A DNA stretch of 64,000 nucleotides from assembly GCA_947172415.1 (NCBI GenBank), contig OX359189.1:5842501-5906500 (forward strand), in the 5' to 3' direction. The notes under the pieces were generated by a model, which worked only from the letters and a program-made list of their open reading frames with translations, searched no databases and had not been told where the DNA came from. Shown here piece after piece: positions 1-64,000 of the stretch. The stretch comes from Chondrosia reniformis (Eukaryota; Porifera; Demospongiae; Chondrillida; Chondrillidae). Made by a program: the position numbers and the translations under genes. The first letter of the stretch is position 1. Each line of letters opens with the position of its first letter.

Positions 1-17
1 ATTTATCTGTTATGTAG

Positions 18-1385
18 TTCCTATTATTGAGAGTGTATCAGTTGAAGCACTCTCACTGACTATTCTATCAGTGGATGTTGTACTACTGACTGATGGAGGA
101 CAGAATGTGGATAATTATACTGTGAATGTTTGATATAATGGGTATCTTTATGTATATATCTGTATATACATACATTTACAGGTAATACTTGTTGGAGGTA
201 ACTATAGATTTGAGGAAGCCATTCCTTCATCTTCTGAACTGAGGATTGAAAATCTTATGCTTAGGATTGGACAGAAGTTTACAATTAAAGTAACTGCTAC
301 AAACATTGTTGGAGAGAGTGATCCTTTTCAATCAAACTTTACTGTGCACAACATAATAGGTAATTAAGTGATTCAAAATGTAAATAACAGGTACATATAT
401 GGTTTTAAGTCACTGTTTTATGTTTTATAACTGAAAATGTGATCGTGGTAGAAAGTGATAAATTAATAGTATATATAATAATAATACTGTTCTACTGTAT
501 GTTGTATTTGCAGTGTATGTGTAGTACTAATCATATATTATATATTATAAAGCATTAATTTATATAACTGTCTTTTTACTTGAATAACATGTCTAATAAG
601 GAACCACAGGATCTCTTGTATGAAAGTTGTACATCCATTTCCATTTTAGTTTCTGCTGTTGTATTTATATAGCCAATACTATTAAGCCAAACATGCATTT
701 CTTTGTTCTCATGCATGTAATTATAATTATAAGTCATGTCCAATTTTGCTGTATAGCTATACCTGCAACTGAAGGCTACATACCAGCTGTAGTTGCTGTA
801 GTTGGAGGAGTTATAGGAACTATTCTTTTAATTATATTCACTACCACATTCATACTGCTTATTGGACTGTATTGGAGACATAAGACTAGATCTCAAGGTT
901 TGTGATACTTTAAAGGAAAGACATTTTCTTAACCAATACAGTATACATACTTACATGTTAATTTATGTACTGTATTTGTAAAATTATGTTCATACGTATA
1001 TACTATATTCATCGCATTTATTATCATTTACCATATATTATATATTATATTTATATTATTATTATATCTAATTTTGCAATGAAGTATAGTACAAATTCAT
1101 AAATGCATACAGTAATTTTCACTATCATATATTTACTGTACTCCAATAGTTCACACAAAACAGACTAAAGAGGTGGTATATGAAGATGTAGATTCTAAAG
1201 AAGTTGACCTCCTCCAGCCCAACCCCTCTTATGTAACTGTTTCCTCTCCCTTCTCCTCATCTGGTCTGTCTGGTCAGGTGCAGGGTCCAGTGAATGAAGA
1301 GTGTGAGATGAGGGACAGAGTGGTGACTGAGGAGAACCCTGCTTATGGTGCTCTGACCAAACCCACAGAGTACAGTAACCTTTGA
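18..1385 (+). CDS. FN3-domain transmembrane receptor, 3' part (R0)
   Basis: Partial gene cut by the left window edge. Exons read 18-127, 182-359, 757-897 and 1150-1385, all with GT/AG borders and compatible phases. The first two make one fibronectin type III domain, with typical strands and a late VTATNIVGES-type segment. The third is a phase 1-1 exon with a hydrophobic membrane helix (about AVVAVVGGVIGTILLIIF) followed by a basic stop-transfer WRHK. The last exon is a cytoplasmic tail with tyrosines in VVYEDV, NPSYVTV, NPAYGAL and TEYSNL. NPxY motifs bind PTB domains or endocytic adaptors, and YxxL/V motifs can bind SH2 domains once phosphorylated. The gene ends at TGA 1383-1385. It resembles the two receptors at the right end of the window in plan and phase. 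The ligand is unknown. The exons upstream of position 18 lie outside the window. Confidence 0.82.
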
Positions 1386-2841
1386 CACAACTTCAAACTT
1401 TATCATGAAGCCATTCTAATGCAGATTTTACTATATAATCTGTATCTATTATATAAGAGCATAACATTAGCTCTCATTTTTCTTAAGTTTTAAGTTATAC
1501 GTACATATGTACAGTACTTAGTATAATATGTAAATAGGAATAATATTTTGTGTATTGTTATTGATTCTTAAGTGACTTCCTACTATATACTGTTAACTGT
1601 TAACTTCATTTTCTATCAGTGTGTTTTCATATATCTTTTGTTGCATGGTATTGTAACACTACCTCCTTTTAATGCACATTCAGTTTAACATCTTTGAAAC
1701 TAGTAACACAACCACAAGTGTTTCAAAGTGGACTTACAATAACATATGAAACTGCTAGAGTGTATACTTAAAGATTCTAAAATTTCCATTTCATTCCATT
1801 CCAGTTTTAATGTGTTCAAATGGACAATATATATACCAAGCAAGTCTATCTGACTCTGTCTATATGAAGGCAGTTATGTAATAATGAGTATTGATAAAGA
1901 CTGTCTCAGTCTAAACAGTGCATGTAGTGGGACTGTATGTAACTATGTACAATACAAATCAGGTAAAATATTTGACGAAAGAGATAAATTAAAATCAATC
2001 TCTACTGAACATATATCTTCAGTCCTGGTGAGGTATACATGTTCTGACTGTACATGCTACCAGCTGATAGCCATCATTATGGAAATTAAACATTTGTCTT
2101 GAGACAGTGTCAATTAATGTACCACCTGGTAGCAGCACATTGGGGAGAGTGGCTCCCCACAAACCAATCCCCTGATTAATGTAATTATAGTGAAATACAT
2201 AAGACCCACATATTACTGCCAGATGGCGATCGACCACAGTACAAAACAAAGCCATTGTCAAATTTCAATCAAGACATAAGAGGATTTATGCCACTTATCT
2301 CACTGAAACTGTGCATCTAATTCAGATAATGAAGTTAATAATGAAGAATGCAGACCTGTTCTAGCTACCAGTAGCTTCTCCATCACAGTCTACTGTGCAT
2401 GCCTCCAAAGTATTAGATAGTATGTAGGAATAGATCTGAAGTGTTGATAGGCAATTCACCAATTGCAACTATGTTTCCACATATATATTATGGAACCAAG
2501 TGGTTTAGGTTTGATGAGACTTGCTGCTTTTGAGTATATTTGATCGATAGGTGGCTGCTTCAACTTCTGGAAATGAAATTCAAGTAAGTATATGACTTAT
2601 AGAGAACCAAATTCTGTAAAAAAAATTTAAATGATAGACAATGTGTATATTCTATAAATAAGAAGTGTATTTAAACATTAATTTTTTTTCTTTTTCTTAA
2701 TTATTTACATTCTTGAATAGGCAAAACATTCTATAAAGTGTATGTTAATGTATATCTAATTATGCTTGTTATGTAAGATTTTACAAGACCATTACCATTG
2801 TTAGGATTACCTCTCCTCACTTCCTGTTTGTACTCCCCAAG
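1386..2841. other. Intergenic, no recognised gene
   Basis: AT-rich sequence downstream of the FN3 receptor. Short open frames near 1.9-2.3 kb on both strands have no recognisable domain and no supporting splice pattern. I see no RNA gene or clear repeat here. Confidence 0.6.
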
Positions 2842-3057
2842 TCTCACCCTAAGAGTCCTCTTCATCTCACCCTAAGAGTCCTCTTCATCTCACCCTAAGA
2901 GTCCTCTTCATCTCACCTTAAGAGTCCTCTTCATCTCACCTTAAGAGTCCTCTTCATCTCACCTTAAGAGTCCTCTTCATCTCACCTTAAGAGTCCTCTT
3001 CATCTCACCTTAAGAGTCCTCTTCATCTCACCTTAAGAGTCCTCTTCATCTCACCTT
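2842..3057 (+). repeat. 23-bp tandem repeat array, about 9.4 copies
   Basis: The unit starts TCTCACCYTAAGAGTCC and is 23 bp long. The first three units carry CCCTAAG and the next six CCTTAAG, so two sub-blocks expanded separately. The last partial unit (TCTCACCTT) runs directly into the retrotransposon reading frame at about 3058. A single diverged unit lies on the far side of that element (about 3689-3715), so the element fragment is bracketed by the same repeat. Confidence 0.93.
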
Positions 3058-3504
3058 GTATTGCCACATGCAGACTATTGTGCAGTTGCTTGGCATGAAT
3101 GTACTAAGGAACTGCACGCAAAGGTGGAAAGGATCCTCAACTATGGCATGAGACTGATCTTATCCCAGCCACCCAGGACACCCAGCGGGGAAATGATACA
3201 TACCTTGCATTGGATGCCCCTTGAAAGGTGGAGAGTAATGTTCCGCCTCATCCTCATGCACAGATGTATGAATCAACTGGCTCCGGCCTACCTCACCGAG
3301 TCCGTACACAGGAATTGCTCCTTAGGCTATATTAGGACAAGGGGGTCCAACAATCCCCACCTCTTCCCAGTTTGATCTGAGTGGGGGAGGAGATCCTTTA
3401 TATTTAGAGCATCAGTGGAGTGGTCCAGTCTTCCTCTGGAGATTAGGAACATCAAGGCTGCATCATCATTCAAGAGCGCGTTGAAATCTTATCTGATGAA
3501 CTAG
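3052..3504 (+). pseudogene. 5'-truncated non-LTR retrotransposon, reverse-transcriptase C-terminal end
   Basis: The frame reads LPHADYC, then RILNYGMRLIL, TLHWMPLERW, LAPAYLTE and, after an in-frame TGA at 3373-3375, RRSFIFRASVEWSSLP and a final SFKSALKSYLMN before TAG 3502-3504. This order (LPH.DYC, HWLP-like, LAP.YL, W..LP, S.FK..LK) is the usual end of LINE-type open reading frames. Everything upstream, including the RT catalytic core, is missing, and the 5' edge abuts the 23-bp array in frame. It is a dead-on-arrival LINE copy with one premature stop. Confidence 0.8.
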
Positions 3505-4500
3505 TTTCTTTTCTTTTCAAGACTTTCCATTGATATTCACAATTTACATTCAATTCTTATCAATTTTTATCGGACTTATGCATTGCTCATCACTCACTCA
3601 TGTGTATTATTGTATTCTTGTTTCAGGACTCCCAGGTAGACCAGCCACATGAGCTGATGGGACTATCCTGTTTAAATTGAAATAACCTAACCTTAAGAGT
3701 CCTCTTCTTCTCACCTATATAGGCTCTGTTGCAATCCTTGCAAGGGACTGGTACACTACCCCTCTCTTCTTATTGTCTGGAGTACACATGCATGATATCT
3801 TTTTCCTTTTTTTGTTTTATTACTTTGAACCTATGCTTTGAAATTCTTCATTTTTTCTTTTTTTTTCTTTTTTCGTTTGTATACATGTGCATTATTCATT
3901 TTTCTTTTTTTCCTTTTTCGTCTTACCTTGTATATGTCTGTGCTTGTTATGCAATAATTTACGAGAGTATACTGAATGCTTACATGCTGTATGCGATGCG
4001 CTGGGTTATATTTTAATGTATACCTTCCTATTATACCAATTTTATTATCATCATTATCGGAATTGGGTTTCTACATAACACAATGATCACTTCTGTTTAA
4101 CTTTTGAAATATCCATATACATGGTTTTAACTTAAATAAAATCTTAATAATGCAGTTCTTAGTCAAGTTCTCCTTGTTGTTTCTTGTGTTACTGGAATAA
4201 TCTTATAACTATGCAAGCATTTACAATAGTATACTGAATGATTATAGATGGATGCGTTAGCTGTAGTATAAGATATATATAGATTTTCGAATATATATAT
4301 TACCAATTGGGATTGTATATACGATCAATGATCTTTTGCAATGTACATCTACACTTCAAATTAAAAAGAGAAAAATGTTTAAACAAATATAGTTTTAGTT
4401 TTTCAAACAATGTAGTTCTTAAAAACAAGTTCTTTATAGTGTTTTTCTTCCTCTTGAGTGGCTTGGATTGGTTTGCTGTAGTACTTCTTTTCGCATCACT
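3505..4500. other. LINE 3' flank and T-rich low-complexity sequence
   Basis: After the LINE stop there is a 3'-UTR-like stretch, a stray 23-bp repeat unit (about 3689-3715), then a strongly T-rich tract on the + strand (about 3790-3940). Two segments at about 3950-4015 and 4200-4262 share the core AGTATACTGAATG and look like a weak direct duplication. No gene is supported. Confidence 0.5.
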
Positions 4501-5400
4501 TTACTGAGTAAAAGTGATCCCAGGGCACACCACGTGGAGGTAGAAGTACTTTGTGCCCCAAAAGGCCTCCGGTTTCTCAACTCTGTTTGACACTTCCACT
4601 ACTTGCGTCGTAAGAGAAGCTGCTCGGGAACGGTCCGGCGTACCTGACCGACCTGTGACCAGTTACTAGTCTTGCTCTGCCTCACGCTACGGACAGAACA
4701 AGCCCGACCCTGGCGGACCACAAACTCCCACCAATGAGAATCATCATGTGCACACAACGCAGCTTGAGAGTACTGTACACAGATTTTAGCTCATTGGGAT
4801 CGGCCAGGCGCTTTAGAGTAGGGACCCATCAGTTCATTGAACTGCAAGAAAAGAATTGAAAATACATAATATAAAATAAAAAGAAATACTGCTTTGAATA
4901 CAAAATGCAAATTCCTTCCAAACCAACCTGAAGCTGCAGCCTACAACAGGGGTTCCTGACCGACTACGTAGTGGCACTGGACCACACCAACCTCCAGGTA
5001 CGGGTCGTATAGCAAGAATCCCGCAAGTGCCAATTTAACACACAAGCAGGATTAATAGTGAGATACATCTCCAGGCACTAACCCATGATAGAGAGACCAC
5101 CCCACTATACGAACACCGATGACCCTTCGGATAGGAATGTACCATTGCTCGTACTCCAAGAATGGTTTTCGCATCGATCCACACTAAAGTAGACCTCCAG
5201 AGTTGATAGCCCGGAGGCCGAAGACTGAAAATTTCCTTGCCTATTTATTAGAAATTGTCGGCGGGAAACAGCGTGAACTTGGCGGAAAATTGCGGATCCA
5301 CATTGTTTTCGATGTCATGTTCGAGAACAATAGACAACATGTAGTACATGCCCCGGATTATTCAGCAATTTGTTATTTCTATTGAGTTCAAACTCGAAAA
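4500..5400. other. GC-richer island of unknown content
   Basis: Base composition is clearly richer in G+C and CpG than the flanks. On the minus strand a strong acceptor (polypyrimidine tract then TTCTTTTCTTGCAG, about 4842-4855) and a possible donor near 4928 could define an intron of about 90 bp, but no long frame continues across it. GGCGGGAAA at about 5261, an exact E2F-type site, and a second weaker GGCGGAAAA at about 5281 are on the + strand. It may be a promoter plus 5' exon or a spliced non-coding RNA. I do not recognise it. Confidence 0.3.
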
Positions 5401-6120
5401 CATGCATGCATGGCTATCAAGCAAAGTCATAATTGAATCATAAAACAATTGCGGTGACCCCATGAATGGAAGTGTTTACACAAACTATTAATGTTTCAAT
5501 GAAACTCAATTGTTCAGCAGAAATCATTTATCTTAATTAGACATATACAAGCTCTTGAGAGCGCATAAATTGACATACATACGTATGTCATGCGACATGT
5601 TTCATGCACATTAAGAATCAAGGATTCAGATGTATTTGTTACAGAATCACAGATTTCTAATTTATATCCATATTAATGAAGAAAATCTTTTGAGTGATTG
5701 CGTCGTGCATACGTTATGTTATTGCTCAATCAATTTGTGAATCCAAAATGGCCGTTGCAACGTACTAGCCGCTGAAGCTGCAGCTGAAGGGGGTAATTGC
5801 TAATTTTGAGGAACTTTGGCGTTGTACATGCCCTAAACTTCACTGATTGGTAGGTCAACTTGTTTAGGGAATCAGACCAATTATAGCCTCTTTAAATGAT
5901 GTTTGTCTTTCTTTGAAGTTACAAGATTAGCATATTAATCAGAATCTTTACCTCATGTAAGAATACTAACTTGTGAGTCTGCTCAAAATGTAATTTATCA
6001 CTGTAGGTACACTTTATGCAAACCAACATTTGATTACACACGTATATGGCTTATTGTGCAGCCTATACTTTATTTGCTGTATTTGCAGAAGAATTGTCAT
6101 GGAAATCAAATGTCAGTTAC

Positions 6121-6353
6121 CTAGCAACATGTCCAATTAAATAGGAGATTATTAAAGTTATTGACTAAACCCATATCAGTGGAAAAGATAGTGAAAGAAA
6201 GTGTTGGATGAAGGGAGACATTTCCATGGAATTAGCAACATGTCCAATTAAGTAAGCAGAAGGACTGAGTGGTAGAGGATCTTTAAATTATTGACTACAC
6301 CAATATCCAGGTTGGAAAGATAGTGAAAGAAGGTATTGGATCAAGGGGAAATT
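6121..6353 (+). repeat. Imperfect direct duplication of about 110 bp
   Basis: Two adjacent segments (about 6121-6228 and 6232-6353) share, in order, TAGCAACATGTCCAATTAA, TTATTGACTA, AAGATAGTGAAAGAA and GTATTGGAT-like blocks. The second has a short extra insert (AGCAGAAGGACTGAGTGGTA). It is a diverged local tandem duplication with no coding content. Confidence 0.75.
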
Positions 6354-7375
6354 TGCTTGGAATCAGCAGTGAGTATAACAACTGTAAAGGACCTGGTTTA
6401 CATTTGTCCAATGGGACTACCGGATTTAGCATCTCTACCAGTCCCTAACTAGTAACTCCTAGCTACCATAGTTCAGTTGGGGGAGGTGTGTAGTACATGC
6501 TTATCAGGTTCTCTGTATCCTATAGATCAGTTTACCTTGCATTTGGCTTTGAAACTTTACAATCTATTTGATCAAAATCTTTCTTGTTTCTGTAGCTACT
6601 TAGATAATCTACTTGTTTTTACTCTTTTTGAGTATCTATTGTAACTAGATATAGGAATACTCTGTTATATTTGTCCCACTGGTTTGTTTGTTTAATTCTC
6701 TACCAATATTATTTCCAATTTTATATAGAAAAGTCTCCATAACAACCAGGTGCAGTTCCCTGGCAACCATCAAGGAAATAAATGTTCAAATGGCTCTCAC
6801 TTGTAGAACAACTTCACACATGTAAGTCAAAGTGGTATCTTCACCTAGTCAGCTGATCCAGATTGAGACCAGGCAGTTTCTCCAAAGTCATTATTAATGG
6901 ATGTACATGAAAAAACAAACATTAATTTGTTTTACAATATGTAAAGGTGATGTAATGTTTATATGTACTTCATGTACTTTTAACAGGACCTATCTGTAAC
7001 TACTGTACTAGTATTGGTTTTGTAGATTATAATTTTCATTGAAACTTTTCTGTCCAACTGCTTCATTGTAACAGCACATGACAGTGGTTGATGCAATAAC
7101 ATGTTTTGGAAAGATTTGTGTCTGAGCATGTCCTAATCGAATAGCAACTTCTTTGAGGGCTACAATGTATTCTTGTTAAAAAAGTTAATTTTATCATCCC
7201 TTATAAGTTATAAGAATTACAGTGCTCTATACTACATGTGAAGATAGGTATAGAAACCTTAACTTGCTGCACTATATACACACCTCTATTTGATTGATGT
7301 ATACTTCTTAACATGTTGAGAGATACATTGGGCAAATGTTGGTATATATATTATGTATTTATATATCAAAATATC

Positions 7376-7430
7376 TAAAACTAATTGGACATGCTTTATG
7401 GATGTCTGTGAATTTGAACACAGTTTGTAT
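7376..7430 (+). repeat. Dispersed copy of the 22.3-kb array unit
   Basis: The segment reads AACTAATTGGACATGCTTTA then GATGTCTGTGAAT, matching the core of the ~170-bp tandem units at 22322-22862. This shows the unit is a dispersed repeat and not unique to that array. Confidence 0.65.
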
Positions 7431-7714
7431 TTAGCTATCAGATTAATTGATTATTTAGATTGTCACTGATCATGAACAATTATTTTCATTCACATGTAAT
7501 TAATACAAATCATAGAATGTTTAAACTACAAATGTTAAATGTTTTGTTGTATAAAATGTGCACATGCCATGGACATACAAATAGGACCAAGACTCCCAGG
7601 GACACTGATCACTACGATCCTAGACCACATTTGGGATGATATTCTCATTCCTTGGTTCATGTTCATGTGTTGATCAGCTTATTTAATCTTCTTCTGGTCA
7701 CTTTCACACCTTCA

Positions 7715-7800
7715 CAAGAGTGGTAGAGAGAGGTGAACAGAGTGGTAGAGAGAGGTGAACTAGAGTGGTAGAGAGAGGTGAACTAGAGTGGTAGAGAGAA
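7715..7800 (+). repeat. Short tandem repeat, unit about 23 bp, about 4 copies
   Basis: The core AGAGTGGTAGAGAGAGGTGA is repeated with slight length variation (the first spacer is shorter). It is a minisatellite with no obvious coding or regulatory role. Confidence 0.85.
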
Positions 7801-8633
7801 CAAGTATAGACAGTGTACTGTGGGTGTAATGAAGTAGTAGACATATATATGTGAACAGTAGAATGATACAAAGTATACACAATGGAGGAAATGTTTCAAT
7901 TTCATTTTGTATTATAAAGCTATTTACACTATAGTATTCTATATTGGCAATTAATACACATTAACTATGAAAATGTAATTGTTGCTGGAATAAATTTTTG
8001 GTATTTTTGTTGAATAATTTTACTGTAACTTCCAGTGGTAGTACTCATACAAGATGTCCATAAAGATCTATTCTATAGTTAATTATGTTTGAATACAGTC
8101 CTACTAGGAAAGGAAGATCCTTTTAAATGAATTGAACTCAATAGAATCAATGGTGAAGCCAACATAACAATTTTAACTGAATTTCCATGCGCACTGCTCA
8201 CAGGAAGGTTGACTTTAACTAAGTATCACATAGGTCTTTAGGTGATTATCCCTATATATAATAATAATTATAATAATGATAATAATTTTTTATTAATGTT
8301 ACATGCTATAACAATGCTGAAAAAAAAATCAGTAAGGAATAGCCCAATCCATGATGGGTTTACAAATCATTGGAGGGGGTATACATTTCCAGGGCCATGC
8401 AGGGAGGGTGTGTGTATTACAAAGCCGTTATGGAACAAAAATTAATGAGAATGAGTGAGAGATTTACGATGAATGTATAAACTGTAAATATAATTTGAGA
8501 TCTTTTGATTTGGGTATGTTAGGATGAAGTTTTTTTGGATACTTGGGTAAGGTTAGAAGTCAAGAGATAAAAGTGAGCACTCAGCAGAAAGATTACATCT
8601 TATATGATTGAAAGCTGGACAGGTTGTAATAAT
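7801..8633. other. Intergenic, no recognised gene
   Basis: AT-rich sequence with a short A-T microsatellite-like stretch (about 8257-8300). No frame, RNA gene or repeat that I can name. Confidence 0.5.
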
Positions 8634-9597
8634 GTATATATATATATATATATGTATATAATCAAGTACTACACAGTGCAAGTTACAAATTTATACACGG
8701 ATGCAAGTGACTCCCAAGATAATCACACTGAGGTATATAATATAATACGGATGCAAATGACTCCCAAAATAATCACAATCAGGTATATTAAACGCTACAA
8801 GACTTTAGCCACACTGAAATTCTCAACTGCTGCATACAGAGTAGTAGTCTCTACAGATCATATAAGGTTAAACGCATGGCCTTCCAATTACCTTTTCACA
8901 CCTTAGTATAGACTGAAGATGATGCATCTGCATGCCATTATCAGCAAAAATTCCAGTCTCAGGCAGGGGGTCTCAGCCAATAATCACCGCAGATTTGACT
9001 TGCCTTGAGTGTGAGCTAGGAGTACCGTTGGTTGCTTGCATGCATTCATATAAACAACAGGGTGAGAGACAATTTGGTAACTTGCACACAAGGGACATAA
9101 AGGCTGGGGCCTTTAATTTATTTCATGAACAATGTTCCTTGTGTGCAAGTTACCAAATTGTCTCTAACCCTGTTATTTTTGGTGAATGTATCCAAGCAAC
9201 CAACAGTACTCCTACCTCACACTGAAGGCAAGTCAAATCCGTGGTGATTATTGGCTGAGACCCCCTACATGAGACTGTAATTGTTGCTGATAATGGCATG
9301 CAGATGCATCATCTTGAGTCTATACTAAGGTGTGAAAAGGTAATTGGAAGGCCATGTGTTTAACCTTATATGATCTGTAGAGACTACTACTCTGTATGCA
9401 GAAGTTGAGAATTTCAGTGTGGTAAAGTCTTGTAGCGTTTAATTATATACCTGATTGTGATTATTTTGGGAGTCATTTGCATCTGTATTATATTATCTAC
9501 CTCAGTGTGATTATTTTGGGAGTCACTTGCATCCGTGTATAAATTTGTAACTTGCACTGTGTAGTACTTGATTGTATTTATATATATATATATATGT
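8634..9597. mobile_element. Long foldback (inverted-repeat) element, arms about 460 bp
   Basis: The left arm (about 8634-9098) and right arm (about 9131-9597) are inverted copies over their whole length, with roughly 93 percent identity by eye and a ~32-bp centre. The outer ends are TA microsatellites followed inward by CAAGTACTACACAGTGCAAG. The inner ends are GGTAACTTGCACACAAGG and its complement. The motif GTAACTTGCAC thus occurs at both the outer and inner ends of each arm. Each arm also holds a direct repeat ending GACTCCCAARATAATCACA. There is no transposase frame. It is a non-autonomous foldback/MITE-like element able to form a ~460-bp hairpin. Confidence 0.9.
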
Positions 9598-10990
9598 GCA
9601 AATGAATGAAGTTTGAAATCTACCATTTACGTTAAACTTTTCTTGAGACACAAATTACTAATTGTAGACTTTGCCTTAGAATGTACCTCTAGAACTCAAA
9701 CAGAACACACAGTCATATTCAAAAGACTTTTAAAATGCTCTAAATGAGGAAATAGGTACACAGGAGCCCATGGATGAATGTGTACATGAATTTACTTGCA
9801 CTGTATATAGAGTGGAATCTCATTATAGTGAAACTCGTTATCTCAACTCATCTCAACTCAACTCATGAGCTTGCACGCACGCATATTTATCCAAATCCAC
9901 CCCTACGTATCCAATTACACTCCTGCACACGTACACACATGGATAAGTAATAGAAAACATAAGCAGATTATAACGGAGCTTAAAGTACCACAGTTTTACT
10001 ACGGTCGTCTAAACGAATTTCTTTTATTTCTTTACATCAATATATATAGCAACACTTTTGGCTTAAACTTAGCATGAACGTATACAAATACGTTTTATCT
10101 AACCTTCGCTACAACTCGCTTATTCGGTAGCTCCTTCTCGTAGGAGAGCGTCGACTTGTCATAGCCGTTCTCGAAAGGATGATCTTCTTTAGCAAAGAGT
10201 CGGTGACGTTTACGCAACGTCACATGATTCTCAAAATGTGTGTACGGAGCGACATACGAAGGTGTTGGTGACGCATTAGAAAAACATCACAATACATTAC
10301 CAGCTTGCGCAATCGTAACTTTGAATTCTTCATTATATCTTGATTATTTTGCTCATTTAATTAAGCAAAACTTCGTCAGACGTTTCTTATACACATGTAC
10401 CATGATATATGTTGATTTCACAGTTATCTGACAAATTGAAATTTTTTATCAATATAACACATGGTTTGCACATAAATTTCCCATAGGTTTTCTATAGTCC
10501 TATGGCCTTTTATATGCAGACTTTGTCCTCTGTTTTCTAACAAACGGAGGCCTGAATAAAAAATCCCTTCTTTTAAAATGAGTTTTATACCCCAATCTTT
10601 ATGATGATATGCCCATTTTGTTTCTAGGTCCTTTCTTGGAGCCATATGAATTATTTAATTAATTATTTAGATTACCTTAGTATATTGTAACTTGCACTGT
10701 ATATATAGACTAACTAGAGGCTAGGCTAGGTTAGGTTTGGCCACCATAAATTTTCTGTGACTATTTAATCTGTAGGGGGACCTATGTGATGTCTGAATAT
10801 GCCTCCCTTACTTGAGACATGTGTAGAATTCATACATGTATATAATTATCTGAAATTTGTTGATAACCTGTTTACATTGAATTGTTGTTCCCCATAGAAG
10901 GTGTAGTTTTGGTTATTTCAAAGGAGCACACTGCTGTTGTTGGTCAAGTGAAATTAGGAGTTTGGATCTGTTGTAGGATAGTCCTAGGGT
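9598..10990. other. Intergenic with repeat fragments
   Basis: AGTGGAATCTCATTATAGTG at 9811-9830 resembles a pogo/Tigger-type terminal repeat. GTGACGTT (10203-10210) and AACGTCAC (10216-10223) form an exact inverted pair around five bases, like a doubled bZIP half-site. The stretch 10553-10712 is a dispersed repeat, listed separately. No gene is supported. Confidence 0.5.
10553..10712 (+). repeat. Dispersed repeat, sister of 54950-55125
   Basis: Shared blocks in order are AAAATGAGTTTTATACC, ATATGCCCATT, TAGGTCCTTTC-like, CATATGAATTATTTA, AGATTACCTTAG and ATATTGTAACTTG, ending in a TATA microsatellite. The terminal GTAACTTG(CAC) also occurs at the ends of the 8.6-kb foldback element, so the two may belong to one family. 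Confidence 0.7.
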
Positions 10991-11620
10991 CAAAACTTTG
11001 GCATGTTATTGGCTGACAAAGGCGGAGACACAACCCTTTCCAACAAGAAATAGGACACCAAAGATTAATAAACACTGTACATAGAAATTGTATACTGGTG
11101 CATGGATCCTACTGTGGGAAGTGAAAACACATACAACTGCCTTTAAGCATCACACCAGCAAAGAGACATGTACACACATATATATTTAGATAAGAAGTCT
11201 CTGGTAGCCTTGCTTATTCCCTGATAATTCAGTCACTGACAACTAGATGATCTACCCAAGATCAAGAAAGATTGTGTACCACTGTGTCCCATTGGATCAG
11301 CAGTAGGTTCTCTCTTTTACAAAGGAGCTATATGTGTATAGCAAAGACGTTTACTCCAATCCATTGGTTAGGAAAGTATTCCACTCCCTCATCTGCATGA
11401 TGGAACTCAAAATATTTCTACGTCCAATTCCAAGATTCCTTCTAAAGTTAGAGTTAGACTAATCGATGGTGGGGCTGTGGTCTCCCCTCTTTCATCAACT
11501 TGTATGGAGGAAAGATTGTCCAACCAGCACCACTCTATTTCAGAGGGTGGCACTGCTACATTGATAATACATTTGTCTACTGGCCAAATAGTATTGTATA
11601 GGATAATAATGCAGTGTGTG
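10990..11620 (+). pseudogene. Decayed reverse transcriptase, possibly Penelope-like
   Basis: Broken pieces in different + frames read like the end of an RT palm domain: VSPLSSTCMEERL (compare the family GSPLSPI..LYME) and YIDNTFVYWPNS (compare YVDDTFVIWPHG, holding the catalytic Asp pair, here D-N). The frame is interrupted repeatedly. Assignment to Penelope-like elements rests on these two fragments only. Most of 11620-12087 downstream shows nothing recognisable. Confidence 0.35.
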
Positions 11621-12087
11621 GTTTTGACCAGGGAATTGAGCTTCATGAGTAGGTACTGTAAAAGGAGAACATATATACGTACGTAGGTCATTGACCTGCA
11701 TTTTATACGTAGGTGTTGCCAGTACGTGTTTCGATTCATGATGTTAGACAGCTGTCTTACATATGTACATACATACCTTCCAATCATCTGGAAAACATTT
11801 TAGACTGAACCTATTTTATCATCCCTTTTGTTTATCAGCCCGTTCCTCGTGGTGAGACCTCACCTTGTATTATATATTATATATCTATAGTACATAGACA
11901 AATGGATGTTTGGGTTTTAATTTTCTACATCGATGCAGAAAAGATCTTTTTCAGTCTAAGCTCTGTGATTTACTCAGAAATTCATTGCTTTCCTAATATA
12001 CGTAACTCATTATGTGAAACATTAATGATTCAATAATAATTACATTACTGTAACTCTTGATAATTCACATTTATGACTATTAAATGT

Positions 12088-14865
12088 CTAATGATTATTT
12101 TCAGTTTTCCCTTTCCAAAGACCATAAGTCTTGCCTATGGTGTTCTGCCAAAGACGAATTGTGCCATCTTCTGAACTAGAAGCATAAATCTCACCATCAG
12201 GTGAGTATCTTACACAGTGAACAGGTCCAAAGTGAACTTTATGTGATTCTATATAAAATAAATACATTTTCTCAAAAGAATAGACCATACAATTCAGGAG
12301 TTAAGTGTCTATATATACATATAGAATCTCAATGATAATAAATGGTTTTACCTATTTCCCCTCCGTTTTCACAATTAAATTTATACAAAGCAAAATCTTC
12401 CCCTCCTGCTACTAAGAATCCATTATCAGGATGCAGTGAGGCTGACAATACTCTAGCCTTAGTAGAAAAAGTCTTAACAAGCTGAAACCTGTGGCAAACA
12501 AAATTGTCATCAAACAAATAGGTATACATAAATATGTTTGAATAATCATTCTCAAACATCATATAGAGACGAAAGAAGAAATTGCTGGGAATTGAACCTA
12601 GGACAACTGGTTCAAAAGACACATTTTTTGGTATTTCTTTTGGTTGAACGTTTTGACCTCAATGGTCTTCATCAATGATTGATGGTTTCATTTTCTAGCT
12701 TTTATAGACACCTTTTCCTGCCCTTTTCAATTTCCTATCACGTGATCCTCAACAGTAAAGGAAAAATGGAATTTAAGTGTAAATTTTTTTCCAGGAAAGT
12801 TGTAAGGTGACCTTGTTCATCCTTACCTGACATTGCTGGATTCTTAAAGCTATAAAAAGGCAACTAGAGATCATTGACAAAAACTTCAGTCACTAATGAA
12901 GACCCTCTAGATCGAAACATTTAACCAAAAGAAATACCAAAAACTGCATCTTTCGTAGCTCAACAAGTCGAAAGATCTAAAAGATAACTTTAATGCAGTT
13001 AGAAGAAATCCTTATTTGTAACTGTATGTGTCTAGGAAAATGGAGCCATACATACCTTGTAACATCCACTATATTGACAGTAAGTCCACAGGTAACCACT
13101 AATTTAGTTTCGTCCCAGCTCAGATCAATACTTGTCACTTTATCACTCATCTTAATATTATTAACTTCATCTTTAGTTCTCGAGTCCCATAGTCTAAATA
13201 TAATAGTGCATAATAAAAAGTAGTCAATCTTAAAAAATGTACATACGTAGGTGTATCCCTGGAGCAGCATACCTAATTTGATTAGACTCATCACATGCTA
13301 CAATTGTATGTACAGCTTCATTCACCCAAAGAGCTGTCTTTATGCTACTTTCATGCCCTTTAAGTGTTAAAACAGCTAAATGGATAATCAAAGAGAGAAA
13401 ATAGATCATTGTTCATGTAGCATTGCTGTATTTTACGTATATCATAAATCTATATATAAACTATTAAAGGAACACCCACCAATACTACAATAATCATATT
13501 CTAAAATGACAAATAATACATAGGTAAGGACTTGGAAAGGCAAACAAGAACACAGTTAGGCGGTTCAAGGTTTGTTGCCTGGTGACTCTAGAACTTTCTA
13601 AAATAAATCACCTGGTAAATAATATACAGTATACGTGGAGTAGGCAATATCAATACATTAGGCAAATAGTGGTGTATGCTCTACCTTCTTCTTTCTGCTC
13701 AATGTCAAAGAGTCTAAGAACATTGTCATTACATCCTGTTAGTAATAAGCTGGAAGTCTACAAATATGACATATGATCCAAATTACAATAAAACACTTTT
13801 TATTACTATGTTGTATGTATGTGTATTAACTGCTATGTGATTACCTTTGAGAAATCTACAGACTTCACTATGTGGGGATGCACGAATGTTTTTAACTCTG
13901 CTCCACTTTCAGAATCCCATAGTTTACTAGTTAAATAAAATACAGAAAAACAGCTATGATAAAACAGGTGTATATTTCTTCTTTTGCTGCTAAAGAGTTA
14001 CTAGACCATTCATGTTTAATATTTAAGTGACATTTTAATAGATTCACACAAGTCTATAACTAATTTACTATTTTCCAACAAAACAGCTATAGAACCTTTA
14101 ACAACTCAACAGATAAAGACACTGTTATCAACTTTAATGACAACAATTATATAACTTCATCTTATTAAACTGGCATCTGGGATATGGGTCTCTATTTATA
14201 ACATTAGATAATACTTTGCATACATACTAACATGCATAAGAAGTAACTTCTACAAGTGATACTCCCATGAATAAGATGTTTTCCTATGACAAATTAGACA
14301 CTAAGGAGCATAATTAAGATACACAGGTTGTCTAGTGAAGCTTACGCTGTAAAGTCTGCTGCCCCAGTTGCAGCTTTAGTTGCATCGGAGTTCAGGGTAG
14401 CTCCCCATACTGCCCCCTTGTGACCTTCAAATGTACCAATCCAATCTCCAGTATCACCCCAACGCAACATGGGCTTACCATCTGTGTGACCAAAAATCAT
14501 TATATATAGGCCTACACGTATCATTTGTCTTAATTTAAGGAATGTTTCCTTCATGGAATGAGGGCTATTCCTTCAAAATGTCTTATTCTCTCAGAAATCT
14601 TTGATGTATTCTCTGGTGGTATCAATTAAACAAACATAGGGTTACAGGTTTAGGGTAAATTTACACTCTAGGACAAGTAGTCGGCCCTTAATTATTTTGG
14701 CATTCTGAGATGATAATTTAATTTCATGACGACCTTTATTAAGACACACGTACCTTTACAAGCACTAATTAAGAAATATCCTCTTGATGTTAAGTTACTG
14801 TACTTCAAGTGGACAACTGGACGAGTGTGTCCGCGACAATTTAATGGAGCCTGACGAGCCGCCAT
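12088..14865 (-). CDS. STRAP: Serine-threonine kinase receptor-associated protein (WD40)
   Basis: Eight exons, in transcript order 14754-14865, 14346-14481, 13845-13926, 13685-13757, 13273-13375, 13056-13193, 12352-12488 and 12088-12248. They join in phase to 942 nt, 313 residues plus stop (human STRAP is about 350). STRAP is a seven-bladed WD40 protein of the SMN/UNR-linked RNA machinery that also dampens TGF-beta receptor signalling. Family signatures seen are GHTRPVV near the N-terminus, [52 protein letters not shown], and the final [19 protein letters not shown] with [10 protein letters not shown]. The long acidic C-terminal tail of vertebrates is almost absent. The start ATG sits in CAAAATGGCGGC, a TISU/YY1-like context. 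APEH starts 81 bp away on the other strand. Intron 6 holds a SINE and an inverted-repeat element. Confidence 0.95.
12555..12625 (-). repeat. tRNA-derived SINE fragment
   Basis: On the minus strand the segment has a Pol III B-box-like GGTTCAATTCC, preceded by an anticodon-arm-like TTTTGAACCAGTTGTCCTA. It lies in STRAP intron 6. A related copy with GGTTCAATACC lies at about 47630-47760. No complete tRNA cloverleaf is present, so it is a SINE head and not a tRNA gene. Confidence 0.45.
12626..12950. mobile_element. Inverted-repeat (MITE-like) element in STRAP intron 6
   Basis: Left end TTTTTTGGTATTTCTTTTGG, then GTTTTGACC and GGTCTTCAT. Right end is the inverse, with ATGAAGACC, GATCGAAAC and CCAAAAGAAATACCAAAAA. 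The ends carry sequences like the hammerhead-ribozyme core (see findings). Just beyond it, GCAGTTAGAAGAAATCCTTA (about 12993-13012) is shared with 17.3, 34.4 and 36.2 kb. Confidence 0.7.
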
Positions 14866-14946
14866 TTTGATTGTCTCCCGAATTGCGCAACAACTTTAAA
14901 TGGAAGCTATTTATACTGGTAGTATATCGACTACTGTCTCTGGAAA
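14866..14946. promoter_or_regulatory. Bidirectional promoter between STRAP and APEH
   Basis: Only 81 bp separate the two divergent start codons, so both transcripts must begin inside or very near this stretch. It has no clear TATA box in a usable position; it contains TTGCGCAA, a perfect 8-bp palindrome resembling a C/EBP or NRF-1-like site. The start sites themselves are inferred. Confidence 0.7.
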
Positions 14947-17900
14947 ATGGAAGAAAGTATATCTGCTATTTATAGTAGTATTTCTACACTTCCAAATCTC
15001 ATAGCAGCTCGTATGCAGTTTGAGGACGAAGGTACTGGTCATATGACAGTGTTCTCTACGTGGAAACAGAAGGAGCTTCAAAGACAAAAGCAGGTAGCTT
15101 TCCAGAAAGTAATTCAATGCCAATACAATCAAAAGGAGATTAGCAGAGGTGGAACTTTTGTTAATAGATTATCTAACATGTAAGTAGCCATAGAAATCAA
15201 TTGTTGTACACACAGACCAGATTGTGAATGTCCCTACAAGGACACACTATTAAGATTGTTGATTAGAACTAATCCTAAATCCGAAAACACAAACTGTAAA
15301 TGTATGTATTGTCTATAAAGAACATTATATTAAGCTTTTTATACTTGTAGAGTTATTAATTGGTATTTAAAAAATACATAATCTTTCTTTGCTTTTCTAA
15401 TACTGGTCATTGTCAAAATTTATGTGTACACAGCTTGTCCAATGACAGGCTGTATTCACATGTCCTTTTAAATTGTGATTAATGAAATTTTGATTGTGGC
15501 CATTCTAAAGCACCTTGTGTTTGTTTTAAAGCCTTATGGAAGAGAGGGTGAAACAGATGCAAGCCTATGTTTTGCTGGATAAAAAAACTGGAAAGAAGAT
15601 TGAGGACGCTGTAAAGGAAGAGCAGTACATTGAAGTCAGTTCCTCTTAAAGTCTTTTCATTGAAATCAATGTTTAATAATTTTTCTCTTCTATTTTGAAG
15701 ATATGGAAGAAGGAAGGATGTGTCAGAGTTGTCTGTCCCAAGGCAGAAGAGGTTCATGGAGACATCATAACAAATGGTTGGTACCTTACAGTGGGATACG
15801 TAGGTATTCCATTCAGCTGCCTACTTATATCAAATATGGTATGGTATGTTTCATGGAGTCTGCTCTTTATTATGCTGAGTAGTAAAAATGCCTTGCATAA
15901 TGATTACCTTGTGAAGGTATAGTCACTTGCCTTTATTGGCAGTGATCACTTGTGATACTATCTAGTTAGTTGTTACTCACTTTACTGTTGAATTGTAGCC
16001 CGATCCACTTCAGCCATCAGCAGTTACACCTCAGTCAGCTATTGTGGTTAATTACTCAATATCTTGTTTGACTTTATGCTCATAACTTTAATCATTAACA
16101 CAATGTGCAGCTGGAATGTTCCAGTCTACGTACTAAGATGTGCATGTATTATTCATTTTCCTAATTTAATTGCTGTTATTTTGCTTTGTGATATTGATAT
16201 ACAGTAGCACAGAAAATATCTTTCAACTTCAAAGCAAAATTCACAAAATCTTTACTCCAACTTAATATAATAATGTATGTATAATGTATTTGTGTTACCT
16301 GTTATACATTTTGGGCCTTCTCTTTTGTTAGCTCAAATTTCAACATTTCTGTTTTCACCAAATGGTAAATATCTATTGTATGTTGCTGAAAAGAAGAAAG
16401 CCAAAAGTGCATCCTTCCTTGACAAGAAAAAAGGTATGTTGAAATTTATAAGCTTAATAGAAGTTGTACTTTCCATACGTAGTTAAGGGTTAATTTAAAA
16501 ATTATGAAAGATCTTTGTGTGGACACAATGTCTAAGCAGTGCTTAAGTTTGCTGGTTTCTTGAAATATTTTATTTCTGTTTTGCAATTAATATTATAGCA
16601 TCTAGCACATATAGCATATTGACTTTGTTCATTTTCAATCCTCTAATTAAAGCTAGTTATATGAACATCGTTTCCTCGTGGACACATGCTGTTATGTAAT
16701 GTAAATTTGATCTCTCTTTATAGATTGTAATTCTGATGCAGTAAAAGTTAGTCTCCAAATTTTTCATTTTAATAAATATGTGAACTCAACATCAATATTG
16801 TATGCACTTCGTTGTTTTTAGGGAAACCAATTTTTATTTGAGGCAGATTGGGGAGAAAGATTTTCTGGTGTATCTAACCCTACTCTGGTGTGCTTAGATG
16901 TAAATGATGGAACTCTTTCAACTATCAGTACTGAGCCATTTACTAACCTTTCTTGTGGTCAGGTATGCACGTATTGGATTTACGTGGTGATGATGAGAAA
17001 TGTACAGATTGCATGAGTGCTCTTAGAGATATTCTGTTACTCACTGTAGTATGTGCCTGCATCCAGAAAACCTAATGTATGAATTGTGTTTGATCAATTA
17101 TGTTTTGAAACCCAACATACTCTACACTGTAAACAGGGCATTGGATTATTTAATTTCCTTCTTTTACAGCACTTTTGTTGCTTTTATGGTCTCTTAATTT
17201 CCTCTTTGGTATAGTAACTGTCTATCATATATTTGTTTTCTTTTGAAAGGATCTTCTTTAGACTTTTAGAGCATCTTTATTTGACGCAGTTAGAAGGAAT
17301 CCTTACTCTATCATATATTTGTTACTTTTCTCTTCTTTAGGCCCAGTGGTGTGCTGATAGTAAAGGGATTGTGTTTGTTGGTTGGGAGAATTCACCACGG
17401 AGAATGGGAATTGCGATATGTTTCAATAGAAGGTGATTCAATCCTCAGCCCATTTTACTGTTAGAATGTGTAGTTTTCATATAATACCCTCTTATAAACC
17501 TCAATACATATAGCTCTCCTTAGAATACTCGAAATTTTCAGTTTCCTATATTTCCTTAACCTTTCACAGTAGTAAACACTGAACTAATATGTACTGTATG
17601 TCATGATCAGTTGTTAAAATAGTACAAATTAGCCACAATAAAAGATTAGGAATAAAAGAAAGCTTCGTATGTAGAAGTAGTTACTGAACCTCTGCCTTTT
17701 TATCAAATTAGGGATGCACTAGTATTAAATTGTTATACATTTAGATATGCATGTCTGAGGAACTTTGTAATTACCAAATGTATTGTTGATGCTCCACTGG
17801 ATCAGACGGCTGTTTCTGGGAATTCCACCCTTCATCAGTGATCCTATCTTTTTCTTTGTCTTTTGTGATTCCTTGGATGTGTGGACTGCAGTGGCTACAT

Positions 17901-20900
17901 TTCATGGGTTTGTTCTGAAAGAAATGTATTTGTTCTTCTCTCAGGTCTGCTCTGTATTATCATGACTTGACAACAAAAGAAACTAGTTAGTTGGATATGT
18001 ACATTGCTATAGTTAATGTTCCTTTACTTGGTATAATTTTTTTGTCATTTTATACAGACGCACTGTGTAATTAGAGTTTTTTTTCAGTACATGTATGACT
18101 GATTGTTATATGTGAATTTGTACTTGCAGAGAGGCTGACTGACAATGATGGCTCAGTAGTTTCTCCTAGGATAGCTCCCTCTGGAAGAGCTGTGGTAAGA
18201 GTCATATTACTTCTCAACCATTTAGTAGCTACTGTTTTGTAGGGACATGACTTGTGACTTCTGGGCTTACTGTTCATGTATGTATACTGTGACATTGGTG
18301 TTCCAATGTTCTTTTTGGTTACTGCTACTTGTGTCATCTACTCAGGTGTACTTGAAGAACGCAGTTGATGGGCCACATAGAGCATGCAGTCAAGTTCGAT
18401 TGGTAAGAGTATAATTTTAAATTTTTTAGTTATAGAGATGTCAACCTTCTCAGTTGTATACTAATATTGTGTCTCTGTAGTATGACCTAACGGATGGTAG
18501 TGATAAGTTAATCATTGATGTAGTCAAGTCTGTGAAATCAGGTACGTCTGGTGAGCTATACAGGAACTTAGTGTATCCTCATCTTTTCAAACTCATGGCA
18601 ACAGAAAAGTAATTTAAGGATTTTTGCTTTATCTTTTGTATTATTTGTGCTACACGTATATAGGCATTATACTTTTTGAAGTGTTTTTATCAACTTGAAT
18701 TGCTACTGATATTATTGCAGAGAAAGACTTCCCTGGAGTGTATTGTTTTTCTTTACCTTCAAAATGTTGGTCTAGTAATGAGGAGTGTGTTTATTTGGAC
18801 AGTATGTGGAGAAGCAGGAAGGTATGTATATAGTGTTGCTACCTTTATAAACGCAGTTGCATCTTTTTCTTTGTTGTTGAAGGCACTAATGTACTTGTTC
18901 TTAATTATTAACTATTTTACGTATGTGCTAAGTGCATAACCTACAGCAAATGGGATCATTCAGAACAGATCACATGACCAAGGGTTAAATCCCTTAATGA
19001 TGCACACTTGGTTCTCAGTTGTTTTTCTAGCTCCATCGCTGTGGGCAATAACTTTTTAGTGCCAATAGATATGCAATGATAGTCATAACCATGTACGTAA
19101 TGCATGAGTGAAGGGCTAGTGCATTCTATGAGCACTATCTTTATTGCATCTTGTGTTGCATCTTGGTGTTAGGATTAAGCAGTAGTAAACCCTACCAACC
19201 CTGGTGTAATTGTCACTGTAGTAGTACTGTATGTATATACGTATATGTAATAAAGATGAATATATCAGTAGTAACTGTCTACAACTGTTATAGGTAATTC
19301 TTTGCATAAACTTGCAAAAGTGCAGTGTAGCAAAAGTCACATCTGGTAAGCAGTTAGTAAAACCCTAAATTTTCAAGTGCGTATTTTGACTTCTTCATCT
19401 TGACTTTTGGGTACTGGAGAAGGTGTGGGTAGCTGGACTGTTTGGGAAGTGGATAAAGACATGGTTTTGGCATCTCACTCGGACCCCATAACACCGACAA
19501 GATTGGTATGCTAGTAAACACCAAGCATGTTAGAGTTCAATGATGTACAGTATGCATGGCTTTATTAATCCAAAGTCTGTATGTTAGTTTATATGCATTT
19601 ATATCTATTATGAACTAGTGATACTGCTAACTGATATTAGTAGTACATTATCTACAAAGGTATGCTGATATTCAGTAGGTTTGTTGTCACCAAGAGTACA
19701 TATAAGGTAGCAGGTGAATGTAAAATCTATATAGGTTTACTGTCTGGTTATATTTGTTATTACCATCTGTTTGTAATGTTGATATGTTGGTTTGTATAGA
19801 GCTACAGGTAGTAGCTCCTTTACTTGAGTACCATGCATATTACCATGTGTTTACTTAATCTGTAGGTCTGTGCAAAGCTACCCAGCAACTGTGATCAATC
19901 CATTCTGCAATGGACTGAACTCTGTAAGTGCCACCTTTATATTGTGTAACTCTCCACTGAAAACTGTTGATGTCATCTTAGTCACATCAGAGTGTGTAGC
20001 AACTACAGATCTGACTTGGAACGTTGAGAACTTTCAACCAGAGGGAGAAGGTTTGGTGTTGATGCTGACATTACTTTATGCACTTAAACATGTGTACGTT
20101 TTCAGATTTCTCTCAATCCTATGATGCCATTCTCATCAAGCCCAAGGAGGGACATGCAATCAAAGCACTAGCTGTTTGCCCACATGGTACTTTCTTTGAG
20201 TGTTCAGTGTTCACCATAAATTCATTATGTAGCTGTTGAATTAATGCATGCTTACATACTTCTAAAGAGCTTCTATGCTTCAATGTGTTCCTTAAATATC
20301 TTTGTATTTATGAGGGTTTATATCTACATTGACTTATTACTTACTTAAGATGCTATCTATCCTTCAGCCCACTGTCTGAGCTGGAATAGTTTCAGTGTAC
20401 ATCTGGCCTTACTTTTGCTTTATTTATTATAAAGGTGGCCCACATTCAACATTTTGTGAGGAATTCTATCTCTGGCCTAATATGATAGCTGCTCTGGGCT
20501 ATGCTGTATTGCTTGGTTAGTATGTTTGTATGTATAGTTGTACGTACGTGAATATATGCTTGGTGTGACTAGAAGAGTATTCTCTTTTTGTATTTGTATT
20601 TGTAGTTAACTACCGAGGGTCCCTGGGATTTGGTCAAGATGGTGTTTGTGGCTTGTCTGGCAAGGTTGGAACCCAAGATGTAAAGGATGTTCAAGTACGT
20701 ATGTCGGTAGTGGTTTCACAAAATGGCTGTTTAGGGTTCATCATGACACACTCTGTGTGTTCATAGTATGCTACAGAGAGTGTTCTTAGGACTGGAATAG
20801 TGAAGGGAGGTAAAGCTGTAGTGTTTGGTGGTTCTCATGGAGGCTTTGTGAGTGCCCACTTGGTAGGACAATATCCAGTGAGTTTGCACTGAGTCTTCTG

Positions 20901-22175
20901 TATTAGGTTTTTCAAAGCAATATGGTAGGATTTGGTATCATGTGCTCACATTTATGTACGTAACTGCACTTTAACATATTTTTTGTTGTTAACGCAACAT
21001 ATAGGCTCTCTTTCAAGCTGCGTGTTTGAGGAATCCAGTTATTAATATGCTGAGTATGTGAGCTAAGGTTTTCACATACATGTACATGTGTATGTCAAAT
21101 GTATACTTGCGAATATTAGGTTGGCATGGAATATGTGTCTACGTACAATAAGAAGAATGTACAAATTGTGTTTAATTTTATCTACTTTTTTCATGTAAAT
21201 CTTTATATTTCTCATTTATATAGCCATGGTTGATACAACAGATATTCCAGACTGGTAAGTTATGCAAAGCTTAATTTAGTACTTTTTTACTTGTAACATT
21301 TCTGTTAGTGCCATTTACACCTGAGAGATCACTTTGGATCTGTGGTTTTGGGACCAGGCATGCAATGGCTGATCTCTCAATATCTCCTTTTCTGGTGGCT
21401 GCTAGATGCTCCTTCCTTAGAACTGCTATTATGTACTAAATAGCATATTACACTGTACTCCTCTTTCAAGCATGTTTTCGCTGTGTAGGTGCCACTATGA
21501 ATGTGGTTTACCCTATGATGCATTGAAATTCAATGAAATCGGATCAGAGAATTATTCACAAATGTTAAAATGCTCTCCCATTCAATATGTGAAGAATGTC
21601 AACGTTCCTGTGTTGATTGAGTTGGGAGATAGTGATTTAAGAGTTCCTGGTAACCAAGGAAAGCAATTCTACTTTGCACTGCAAACTGCTGGCAAAGAGA
21701 CTAAGTATGTGGGTACTGTATTTTAAGTGCAACTATGCTGTGAATATACTGTATGTTTGTACCTGTAACTAATCTTAATATAAGACATATGTCCTATATT
21801 CCATCCTCTGTACAGCTTTGCTCAACTAAAGAGTTATACCTTTTCAATTGTGTTACTATTGCAATGACATAGTGCAAATAGGATACTGCACTGTGATCGT
21901 ACGTATATACTATATAGGACCAGAATATGTTGAATCATGCAATCTATAATTGTATTCAGTCTTAGGTAACATTGAACTAAAGGTTCCCAACATTTTTTTT
22001 ACATTAGTGTCTAGTCCATGATAATATTCTAGCTCCATAATTCTTTCTTGTTTTTATTTGTATGTGTAGACTGTTGTTATATCCAGGAAGTAATCATTCA
22101 TTGGATGAAGTAGATGTGGATGCTGATGCATTTGTGAACATGATGCTGTGGTTCTACAATGCAGTTGGTGTGTGA
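14947..22175 (+). CDS. APEH: Acylaminoacyl-peptidase (acylamino-acid-releasing enzyme)
   Basis: A cytosolic S9 serine peptidase that removes N-acylated residues from short peptides. There are 24 exons: 14947-15179, 15532-15634, 15701-15776, 16332-16433, 16724-16746, 16822-16962, 17341-17432, 17945-17985, 18130-18194, 18346-18402, 18481-18541, 18721-18821, 19294-19345, 19420-19505, 19866-19923, 19982-20050, 20106-20186, 20435-20515, 20606-20694, 20767-20877, 21005-21053, 21224-21254, 21489-21704, 22070-22175. They sum to 2124 nt, 707 residues (human 732). The beta-propeller part shows KYLLYVAEKKKAKS and VFVGWENSPRRMGI. The hydrolase part has HGGPHSTF, VNYRGSLGFGQ, the nucleophile Ser560 in GGSHGG, Asp650 in GDSDLRVP and His682 in SNHSL, with spacing matching the family triad. 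Exon 14 has a tandem GAGAAG acceptor. The last exon has a broken copy at 30.2 kb. Confidence 0.95.
17221..17323 (+). mobile_element. Very short retroelement insertion with 17-bp target duplication
   Basis: TCTATCATATATTTGTT is repeated exactly at 17221-17237 and 17307-17323. Between them are 69 bp ending in TTTGACGCAGTTAGAAGGAA plus TCCTTAC, a block shared with three other places in the window. A long target duplication around a tiny insert fits severe 5' truncation in target-primed reverse transcription. It sits in the APEH intron between exons 6 and 7, just upstream of the acceptor. Confidence 0.7.
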
Positions 22176-22321
22176 TGACATCATCACACTCACTTACTTT
22201 ATTATACACTGCAGTCACTTAAAAGGGACCAATACTAATGTAATAGAAACAGATAGGATCTTACATTTAAACAGGAAAATATATGGACAGCCAATTTCAT
22301 TTACATTTACAAATGTTATTA

Positions 22322-22862
22322 GTAGCTTCATATCATTCTACTTGATGGAGTTACAGCTGGTATACAGAATTAATGTATGGTGAGAGATAGGGCAAATTAT
22401 AAGTTCCATCAAAATTTCAAAAACTCATTGAACATGCTTTATTAATGTCTGTGATTGCTGACACAAAGTAGTAGCTTCATATCTTTCTCTTTGATGGAGT
22501 TACAGCCCTCAATGTAAATAAATTTCTGCTATACAGAGTTAATGTATGGTGAGAGATAGGGCAAATTAAAAGTTCCATCCAAATTTCAAAAATTCATTGA
22601 ACATGCTTTATAGATGTCTGTGATTGCTGACACAAAGTATTAGCTACGTACATCACTTTCCATTTGATAGAGTTACAGCCCTCAATGTACATAAAATTCT
22701 GGAATACCAAATTTATGTATGATGAGAGATCATAGGGCAAATTAAAAGTTCCATCCAAATTTCTAAAACTCATTGGACATACTCTATATAGATGTCTGTG
22801 AATGTTGATACAAAGTATTAGCTTCATATCTTTCCATTTGATAGAGTTATATAGCATTTAGG
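22322..22862 (+). repeat. Tandem array of ~170-bp units, about 3.2 copies
   Basis: Units begin near 22322, 22472, 22642 and 22820 with AGCTTCATATC (AGCTACGTACATC in the third). They share GGAGTTACAGCCCTCAATGT, GAGAGATAGGGCAAATTA, AAGTTCCATCCAAATTTC and GATGTCTGTGATTGCTGACA. Divergence between units is considerable, so the array is old. A single related piece lies at about 7376-7430. Confidence 0.88.
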
Positions 22863-25239
22863 AAAAAGGTGTATTAGATTTTTCATACATATGTAATTCA
22901 GAGATGCAAAATGATAAGTTAAAGATTATGACTGGTGCAAGCTTAAAATAAATAATACAACTAAGTTATAGAATTTAACTTATTAGGAATCACAATCACA
23001 ACTATGTATATATATACGTACATATACGTACCAGTCATATAGTGTATGAATCACACAATTTTCCCATATACTGCATTGTACATGAATATCAGGCTAACTA
23101 AAGAGACCATGACAGGATGCTGGCACTAAATTGAATGACTAACTAATAGTCTATATACTGGAAAAGTTATTTGGGCAAAGCTAATTACATAATTAACTCT
23201 TCTAGTACGTACGTTTGATTATTCTGCTCAGGGGATCATGACAGCAAGCGAAAGTAATTCAAGCTTAACTTTAAAAGTTACAAAATTAATCCTGTTTAGT
23301 TTATCCTGGAAAGTGATTCAATGTGAAACATAATCAGGTGCACAGTTGAATCACTAGAGGGATATGTGCTTTTCATCAAACCTGCATGGATATCCTTTGG
23401 GTCAGCATAATTTAATGTATTCATAGCATTAGTCTAATTAACAATATAATTGAGCAACTCCTGTACCTAGTAAAAGATCTTTTTTAAAATCACTATACCA
23501 TTGTTGCTTAATAAGATGTACACATGCATTACATCCTACATGGCCGCCGAGATGGTTTAAAGGTGCTTATTTTTTTACGTTTTAGTATGCCTGATATATG
23601 TATCTATATAAATTGTATATTCACGCTTTGTGCAAATCTATACACCTTTCCAATACTTTATTCACTTTATACATTGGATTGTCTTCAGAAGTTTTTTCAA
23701 GTTGCGCATGCACTTGGACATCAAATGATTTTCCCACACTGTCCATTTCATTTTCAGGATGAAGCAGGTCAAAGGAAATATGAAATTGTGTTGCATGGGA
23801 TAGCACCTACTCTGTGGTCCTTCCAGGGATACATTCACATTCCTTTGAGACAGGAGAGGTAACTTCTGAAAGTGAACATTGAAAATTAGTTCAACATTAT
23901 GTATGTGGATTGGCCCAGTAGACGAGTATCAACATTATTCACACAAAAGACTCTTGGTACATGGTACTCCCTCGGGTGGAGGAGGCAATTAGTGGAAGCC
24001 ACTGTAGTTGAACTGGCAAAGGGTAGGTAGGATTGTGTCACTCTGGTTGTCAGATGTTTAAAGGACTCCACCCACACATCATGTGGTACCTCATCAAAGT
24101 CAGGGGTGTTCCATGATTTGAGAACAGACTGATGAGTCCGCATGTACGTGTGTATGTATGTGATGCTCAATATTGTATAAGATTTTAGTCCACAAAGTAG
24201 TTCCACCATTTGTATAATTATTCTATACATGAATGAAGCTTTGTAGCATCAAAGCATTTTCAATTGAAGCTTCAAATGATAATATCAGCATTCCTCCCAG
24301 TCTTAGAATGTAATGTTCAAGGCCTGCTTTCACTCTAGTTTGCAGCAGCTGGTCATAATTTTGCCTCTGCCTGTAGTCAGTCACAAATGCCCTGCTTCCC
24401 ATCCTGCTGCAACAGGTCAGTGACGAGAACCTGGTACAGCTCATTCGCAGAAAGTGTCATCTTGCTCACCCATATGCTGGAGCCTTTCTGAAGAAGGATG
24501 ACAAGTAGTCCACCTGCCCTATCCCTAGCCCTAAATCCTATGCCACTCAGTGCATTGAAGAACTAGCTACTTTTTACACTTACAACTCACACACTTACTG
24601 CATGAAGAACAGATGTGAAGGACATACAGAAACAACAGTTGGGAGCAATATTGTATACGGATGACTGCGGCTGATGCTGTGCAAAAGTTTTCAAGAAGTC
24701 AGACAATAGGGTTAGACAACTAATCTATGATTACACATGTAAATAGGTGGAAACCACTCTTTATGGAAAGGCAAACTGTTTTGACAGTGTTCCATGAACA
24801 TGCATCCAAGTGAGTGCTTCTAGACTAGCTCTTGTAACTGTGAGCTGTGAGGGTCTCTCATGCACACAGTCCAGTGCTGCTAGTTGTGTGTTCTTCACTG
24901 TCCACCTGCAGTAATGACGTGCAAGTGGTGTCTAGTGAGGATGAGCTGTATGATGTGGGAGCATTTGTGCAGATTACAGAGGTCCACGATATGGGAAACA
25001 AGATGTGAATGCTCATTCAGGGATGCAGAAGGTGGGGACTCACATTAAACCACCACCCAAGTGCACAGTCTGTCAATTTGTATGCTAGTGTGCATCGGTG
25101 GCTGCCAACTGAGTTTCATCAACGCTTGCTGTTGAAAGTCATTGTCACTATTGAGTGCAATGCTACGTATATATGGGATAGACAACATGTGAGAATACAA
25201 TTGACCTACTGTAGCATCTATAGAATTTTCCATTTATTC
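22863..25239. other. Intergenic with decayed, unrecognised coding-like sequence
   Basis: From about 23.5 to 25.0 kb the sequence is less AT-rich, and broken + frames show peptides such as KFFQVAHALGHQMIFPHCPF and EELATFYTYNSHTYCMKNRC, each ended by stops or frame changes. I recognise no family. It could be an old transposon or a dead gene. The flanks (22.9-23.5 and 25.0-25.2 kb) show nothing. Confidence 0.4.
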
Positions 25240-25590
25240 TGAAGACTTAACTCTGGGTGTGCGCTCCAGTTTTGTCAAACAAATCTTTTAGATCATTAAC
25301 AGGTAGCTATATAGATTACAATACTGATGAAGCTATAAAGAATCATGATCAAGAAAAGTACATCACTTGCTTTCATATAAACACTGCAAAAAATACAGCA
25401 TGGTTATATAAACAGAACCAAAACTGGGTGTGCGTGAAGTTTGGTTTAAGGATTTACGTATGTGTACTTCATAGAACAATTAGTACTCTTATATACTTAT
25501 AAAATATCTTTTCCTAGCAGTTCATAACCAGTCATTATGTAACCTATAGGGTTTTTGCAATTGTATAATGCAAACCTACAGAGATACAAC
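25240..25590 (-). pseudogene. Broken duplicate of UVRAG exons 17 and 16
   Basis: Aligns with 31079-31470 over two blocks. The first is the exon-17 end (GTGCTCCAGTTTTGTCAAAC after the donor region), the second the exon-16 body (AGCAGTTCATAACCAGTCAT, then TTGTATAATGCAAACCTACA). Much of exon 17 has been deleted and the donor changed, so it cannot encode the parent segment. Orientation matches the parent. It marks one end of an old tandem duplication. Confidence 0.85.
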
Positions 25591-25761
25591 CATAAAAAAT
25601 TATATTATTGAGAAAATAACTGCGATCCACTGTGAATTCACTGAGTGATCATGTGATTAATTAGTAAAGCCTTATCTACCAGCATGTAAGTTTACAAAAT
25701 AACATATATACGTATGTAGGAGCAGATAACATGTTTTTTAATTTTTATGATTGAAATGCCC

Positions 25762-25770
25762 TATATAAGA
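25762..25770 (+). promoter_or_regulatory. TATA box of the short-chain collagen gene
   Basis: TATATAAGA lies 60 bp upstream of the signal-peptide ATG at 25822. That spacing leaves about 30 bp for a start site and a short 5' UTR. No other gene in the window has so clear a TATA box. Confidence 0.6.
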
Positions 25771-25821
25771 GACCCAAAATTACACTAGACAAGTGCACGT
25801 GAGAAATAGAATATTCTGAGG

Positions 25822-26961
25822 ATGCTACACAGCTCAACAATTCTACAGCTTCTAACAGGACTAGCACTGTCTGTTGGTGAGTACATGTCCAGCTCCTAGC
25901 TGTCTGAATTATGATGCACTATGTGGAGTATATATATACAATGATCATATAGTTCTGTATACAGTTGCACTATGTGGAGTATACACATACGTACATATAC
26001 TACAATCAAGTACTATACAGTGCAAGTTACAAAATGCTCTGACTCCTGATATACGTAGTTACAATCTAGTTGATTATTTAATTTTAATCACAGTACTGTA
26101 TTAACGTAACAGATTGTAAGCAAGATCACATGGCTCATCAATATACGTGTATATATATATATACATTAATTATACAGTACACATGCGCATGTAGTTTCAC
26201 AAGGGAACACTGATACAAACAACTGCCAACAAAATGCTGTTCCAGGAGTTCCTGGTGTACCAGGGGTACCAGGTGTACATGGACAACTAGGGCAGAAGGG
26301 AGAACAAGGTTGGTATATATACAGCTTAGGATAAGTAGCTTTGAACCTATTGTATATATGTACAGGACTACCTGGTCCACCGGGGTCAACTGGACCACCT
26401 GGTCCACAGGGGGCACTGGGGGCAAGCCCATCTAAATCTGGTACAACTTATGTTTGATGGGGAAAGACAAGCTGTAGCAGTATACCTGGAACTGAACTAG
26501 TATATGATGGTATAGCAGTTAGTTCCCATACCCAAGATGTAGGATCTGGAGCTAATCACTTTTGTCTAGTCAAAAACCCTGAATATGCTGATTATACTCC
26601 TGGTAAACAGGGCTATGCTCAGTTGACTCCGATGGAGGGTGTGGCAGGATTAGGTAATCACAATGCTCCATTTGCTGTGTGTGAGACCGCTAGGAACAAG
26701 GTGCTAATGATACCTGGAACCACAACATGTCCGTCAGGGTGGACCAGGGAGTACTATGGGTACATAATGACACAGAGGAAGGATATACATAAGAAATCTG
26801 AATTCATCTGTGTCGATGGACAGCCTGACGCGTTACCCGGCAGTGCTGGAAATACACCTATTGCAGGGGAGCTATGCTATGTGGAAGCAGTCTGTGATAT
26901 TATACCATGTCCTCCTTACAATGATTACAAAGAAGTTACATGTGCAGTCTGTACTAAGTAG
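25822..26961 (+). pseudogene. Short-chain collagen (C4-like), interrupted by in-frame TGA
   Basis: Exons 25822-25876 (signal peptide MLHSSTILQLLTGLALSV), 26195-26308 and 26366-26961, joined at phase 1. The second and third exons encode short Gly-X-Y runs (PGVPGVPGVPGVHG, then GLPGPPGSTGPPGPQG). The non-collagenous C-terminal domain has CETARNKVLMIPGTTTCPSG, a CVDGQPDALPGSAGN-type segment and the final PCPPYNDYKEVTCAVCTK. This matches the secreted short-chain collagens of sponges and other invertebrates, matrix or spongin-type proteins. In the family the domain starts YVRWGR or similar; here the Arg position after TTYV is TGA (26455-26457), followed in frame by WGK. The rest of the domain is intact to TAG 26959-26961. 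It could be a recent nonsense change, an allele or a sequencing error; no plausible intron removes the stop. Confidence 0.8.
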
Positions 26962-27225
26962 ACATTCAACACATTTCATTCATACACTGGCAGACAACCA
27001 TTTTGTACTAGATGTAGTAGTATTAAGTAACTAACAAAAACATTTTGTAATTACAAGAAACACTTGTAGACCAATTTGATGCAATGATAGATTGAATTGT
27101 TTCTGATAACACAACATTCTACTAACTAAAACAGAGTACAAAGGCATGTCATGATTACTATAAAAGAACCCACAAAATGGGATAAAGTTCTTAAGTTAAT
27201 TCGGAAGATTAAGTTTGCTCTGAAG

Positions 27226-30051
27226 TTAATTCGGAAGATCAAGGTTGCTCAAAAGTAGACTGAACTTGTTGTTCAAGCTTTTGATGGCTTCTTTCAATTC
27301 TATGTTCTCCTGTCTGAGGTGAAGTATTTCCTTAGCTGATAATCTTTGATGATACTCCATTGAGTCTTGTAGGTGGGAATGCATTTTGGACCTGATCGTT
27401 CTTACTTCACAGCCTAGTTCTCTGTAGTCACAATCTATCTCTTCTAAAGGGCATTCCTTACAATGTGCTTCTAAGGTATCTCTGGTGAGGCCAGTAATCT
27501 CACATTCATTTGGGCATGGAATTGGGTACTTTGGACACATTTGTTGATGCTCTTTATTCAATTCACAAAGGGCAACTTCCATTTGACAGAATTGGCAAAG
27601 AGTCAAACGGTAGGCACAATCATCAGAAAGGTGTTTCTGAAGCATGCATTGTTTTAATGTAACTTGGCACTTTTCATTGGTGCATCTTATCAATTCATAA
27701 GGGCATACTTTGAGATGGGCATTTAGAGTGATTGGCGTATAATTAAAACCAGAGGAACAGTTATTTGGGCAAGCAACAGGACGTTGCCAGCAGACTTGCA
27801 CATGACATAAGGGGACGTTCATTTTGCAGTATTTACAGGTTACTGAACGAAATGTACATACTTCAGCAAGATGACTTTCAAGTAAGTACCTGTGCACTTT
27901 AACTGTGCACATTTCATTGGTACATTCTACAACCTCAAATGGGCAAATTTTGAGGTGGGCTTCAAGTGTACCTCTGGTAAGACCCCATTCCTTACAGTTG
28001 TTTGGACAGGAAATAGGAAATCCTAAGCATCTTTTTAGATGATCCCCTTCTACTGTAAGGTAAGCTCCTTTAAAATCACAATATTCACACCTGCTCATAC
28101 GATAGTCACAGCTGTCAGTTAAGTGCTGCTCTAGCTTGCACCGTTGCAGTTTTACAGTGCAGTTTTCATTGGTGCAAGGTACTAACAAAAATGGGCAAGT
28201 TTTGATGTGGGCTTGTAAATTTCCTCTGGTTATACCAGATTCTCCACAAAAATTGGGGCAGGCAATAGGGCAATGCAAACACGCTTTCATGTAGTGATCT
28301 TGTAATTTGGTGTGCGTAGTTGTGGAGGTACAGAACTGGCAGTTTACTGATCGATATGGGCAATCATCAGTAAGATGGTTTGGTAGAGCACGGCGCTGTA
28401 GCTTTAAGGTACATTCTTCATTAGTGCAGTGCACTATTTCAAGAGGACACTCTCTGAGATGGGACATGGAAGTACCTCTTGTAAGACCTGGAGCACCACA
28501 ACTATTTGAGCACACAATGGGATACTCCAAACAAACCTTCATGTGTTCATCTTCTATCTCTCTAAAGGTTGCTCTGATTTTGCAATATTTACAGCTGACT
28601 ATTCTATAGGAACACTGGCTGATTTCATGGTCTGAAATTATCTTACGTGTCATCTTTCTTCCACATCCTGCATTTTTGCAGGTTACCTTTTCAAATTGAC
28701 ACCCTGCTGAGGATATCAGGTGATTCTTGAGCTCTGAGAGGTCCATAAAAGCTCTACAACCGTCTTCAACATTCTTGCAACAGACTCTGAGTGAGTTTAT
28801 CTGTCTAACTACATTAACATCTTCAAAAAGGACAAATTTTGTCAGGGAATCTGGAGTACATCTACAGGTAGGGCAAAAGTTTGACCTTTCCTGCCACTTT
28901 TGTATGCATCCTTTGCAAAACACATTTCCACAGCATGTGGCCTGCATAGGATTGATGGCTAGTTCCTGGCAGATGATACAGAAGAGCCACTCTGGTGGAT
29001 TTGATAAAAAGTAGAGTGTCATCCTCTTGTACTCACAACTATAGTAAGTACCTACAAATAAATGGAGATACACCATAAAAACACATCTACCAAGTTGACA
29101 ATGTATGGCAGTTTTAGTAATTAGCATGTAATTAATTTACAGAAATTTGATTCATTAAATTTCCTTTATCATGCAAATATTAAACAAAATGGTTAGATTT
29201 AAGGAGAAGGTTTTCAACCAATGAATCAAGAATTGTTGTCCTTCGAATTCCACTTTGAAATAAAAATAAACATTAAGAGCCAACTTACCTTCCATTGCAA
29301 GGTGGTAATCTACAGTGAGTCTGTTATCAAGCACATCAGTGAAAGCCCACAGAGGTTGATCAGTTGGTAGCCCCTCCCATGCCACACCCAATTCTTCTTC
29401 ATTCTTGTACACAACAAGTCTGCCTTGCACATCAACAGAACATCCATAGCAGTCTCCACTGCTGACCATTAGCTCATTGCTCATCTCCTTCTCCTTTCTG
29501 TTATGAAACACTATGCCGCCAATCAGGTACCAATAGAACTGGCTCTTCTTCATCTCCCCATAGTCCTTAGGCAGCTGACTGTCAGGGCTGATTGTTGTTA
29601 CGCCAATGTGTGGATACTAGAAAGTTTGGAAGTAAGAGAGGGTTACCAAGTAGATATATACGGATAAAACGATGGAACACACCATAGTAAACAAGATATA
29701 GTCATCATTAATGGAATGAAAGCATGCCTGAAAAGGATATATCGATGTTATTTTATTGCGTATATCCTAAAGCAAAGTGACTGTATTTTTGTAATTTCCA
29801 AAATATTTCACTGTTTTAGATCTTACTGTTTCGTTCGTATCAGGGCAAACTGGTTCCGCTTTCACTCGAAACATCTTCTCCCTCCCTCCTAGGATAAGCG
29901 GATCGCTGGAGAATACCATAACATCAATGTAATTACGAACCCATCGACAATCGGTTGTCGCATTCTTCCTATCTGGTTGACTAAGTTTAACTTCCTTTCC
30001 ACAGCGATCGTGGAACTGTCCTTCTATGCGTTTTGCCACTCGAACTGCCAT
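27226..30051 (-). CDS. NHR-RING-TRAF-type zinc-finger protein, probable E3 ubiquitin ligase
   Basis: Three exons, 29827-30051, 29289-29616 and 27226-29051, sum to 2379 nt, 792 residues. Residues about 10-183 form a Neuralized homology repeat: FHDRCGKEVKLS, VMVFSSDPL, YPHIGVTTISP and GLPTDQPLWAFTDV. Residues 209-247 form a RING: C209-x2-C212, TCCGNVFCKGC, then FCPTC. The usual His of CGHxFC is Asn227. There follow about five repeats of ~60 residues with patterns like CPNxCG..GLTRGTL.AHLK.CP and CTNE.C.VKL.R..L..HL, i.e. TRAF-type zinc fingers. The end is a short helical stretch (HLRQENIELKEAIKSLNN) with no MATH/TRAF-C domain. NHR-RING is the plan of NEURL3-type ligases and RING-TRAF-zf that of TRAFs; here they are joined. 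The substrate is unknown. The shorter minus-strand frame starting near 29127 is not the real start because its 5' part is intron. Confidence 0.85.
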
Positions 30052-30221
30052 ATATCCTCCTTCGCATTACTGTGGTCAAGGAGAAATTTTCATAATATAT
30101 ATAGGGAAACTACAATTATATTTACATGAATTAGTATACATCAGGACATCACACTCTGTTCCTGTGACAGTGTATATAAACGGTTTCCTAGCAACAGATA
30201 TATACGTATTGTGTCTATATA

Positions 30222-30510
30222 GCTAGTCCATGATAATATTTTGGCTCCATAATTCTTCCTTGTTTCTATTTGTATGTGTTATATCCAGAAATTAATCATT
30301 CATTGGATGAAAAACTGGATGCTGATGCATTTGTGAACATGATGCTGTGGTTCTACAATGCAGTTGGTGTGTGATGATATCATCACACTCACTTACTTTA
30401 TTATACACTGCAGTCACTTAAAAGGGACCAATACTAATGTAATAGAAACAGATAGGATCTTACATTGAAACAGGAAAATATATGAACAGCCAATTTCATT
30501 AACATTTACA
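30222..30510 (+). pseudogene. Broken duplicate of the APEH last exon and 3' UTR
   Basis: Aligns with 22014-22310, from CTAGTCCATGATAATATT through the last-exon body (GCATTTGTGAACATGATGCT) to the 3' UTR (ACAGATAGGATCTTACATT). About 15 bp covering the acceptor and first codons are deleted, and the GAAGTAGATGTG segment is altered to GAAAAACTG, so it is not a usable exon. The + orientation matches the parent. It lies just downstream of the UVRAG stop. Confidence 0.9.
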
Positions 30511-30688
30511 AGTGCTAGTATGTACACCACACTTTACTATACACTGCAGACTTAAAAAGAGACTAGTACTAATATAATAGAAACAAATAGGATCTCACAT
30601 TGAAATTGAAATAGTAAGATATATAAACAGTCCCCTAATAAAATACCTGTAATTTACATTGTACAAGTGCTAGTATGTACACCACAGA
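30394..30688 (+). repeat. Local tandem duplication of APEH-derived 3' UTR sequence
   Basis: Two units (about 30394-30527 and 30528-30688) share ATACACTGCAG, TAATATAATAGAAACARATA-like, GGATCTYACATTGAAA and ACAAGTGCTAGTATGTACAC. The second unit is more diverged and slightly longer. It abuts the UVRAG stop codon at 30691. Confidence 0.75.
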
Positions 30689-30690
30689 AA

Positions 30691-33600
30691 TTAAGTAGTT
30701 ATAGAATAAACTAAGTCCGCAGTTGGGAAGGATCCACTGGTTGATGAACCATCATCATTCGACTCATTTTCTTTCTTGCTTGGTGAAGAAGGACCAAACT
30801 GGTCCTCTTTAGGAATATCTGCCAGACCGGGAGAGCTGCTAGTTGACCCTGTACAGGAGGAGTGCTTGCTACTGAGAGGAAGATGGGGCACCAATAGGAA
30901 GCCATCTTGCACCAGGATTGCATCAGAATCACTCCGAGGAGATTTGGCAGTGTGCTGATTCAGTTTGTCACTATATAAAACAACAGAGAAAAGCAACATG
31001 TTACCAAGCATACTGGCACTACTCACTCCATCAAAATGATATACATATGAAGTAAGCAATGTGCATTCTCCATTCTCCATTTACTCTAAAGACTTACCTC
31101 CCAGGGTGTGCTCCAGTTTTGTCAAACAAATCCTTTAGGTTGTATAGGATTGATTTACTTTTACCAACAGGTAAATTACAGTACTGACGAAGCTATAGAG
31201 AATCAAAAAAAATTACTCAAATCCAACAAATACAGCATGTTTATAATACAAAACCAAAACTGCCTTGCTTAGTAATGTATAGACAGCATAACAGGTGGTG
31301 GATGGGTGTGTATAAAGTCTGATTCAAAGATTAGGTACCCTGCATAAACCAGTTAGTACTCCTGTAAATATAAATAAAAAATACCTGTAAAATATCTTGT
31401 CCTAGCAGTTCATAACCAGTCATTATGTAGCCTTTAGGGTCCTTGCGATTGTATAATGCAAACCTACAGAGTTATATACAATCATACAAGACCTACCTAT
31501 TACATTAATTAGGAAACCTGTAATAGACAGAGATCTACAAATGTGAAAACATGGCTGTATGGTTGCTGAGCACGCTTAATGAAAGTGTCTACTGCTAAAG
31601 AAACAGGACAACGACTTACTCTCTACATTCAGTGTTAGGGGATATGTCATCAGCTATGGTACATTGGGAGCCATACACTGTAATGGGAAACCTCAGGGGC
31701 TTTCCTAATAAGCGAGCCAACAAGTCCACGACTTGAGCAACAAAGCCAAGAGGATATCCAAGCTTGTCCACATGCTTTAGCTCTGTTAGAGAGACAACGT
31801 GATGCATATAAAGTTAAGAAAGTGACAGAAATAAGTTGCATTCTCGGGCAAATGTAAGCTAAACAGAGTTCCTATAATACACTAGGATTAATATCACATA
31901 TAATTCACTAAAGTGTTCAACACACTCACTTGTTTCTTTCACTTCCTCAAACTCTGGTAATGGTACATGACAAATAGACAAGGCTTTACTACCTGAGACC
32001 TACAAATGATATTGAAGAACAGTGAAAGAAGAATGCTAATTTAAAAGAAATCTAGTCAGCAAGATCTATGTACACAATTAAGGAAAGTACGTACGTATCT
32101 ACTCACTGCATCTATATCAAATATGCTTGAGAGTTCCTTAATCATTATTTTCTTCCTATTTGAGCCATTTTTTCTTTCTTCACTAAAGTTACTGACATAA
32201 ACATAATATAGAGATTAAGATGTAATCATTTTAAAAGGAAATGACAAAGGAACACATGCCTAATTATTCTAAATTAACTCTGTACACTGAATCAGAAAGG
32301 TCTAAAGCATCATTTTGTGTTTAATCCATAATAAGTATGTACGTACAGCATCAAGAACCTTAACTTATTGCACACACCTCCTTAAACATTCAAGGTACTG
32401 TGATAATCTCATTACATTCTCCTTCATTTTCATCAAGCAAGGCTTAATTGTAGAGTCTAGACCAAATGGAAAAAATCCACAAGTTAAGGATAGCGAAACT
32501 AATTATGACATACCACATGACATACGTACATACCATGAAGTAAAATATTTCCTTGTGACTCATTCCTGTCAGCCACCTCTGTGAAAGAAAAAAAGGAATA
32601 AAATCACTAAATGCATTTCTTACATGCGCATGTACATGAGCACGTGTTAAATGTGTTTGTGTGAAACAATAGGGGGTATTTGTTGTGTTCAAAATGAGCA
32701 TTCATTGCTGAAGAAGACCTATGGGTTGCAACGTTCAAATCTCTGTTTCTCGAATATATGTAAGTGTTGCTGATACTCAAATATACTTATATCTACGAGT
32801 ATGTGGACGTATAACATTATTAAGAATTTGCTGATCATATTAGCTCACCAGCAACTTTCTCTACCCCAGCTTGATTAATCTCATTTTTTAGCTGTAAAAT
32901 CTTAGCCTTGAGGACTTCAGATGCTGTTTGCTGAGTATATGAACATAAAACAGGAGATTCAAACACTTGATATACAATCTACTACAGTGTTTTACCATGT
33001 TAATCAATTGACGTTTTCTTTTAAGAACATCCGTTATTTGAGATTGTAGCACTTCTAAATGGTTTTGACATAAATGAAGCCTTTTACTGTTGTTTACCAA
33101 CCTGTGTATTATATACACAACAAAACAATATATATTAACTCAAAAATAAACACTTATTTAATCAAAACATCTTCTAATGTCCTTAGAAAAGTTATTAAAG
33201 GTAGGCATACACATTATGCTAAGACTGAAAGGCTTTATGTATTTATTGGTGTGGCAGGTGTAGTAGATGCCTTCCTTTAATGATGGTCATTCAGTATACA
33301 TACTATGCATTAGCTATAGCATATACATAATGATACACCATGGAGCCTGCCTAATTCAGTCACCTTTGGCATCTAATTTTTGGTTGCATTAGACAGATCA
33401 TTGGATTATCTTTTAAATTATATCGAAATAATACAGTGTGAAATTTGGGATATTGACCATTGACCACTGTAGAGAGAATATACTGTAAAGATTCCACTCT
33501 ATATTGGTATGTATGCCAGTCATAAAGGTATATTAATAACTACATTTAACTGTTTCAAGCATTGGATCTCATTTTTTGTTAGAAAGTATCAATAAATCGT

Positions 33601-36428
33601 CATATGCATGAGTACAAAATGAATATACTGACTTGTACCTTGTACATCAATGACATTTATGTATACGTATATGTACATTTAAGATATTAGCTAAAGATAT
33701 GACAATGAATAATACCTTAAGATATATGTTGTACATATATATACTTACAAAATGGTGCATGAGAATGTAGTACATACTGATCATGACTAACTTTTGAAGG
33801 TGATCCATACTGTATGACTCCCTGAGCTGCAATATCAAATACATCTACTGTATCTACACTGTACCACTCTTACAAGAGTATAACTAATATTATATCTTAC
33901 ATGAGCAGATTCCACAGAAGCAGTTTTCTCATGAGGCAATACCAATCTGATACCTTGATAGTCTAGACCACTTGACTACATATGTGTTTACATAAATACA
34001 AGTGTAAGATATGTAGATTGAGTCTGTAAACACAAATCCATCAGCCCAAAATAGTGTTAAATGGATGTTCTAATGTAACCTTGTTGACTCAGTCTTAAGG
34101 CTACATACACAACTGATCAGTATAGGAATGTACATACTTGCTAAGGTAACAAAAACACTTTAAAATGTTAACTACGTATTCCACAATTTAAATTAGTCAG
34201 TTAATAATACTTATATAATATGACCATGAATCTATAGTAGTTAATATCTTGGATGGTTCATCCTTCGACTTATTGAGAGTCTAGAGACGCAGTTTGTTAT
34301 TAAACTTTAGTTAAGATGTTTTGACCCTGGGCCAGTCACTGAAGAAGACCTTCAAAGATTCAAAGATTTAACAACAAAACTGTGTCTCTAGATGCTCAAA
34401 AAGTCAAAGGATGAACCATCCTAGAGATAAATTTGACGCAGAGAGAAGGAATTCTTATTTTTTATCTTTGCTCTAGTTTATCAATATGAGTCCATAATTT
34501 CACCCTGCAAGCCTATCGATGAGTTGTGAGGGGAGGACTGCATATTGTAAGACCTTGAAGTCCTTTATCTTTCATAGTAATGGGCTACTACTTAGCAACA
34601 CAAGATTCTGTTATACAATAACTTATGTACCAATGTGTTTGTACTTACTATCTATAGTTTTACAGTGTACTAACCTCACTGTCAAGAGCACAAAGAAAAC
34701 CTTCCTTAGTGCCAATAAATATTGTGTTATTAGGGAAATTTCGTCCTTCATTGTAAATCTAGCCAAAGAAAACAGCATACAGACACTCAACACACATAGA
34801 CACAGTAATATTACAAAAATTGTAAAACTGATGAAAGTGCTATCATTTGAAGACATAAACTATGTACAAGGTAAAATGGCAAGTTTATCTCACTTACTAT
34901 AGGTCCAAAGTAACACAATTCATTTAATTGCAGGGTTTGCCTCCAAGCCATATTAAAGGAAGCCAGCTGATTAACCTGTTCTGGTTTTGCATACCACAAA
35001 ACAATATCTATTGCTACAGATACGGGCTAAGGAATTTGACACCACAGAGAGACTGGGAAAATGAACAATTCAGTTTAAATAATAGAATTGAAATGTTGGA
35101 TACTTGTAAGCACTGAGATGGAGGAAAATGCCTTGTCCTGAAAGCTAATAGCAGACCATTGCGGATTCTATTAAAAGCAATGAAGTATAGTATATTAAAA
35201 GCCATACATAAGAAACAGTAGTCACTACTAACCCTAGAACCTTCTATCACCTCGCTCTTGTACACCACTGTAAGAATTATGTATAAAGAAAATTTACATA
35301 GCTTCAGTTGCTGGTAATCATTTAACTGTGTATTGGATAAGTGAATAATGTGTACTAACTAACTAACTAAATAAATAAATATGAATTAATGGCTTAGGAA
35401 ATTTAACAACACTACCATGCACACACAATGGAGAGAGGTACTGCCTATTTATAGTGATGGAAAACCTGATATAACATTCTTAATAAGTGTAATTCCTTAT
35501 TAATAGTTGGCCAAATTGTCCTATTAAGAGTGCAAAGGTCTTGGAATACATAATTAATTGTGATCATCCTAAAAAGCTAAATACATGGGCATCAAAAGAA
35601 TCAAGGTTTCAGACTAGATGTTATTATTTGATTATTTCCTATTTGCTTTGGTCTCTAATTGTACACTGCTACATTGAGCTCTAGTGTACCTGGCACTTAA
35701 CTCATAATCATATTACTATAATAATAATAACAACAACGGCAATAATCATAATCATAATCATAATGATATACCTTGGTTTGTAGCACTCTCTTCAATGGTA
35801 AAGTAAAGACAAATCTCTTCAATGTTACAATCTGACGAGGTTGATGCTGTTGAGAAGTTGCGAATTTCAAGTCTTAAAACATGCCTTAGTCGTCTCTAAA
35901 GTGTGTTTAAGCATAATATCAATAACATATATAAATACAGATACAAGTATGAATGTTCAACTGTTTGAATATTGGTCAATTTATGGAGCTCAAAGAGTAC
36001 TCAAAATGAGCGAAATTATGTCATTACTCTATGCAAGGTTACATTTAAAACTAAGGAACTGCTACAGATAGATATAGACATCTATGTATAATCGAATAGA
36101 CATTATCCATCCAATAAATGAGCGAACGATCGTAAGGAATCGAAAACTTGTCTTTCAGATGGATCACAATTCATATTTTGAGTGTCTAAAGACGAAAGAT
36201 GAACCATCTGAAAGAGAAGGTAGGGGCAGTTAGAAGAAGTCTTTATCCTCTGATCGACCTGGCAGAAATAGCTTTACAAGCGGATAGTACCGCCGGCTAT
36301 ATATGAATCAAAGAGTCATTAGCTGCACCATATAAAGGAATATATAATTACAGGGAGTCTTAGCAAACCTGATGTATTCTTAAGTTGACGTGCCATGGCG
36401 TTCTTGAGATAGTCCCTCCGGAGGCCAT
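30691..36428 (-). CDS. UVRAG: UV radiation resistance-associated protein, autophagy/endosome PI3K-complex subunit
   Basis: Eighteen exons in transcript order: 36369-36428, 35772-35895, 35233-35267, 35104-35167, 34898-35013, 34675-34758, 33901-33975, 33792-33826, 32996-33101, 32849-32930, 32534-32578, 32378-32456, 32107-32182, 31930-31999, 31620-31782, 31385-31463, 31098-31192, 30691-30970. The sum is 1668 nt, 555 residues (human 699). UVRAG/Vps38 joins Beclin-1 and Vps34 to make PI3P at endosomes and autophagosomes. Signatures: RRLRHVLRLEIRN at the N-terminus, YKSEVIEGSRNPQWSAISF in the C2-like part, TIFIGTKEGF, a charged coiled coil (about residues 190-330), then LGKPLRFPITVYGSQCTIAD and EFALYNRKDPKGYIMTGYEL in the BARA-like part. 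The Ser-rich tail is short and lacks the long vertebrate extension. The ATG context is TAAAATGGCC. Exons 16 and 17 have a dead copy at 25.3 kb. Confidence 0.93.
32690..32750 (+). repeat. Retroelement fragment with hammerhead-like core
   Basis: GCTGAAGAAGACCTATGGGT followed by TGCAACGTTC, in the UVRAG intron between exons 10 and 11. It resembles the common CTGANGA, helix, GAAAC arrangement found in Penelope-like and related elements, but GAAA is changed to GCAA. No other part of an element is evident. Confidence 0.4.
34251..34470. mobile_element. Inverted-repeat (MITE-like) element in UVRAG intron 6
   Basis: The left end GGATGGTTCATCCTTCGACT and AGTCTAGAGACGCAGTTTGT are mirrored at the right by ACAAAACTGTGTCTCTAGA and AAGTCAAAGGATGAACCATC. 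Arms are about 55 bp. The interior carries GTCACTGAAGAAGACC. Immediately downstream is TTTGACGCAGAGAGAAGGAA, the same block as at 17.3 kb. Confidence 0.8.
36154..36222. repeat. Hairpin repeat in UVRAG intron 1
   Basis: CTTTCAGATGGATCA and TGAACCATCTGAAAG are near-perfect inverses. GGCAGTTAGAAGAAGTCTTT follows, again the shared retroelement-end block. It is a shortened relative of the 34.3-kb element. Confidence 0.65.
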
Positions 36429-36762
36429 TTTAGTTTACTCGGTCACGCTATTTTCGCTTAAGGGAAAATCCCATTAGGACGTATACATACATACGCATGC
36501 CCATGCATGTTAACTAGACGAGTTCATGCGAACATATGGTTAGCTATGTATGTAGTCGTTAATTACTCTGCTCTGCATAGCCAAGCCAAACATATTAATT
36601 GGTTCAATGGGAAGCTTCCTTCAAAATCATTGTGTTGTTAGGTGTAAGTACTGTTTACTGTATTATCCAGAAATGCATATTATATACGTATATACAATAA
36701 ATCAACCAGTATCTAAAAGCAGCAGTGAATCATAGGGCCATATAGAGTTTTAATAATACAAG
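36429..36762. other. Spacer between LIPE stop and UVRAG start
   Basis: Both genes run on the minus strand, so this 334-bp stretch must hold the LIPE 3' UTR and the UVRAG promoter. I see no clear TATA box. CpGs cluster in the 80 bp upstream of the UVRAG ATG (CTCGGTCACGCTATTTTCGC). Confidence 0.5.
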
Positions 36763-39700
36763 TTACAAAACCAATCTCTTTAGGTGTCTGAGGACTGTTT
36801 CTATAGCTTTGCTGGTATCTGGGTTCACAGAGAAATTCAAGAAGCCATGAGAGAGCCCTCTCATCACATCAAGATGAACCTCATGGTTGAGGGATCTCAG
36901 TTTTCTTGCCATAGCAACGGAATCGTCCAACAATGGGTCCAACTCAGCTGCCTAAGATCAAGGAATAACAATGTAACCTATTTATATCGATTACCTAGTC
37001 TACCACTCTAGTACTATTGCAAACACACATGATACACGTTTGAGTTGCAGAAAGAACCAGAAGGGGTAACACAACTGGTAAGGAAACAATTTGCAGACAA
37101 AGTTCAATAAAGGATTAATAATGCTACCAAATATTGCCAATAAACATTAAAGAGACTGCACATAACACTGATATTGCAGAAAAGGTCTCCTTTGAAAACT
37201 TAAGGTGATGTCTTGATTTTACACCTTTGTAAAATCAAGACATCTTGTGTAGATTTAATTCTTTGACAGGCATCAAAATGGTATACTGCTACAACTAAGG
37301 TGTATACTGCTGCTATAGTTGAGTGCTAATCGAGAGTTAATAAAGAAAGGGAGTATACATGTTCATACGGACAATATCCACTTCATTCTAACAAGCTTAA
37401 GGTAACGCTTTAGTGATTCTGACAGCAAACGTCTCTTAAGTACTGCTGCCAAGCATCTACATACGTATGTACGTAGGTAATGACCTAACTGCATAAACTA
37501 TTCTGCCTATACGAACTATACTTACTTCCTTTAAAGAGATACATAAATGTACAGACCGCACTATGAGTATTAGATATTCCAAATGTATAAAAATAGCTAA
37601 CATCGATTATGTGCAGTTAAATTGTAAATATTAGTGCACAGTATGGCACATTTTTCAGACTTACCACAAGACAGATTGGTGGAAGACCACGCCACATATC
37701 TGAAGAAGCATTGAAGGGAGACACAAACGGATCATCAGTAACGTCACTGTCTTCATAAGAGGCAAGTACTTCAGCAGCTAATGATTCTATATCACTATTG
37801 TAGTACTTTACTGGGGGTAAGATGTGATCTTGTTTCAACGGACTCAATACTGCAGGGGTATCTGTACATAGTAAGATGAAACATACGTAGCTCATACAAT
37901 TGCTTTATGCATAAAATCATGAAATCCAACCTTTGGTAACTTCTTCAGAAACTTCTATAGTTTCTAATATTGCAGTTGCTGATTTCAAGTCTTCTTCATC
38001 TTTACTTTTCTCACTCTCAGAAGCTTCCTTTGAAGAGTCTATTTCCAAAAAGGCATCAGCATCCAGAAGATGCAGTGGATTTTTTGATGGTACGGACATT
38101 GCCCTGGGCCTGGGGGGTCTAGGAGGTGCAGTCCTCACTGTCTCCTCCGTAGCATTGTCCTCTGCCTTGGGTAGAGTATGGGACGACTGTATGCTATTTA
38201 GATCCTCTGTTGCAGGGTTTTTATTGGGAGGAGGGGGAGGGCGAGCAGGTGGTTGCTTGGGTGAATCTGAGGAAGATTTCTTGTTCTGACTTTTTGGGTT
38301 ATCTTCTGGGGTTTCTTCTTCAGAGGATTTCTTGCTCTTTCTCTTAAAGCGAAATTGTAGGAATCCTTGTGATTCTTCTGAAACTGGTCTAAATTTTCCT
38401 TTGGAAACTTGAAGCATATGCCTTAGATCTGACCTCTTCTTGCTCATTTCCTCATTTGGCAAGTTACTTGTGTACGCATGGAGACAGCTGAACATGATGC
38501 CAACAGGGAGCAGAGGATCCATGACACTCAACATCCGAGAGGGAGTAATGAGAGTCTTTGTATAGGTAACCGGGTAAACTGACACCACACCATCTGGTAC
38601 TCTTAACCCCAACTGTTTTGCCTAATTGGAACACAACTCATTAAGAATTTCTATTTGAAGGCAGTACATACATAATTACAAAACCTTTTAATTTTAAAAT
38701 ACTGTATTTTCTATAAAATTCATCAATAGAACCAAAAAATGTTAGATTAGAAGTGCTTTTAACGTTTCTAAATACCATGCCCTTACTCCTAAGTATCTAA
38801 GTAAGTTTTCTGCCTTATAATCATGTATTCCATATTGTTATGGCAAACTACTACTACAGAATGTTGGTAGGGCGTTCCCCCCCAGTTCCGCCACCTACGA
38901 TACATACGTATAATGATCAGATGCTTGTTGTTACCTTTAGAGCAACAGAAAGAACGATATTTCCTCCAGCAGAATCGCCAAAAAACACAATCTTCTCAGC
39001 AGTTGTTCCCAGTAATTGCAGATTATTTAAGGCCCAAGCGTACACAAACAAACACTCATCAAAAGCTCTTGGAAAGGGTCCCTCAGGAGCGTGCGTGTAT
39101 TCGATGGAAATGATGGGGACATCCAAGTCACGAGCAAAGTGTCTTAAATACATCTGTGGAAGCCAACAAGAAAGACATCAAAAATTAGGGGAATTACATA
39201 AAACTCTAGGCTCTGGAAAATGCAGGATTTATTAATAGTCCCTATCATTTTGGCAACACATAAAAATAACACATTAACAGGGAAACAAGCTAAGCATACA
39301 TTATCTTAAGTATACATATATGTACGTATGTTGTTGCATGTTAGATGCTCACTTCATGTGACTTTACAGACTGTGATACAAAGCCACCTCCATGAATATG
39401 CACAATCAGACCGCTGCTCGGTGGACAAATGACACACCTCTGGCTAAAAGCACCATTTAATTGCTAAAACAATGATCACAATAAGAAACAGAATCAGGTT
39501 ACTACTTACATATGCATCATACTGTGTGAAGTGGAGTGGAGAAGAAAGCGAGGTATAGTTCACAAAATGTATCTATGTATTGCTTAGGAACTTCTACATT
39601 TGTACGTATGTACATTAAGAATGATATGATATGAGAATGGAAATGTGGAGTACTCTATATGTCAACCAAAGAACTGTAATATATCAAAGTTTAAAGTTAA

Positions 39701-42700
39701 GATTGCAGTTAAAAGGGCTGGAGTGTAAACAAATGTGTCCATTGGCATTGATTAGTAATACTGTTACAAAGCACCATTATACGTAGGTAGGTGCAAGAGA
39801 CACAGCATGTTTACATAACAGTAGCTATTTTTGGATGCTATAAACAAACTAAGATTTATAAAAAGAACATCACTTCAGGTACGTAATTTAAATGTGTCAG
39901 TTAAATTAACCTTACAGTAGAAATTCACCAAAAGAGCATGCTTAGACCCATTTCTTAGACCACGTCACCCCTGTACTACCAGGAAGACCATTAAAATTAA
40001 TAGTCCTGGAAAGGTCTTATTATGAACTGGTCATCCAAAAAATGAGCTATAGGAACTCTTGTGCAGTAATAGTCAGACTTGCTAACCAACTACGTAACTC
40101 TCATTTTAAAATCATGCAGTAATAATACCTGCCCATCTCTCCTTTTGAATGACAACAGTGTCACAGGTATGGGGGAGTAGCCTATTTCATCAGAGAATGG
40201 TGGTTTCAGTTGCACTAGGCCATTGGACCCTTCTATGAGAATATCCTTGGACGGCACCAGAATGGTAGTGCATACATCCACACTGCTGCTCACAAACTTG
40301 AGAAAACGCTAAAAAGAGAGAGAGCCAATGTTGTAGTGGTTTAATTGAAACTGATAAACCTACACACTATATAAACATAATCTTAGCCCAAGCATAGTTT
40401 ATGGTTGTTTGTGTACATGTCTGAAGTGATAGGGCTTATTTGTTGTGATCATGATGACATATAAAGGATATTGAGCAACAGCAACATTAGATCTTTGTAA
40501 TAGAATGTTTCAATCCATAGCTCTCATCAGCAATAAGTAACCTTTACATATATCTCATGCATATGTGTGCACAGGTGTCTCTAAGAGAGACTTTAGGAAT
40601 TGTGTAGTTACACACCGCACAGGTGCCTTTAAGAGAGGCTTTAGGAATTGTGTAGTTACACACCTTTATTGTTTCCTGTTCAAATATGGACCAGAAAGCT
40701 TTGGTGAAGGATATGTCTGAAAACTGAGTGAGTTCTGCCACCTTCTCACCTCTTCCAATTGGATTTCTGATGTACTTACCACCTTTCAGTAAACTCTCCA
40801 ATATCTAACACACCAGTTAGTTGACATTATAAATCACATACCAAGGACACTTGACACACTGCTGCACAAAATGTACGTACAAGCTTAAAGTAGCCTGAAT
40901 TTGTTAGCTACTACGTATACATATATGAACATTTACATATCGTATCTGAACTATTAAATGTCTCTGTACAATTACCACTATACCTGTTTCACAGGGTCCT
41001 TTTTGTCAGCTTTGTACCAGTCTTCATAGGTTGCCATGGCAATGACAATAGCTTTTAAGATATCTTTTGAGTATGATACATACTAAATACAGTAAGTATA
41101 GGTATATATGAATGTGTATAATATGCATGTACAGGACGTACATATTTATCCACTAAATATATACAGTGAGCCCTTCTCTATGCCAAACAACATTGAGATA
41201 CATAGAAATGGTTCGGTAAGAAAGGAGTGCAAACTAAGTTACTGGTATCTTAATCTTCATTGAAAATAATAGAGCTACAGTGAACAACTGACACATTTTG
41301 CTGCATTCACATTAACAGGAAGTTAAAATGCCAAATGCAGTTCTATCATTGCAGATCAGCGGGAAAACAGCTGTGATAATTCTGTCTTGCAACATTAGTT
41401 GCAGTCAATGCGTTCATGCAGCATTTCCAATGCTGCATGAACGAGATCCTTGAAGGACAAGGAGTCTTATGTCATATGGATGATGTACTTATCTTTGGAC
41501 GAAACCAACAAGAACATGATGCCCGTCTACACTCGGTTCTACGGAAATTCCAGGAAGCAGGAGCAACACTGAATCCAGAGAAATGTGAGTTCAGCAAGAC
41601 ATGCCTTAGCTTCCTAGGTCACATCGTCGACAAGCACGGCATATCCCCAGATCCCAATAAGACACGGGCAATTCGGGAGATGGAGAGACCCAGGTCGGTC
41701 ACCAAATTACGGAGATTCATGAGGATGGTGAACCAGCTTGGTAAGTTCACTCCAAGAATTGCAGAATCATCCCAACCCTTACGTGAGCTTTTGAGCAGCA
41801 AGTGAACATGGATGTGGGGACCCTCACAAACTTCAGCTTTCAATGAGATCAAAGCTGAATTGACCAGACTCACTACATTAGCCCTATACAGTTCTGAGGC
41901 TCCTACCAAAATCCGTTCGGATGCATCTGCTTATGGCATGGGAGCTATACTTCTCCAGCAACACTCAGACAAATGGAAACCAGTTGCATTTGCATCTAGA
42001 TCTCTGACAGATACTGAGAAAAGATACTCACAGATTGAGAAGGAAGCCTGGCAATTGTCTGGGCATGTGAGAAGTTTTCAGATTATGTTTTGGGAAAAGG
42101 ATTCAGCTAGAAACAGACCACAAACCACTGGTGCCACTTCTTGGTAAGACAAATCTGGATTCCCTACCGCCAAGAGTCTTACGCTTCCGCATCCGCCTCA
42201 TGTGTTTTGACTATTCCATCAGCCATATGCCGGGCAAATCCTTGTATACAGAGGATACCCTGTCTCGTGCCCCGATCTTATCACCAGGAGGCACCTGCCT
42301 AGAAGCTGCACAGACAGAGCTATTTGTGCAAGCAGTGGTCTCTCACCTCCCGGCTGATTCAAACCGACTTCTTCAGTATAGAGCCGCATAACAGAAAGAT
42401 AATACTTGTGTAGAACTCATTATAATTTGCAAAAGGGGATGGCCAAGCAAGAGTCAGCTCAAGGGAGACCTTTGGCAGTACTGGTCAGTGAGAGGCGAGC
42501 TATCCCTTCACGAAGACCTGCTACTCCGTGGAAGCCATATAGTGGTGCCACAAAGTTTACAGTGAGAAACACTTCAGAAAATCCATAATGGACATCATGG
42601 AATTCAGAGATGTCTTTCACGGGTAGCCTCATCAGTCTGGTGGCCAGGTATATCTCGACAGGTGGAACAACTAGTCAAGAACTGCCCCATCTGTGCTAAG

Positions 42701-44892
42701 GTTAGCCTACCTCACAGACAGCCAATGATTTCCTCACCACTTCCGAATCATCCCTGGGAGAAGGTTGCATCTGACCTCTCCAACTTTGAAGGAAAAAAGT
42801 ACCTGATAGTTTTTCACAATACATAGAAGTTCAGACACTTACAACCACCACCTCAGCAAGCGCTATCCGTGCTCTGAAGGCAATTTTCTCAAGGCATGGT
42901 ATTCCGACAGTTCTTATGAGTGACAGTGGTCCTCAGTACAGTTCTAAGGAGATGAAGGACTTTGCAGAAAAATACAATTTCCAACATATCACTAGTAGCC
43001 CTCACTATTCACAGAGCAATGGTTTGGCCGAAAGATTGGTCAAAACTGCAAAGAGTTTATTGGAAAAATCGGAGGACCCGTAGATGGCACTCTTGAGTTA
43101 CAGAGTGACACCTCTACCATGGTGTGGGCTCAGCCCTGCACAACTCTTAATGGGAAGACAACTGAGAACAGATGTCCCCCAAACAAAGATTACCCTAACA
43201 CCGGTTTGGCCATATCTTACAGACTTTTGCCAGAAAGACAAAGAGATAAAGAAGAAACAAAAGGCCAAACGTCACAGAGTGAGGTCAGTGCCCCCACTGT
43301 CAAATGATGAACCTGTCTGGATTCACACACAAGATAGAGAGGTTCCTGGTAGGGTGATTCAGCCAGCAGCCACTCTGAGGTCCTACCTTGTTGAGACTCC
43401 GTCAGGTACAGGTTGCCGAAACCAGAGTCATTTTGTGCCGAGACCAACAGAAAGTACACATGAGATATCAACAGATAACCAGCAGCGCCAAACTATTGCC
43501 ACACGCTCACAGACTGGAAAATACGTTGGTCCACCCTCCAGACTAACTTACTGGAAGAAGGGAGATGTGGCATACTCGTGACTGATTGTTAGGATTTAAT
43601 CGTTACTAGAAATAGTACATAGCATATACGGTAGTGTTATAACATGATAGTAACTATTGTTGTAACCATGGCTTTCTAGTTATTGTTGTTGGGTTCATGT
43701 GTGATCGTGACTGACTCTAAACCGACTCTAAAACGGAATGTCTAAATACCACATACTGAACAACTATTCCCTGTACAAGGTACTACACAACTTGACTATT
43801 CATATACGTACGTACTTACAGGTCAATCATTAATGTATGCTTACAAGTAAATATTAATTGCCGCAATCTTAAAAGGATTTATCTTGGCTAGTTCAACAGA
43901 ATACATGTATCTCTTGACATCAGTTATGTAATCCAGTAATTAGTAGATAAACTCACTTGAAATCCAAGACACTGTCCATAGAAGTATTCTCTGTCCACAT
44001 CTTCCATGATCACCATTCTGATCAACTTCTTACCTAATTCTCCACCACAGAAGAGCTCTCCTTTAGCTTCATTACCAACAATGTCATTCTACATTTCAGA
44101 CATGTGAACAGTCAACCCCACAAAGTTAATTAACATCACATAACATCACACTATTGCTGTACCTCATAAGTTTGGAAAGGCCTGTGTATGTGCAGATATG
44201 TAGGTTCAGATATACGTAACAGCTGACAATCCCCCCTCCCCCCCCAAATAACTAAAATTTAATGTTTCAACACTTATACAAATGTCATCATCAAGGAATG
44301 ATAAGCAACATGACAAATATAGGATAAACAGGGTGGTTTGTGCATAAATCAAAACTATGGTCAAATACAGGTGTACTGGTGGTACTATTATCATCTACGT
44401 AACTATTGTTAACTACATCAATAACTTCATTAAGTCTATAAGCTTGCATACCTTAATGACACAGGCAGCACAATGCAGTATTATAGCTAAGCTTTTAAAG
44501 GTGTTGGCAAAAGGCTTGATGTTTCGGTAGTGTTCCCTCAAAGTGACCAGCATGGTTCCTCTCTCCCTTGAGCATGCCTGCAGACACTTCAGCAAGCTCT
44601 TTGCGCAGCACTTAAACACTCCCAGAAGACTCCTGTAGCCGTTCCCCTTCACTCTTACCCCATATGCTGATACAAAGTCGTATTCACTAAGGTGCGCGAA
44701 TATGAACTCCTGATTCCCCTTGGCGTAGTCTAGCTGATCACCTAATTCCGAATATAGCTCGCAAAACAGAGTGTCCGTTTCATTTCTCTTCAGTCTGTGA
44801 AACTTCCTTCCAACGTCTACTTGTAGACGGAGCTCTCTGAAAAGTTTATTAAATGTGAAATCAACCTGATCTTGAGCAGTGCGATCAGCCAT
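36763..44892 (-). CDS. LIPE: Hormone-sensitive lipase
   Basis: Ten exons in transcript order: 44452-44892, 43957-44088, 40984-41082, 40664-40804, 40129-40308, 39353-39463, 38935-39153, 37931-38621, 37665-37861, 36763-36951. The sum is 2400 nt, 799 residues (human short isoform 775). It hydrolyses diacylglycerol, cholesteryl esters and other lipid esters in the cytosol and at lipid droplets. The N-terminal HSL domain shows NGYRSLLGVFKCCAKSLL and FYGQCLGFQ. The catalytic domain has the oxyanion HGGG (355-358), nucleophile Ser429 in GDSAGG, Asp742 in ELDPLLDDS and His772 in LSHGF. Exon 8 inserts a long hydrophilic loop, as in vertebrate HSL, with proline-rich PARPPPPPNK and a basic PRPRAMSVPSK whose Ser617 fits an R-x-x-S kinase site. 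The start in ACAAAATGGCTG was chosen over an upstream non-ATG extension. Intron 2 carries a gypsy element. Confidence 0.95.
37207..37244. repeat. Perfect 17-bp hairpin in LIPE intron 9
   Basis: GATGTCTTGATTTTACA and its exact inverse are separated by four bases (CCTT). No known element or RNA family recognised. It could form a stable stem in the LIPE pre-mRNA. Confidence 0.85.
40569..40664 (-). repeat. 48-bp tandem duplication at a LIPE splice donor
   Basis: Units 40569-40616 and 40617-40664 differ at only a few positions. The inner unit ends exactly on the last base of exon 4, so the intron start (GTGTGTAACTACAC) is present twice. Read through, the intron would add two similar 16-residue blocks beginning VCNYTIPKASLKG and VCNYTIPKVSLRD. 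The first donor is used in the model. Confidence 0.85.
41411..43770 (+). mobile_element. Decayed Ty3/gypsy LTR retrotransposon, 5'-truncated, in LIPE intron 2
   Basis: It lies opposite in strand to LIPE. Pieces in order: reverse-transcriptase palm with the HMDDVLIFG active-site box (about 41470-41500) and LGHIVDKHGI; connection and RNase H (IRSDASAYGMGAILLQQ, then a frame shift near 42120 before HMPGKSLYTEDTLSR); integrase zinc-binding part (NCPICAKV) and core (LMSDSGPQYSS, SNGLAERL), then a C-terminal SH3-like part. Several stops and shifts break it (for example 41803, 42120, 42826, 43081). Gag, protease and the start of RT are missing. A purine-rich tract (GAAGGGAGA, about 43557-43565) followed by TGTGGCATACTCG likely marks the start of a 3' LTR; its end was not determined. 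It is inactive. Confidence 0.88.
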
Positions 44893-45195
44893 TTTGTGAG
44901 AGCTATGTAGAATTCCCTCTATTAAATGCCCACCTCTTCGCCTAGATACTAGGGCATTTACGGAATCGGACAAATGAACTTTTCCGTTCCGTATAAACTT
45001 AGTGCTACTAATTATAGTAACCTAAATTTAGTTACAGGAGATAAGTCCTAATTTGAAAATACTGTATATTAACATAATCGAACTCTAATAACACTACTAC
45101 TAAACCATATAATGAAACTAGAAAGCGTTATACCTTGTAAATAATAAAACAGAGTTAGACTGTCCTATGAATGCACACTTATTTATTGAGAGCCT
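44893..45195. other. Spacer between R1 3' end and LIPE start
   Basis: Both genes are on the minus strand. TTTATT at 45182-45187 is AATAAA on the minus strand, 9 bp past the R1 stop, and is its likely poly(A) signal. CpGs upstream of the LIPE ATG (TTTCCGTTCCGTATA on the +) mark the promoter side. Nothing else is seen. Confidence 0.5.
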
Positions 45196-48100
45196 TTAAC
45201 TGTACATGTCCTCTAAGTGAAGAAGAAAAACAATTATTATACATCTTCACAATTGTCCAATGTTGAAACTAAGGCATGACACACACTATAACTAACGGGA
45301 AAAGTTAGACTCTAATCCCTTTATACATACATACATACAAAATACAAGCTTTACTAAATGGACAGCATTCAATTCAGCAATATGAAAAAACATATAAGCC
45401 CATGAGTACAACTTAATGCAGTCATTCGTCATACCTCTACTGTGGCTGTTCTAAGGAAGAATTGGCAAATTATCCTAAAAGGAAGCCATTGAAAGGTAAA
45501 GCAAGTTCAAACAAATCAATTTATATAGCTTCTCACCTTTTTCCTTGCAGCTACAGCATACTCTTCTCCAGTTATAGGACCTTTCTCATGCTGAACCTGG
45601 GGTTTCCCCTTCTCAGGCATTGCATAAAGGTCACCTGTGGCAGGAGCAGCAACATGCTTAACATCCTTCTCCTTCCTTGAGCCTTTGGTGGGCTTGTCAG
45701 GTTGAGCATAGAGGTCTCCTTGCGGACCTGCTACATGACTCGGAGAAGAGGCCCCATCAGTGGTGTCTTTCTTTGGCTGTACTTTACTAGCTTCCTCTTG
45801 TTTCCTCACTTGAGCTCCAAATGCTGTCTCAGTAGCAGCATAAGAATACAAACCAGGATCGCCTCCCCCAGAGTGTGAACCACCAGTATCAGGTCCAGTT
45901 TGTGCATACAAAGCATCTGAAACCTTTAATGGCCTATCAAAACATTGATACTAGCTTGAAACATGTAATCATCATATTTTTAAATATTTCACTGCAAATA
46001 GCTACACATATGCAAACAGAAATGGACTTTCATAAAGGTGGCAAACTCTAGAGATCTAGTGATTAGGTATGGAATCATTTAATTAGATCAAAGATACTAA
46101 CTAAATGTCTCTCTCAGTAGCAGCCAAGGATCTGTCTAGGAAAGAAGAGATTTTTTTGGGGAGTGGTGGGAAATCTAGTGCTTGAAGACATATGCCCCCA
46201 GGATTTTTGGTATTTAGGCCCTCTGCAATTGATTATGATGCAATATGAGAGGTAACAGTCCTATTTACTTAAACAGTTAAATAGACCCAGGAAAGAAAGT
46301 GACAAAGAGAACTGTTGGGTGGTGACTTAGGAGCTTCTCCCTGTGTCTCTATAATAAAAAGTCATTCAGTATATGCCTACTGGTGGGCAAGAGATTTTCT
46401 CTGATATTTTGAACTCAATTGGCAACCTTTTTGGGGGGGGGAGAAGCTGAAGTGTTTGGGGAGAAGCTTCCCCCTGTCCCCACACTAGATTACCCCCTGG
46501 CAACATATGGCTAAAGACCTACTTCACACCAGACTGGTGGTAGGACAACCTTGTGTCTATATTTCATTAGACATCTTAAGTGGCCTATCAACAGAACAAG
46601 CACTACAGCTACATGTGATGGATAATGTACCTACAACCATTCAATTACAGCTATGTGGTAACATCTACATATGTGAAACTGTGTAGTGCATGCTTGTCTG
46701 TATCGTCTATAGAGTTGTAGTCCGAATGTCAATTGCTAGCTGAGGATAATCTCAGTTAATGATATATCCTTTAATTTTGTTTATTCATCTCATCAATTTG
46801 TAAGATAACAAGGGTTAATATAGGATCGTCTACTTCATCAGCTGGTAAATGCTGTTGAAAAGATTAATGTAATTAACATATTCAGAAGCTATAACTCACT
46901 TGTTTTCACGATTTGATCTTTCAGCTTCTACAGAATACATTATGCATACAATAAATTAGAGCACACCAGTCATGAAAGAATAATAGCATTAACTTTTAGG
47001 GCCTATTTCCTTACTTGGATGAGTTTTGTTGTATTTCTTGTACATATAGTAGCACAGAAGAATCAAAAGAATCACAATAGCAATGATTACCAGTATTACA
47101 ATGACTATGACTACTGGTATCCACGGAGGCACACCACCACCTCCTACTGAAGCTGATGTACCTGTGTTGAATATAGTGTACAAAAGGAATCATAATATTC
47201 ACAGTATAGTTTTCTCACCTACATAGTACTCTCCCGTACTCTCTACATAGGAATGGCCGAAAAAACATGGCCGCCTTATCTAATGTATTACCAATTAACA
47301 CCTCAGATCACCAACGAAGCAATTTTCGGTTTTATTCGGTTATTTTAAGTCAGCTATCATGATACTGGTGCGCCCAAACATAGAAGTGATGTGTATGGTT
47401 AAGTCACTTAAATTTCAGTATGCCTTATCACATGGTCACTGTCTTGTTTCGCTACTTTTTCCAGATGTGTTTGTCATTTGTTGCATGGGCCATCCCTACT
47501 TCTAATTTCATTTTTTAAAATGTTTTTATTTTGCTTTCACTGTACTGATTAAATCAAATTTGTAGAATAAGCACTAATACAAATAGCTAAATAGCCATTA
47601 GTAGAAGAAGGAAGCATGAATTGATCACTGATGTGGCAATTTGTACCAGTTGGTGGTCATAACCACCTGTCATGGGTTCAATACCTAACAATTGCTTCTT
47701 TTGTGTTTCCTTCTTCACAATGTTTATTAATGATTGTGGTTTGATTATCACTTCAATCATTCAGGTATGTACATATATGTATGCACATTTAGGTACTGTC
47801 TAACATAGTACAAACTAAACACCTACCTTTTGGTATTACTGTAACACTCTGATTAACTAAAACATCCACCTCAATATTGTTGAAGACAATTGAAGCATTG
47901 TAGTAGTATGTTGTTTCACTGCTCAAATTAGTTATTGTAATTGTAACTGTTGCACTATTTTCAGTAAAATTCCCCTGTTCAGTAGCATCATTGTCTAAGT
48001 TGATCTTGCAAAAGTAATTTGATGACAGATTTTGGCAGCTGGAGAAGCAGTTAAATATTACGTCTGGTTCCACTGCATCAGCAATAGTAACATTATCTAG

Positions 48101-51100
48101 TCCCTTGCTCACTAAAAACAAAGAGAGAAAATGCTCAGTTATAAGACTTGCTCATAGGCTTAGCCAAAACAAAGCACGTGGTTTCAGAAATTTTCCTTTC
48201 CAAAAGTAGAACTTAAGAAAGCTCATTATCACAACCTAAATTATTAAGCCTAGAAGTCGTAACTAAAATCATTCTTCAAATAAACATACCCTCTTACCAT
48301 AAACTGTAAGAGTAGTAGAATTAAAGAAGATCAGATATATAGGTAGAACTCAGTACGCCTCAAGATGTAGCATTTTTACATGCATAGGTAAATAAATTCT
48401 TAAGGCTACTCAACAAATTATAAAGCAAAATAATTCTGGTTTAGTATCTCCCTATAACTCGGAAGATTTGAAGGATCAAGCCTATTTAATAACAAAATTG
48501 ATATACGTATATGCTCATTTTTAGTTGAATGACAAAAAGTGTTATCTAACACGTAACTTCATAAGTACATAAAATTTAAAAAATCAAGTAAAATAAAGAG
48601 GATATCTGTTTTAAGGATTCATATACAGAATAAAAAGTGTACAACTTACTTACCAGTAACTAGGGCTGTATCAGATGATACAGTAACTGTTTCAGTGTAA
48701 ATAGCTGTAACTGTATAATTATATACTTCACCAGCAGAACCATTCACAATATCATATACAGTAGCAGGATTGTACTGATAAGTAAGATCATTTCCATTAA
48801 CACTAAATAGCAACTGCACAACAGGACAGCGAATATGACCTCCTGTAACCTATAAAGAAGATTATATGTATGTAATACATCAACATTATAACAGAAAATA
48901 TTGTATGATTAGTACGTACGTAAGTATAGGATTTAACTATAATTAGTGCACAATTATAAAGCATCCTAAATACTCCAAACTATTCATGGAGGCAATGTAA
49001 AATATCTGCTAAAAATCCTCAGCCATATAAAAGGTTGTCAATATTTTACCATTAGCAACAGGAGCACAATGGTCCTACATTATGCTCAGGATGTTTAGTA
49101 ACAGTGCAAGGCTGAGTAAAAATGTAGTACTTACATCAACATGCAATCCAATGGGGAATAATGAACAAGATTCTGCTTCAGTAATGTTCAAACTTCCAAC
49201 ATCTACAAACATGACAATAGGGGACTTTAAGATCTGAAGCCGTTCTTAAAGTTACAATGTCTCATTATTTGACTTTGAGTGGCTAAGGGGAGACTCTGGT
49301 TCCCGTCAAGTGAACTCCAGTTCACATAAGTTTACATAATAAAGAATGATGTAACAACAGTTTAGATGCTAAAGATGAACCTCAGCAACCAATAATTGGG
49401 ATCTAAAATAGCTCCTTCTATTATCCTACTTAGAACAGTCACCAGAACAGGAAAATATCATTAAATACACAAGACATACAGTAGAATCTCATTAACACGA
49501 AATCCAAGGGACTGCTTAGAAATTTCGTGTAAAAATATTTTGTGTTAACAGAATAATGCTTAAAGTGCAGTAATGTATACAAATAATCATATAATAATAA
49601 TATTGAAATTATTATTATCAACGCAATAAACAACCCTTATCATTTCAAATAATTATACAAGGCACAATTTTGCCACGAATATCCTTGAATCAAACAACAA
49701 AGCATCCTCTAGACTGTACACTTCTTCAAATTTAGCTGTCCAAAGACGCTTCCTTTTTGGCTCATACATTGACGTTTCAAAAGCCTCCATGATGTGGTTC
49801 CTGTTCGACAGTCTTCAGTATCTACACCTTTTCTTTAATAGTTAAAGCTTTCTGCTTAGCAGCCATAACAAAATTTCATACTGAAACACTTTGTGCACAC
49901 CATAAATCTTTCGTGCTAATGGATTTTCATGTTATTGAATTTCGTGTTAAAAGGATACTAATGTATGGGGAAGTATAGCACAAAATATAGGGACCAATTA
50001 AAACTTTGGTGTTAAGCAATTTTTCATGTTAATTGATTTAACGTTAACGAGATTCTACTTTACTTCAGTTAACAAAACAAAAGACATAAAAACTTACGGT
50101 ACATATATATATAATCAACTTACTAGTACAAGCACAAGTGGAAGAGCTGCTGCCAACACCACATTTATTGTACAGCAACACAGTTATAGTGTAATTTTTA
50201 CAAGTCTCCAATTTTTTAATGCGATAGGGTTCGTTTGCAATCCTTCCAGAACTATTACGCTGCCCTTCACTTCCAACTTCACTCCAGACTACCTCATAAT
50301 CAGTAGGTAGTATGTTACAGTTACTAACTACCCAACTGACAACAACTGAATCAACTGCTACATCTTCTATTGTAATACTTATATTACAAATGGGAGGACC
50401 TACAGGGGTTTATAAGAATGGAAACAAGTACATAAGCATGTAAATCATAACTGGGTCTATGGAGTTAAACTGATGGAATCTGGACACAATCAGGATATGT
50501 TCCAAATTTGGTTTTTAGATTTCAATACATATTACTAATCACATCATAATATGAAGTGAATAAAATAGCTAAACGATAATCATTTTTGTATTACCATAAA
50601 CCTGGGCTAGTCTTGCGGAGCCAGCCCCTTTCCTTATCCCTTCTATCTGAAGGGGAAAAGGGTCAGGAGATGAACACTTAAAAGCTACACAAAGGGGGCA
50701 TATCACCAAAAATGGCCCTATTTCATAGACTATGGTCACCTCAACACCTTCAAGCATTAGTTATGAAGAGGTATTTATGAAGAATGGTTGATGAACACTC
50801 TGAATCTCCTCAGCCTGTTGTAATGGCTAACAAAGAGTCTCACTTTCTCTCTGTTGAAGATGCAGTGAAGTAACCATCTATTGACCATGCATTTGCATCC
50901 ACTAAAAGACAAACAGTGCGAGGCTATTGAAGCCTTTACAGGAGGAATGGACACTTTGGTAGCCCTCTCAACTAGTCTCAGGGAGCCAACACATTTTCTT
51001 ATTCCTTCTATATTATAGTGACTAGATTGATTGAAACATTCTAATTATAAGTGGCAACTGTAGAATATATTGTGGATTTTTACTTCAGTAATCAGTTGAG

Positions 51101-54100
51101 TGGAAGGCAGAGGTCTATACAATAACAGTGTGCAGACTTATTGCTAGTATAACATGTAGCCGGACCACTTTGAGAGAGGGTATATTGATTGGAGTATTGA
51201 TATACAGCTTAGAGTCCTGTATCTGTTTTAATGTGATGCAATAGGCCTCTTTCATTGAGACTTGACAAGATTTTGCCACAAAGACAGTGTTAAAGGTAGA
51301 AAGTTAAGAAAGGGCAGACTGACAGTGTTGTTTGCATGTGAGAAAAACTTATATAATTAGTGATTTGTAAACTGAAAAATCCATTCAGAGGCATTGACAC
51401 TTATCAGCTGGTGTATATTGGAGAGGTAGACAGCAATTCATTGAAAACTACTGCTTTTATAAATGGCTTCAAGATGTCAACAGGACAAAAACAGAAAATA
51501 AAATTAAGCTACAAAATCTTCTATACATGGAAAATGTTGTAAGCAATAATCAGGTGGCAAGTGATACGTATGCCATTATCTAATAAGATAACACAGAGAA
51601 TGGACATCCCAGCAAGTTCATATGAGGATCTCCAAACTTTACACTAGAAACAGCAGCTTCACTAGGAGTAGAAGTTGAAATGGACTAACTGGAGTGTATG
51701 TTAATACAGAAAGGAATCTTCTGACTGAGAATCTTGATGGATGGAAAGAAGTTCTTCTTGAGGAATACAGAAGTGGCAACAATATTCTGGAAGTAGGTGA
51801 GCATGATATTCAGTGCACTCTCAATAAAGAAGAAGTCTTGGATTACATTGGCAAGGACCAATGGAAAAGTGCTACCAACACCACATTCATTATGGAGCAA
51901 GACATTTATACTATAATTTCCACAGCATATCAAATTAGCAATTTTTATTAAAATAAGCAAATAATGATCATTTCTTTATTTTAACTTTAATTAATGTCTT
52001 TATTATATCTTTATTTAATTATCACTTATCTGTGCACTGTAGGAATAAGAGTGTGTAATTTTGAAATAGCCTAGTAATCCTTAGGAGACCAAAACTAAAT
52101 GAAGTACTGTTAACAGATAATTTACTTTACACAAAACACCTCAATAAACCAGAACCTCTTTCAGCTGTAATCCAAGAGCTTCACTCATTAAGCACAATAA
52201 TAAATCAAACCTTTTTAACAACCTGCAGGTAATTATACCAAGTGTACATCAAATTAATGGACAGAACCAACTAGAGAGGTGTCACATTCAGACTTTCAGT
52301 GTTAAAAATTAAAAGTTGTGGATGTAAATGGACAGTAGTCTAACCTAGCCTGGATCACCATTCTATCTCCATTTTGCTATGATATCATTTGTCAGAATAG
52401 TAGTTTGGTACATCTATCAACAAGACCAATTCCACCCATGCAAAAAGTCTAAAATTCTACATTATAAATTGTCTCCCACAATCACCAGATGCAACCTAAA
52501 ATTAAAATGCTTTTCGTAGAGAGTGTTCAGATGTAGGGTAGCATGAACTAGCAGGAACATGCAAGCTTCTACGGGCACATACAAGTTCTAAATTGTCATT
52601 ATTATTTTTTCCTAACTAGGTGAATATCAATTGATAAAGAAAAAATACCAAGAAGAAACAAATTTTAGAAATGGACCGATTGCTGGCTATGTTTTGGCAT
52701 GTAGAACAGTGTACCTAACAGATTGCAAATAGTTGAATATAACCAACAATAGCATTGTTGCTGATTTATTAGGTGTTGATTGATAATACATTGAACAGGG
52801 CAGCCATGTTTTTCCGGTCAATTCTACTTACTGTAGAGAGACAAAATCAAGAGCAACATTCAAAATGCTCAGACTCCTAGTATAGCTACAATCAAGTTTA
52901 ATATTAAATAGTGCAAGTTTAAAACTTTAATCACTTCATTGTATAGTGTAGGTACGTACGTACGTACCATAAAATATACTCCTGGTATCAGCAATTAAAC
53001 TTGACATTGAGACGTTAATTGAGATCACCACACTTATATGTACAAGCTTACAGAATGAATATATACTGTATACTGTAGGTCCTATATTTCTTACTTAATT
53101 CCATACACACACAGCCAGTCTTTTTACAGTTAGTAACCATAACAGATTTGATGTGTACATGAATAGTAACTGAGGGGGAGTTTGGCTGTATTCAAACACA
53201 TGTAAAGCTACTGGGTTATAGAACTTGCACAAAAAGGTAAGAAAGGCCGAACCCTTAATCTAATGGAATGATATATTGTAATATATACTGTATTTATATC
53301 TTACCAAAATGGCCGACGCTTGGACACCCATTTTAACCCCTCAAATTGTTTAACACTGACTCAAGTATTGAGCTACGGTGGAAGGACAAAGTTAGGTGAC
53401 CAGCCAGCATCCAAGGCAGGCTTATGAAAAGAGATCTGGCCAGAGCAGCACTAGTACAGTAGACATCACAGGCTGTTCCTAATGTAAGCTAAAACAAAAT
53501 TCTACTCAGTATGAAGAAACTTATTTGTGAGATATCAGTTGATTAGAAAGCATCGAGAAAGTGAACTTTTTGGTGATAAGATTAAGAGTATATATAAGCT
53601 CAAAAAAGGTACTAAGTAATTTGAGTGTGGGGGGAGGCAGTAGCCCCACGAGGTTTTTACAACATCGCTACTTTCTGATTATAGTGAACAAAATTAAAAC
53701 AGTGATACCATAAACATATAAATTACAATTGGAGGAAGAAAATAAAGATTACTAAAAATGTCTATTCAACATTGGGCCATACAAGTACCACAATATACAG
53801 ACGCTTCCATTTTATTAAAAATGGAAAAATTAGATCTTCTTTCCATTTTTAACACATAAATATATATTTAGTCATAAAAATAGTCTCTGTAAATACAAAT
53901 TGTTAAGACATTGCTTACCCATACATTAAATAAGGATTCACAGTACTACATATTACCAGGTAACTCACCAACTGTTATGGTTGATAGTGTACTTCTACGT
54001 TGGCTAATTAAATCTTCACATTGAACAGTACCTCCTGTATCATCTCTAGTTAAGTTTAGAATAGTAATGTTAGATGGAGTAACTGTACGGTTTTCATCAG

Positions 54101-55655
54101 AGGTAGATATTCTTGGAAATGCCTGACTGATGGTTGTAGCAAAATTAGGAAGAACATTCACTCCACTTAAACCAGTCAATTCCCAATATAAACCATTATT
54201 TCCACTTGCAGCACAGGAGAAGGTTAATGCATCATTTTCACAGGAATGTATGGGACCACTTGGAGTTAACTGTGGAGCTATATATATACAGAAAATAAGA
54301 AACAATGTACGTATATACAAAGAATTGTAATTGTACAGCAGTGGGTAGTTGTATTGCTTTGGATAACATTGGTGATTTGTGCAGTTGGTTTATTTTACTT
54401 TCTCAAAATAGAATATACTGGAAAGTATGTATTAAACTACTGAATTGTGGAAAATTAAGGTGTAAGAACTTTGCAAATTTTACAGAAAGGAGTGCTAAAA
54501 CTACAAGGGCACTAAATGGCACTGAAGCAAATCTGTTGTAGAAGAGTACATACATGACACCTGTGAAGCTTAGTGACTCCTTAACCCAGTCTGCCCTTTA
54601 ACTAGTATTTGGGGTAAAATATCAATTAGTAATCACCGTATGTGCATATTATCGGATGCTAAATCTTCTCAACTGCTAGACAAATCCTCTTTGCAGTTGG
54701 ATACAGATTTAATAGCATGGGTAAATAAAACGTATCAAAACAGAAAGGATCCTGATCATGATCCGTTCCTCAACAAGAGACCATAAACCAGACAAATGTA
54801 AAATAACAATTTTTGGACAAAGGCCATTAATGAATGAATCTATCTATAAATCTACTATTGGATATTGATTTCGTACTTGTACCTTGCTTATGGGAAGTGA
54901 AAGACTATTATTCTTATAATTGTTTTTACATTAATCTTGAGTCTGAAGTTTTCCTGTTTTGTAAAATGAGTTTTATACCCTAAACTTTATGATATATGCC
55001 CATTCTGTTGCTAAGTCCTTTCCTGGAGTCATATGAATTATTTATATTATATTATATTATATTATTTATTTATTTATATTAGATTACCTTAGCATATTGT
55101 AACTTGTACTTGTGTATATATATCATTTTCATTGACTGTCTTTGTAAGTGAAGCAACTGAAATAGTCCTTCCCCCAATTCGGCAGATCAAGTACAGTGCT
55201 ATGTCAGCAAGACAATATTCCTATAATTAGCCAACTGGGCTTAATCTTCGCTCCACCCGAACAATAAATTTATCTCACAAAATTAAATTACCATAAGGCT
55301 GTCTATTACTAAAACACCGATTATACTACGTACGTACGTATTGACATTAAATGAGAAAACTCTCACAGGTGAATCATCGTGATGGTAATGTGTAGTGGCT
55401 ACCTTTCGACTGGTAAGGGACATGAGGCCAAAGTACACATGAACAGAAACCTACTCCTCTGTATAGGAATATACGTTATCAGTAAAATGTAAAGTGGTAC
55501 GGATCCATTTAGTGGTTTTCAGTCTAGTAAGTTTATAGGACACATATCTACCCACATACATACGTCTAGGTAATCGTTAACAACTCACCCTGTGCGATGA
55601 TATAAGAAGCTTTAAAACAGAGAATAAGGAAGAATGTCCAAACTTGTACCGCCAT
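45196..55655 (-). CDS. Ig-FN3 transmembrane receptor R1 with YxxP-type tail
   Basis: Eleven exons in transcript order: 55589-55655 (signal peptide), 53969-54277 (Ig), 50124-50399 (FN3-1), 49135-49202 plus 48654-48849 (FN3-2), 47827-48111 (FN3-3), 47015-47161 (membrane helix WIPVVIVIVILVIIAIVI), 46900-46927, 45537-45933 (main tail), 45435-45450, 45196-45212. The sum is 1806 nt, 601 residues plus stop, in frame throughout. The Ig part shows the FSCAASG and VQCEDL cysteines; FN3-1 shows YEVVWSEVGSE and NYTITVLLYN. The tail (from about residue 459) is rich in K, P and G with tyrosines in ALYAQT, LYSYAA, DLYAQP, DLYAMP, EEYAVA and the final DMYS. YxxP motifs bind Crk/Nck-type SH2 domains once phosphorylated, as in Cas-family scaffolds. 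Ectodomain introns are mainly phase 1. The ATG lies in CAAAATGGCGG. The ligand is unknown. Confidence 0.88.
47235..47310 (+). repeat. Dispersed repeat, inverse copy at 52740-52850
   Basis: GGCCGAAAAAACATGGCCGC and AATGTATTACCAATTAACAC here correspond to the minus strand of 52740-52850 (CGGAAAAACATGGCTGC, AATGTATTATCAATCAACAC). Both copies lie in R1 introns in opposite orientations; the R2 locus lacks the second. Confidence 0.6.
47630..47760 (+). repeat. tRNA-derived SINE copy in R1 intron
   Basis: Contains ACCAGTTGGTGGTCATAACC, a B-box-like GGGTTCAATACC 14 bp further on, and a non-tRNA body beginning CTTCTTTTGTGTTTCC. The body resembles the copy at 12.6 kb on the minus strand. The weak A-box and missing acceptor stem argue against a true tRNA gene. 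Confidence 0.5.
49479..50060. mobile_element. pogo/Tigger-like non-autonomous transposon
   Basis: It starts CAGTAGAATCTCATTAA and ends with the inverse (TTAACGAGATTCTACTT), flanked by TA on both sides (49477-49478 and 50061-50062). The matching place in block B (near 60030) reads GACATGTACTTCAG, an empty site with one TA. Internal TTTCGTGTTAA-type repeats face each other. Both remaining short frames are meaningless. It inserted after the R1/R2 duplication. Confidence 0.88.
51685..51960 (-). pseudogene. Dead FN3 exon, copy in block A
   Basis: On the minus strand the frame reads CCGNYSINVLLHNECGVGS, clearly the end of an FN3 exon like FN3-1 (CGNYTITVLLYNECGVGS in R2). The upstream half is lost, there is no donor at the expected place, and the frame runs into stops. 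It lies between the Ig and FN3-1 exons, so an extra FN3 domain probably existed here. Confidence 0.7.
52512..53070. repeat. About 560 bp present only in block A
   Basis: Block B joins AAAATGCT directly to GTAGGTCCTATATTTC, whereas block A has this segment between. It contains the inverse repeat copy at 52740-52850 and a stretch (about 52855-52945) sharing CAAAATGCTC and GACTCCT with 26030-26100. It was either inserted in A or deleted from B. Confidence 0.7.
54950..55125 (+). repeat. Dispersed repeat, sister of 10553-10712
   Basis: AAAATGAGTTTTATACCCTA, ATATGCCCATTCTGTTGCTA and AGATTACCTTAGCATATTGT match the 10.6-kb copy in order and strand. It is expanded internally by a TATTA microsatellite. 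It lies in R1 intron 1. Confidence 0.75.
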
Positions 55656-56333
55656 TTTGCTTTCCCATCTATACGGACTAGGCGAGTTTCCGAAGTGGGT
55701 ATGTCGGCCAGGCTGTATTGGAATATCCGTTTCACGGTCTTCCCCTTTTACCTTCAGTTTGCCTAACATGCAGTCTTGTACGATACTCCAAAGTTGTCTT
55801 CAAATCTTCCACAATGTCAAATAGGAGGTACATCTGAAGAAAAGCATAAATAATTTTCAGACTGTCCATTGCGTGAAGTAGTTGGTCTCATGCAGCACTT
55901 CTATGCATAATGTCTAGTGATATGCACATCAAAGCTTTTATAGTGTACAGTGTTTGCTCATTATACACTCTAATTTTTATCTGAAATGCCTAGGTGATGG
56001 CCTACACTTACAAGAACACATGTACATAGCAATGTACATTCTTAATGCACACTCGTGTACAAATCTACTTTGACTCACTTTATGGATATGTCTGAATCTG
56101 TTTTTTAATTGTTAACCTATCAATATATGAGAAGTATATATAGTACAATTTTAGATTCATGGCAGTTGGTAATGTCCTTCTCTTTTTCAATGCATCTTCA
56201 TTATCCCACTGTATAATGTACGTAGAGTTATTAAAAAGTACAAATAAGATATTCCGAAAAAAGCTTGTTACAGCTGATATCCATGTATCTATAATACAAA
56301 CAGTTACATGCACTTATCACACAGTTATAATAC
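55656..56333. other. Spacer between R2 3' end and R1 start
   Basis: The spacer between R1 and R2 must carry the R1 promoter and R2 3' UTR. Apart from CpGs next to the R1 ATG I see no recognisable site, gene or repeat. Confidence 0.5.
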
Positions 56334-59300
56334 TCAGTTCTCAGTATTAAGTACACCATAAGCTGGTGACTGTTGCAGTTGTACATCTTTAGACTGTTTA
56401 TTGGTAATACACTTGTCAACTACTTCATATTCAGCATTGATATCTTGTGTTGATCTTTTAGTATTCTTCTTCTTAATACAACAGAAGTATGTCAACAAAA
56501 GTATGATGACAGCTGTTGAGATAACTGACAACACTACTGATACTGTCACAGCTATTGCTATCTTTAAGTTAGCAGTTTCAGTTAAAGAGGGGCTGGGACA
56601 GGAAATTTCTAAACAAATAGAAAAAAAATAACAGTGAAATGTCACATGAATGCCTCTGGAAAACATGTGCCACTTCAACAGAGAACTAGATAATAGACAG
56701 AAGAGGAGGAAATATTACTATTTCTAAAAATAGAGAAGAAGACTGAGTGGGCAGAGAAGAATGCATGGTGTAAGTAAGATTAGATGGGTTATATGGATGT
56801 CATTGGAAATGAGGATAGCATGAGGTCAGAATTAGCTGGTGTAGGTGTGGTTGTTTAAGTGATGTTCCAGAATTCATCATAATCCATTTCAGAGGTAGAG
56901 GAGTTGCAATAAAGTAGTTAAATGAAGAAGTTAAAAAGTTAGTGAAAGTGTACTTATAGGGGCAAATGTGGTAAGATATTGCCCCTAATCACAACATGAG
57001 AACATCACACATTTATAACAGTGATTGGTATAGGTATATACATGTGTATATATTTCAAGTAAAGGGGAGAGAGCATAATAGACTACAGTAATGAAGAAAT
57101 TTGTACATTCCATAGAGTATACATAGGTACATTATACGTTTACATACGTATATACTTGCATACTTAGTACAAAAAACACTAAACACCTACCCAATGTTGT
57201 AACATTCTCATCAACTATAACATCCACTGCAACGTTGTTGAAGACAACAGAAGCATTGTAGTAGTATGTTGTTCCACTGCTCAACTTACTTATTGTAACT
57301 ATTGCACTATTTCCAACAAACTTCCTCTTTGCAGTAGCACCATTATCTAAGGTAATCTTACAAGAGTAACTTGATGAGAGTGGCCTTTGGCAGCTGGTGA
57401 TGCATTGAAATTCAATGCTTGTTTCTCTTGGGGTAGGAAGAAGATCTTCAAAACCCTTGTTTACTAAAAATGAATATTGAAAATGCTTAGTGTAAAGATC
57501 TGCCCTTTGGGTCAAACTGAAACTGTTTTTAATGATTGTAGTAAGGGAAGCCTCAGAAAGTACTGTATTCCTTTTATGACACAGTCATAATACACACAAG
57601 TTGATATACGTTTATTATAAAAATGACAGTCCATGATGATAAACTTTTGGATATAGATACACACTTTAGAGTATATAAATATAAAGTGTATTCACATATA
57701 CTACTACTGAGATGTTTAACATAATATACATATGCTGATATAAATAGTCATTTTTTGCTTATTTGACAACAATTACTTGAATGTGCTAGTTAGTAGTAAA
57801 TAATATAAGAAACGTAACTACACAAAACCTTAAATTAGTAAATCAAAAGCTGATCTTAAGGATGTGGACTCTGCCTTTGCCCCTCCAACTCATGTCTTCT
57901 GAATCTGTTAAGCAAATGTAGGTTCCAGCCGTAAGCTCCTCAGGAGACATGAGTGGGCGGGGTAAATCCAGAGTCCAACTTTATACAGAATAATAAGTAA
58001 AGTGTACAACTATGTATAAATTACTTACCAGTAACTGAGGCAGTATCAGATGATACATTAACTGTTTCAGTGTAAATAGCTGTAACCATATAATAATATA
58101 CTCCACCAGTAGAACCAGTCACAATGTCATATACAGTAGCAGGATCAGGATTGTATGGATAAGTAAGATCAGTTCCATTAACATTAAATAGCAACTCTCT
58201 CACAGGACAGCGAATATGACCCCCTGTAACCTATAAAGAAGATTATATGTAATACATAAACCTTATAATAGAAATTATTGTATAATTAGTAAGTACATGA
58301 TTTAAATACAATTAGTGTATAAAGCATCCTGAAATCTCCAAACTATTCGTGGAGGCAATTTAAATATCTGCTAAATACCCCAGACACATAAAAGATTGTC
58401 AATGTTTTACCATTGTGGTGTCCTGCACAAATGGTCCTATGCATCATGCTCAGGATATTTGGTAACTGTACAGCGGTATTGGTAATAAATGTAGTACTTA
58501 CATCAACACTCAATCCAACGGGGAATATTGAACAGAAGTCTGCTTCAGTAATGCTCAAACTTCCAACATCTACAAACATGAAAATAGGGACGTTAAAATC
58601 TGAAGCTGTTCCGAAAGCAACAATATCTCATCATTTGACTTTGAGTGGCTAAGGGGAGACTCTGGTTCCCATCAAGTGAACTTCAGTTCACGAAAGTGGT
58701 AAATCCAGAGTCAAATGATGAGACATCTATGGTACAGGTCAAAAGAAACTTGGCGATTTTTGCATTTTTCCGCTGTTGGACAATGCCACCGTCTGCAGTT
58801 GGCCACGCAGCTGTCTGAGGGTTTTTGAGAGAGCAACTGAGGAAAGCTGCAAGTGCGGAAATTTGCGTATACGTACGTACGTATACGTATGCGTACATGG
58901 TATATAATGACGATTACAATTCGTAGTCTTGACTTTCCCCAAATCACGCTAGCAGTTTTTCCAGGAGCTACAGTTCCTTCTTTGATACTGTTTCTTGTTA
59001 CATACAATCTTTTGCCAGCTGCCCTTCCTTCGATCCATTCTACCATAATTTTGCTTGCCATCTCATTCCTAATCGCTTCTTCTAATCGCAATGATTCATA
59101 ACGTCCAAATGCATGTAGGATATTACAGGATACTCATTTTATTTAATTTGCCAATCAAAACTCTACAATAAAACACTGAGGTCCGCCGAAGGAATCTGTG
59201 AAAATCCTCAGAATATAGGTGTTAATTTGCGAATCTATACAAATTCCGAGGATTTTCACAGATTCTTTCGGCGGACCTCAGTGTTTTATCGTAGAGTTTT

Positions 59301-62300
59301 GATTGGCGATTTACGTACGTACATAAATAATATGAATAATAATGATAATGAATAATACGTATGAGTTTCCAGTAATATACTATGCCATTAACTAAGTATC
59401 AAAGAGAAAGAATTGTGTCTCTCCATCTCCAAAGTAAAGGGTCAGCATCCAATATTTTAAAAATTATAGCAATTGAAAGAATCTATACAACAAAGCAAAC
59501 TGTTTTGAATACTCTTATTATTTTATTGTTGTCTACATACTTTCGTATTATTAATTCTGACGATACTTATACGTAGGTAAAGATCGAAATGCTCAACATA
59601 CGTACGTATCATTTTCTTCATAGATTGCATGGCTTCCCTATCGACACCCTACGTACATACATATTGTTCGTTTGTTTACAAACATCGCTGACGATACCCG
59701 CAGATGCTGATATGGCAAACCGCAAATGGCTGTACAGCAGTACGCAGAAAATTTGCGGATTCCCGTACAAACCCTTGCGGAAATCGCCAAGTTTCTTTTG
59801 ACCTGTACCGTACGTACAAGCATAATTGCTAATAACTTGCAGTACAATCACTAGTACTGATAAAGACTGTTCATTTAGTATATTTACATAATAGAGAATG
59901 ATGCAATAGCAGTTTAGATGCTAAATATAAACCTCAGAAACCAATAATTAGGATCTAAAATAGCTCCTTCTATTATCCTATTCGGAACAGTTATCAGAAC
60001 AGCAAAATATTATAAAATGCACAAGACATGTACTTCAGTTAAATAAACAAAAGGCCTAATTATTTAAGCAATACAGTATATATATTATCAACTTACTAGT
60101 GATAGAACTGATGGAAGAGTTGCTACCAACACCACATTCATTGTAGAGCAACACAGTTATAGTATAATTTCCACAGGTCATTAGATTATCAACAGTATAA
60201 CTGTTACTTGAAATCCTCCCAGAAGTACCAGACTGCACTTCACTTCCAACCTCACTCCAGACTACCTCATATTCAGTAGGTTGTGCAGTACAAGAAGTAA
60301 CTACCCAACTGACAGCAACTGAATCAACTGTTACAGTTCCTATTGTAATACTTACATCACAATAGGGAGGACCTACATGGGTACATGAAGAATGGAAACA
60401 AGTACATAAGCATGTAAATCATAACTAAGTCTATGGGGTTAAACTGATGGAATCTGGACACAATCAGGATCTGTTCCAAATCCTGTTTTTAGATTTCAAT
60501 ATATATTATTAATCACATTATAATAAAGAAGTGAATAAAATACGTACGTATGTAGCTAAAGGGTAATCATTTTTGTATTAAATCCCAATTTATTTGGGTT
60601 AGTCTTGCGGAGCCAGCCCCTTTCCTTATCCCTTCTATCCAAGGGGAAAAGGGTCAGGAGATGAACACATAAAAGCTGCACAAAGGGGGCATATCACCAA
60701 CATTGAGCTTAAAATGGCCCTATTTCATAGACTATGGTCATCTCAACACCTCCAGGCCTTAGTTATGATGTGATATTTATGAAGAATGGTTGATGAACAC
60801 TCTGAATCTCCTCAGCATGTTGTAATTGCTAACAAAGAGTCTCACTTTCTCTCTGTTGAAGATGCAGTGAAGTAACCATCCATTGACCATGCATTTGCAT
60901 CCACTAAAATACAAACAGTGCGAGGCTATTGAAGCCTTTACAGGAGGAAAGGACACTTTGATAGCCCTCTCAACTAGTCTCAGGAAGCCAACACATTTTC
61001 TTATTCCTTCAATATTATAGTGACTAGATTGATTGAAATATTTTAATTATACGTAAGTGGCAACTGTAGAATATATTGTGGATTTTTACTTCAGTAATCA
61101 GTTGAGTGGAAGGCAGAGGTCTATATGATAATAGTGTGTAGATTCATTGCTAGTAACATGTAACTGGACCACTTTGAGAGAGGGTATATTGATTGGAGTA
61201 TTGATATACAGCTTAGAGTCCTGTAACTGTTTCAATAGAGATGTGACAAGATTTTGTCACAAAAGACAGTTTAAGGTGGAAAGCTAGGAAAGGACAGACT
61301 GACAGCGTTATTTGCATGTGAGAAAAACGTATATAATTGTGATCAGTAAACTGAAAAATCCATTCAAAGGCATTGACACTAATCAGCTGGTGTATATTGG
61401 AGAGGCAAACAGTAATTCATGGAAATCACTGTTTTTATAAATGGCTTCAAGATGTCAACAGGAAATAAAATTAAGCTACAAAATATCTTCTATACATGGA
61501 AGATGTTGTAAGCAATAATCAGGTGGCAAGTGATGTGTCATTATCTAATAAGGTAATGCAGAGAATGGACATCCCAGCAAGTTCATATGAGGATCTCCAA
61601 ACTTTACACTAGAAACAGCAGCTTCACTAGGAGTAGAAGTTGAAATGGACTAACTGGAGTGTATGTTAATACAGAAAGGAATCTTCTGACTGAGAATCTT
61701 GATGGATGGAAAGAAGTTCTTCTTGAGGAATACAGAAGTGGCAACAATATTTCAGAAGTAGGTGAGCATGATATTCAGTGCACTCTCAATAAAGAAGAAG
61801 TCTTGGATTACATTGGCAAGGACCAATGGAAAAGTGCTACCAACACCACATTCATTATGGAGCAAGACATTTATACTATAATTTCCACAGCATATCAAAT
61901 TAGCAATTTTTATTAAAATAAGCAAATAATGATCATTTCTTTATTTTAACAATGTCTTTATTATATCTTTATTTAATTATCACTTATCTGTGCACTGTAG
62001 GAATAAGAGTGTGTAATTTTGACATAGCCTAGTAATCCTTAGGAGACCAAAACTAAATGAAGTACTGTTAACAGATAATTTACTTTACACAAAACACCTC
62101 AATAAACCGGAACCTCTTTCATTTGTAATCCAACAACTTCACTTATTAAACACAATAATAAATCAAACCTTTTTAACAACCTGCAGGTAATTATACCAAG
62201 TGTACATCAAATTAATGGACAGCGACAACTAGAGAGGTGTCACATAGCATTCAGACTTTCAGTGTTAAAAATTAAAAGTTCTGGATTTAAATGGACAGTT

Positions 62301-63688
62301 GTCTAACCTAGCCTGGATCACCATTCTGTCTTCATTTTGCTATGATATCATTTGTCAGAATAGTAGTTTGGCACATCTATCAACAAGACCAATTCCACCC
62401 ATGCACAAAGTCTAACATTATACATTATAAATTGTCACCCACAATCACCAGATGCAACCTAAAATTAAAATGCTGTAGGTCCTATATTTCTTACTTAATT
62501 CCATGCACACACAGCCAGTCTTTTTACAGTTTATAACAAATTAGATGTGTACATGAGTAGCAACCGAGGGGAAGCCATGGAAGACCATGAAGTTTGGCTG
62601 CATTCAAACACATGCAAAGCTACTGGGTTAGAGTAGTTGCACAAAAAGGTAAGAAAGGCTGAACCCTTAATCTAATGGTATGATATATTGTAATATACAC
62701 TGTATTTATATCTTACCAAAATGGCCGACGCTTGGACACCCATTTTAACCCCTCAAATTGTTTAACACTGACTCAAGTATTGAGCTACGGTGGAAGGACA
62801 AAGTTAGGTGACCAGCCAGCATCCAAGGCAGGCTTATGAAAAGAGATCTGGCCAGAGCAGCACTAGTACAGTAGACATCACAGGCTGTTCCTAATGTAAG
62901 CTAAAACAAAATTCTACTCAGTATGAAGAAACTTAGTTGTGAGATATCAGTTGATTAGAAAGCATCGAGAAAGTGAACTTTTTGGTGATAAGATTAAGAG
63001 TATATATAAGCTCAAAAAAGGTACTAAGTAATTTGAGTGTGGGGGGAGGTAGTAGCCCCACGAGGTTTTTACAACATCGCTACTTTCTGATTATAGTGAA
63101 CTAAATTAAAACAGTGATACCATAAACATATAAATTACAATTGGAGGAAGAAAATAAAGATTACTAAAAATGTCTATTCAACATTGGGCCATACAAGTAC
63201 CACAATATACAGACGCTTCCATTTTATTAAAAATGGAAAAATTAGATCTTCTTTCCATTTTTAACACATAAATATATATTTAGTCATAAAAATAGTCTCT
63301 GTAAATACAAATTGTTAAGACATTGCTTACCCATAGAGCAGATAAGGATTGCTGTACTACATACTACCAGGTAACTCACCAACTGTTATGGTTGATACAG
63401 TACTTCTACGTTGGCTAATTAAATCTTCACATTGAACAGTACCTCCTGTATCATCTCTAGTTAAGCTTAAAATAGTAATGTTAGTTGGATTATATGTACG
63501 GATTTCATCAGAGGTAGATATTCTTGGAAATGCCTGACTGATGGTTGTAGCAAAATTAGGAAGAACATTCACTCCACTTAAACCAGTCAATTCCCAATAT
63601 AAACCATTATTTCCACTTGCAGCACAGGAGAAGGTTAATGCATCATTTTCACAGGAATGTATGGGACCACTTGGAGTTAACTGTGGAG
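56334..63688 (-). CDS. Ig-FN3 transmembrane receptor R2, 5' end outside window
   Basis: Exons in transcript order: 63380-63688 (Ig), 60097-60372 (FN3-1), 58502-58569 plus 58029-58230 (FN3-2), 57191-57463 (FN3-3) and 56334-56608 (membrane helix and tail). The frame is closed from the Ig exon to TGA. The signal-peptide exon should lie near 65 kb, beyond the edge. The Ig exon has the same length as that of R1 and is nearly identical in sequence; FN3-1 has the same length but differs at roughly 40 percent of residues. The membrane helix (IAIAVTVSVVLSVISTAVII) and tail are unrelated to R1: one exon with AEYEVVDK and SPAYGVLN, the latter like NPAYGAL in R0 at the left end of the window. Probably a plasma-membrane receptor; ligand unknown. 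Confidence 0.88.
57866..57985. mobile_element. Short inverted-repeat element (MITE-like)
   Basis: GTGGACTCTGCCTTTGCCCC with CTCATGTCTTCTGA at the left mirrors TCAGGAGACATGAGTGGGCG and AATCCAGAGTCCAAC at the right; about 115 bp in total. It is in the R2 intron between FN3-2 and FN3-3. Confidence 0.7.
58618..58730. repeat. Foldback repeat, partial copy at 49256-49330
   Basis: ATCTCATCATTTGACTTTGA at the left mirrors GAGTCAAATGATGAGACAT at the right, with an inner small palindrome GTGAACTTCAGTTCAC. Block A has only the left two thirds. The Tc1-like element begins at its right end. Confidence 0.65.
58730..59810. mobile_element. Tc1/mariner-like transposon remnant with nested hairpin
   Basis: The ends are inverse copies of GGTACAGGTCAAAAGAAACT plus TGGCGAT, flanked by TA at 58728-58729 and 59811-59812. 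Block A lacks it. Inside, the + frame at 59382-59520 reads KYQRERIVSLHLQSKG then TTKQTVLNTL, like the N-terminal helix-turn-helix of Tc1-type transposases, and soon breaks. The DDE catalytic part is absent. A separate hairpin element sits at 59150-59307. Confidence 0.75.
59150..59307. mobile_element. Nested hairpin MITE, arms about 65 bp
   Basis: GCCAATCAAAACTCTACAAT at the left and ATCGTAGAGTTTTGATTGGC at the right are outer ends of arms that match with only a few changes. The arms include GAGGTCCGCCGAAGGAATCT. The loop is about 28 bp. There is no coding capacity. Confidence 0.85.
61650..61925 (-). pseudogene. Dead FN3 exon, copy in block B
   Basis: Sister of 51685-51960 with a near-identical sequence, in the same place between Ig and FN3-1. 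Because both copies are dead in the same way, the loss predates the duplication. Confidence 0.7.
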
Positions 63689-64000
63689 CTATATATATAC
63701 AGAAAATAAGAAACAATGTACGTATATACAAAGAATTGTAATTGTACAGTAGTGGGTAGTTGTATTGCTTTGGATAACATTGGCAATTTGTGCAGTTGGT
63801 TTATTTTACTTTCTCAAAATAGAATATACTGGAAAGTATGTATTAAACTACTGAATTGTGGAAAATTAAGGTGTAAGAACTTTGCAAATTTTATAGAAAG
63901 GAGTGCTAAAACTAAAAGGGCACTAAATGGCACTGAAGCAAATCTGTTGTAGAAGAGTATATACGTATATGACACCTGTGAAGCTTAGTGACTCCTTAAC

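Follow-up and report, generated by a model that had tools for sequence, protein, structure and literature searches.

Our analysis points to two adjacent receptor genes, R1 and R2, that share a near-identical putative recognition end and carry unlike membrane and cytoplasmic ends. They lie on chromosome 1 of Chondrosia reniformis, in a stretch of 64,000 nucleotides that was analysed as a whole (the window). The shared ectodomain and unlike tails, observed in a first-pass annotation of this DNA, are confirmed, and its interpretation as a modular pairing of recognition with output is partly supported. On balance, we favor the view that R1 and R2 form a couple resembling paired receptors within a tandem array, with one shared Ig recognition module, two outputs, and recombination that keeps the Ig part alike.

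R1 encodes a predicted protein of 583 amino acids in nine exons (55655-45451, minus strand). R2 encodes one of 489 amino acids, the in-window part of which is found at 63688-56334 on the same strand, with exon 1 beyond the window edge at C1:5909166-5909100. Both are six-frame models built from the DNA alone of one assembly and one haplotype. All internal junctions have AG/GT, and both predicted genes are complete, each running from a separate signal peptide to a single terminal stop. They are adjacent in tandem, with 678 bp between the stop of R2 and the start codon of R1. An extra 28-nt R1 exon at 46899-46926 was considered and rejected, since it breaks the frame and a direct join of membrane exon to tail exon keeps it. 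The shared ectodomain plan comprises an Ig-like module, an FN3 module and two FN3-like modules. FN1 is above the Pfam cut-off (fn3) in both genes. The Ig call, however, is below the cut-off in R1, Pfam gives no Ig match in R2, and the FN3-3 exon by itself has no fn3 match in Pfam; the names Ig and FN3-3 are therefore assigned from resemblance within the family and from length and position. As first annotated, the exons of R1 and R2 match in order and in intron context, and the DNA comparison bears this out. The ectodomain exons and the entry to the membrane exon had also been described as phase 1, which holds for every module border except F2a/F2b, where the phase is 0. Such compatible phases are as expected of an exon-shuffled family.

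Table 1. Predicted features of R1, R2 and R0, in window coordinates
Feature	Position	Strand	Basis or remark
R1 exon 1, start codon and signal peptide	55589..55655	-	frame, donor GT; protein identical in R2 and R3
R1 Ig-like exon, phase 1-1	53969..54277	-	frame/splice model; 94% to R2, dS 0.03
R1 FN1 exon, phase 1-1	50124..50399	-	fn3 3e-7, over cut-off
R1 exon F2a, phase 1-0	49135..49202	-	frame/splice model, paralogue match
R1 exon F2b, phase 0-1	48654..48849	-	frame/splice model, paralogue match
R1 exon FN3-3, phase 1-1	47827..48111	-	old relative to all paralogues, dS 0.31-0.33
R1 membrane exon, phase 1-1	47015..47161	-	no counterpart in R2-R7; coding score weakly positive
R1 tail exon, six tyrosines (YAQT, YSYA, YAAT, YAQP, YAMP, YAVA), phase 1-0	45537..45916	-	coding frame score; one assembly copy
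R1 predicted last exon (DNLPILP and stop)	45451..45474	-	only frame and AG acceptor; least certain exon
R2 Ig-like exon, phase 1-1	63380..63688	-	frame/splice model
R2 FN1 exon	60097..60372	-	fn3 3e-8, over cut-off
R2 exon F2a	58502..58569	-	frame/splice model
R2 exon F2b	58029..58230	-	frame/splice model
R2 exon FN3-3	57191..57463	-	97% to R3
R2 membrane and tail in a single exon (YEVV, SPAYGVL), phase 1 in	56334..56608	-	common to R3-R7
R0 second half of FN3b (family related to R1/R2)	182..359	+	borders by eye
R0 membrane exon	757..897	+	borders by eye
R0 tail exon, tail B (NPSYVTV, NPAYGAL, TEYSNL)	1150..1385	+	17 other assembly loci, one broken

The putative ligand-binding ectodomains of R1 and R2 appear highly similar, with 94% protein identity in the Ig exon and 53-82% in the other modules (FN1 65%, F2a 74%, F2b 82% and FN3-3 53%); the likeness noted earlier thus stands as a shared plan, but it is not uniform. 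The signal peptide, the Ig exon and its flanking introns are near-identical. Synonymous differences amount to 2.0 in 73.7 sites for Ig versus 15.3 in 59.2 for FN3-3 (P=1e-4; dS of FN3-3 0.32), and the contrast between Ig and FN1 gives P=4e-4. FN3-3 of R1 shows dS of 0.31-0.33 to R2, R3, R4, R5 and R7, while these five differ by only 0.05-0.20 among themselves. In the first four comparison intervals around the Ig exon, identity is 94.2-99.6% for R1-R2 and 62-88% for R1-R5; at FN1, R1 drops to 76-82% against both R2 and R5, while R2-R5 holds at 90%. Much of the Ig-FN1 intron is about 95% alike across R1, R2 and R5, which indicates that homogenization is limited neither to the R1/R2 couple nor to coding DNA. 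DNA similarity between R1 and R2 stops at FN3-3 and nothing matches from the membrane exon on, in agreement with the earlier claim that the genes are unrelated from that point. By this gradient, R1 is a mosaic of an older lower half and a recognition end recently homogenized with R2. Judged by synonymous sites, its lower ectodomain is far older than its Ig exon, so that the likeness was produced at the recognition end. Conversion or recombination has probably kept it so, over a tract that includes introns and partly R5. Across 21 pairs, Ig-exon dN/dS ranges from 0.6 to 2.5, and relaxation fits these values as well as selection does. Positive selection on this exon was not robust in tests of five pairs (two with uncorrected P=0.02-0.03, three not significant).

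R1 has a tail unique in our searches and R2 a shared one. The R1 tail had been described as six-tyrosine and YxxP-type. The tail exon does hold six tyrosines, with four more beside the membrane, but only two of the six are in YxxP (YAQP, YAMP); Ala comes next after five of them. Its coding score is positive in the predicted frame only (+0.16; other frames -0.10 to -0.47). In genome searches, which give lower bounds, the R1 tail (E<=0.1) returned itself and one match, C1:81744. This locus was rejected as a second R1-type tail on account of its E of 0.011 and a reading frame that resembles another domain, presumably a C2 domain. Apart from R1 itself, the only matches to a search with its FN3-3 plus membrane exon were five FN3-3 exons of paralogues and three weak ones elsewhere. 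Searches of the assembly yielded no donor of the R1 tail, and no match to it was found among solved structures. Kinship of this tail with YAxx/ITIM tails is a lead only: a shuffle test gave P=0.0045 for one such tail and 0.22 for the other, unrelated tails used as comparison gave 0.03, 0.05 and 0.83, and a YAxx/ITIM tail search of the genome gave four matches, R1 not among them. A pattern scan of both proteins found no canonical ITIM, ITSM or ITAM, and neither R1 nor R2 has a charged membrane residue. Opposite signalling signs are therefore not indicated.

R2, as first annotated, has a one-exon tail, and six of the seven array genes (R2-R7) carry this type, R1 being the sole exception. The five further members, R3-R7, have the same orientation as R1 and R2. 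Decaying neighbors are also seen, namely R4 and a fragment of Ig type that contains a stop. A genome search with the R2 tail gave 43 matches, and tails related to it are likewise joined to ectodomains of Sushi, FN3-array and other Ig/FN3 types; at one Sushi locus (L019), the Sushi and tail exons were phase 1 by eye. The first annotation had held that relatives always carrying the same tails would speak against modular pairing; this locus alone comes close to that pattern, but combinations vary elsewhere. A second receptor pair in the genome, L030, is inverted and 98.5% identical over 1,339 bp. Its identity ends inside the membrane exon, and the tail of one member (one of the two tails was read) has two ITIM-type sites.

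Based on these observations, we propose that the shared Ig-like domain of R1 and R2 would bind the same or an overlapping ligand, and that the two unlike tails would convert binding into two different phosphotyrosine outputs, R2 by way of YEVV and SPAYGVL, R1 by way of its repeated YAxx motifs, of which two are YxxP. Ectopic recombination or gene conversion between these neighbors would keep the recognition end alike, while membrane-proximal module, membrane exon and tail stay specific to each gene. This process, safe at phase-1 borders, may also be what reassorts exons of all four kinds (Ig, FN3, membrane, tail) in related receptor families of this genome. We infer that both genes would be expressed and share a ligand, that their tails would be phosphorylated and engage particular adaptors with distinct outcomes, and that the couple may serve immune or self/non-self functions.

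R1 and R2 could instead be ordinary tandem paralogues without functional pairing, their 5' ends homogenized by chance as the array evolved in concert, a different tail kept or acquired by R1, and the two binding different ligands or R1 drifting. We regard this as the less probable reading, though a serious one: ectodomain dN/dS is near 1, the decaying R4 and the stop-bearing Ig fragment lie nearby, and mid-intron identity extends to R5. However, R1 is intact across nine exons with a coding-like tail, homogenization is strongest at the putative recognition exon, and L030 provides a second near-identical pair with different ends. It seems unlikely that R1 began as a gene of R2 type and later had its membrane and tail exons exchanged by recombination within a phase-1 intron. 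The phase-1 borders would permit such an event and tail reassortment is real in the R0 family (below), but FN1 and FN3-3 of R1 are synonymously old relative to all paralogues, which means that the R1-R2 divergence does not begin at the membrane exon, and the assembly yielded no tail donor. The dS gradient has already weakened this reading, and for R1/R2 our data do not bear out the earlier suggestion in its original form, with a whole output module put onto an unchanged ectodomain. Only a very small chance is left that R1 and R2 are really a single gene, seen as two haplotypes or with alternative ends, or that the tail models are wrong. The two genes are six-frame models, but signal peptide, splice sites and stop are present separately in each, they stand in tandem, and five more members share their orientation.

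Paired receptors, in the literature used here, are vertebrate and are defined by a similar ligand-binding ectodomain, a common gene cluster, conversion, ITIM versus ITAM-like signalling, overlapping expression and a shared ligand (PMC5701461, PMC5112662). R1 and R2 lie in one cluster; an ITIM on one member with an ITAM-like motif on the other is not found. By analogy, the R1 mosaic is the signature of the vertebrate paired receptors Siglec-11/16 and CEACAM. Siglec-11/16 are likewise neighboring genes with an upstream region and ligand-binding Ig exon homogenized by gene conversion, different downstream ends, and relaxed constraint on the converted exons. They differ in having inhibitory versus activating signalling, whereas R1 and R2 have neither ITIM nor ITAM, come from a sponge, combine Ig with FN3-like modules, and are only putatively ligand-binding. 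The Hydractinia Alr complex also consists of clustered Ig-superfamily genes with tyrosine-motif tails, a likeness to R1 and R2 by description only.

In Xenopus CEACAM, clustered genes have a converted ligand-binding exon with few synonymous changes and different tails (PMC5112662). Those pairs are in opposite orientation, like L030, whereas R1 and R2 are in tandem; their conversion covers the exon and splice sites only, while the R1/R2 tract spans introns and the promoter side; and their tails, unlike those of R1 and R2, bear ITIM or ITAM-type motifs (PMC5112662). The clustered invertebrate receptors fester, uncle fester and FcoR of Botryllus include two relatives that share a gene part and drive different outcomes, with ITIM, hemITAM or core tyrosine motifs in the FcoR tails (PMC12065747). 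The arrangement is opposite to that of R1/R2: the two relatives have exons 6-11, the 3' half, in common and differ in the recognition half. Their role in fusion and rejection has been demonstrated experimentally (PMC12065747). No case of sponge paired receptors appeared among the matches listed from open-licence literature (titles and abstract openings). If R1/R2 and the inverted pair are matched receptors with different outputs, this logic would either predate vertebrates by far or be easy to reinvent, and this compact genome of a sponge would be a test ground for how recombination couples a recognition repertoire to few signalling tails.

More tentatively, such pairing, with matched recognition, different phosphotyrosine outputs and gene conversion, might in this sponge be part of a combinatorial system that keeps recombining a small number of tail cassettes (SPAY/YExV, NPxY-rich tail B, tail C, and YAxx or ITIM-type) with rapidly changing ectodomains of Ig, FN3 and Sushi type. 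R0 had been credited with an R2-like tail; a weak resemblance exists (shuffle P=0.003), but this tail is not among the 43 R2-tail matches, and R0 is on the plus strand. Genes of the R0 family carry reassorted combinations of Ig, FN3 and tail exon types, and all four Ig3-by-FN3a combinations are present in genes read as sequence. Outer and inner receptor parts are thus reassorted in this genome. The mapping of ectodomain-tail combinations, proposed at the outset, was positive for both this family and the R2-type tail, and it supports the original idea of a family in which a single recognition module is coupled to different outputs by phase-1 exchange.

The combination count covers 76 of 84 FN3a matches, the other eight being partial or broken, together with 18 of 19 tail-B rows (without the second row of one C10 locus), all 24 tail-C rows and all 20 Ig3-X rows. 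Pairing of tail with FN3a was assigned by position; 'not X' denotes no match by the X query, and the q class may include more than one type. Nine of 42 tail loci have no FN3a within 3.5 kb. Stops were present in the FN3a exon in five of 33 pairings, including the sole 'tail C, q, X' case; without these five, seven of the eight combinations are left in 28 pairings. Tail exons of this family are far younger than the FN3 exons upstream of them. In pairs with different FN3a types, the tail was synonymously younger than FN3a in eight of eight (P<0.02 each, best 1e-5), and in pairs with the same type it was not younger in seven of seven (P>=0.24). Taken together, these results argue for a modular exon-shuffled family, with the same modules in different combinations and of different ages within one gene. 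At one locus (C1:9881766), a second FN3a, of p-type, is located further upstream.

Our analysis indicates that R1 and R2, neighbouring receptor genes predicted on the minus strand, pair a matching ectodomain (Ig-like, FN1, F2a/F2b and FN3-3 exons) with dissimilar membrane and tail ends. The first-pass annotation had described the two genes as unrelated from the membrane exon onward, and this was borne out: no counterpart of the R1 membrane and tail exons was found in R2 or in R3-R7, the further members of the same tandem array. A search of the assembly (117,379,552 bases, 15 contigs) with the R1 tail returned only itself and one match at E=0.011. The odChoReni1 assembly is reported with 14 chromosomes and a mitochondrion (PMC12181767). 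The R1 tail exon has a coding score only in the predicted frame, and its GC content is 49% vs 35% in nearby introns. Both genes were rebuilt from DNA, with nine exons in R1 (583 residues) and seven in R2 (489), AG/GT at each internal border and one stop each, at the terminus. Pfam placed one FN3 domain above cut-off in each protein; its Ig match was sub-threshold in R1 and absent in R2, and FN3-3 tested alone gave no fn3 match. An R2 segment of ~1.2 kb between F2a and FN1, absent from R1 and showing inverted repeats by eye, is probably a mobile-element insertion.

Positions of the features discussed (C1 is contig OX359189.1; the window spans C1:5842501-5906500)
Feature	Position	Strand
RING/TRAF-type open frame	window 27226-29127	minus
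Second open frame	window 43084-43581	plus
R2-specific segment	window ~58700-59890	
R2 first exon	~2.6 kb past window edge	
Array	C1:5.896-5.946 Mb	minus
FN1-like remnants in R1, R2, R5	C1:5894445, 5904410, 5931479	
R4 and adjoining Ig fragment (L009, L010)	C1:5915886-5921751	
Sushi gene (L019)	C1:6764103-6767373	
Membrane-tail exon of Sushi gene	C1:6767125	
Inverted pair (L030), locus	C1:6814342-6818305	opposite
Inverted pair, genes	C1:6.8149-6.8182 Mb	
Tail repeats (L020-L022)	C8:465-510 kb	
Cysteine-containing frame (L023)	C8:522936-523523	
R0-type tail locus (L033)	C12:5219147	
Second, candidate locus of the L033 kind	C12:5296089	

Genome-wide, 36 Ig matches were obtained at E<=0.01: seven full matches and one fragment with a stop in the array, 27 at C1:6.81-6.99 Mb, and a single match on C7. 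The R2-type tail is common to R3-R7 (69-98% identity) and missing from R1, the most downstream member. Synonymous divergence between R1 and R2 amounts to 0.03 for Ig, 0.28 for FN1, 0.07 for F2a (23 codons), 0.15 for F2b and 0.32 for FN3-3; the synonymous differences are 2.0/73.7 sites in Ig vs 15.3/59.2 in FN3-3 (P=1e-4). At FN3-3, R1 stands 0.31-0.33 from each of R2, R3, R4, R5 and R7, which differ mutually by 0.05-0.20. In sliding windows, R1 groups with R2 around the Ig exon; in the mid-portion of the Ig-FN1 intron, identity among R1, R2 and R5 is mostly 93-99%; and R1 is the outlier at FN1. Judged from these sequence comparisons, the simplest reading is that R1 is an old lineage keeping its own lower half, its recognition end having recently been copied from or to R2. 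The Ig-FN1 introns of R1, R2 and R5 hold extra FN1-like remnants (57.7% over 26 aa), apparently fossil exon copies, and FN1 is present twice in R5. In R4, FN1 carries a stop and the tail is split over two frames; R4 and the adjoining stop-bearing Ig fragment are array members in decay.

The R2-type tail was also found behind other ectodomains. The R2 tail query gave 43 matches at E<=0.1, array members counted. One membrane-tail exon, 80% identical to R2's, lies behind Sushi exons (one at 7e-8 in Pfam, a second just below cut-off) whose gene has phase-1 exon borders by eye. More remote relatives stand behind FN3 exons on C8 and, on C10, behind both Ig and FN3 exons, as called by Pfam; others, by likeness only, are on C13, at C8:7.69 Mb and in an older cluster at C1:6.9 Mb. 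All of the 16 chosen tails that were aligned have the PAY core, and 15 have the YE tyrosine of EYEVV, which the Sushi gene lacks through two residues missing in frame. On C8, R2-type membrane-tail exon repeats also occur behind copies of a non-receptor-like gene, and a 196-aa frame with cysteines and no Pfam match stands immediately upstream of another such tail.

Reassortment was further seen in the family of R0, a plus-strand gene with three Ig and two FN3 exons followed by a membrane exon and a tail exon. R-1 and R-2, the two genes upstream of R0, have FN3a exons 83-84% identical to R0's but a different tail; R0's tail recurs at 17 further loci, one broken. Positional pairing linked an FN3a exon to 33 of the 42 tail loci. 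The mapping of combinations proposed in the first-pass annotation yielded all eight that are possible with two tails (B, which is R0's, and C), two FN3a classes (p and q) and two Ig3 states (X and not X), seven of them without stop-bearing pairings, where q may include more than one type and "not X" means no match to the X query. All four Ig3-by-FN3a combinations occur in genes read as sequence, and tail-by-FN3a linkage persists (P=0.015). In the six genes for which tail and FN3a sequences were both read, the tail was younger than FN3a in all eight gene pairs of different FN3a type (P<0.02; strongest, 3.0/52.3 in the tail vs 26.9/66.5 in FN3a, P=1e-5) and not younger in all seven pairs of the same type (P>=0.24). 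Mean dN/dS of tail B is 0.32 (seven loci). At L033, in a stretch rich in FN3, an R0-type tail exon lies directly 3' of an Ig-like exon, and no membrane exon was seen; a second C12 locus is a candidate for the same arrangement.

A second pair, inverted, comprises two Ig-type receptor genes that share 98.5% identity across a 1,339-bp stretch, which stops within the membrane exon, and that differ beyond it. The minus-strand gene has a tail with IEYADL and VEYALV, both matching the ITIM pattern, with three weaker relatives within ~32 kb; its partner's frame stops shortly past the membrane stretch.

Ligand binding at the common Ig domain of R1 and R2 would be read out through two dissimilar phosphotyrosine tails. 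YxxP sites favour SH2 domains of the Crk or Nck type, YxxV/L sites favour SH2 domains, and NPxY-like sites favour PTB domains. We lean towards matched recognition with distinct outputs; the evolutionary side of this reading stands on much firmer ground than the functional one. R1 and R2 resemble paired receptors in architecture and history; however, they are not strict paired receptors because opposite ITIM/ITAM signalling, a defining feature, is missing. Siglec-11/16 and Xenopus CEACAM pairs (PMC5112662) similarly join differing tails to a recognition exon that has undergone conversion. In Botryllus fester/uncle fester the common part is the 3' half, the reverse of R1/R2 (PMC12065747). No sponge example of such receptor pairs was found among the titles and abstract openings listed in searches of open-licence papers.

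The window also holds a single-exon open frame encoding a RING finger and nine TRAF-type zinc fingers. Another open frame, we presume, is similar to a retroelement integrase end.
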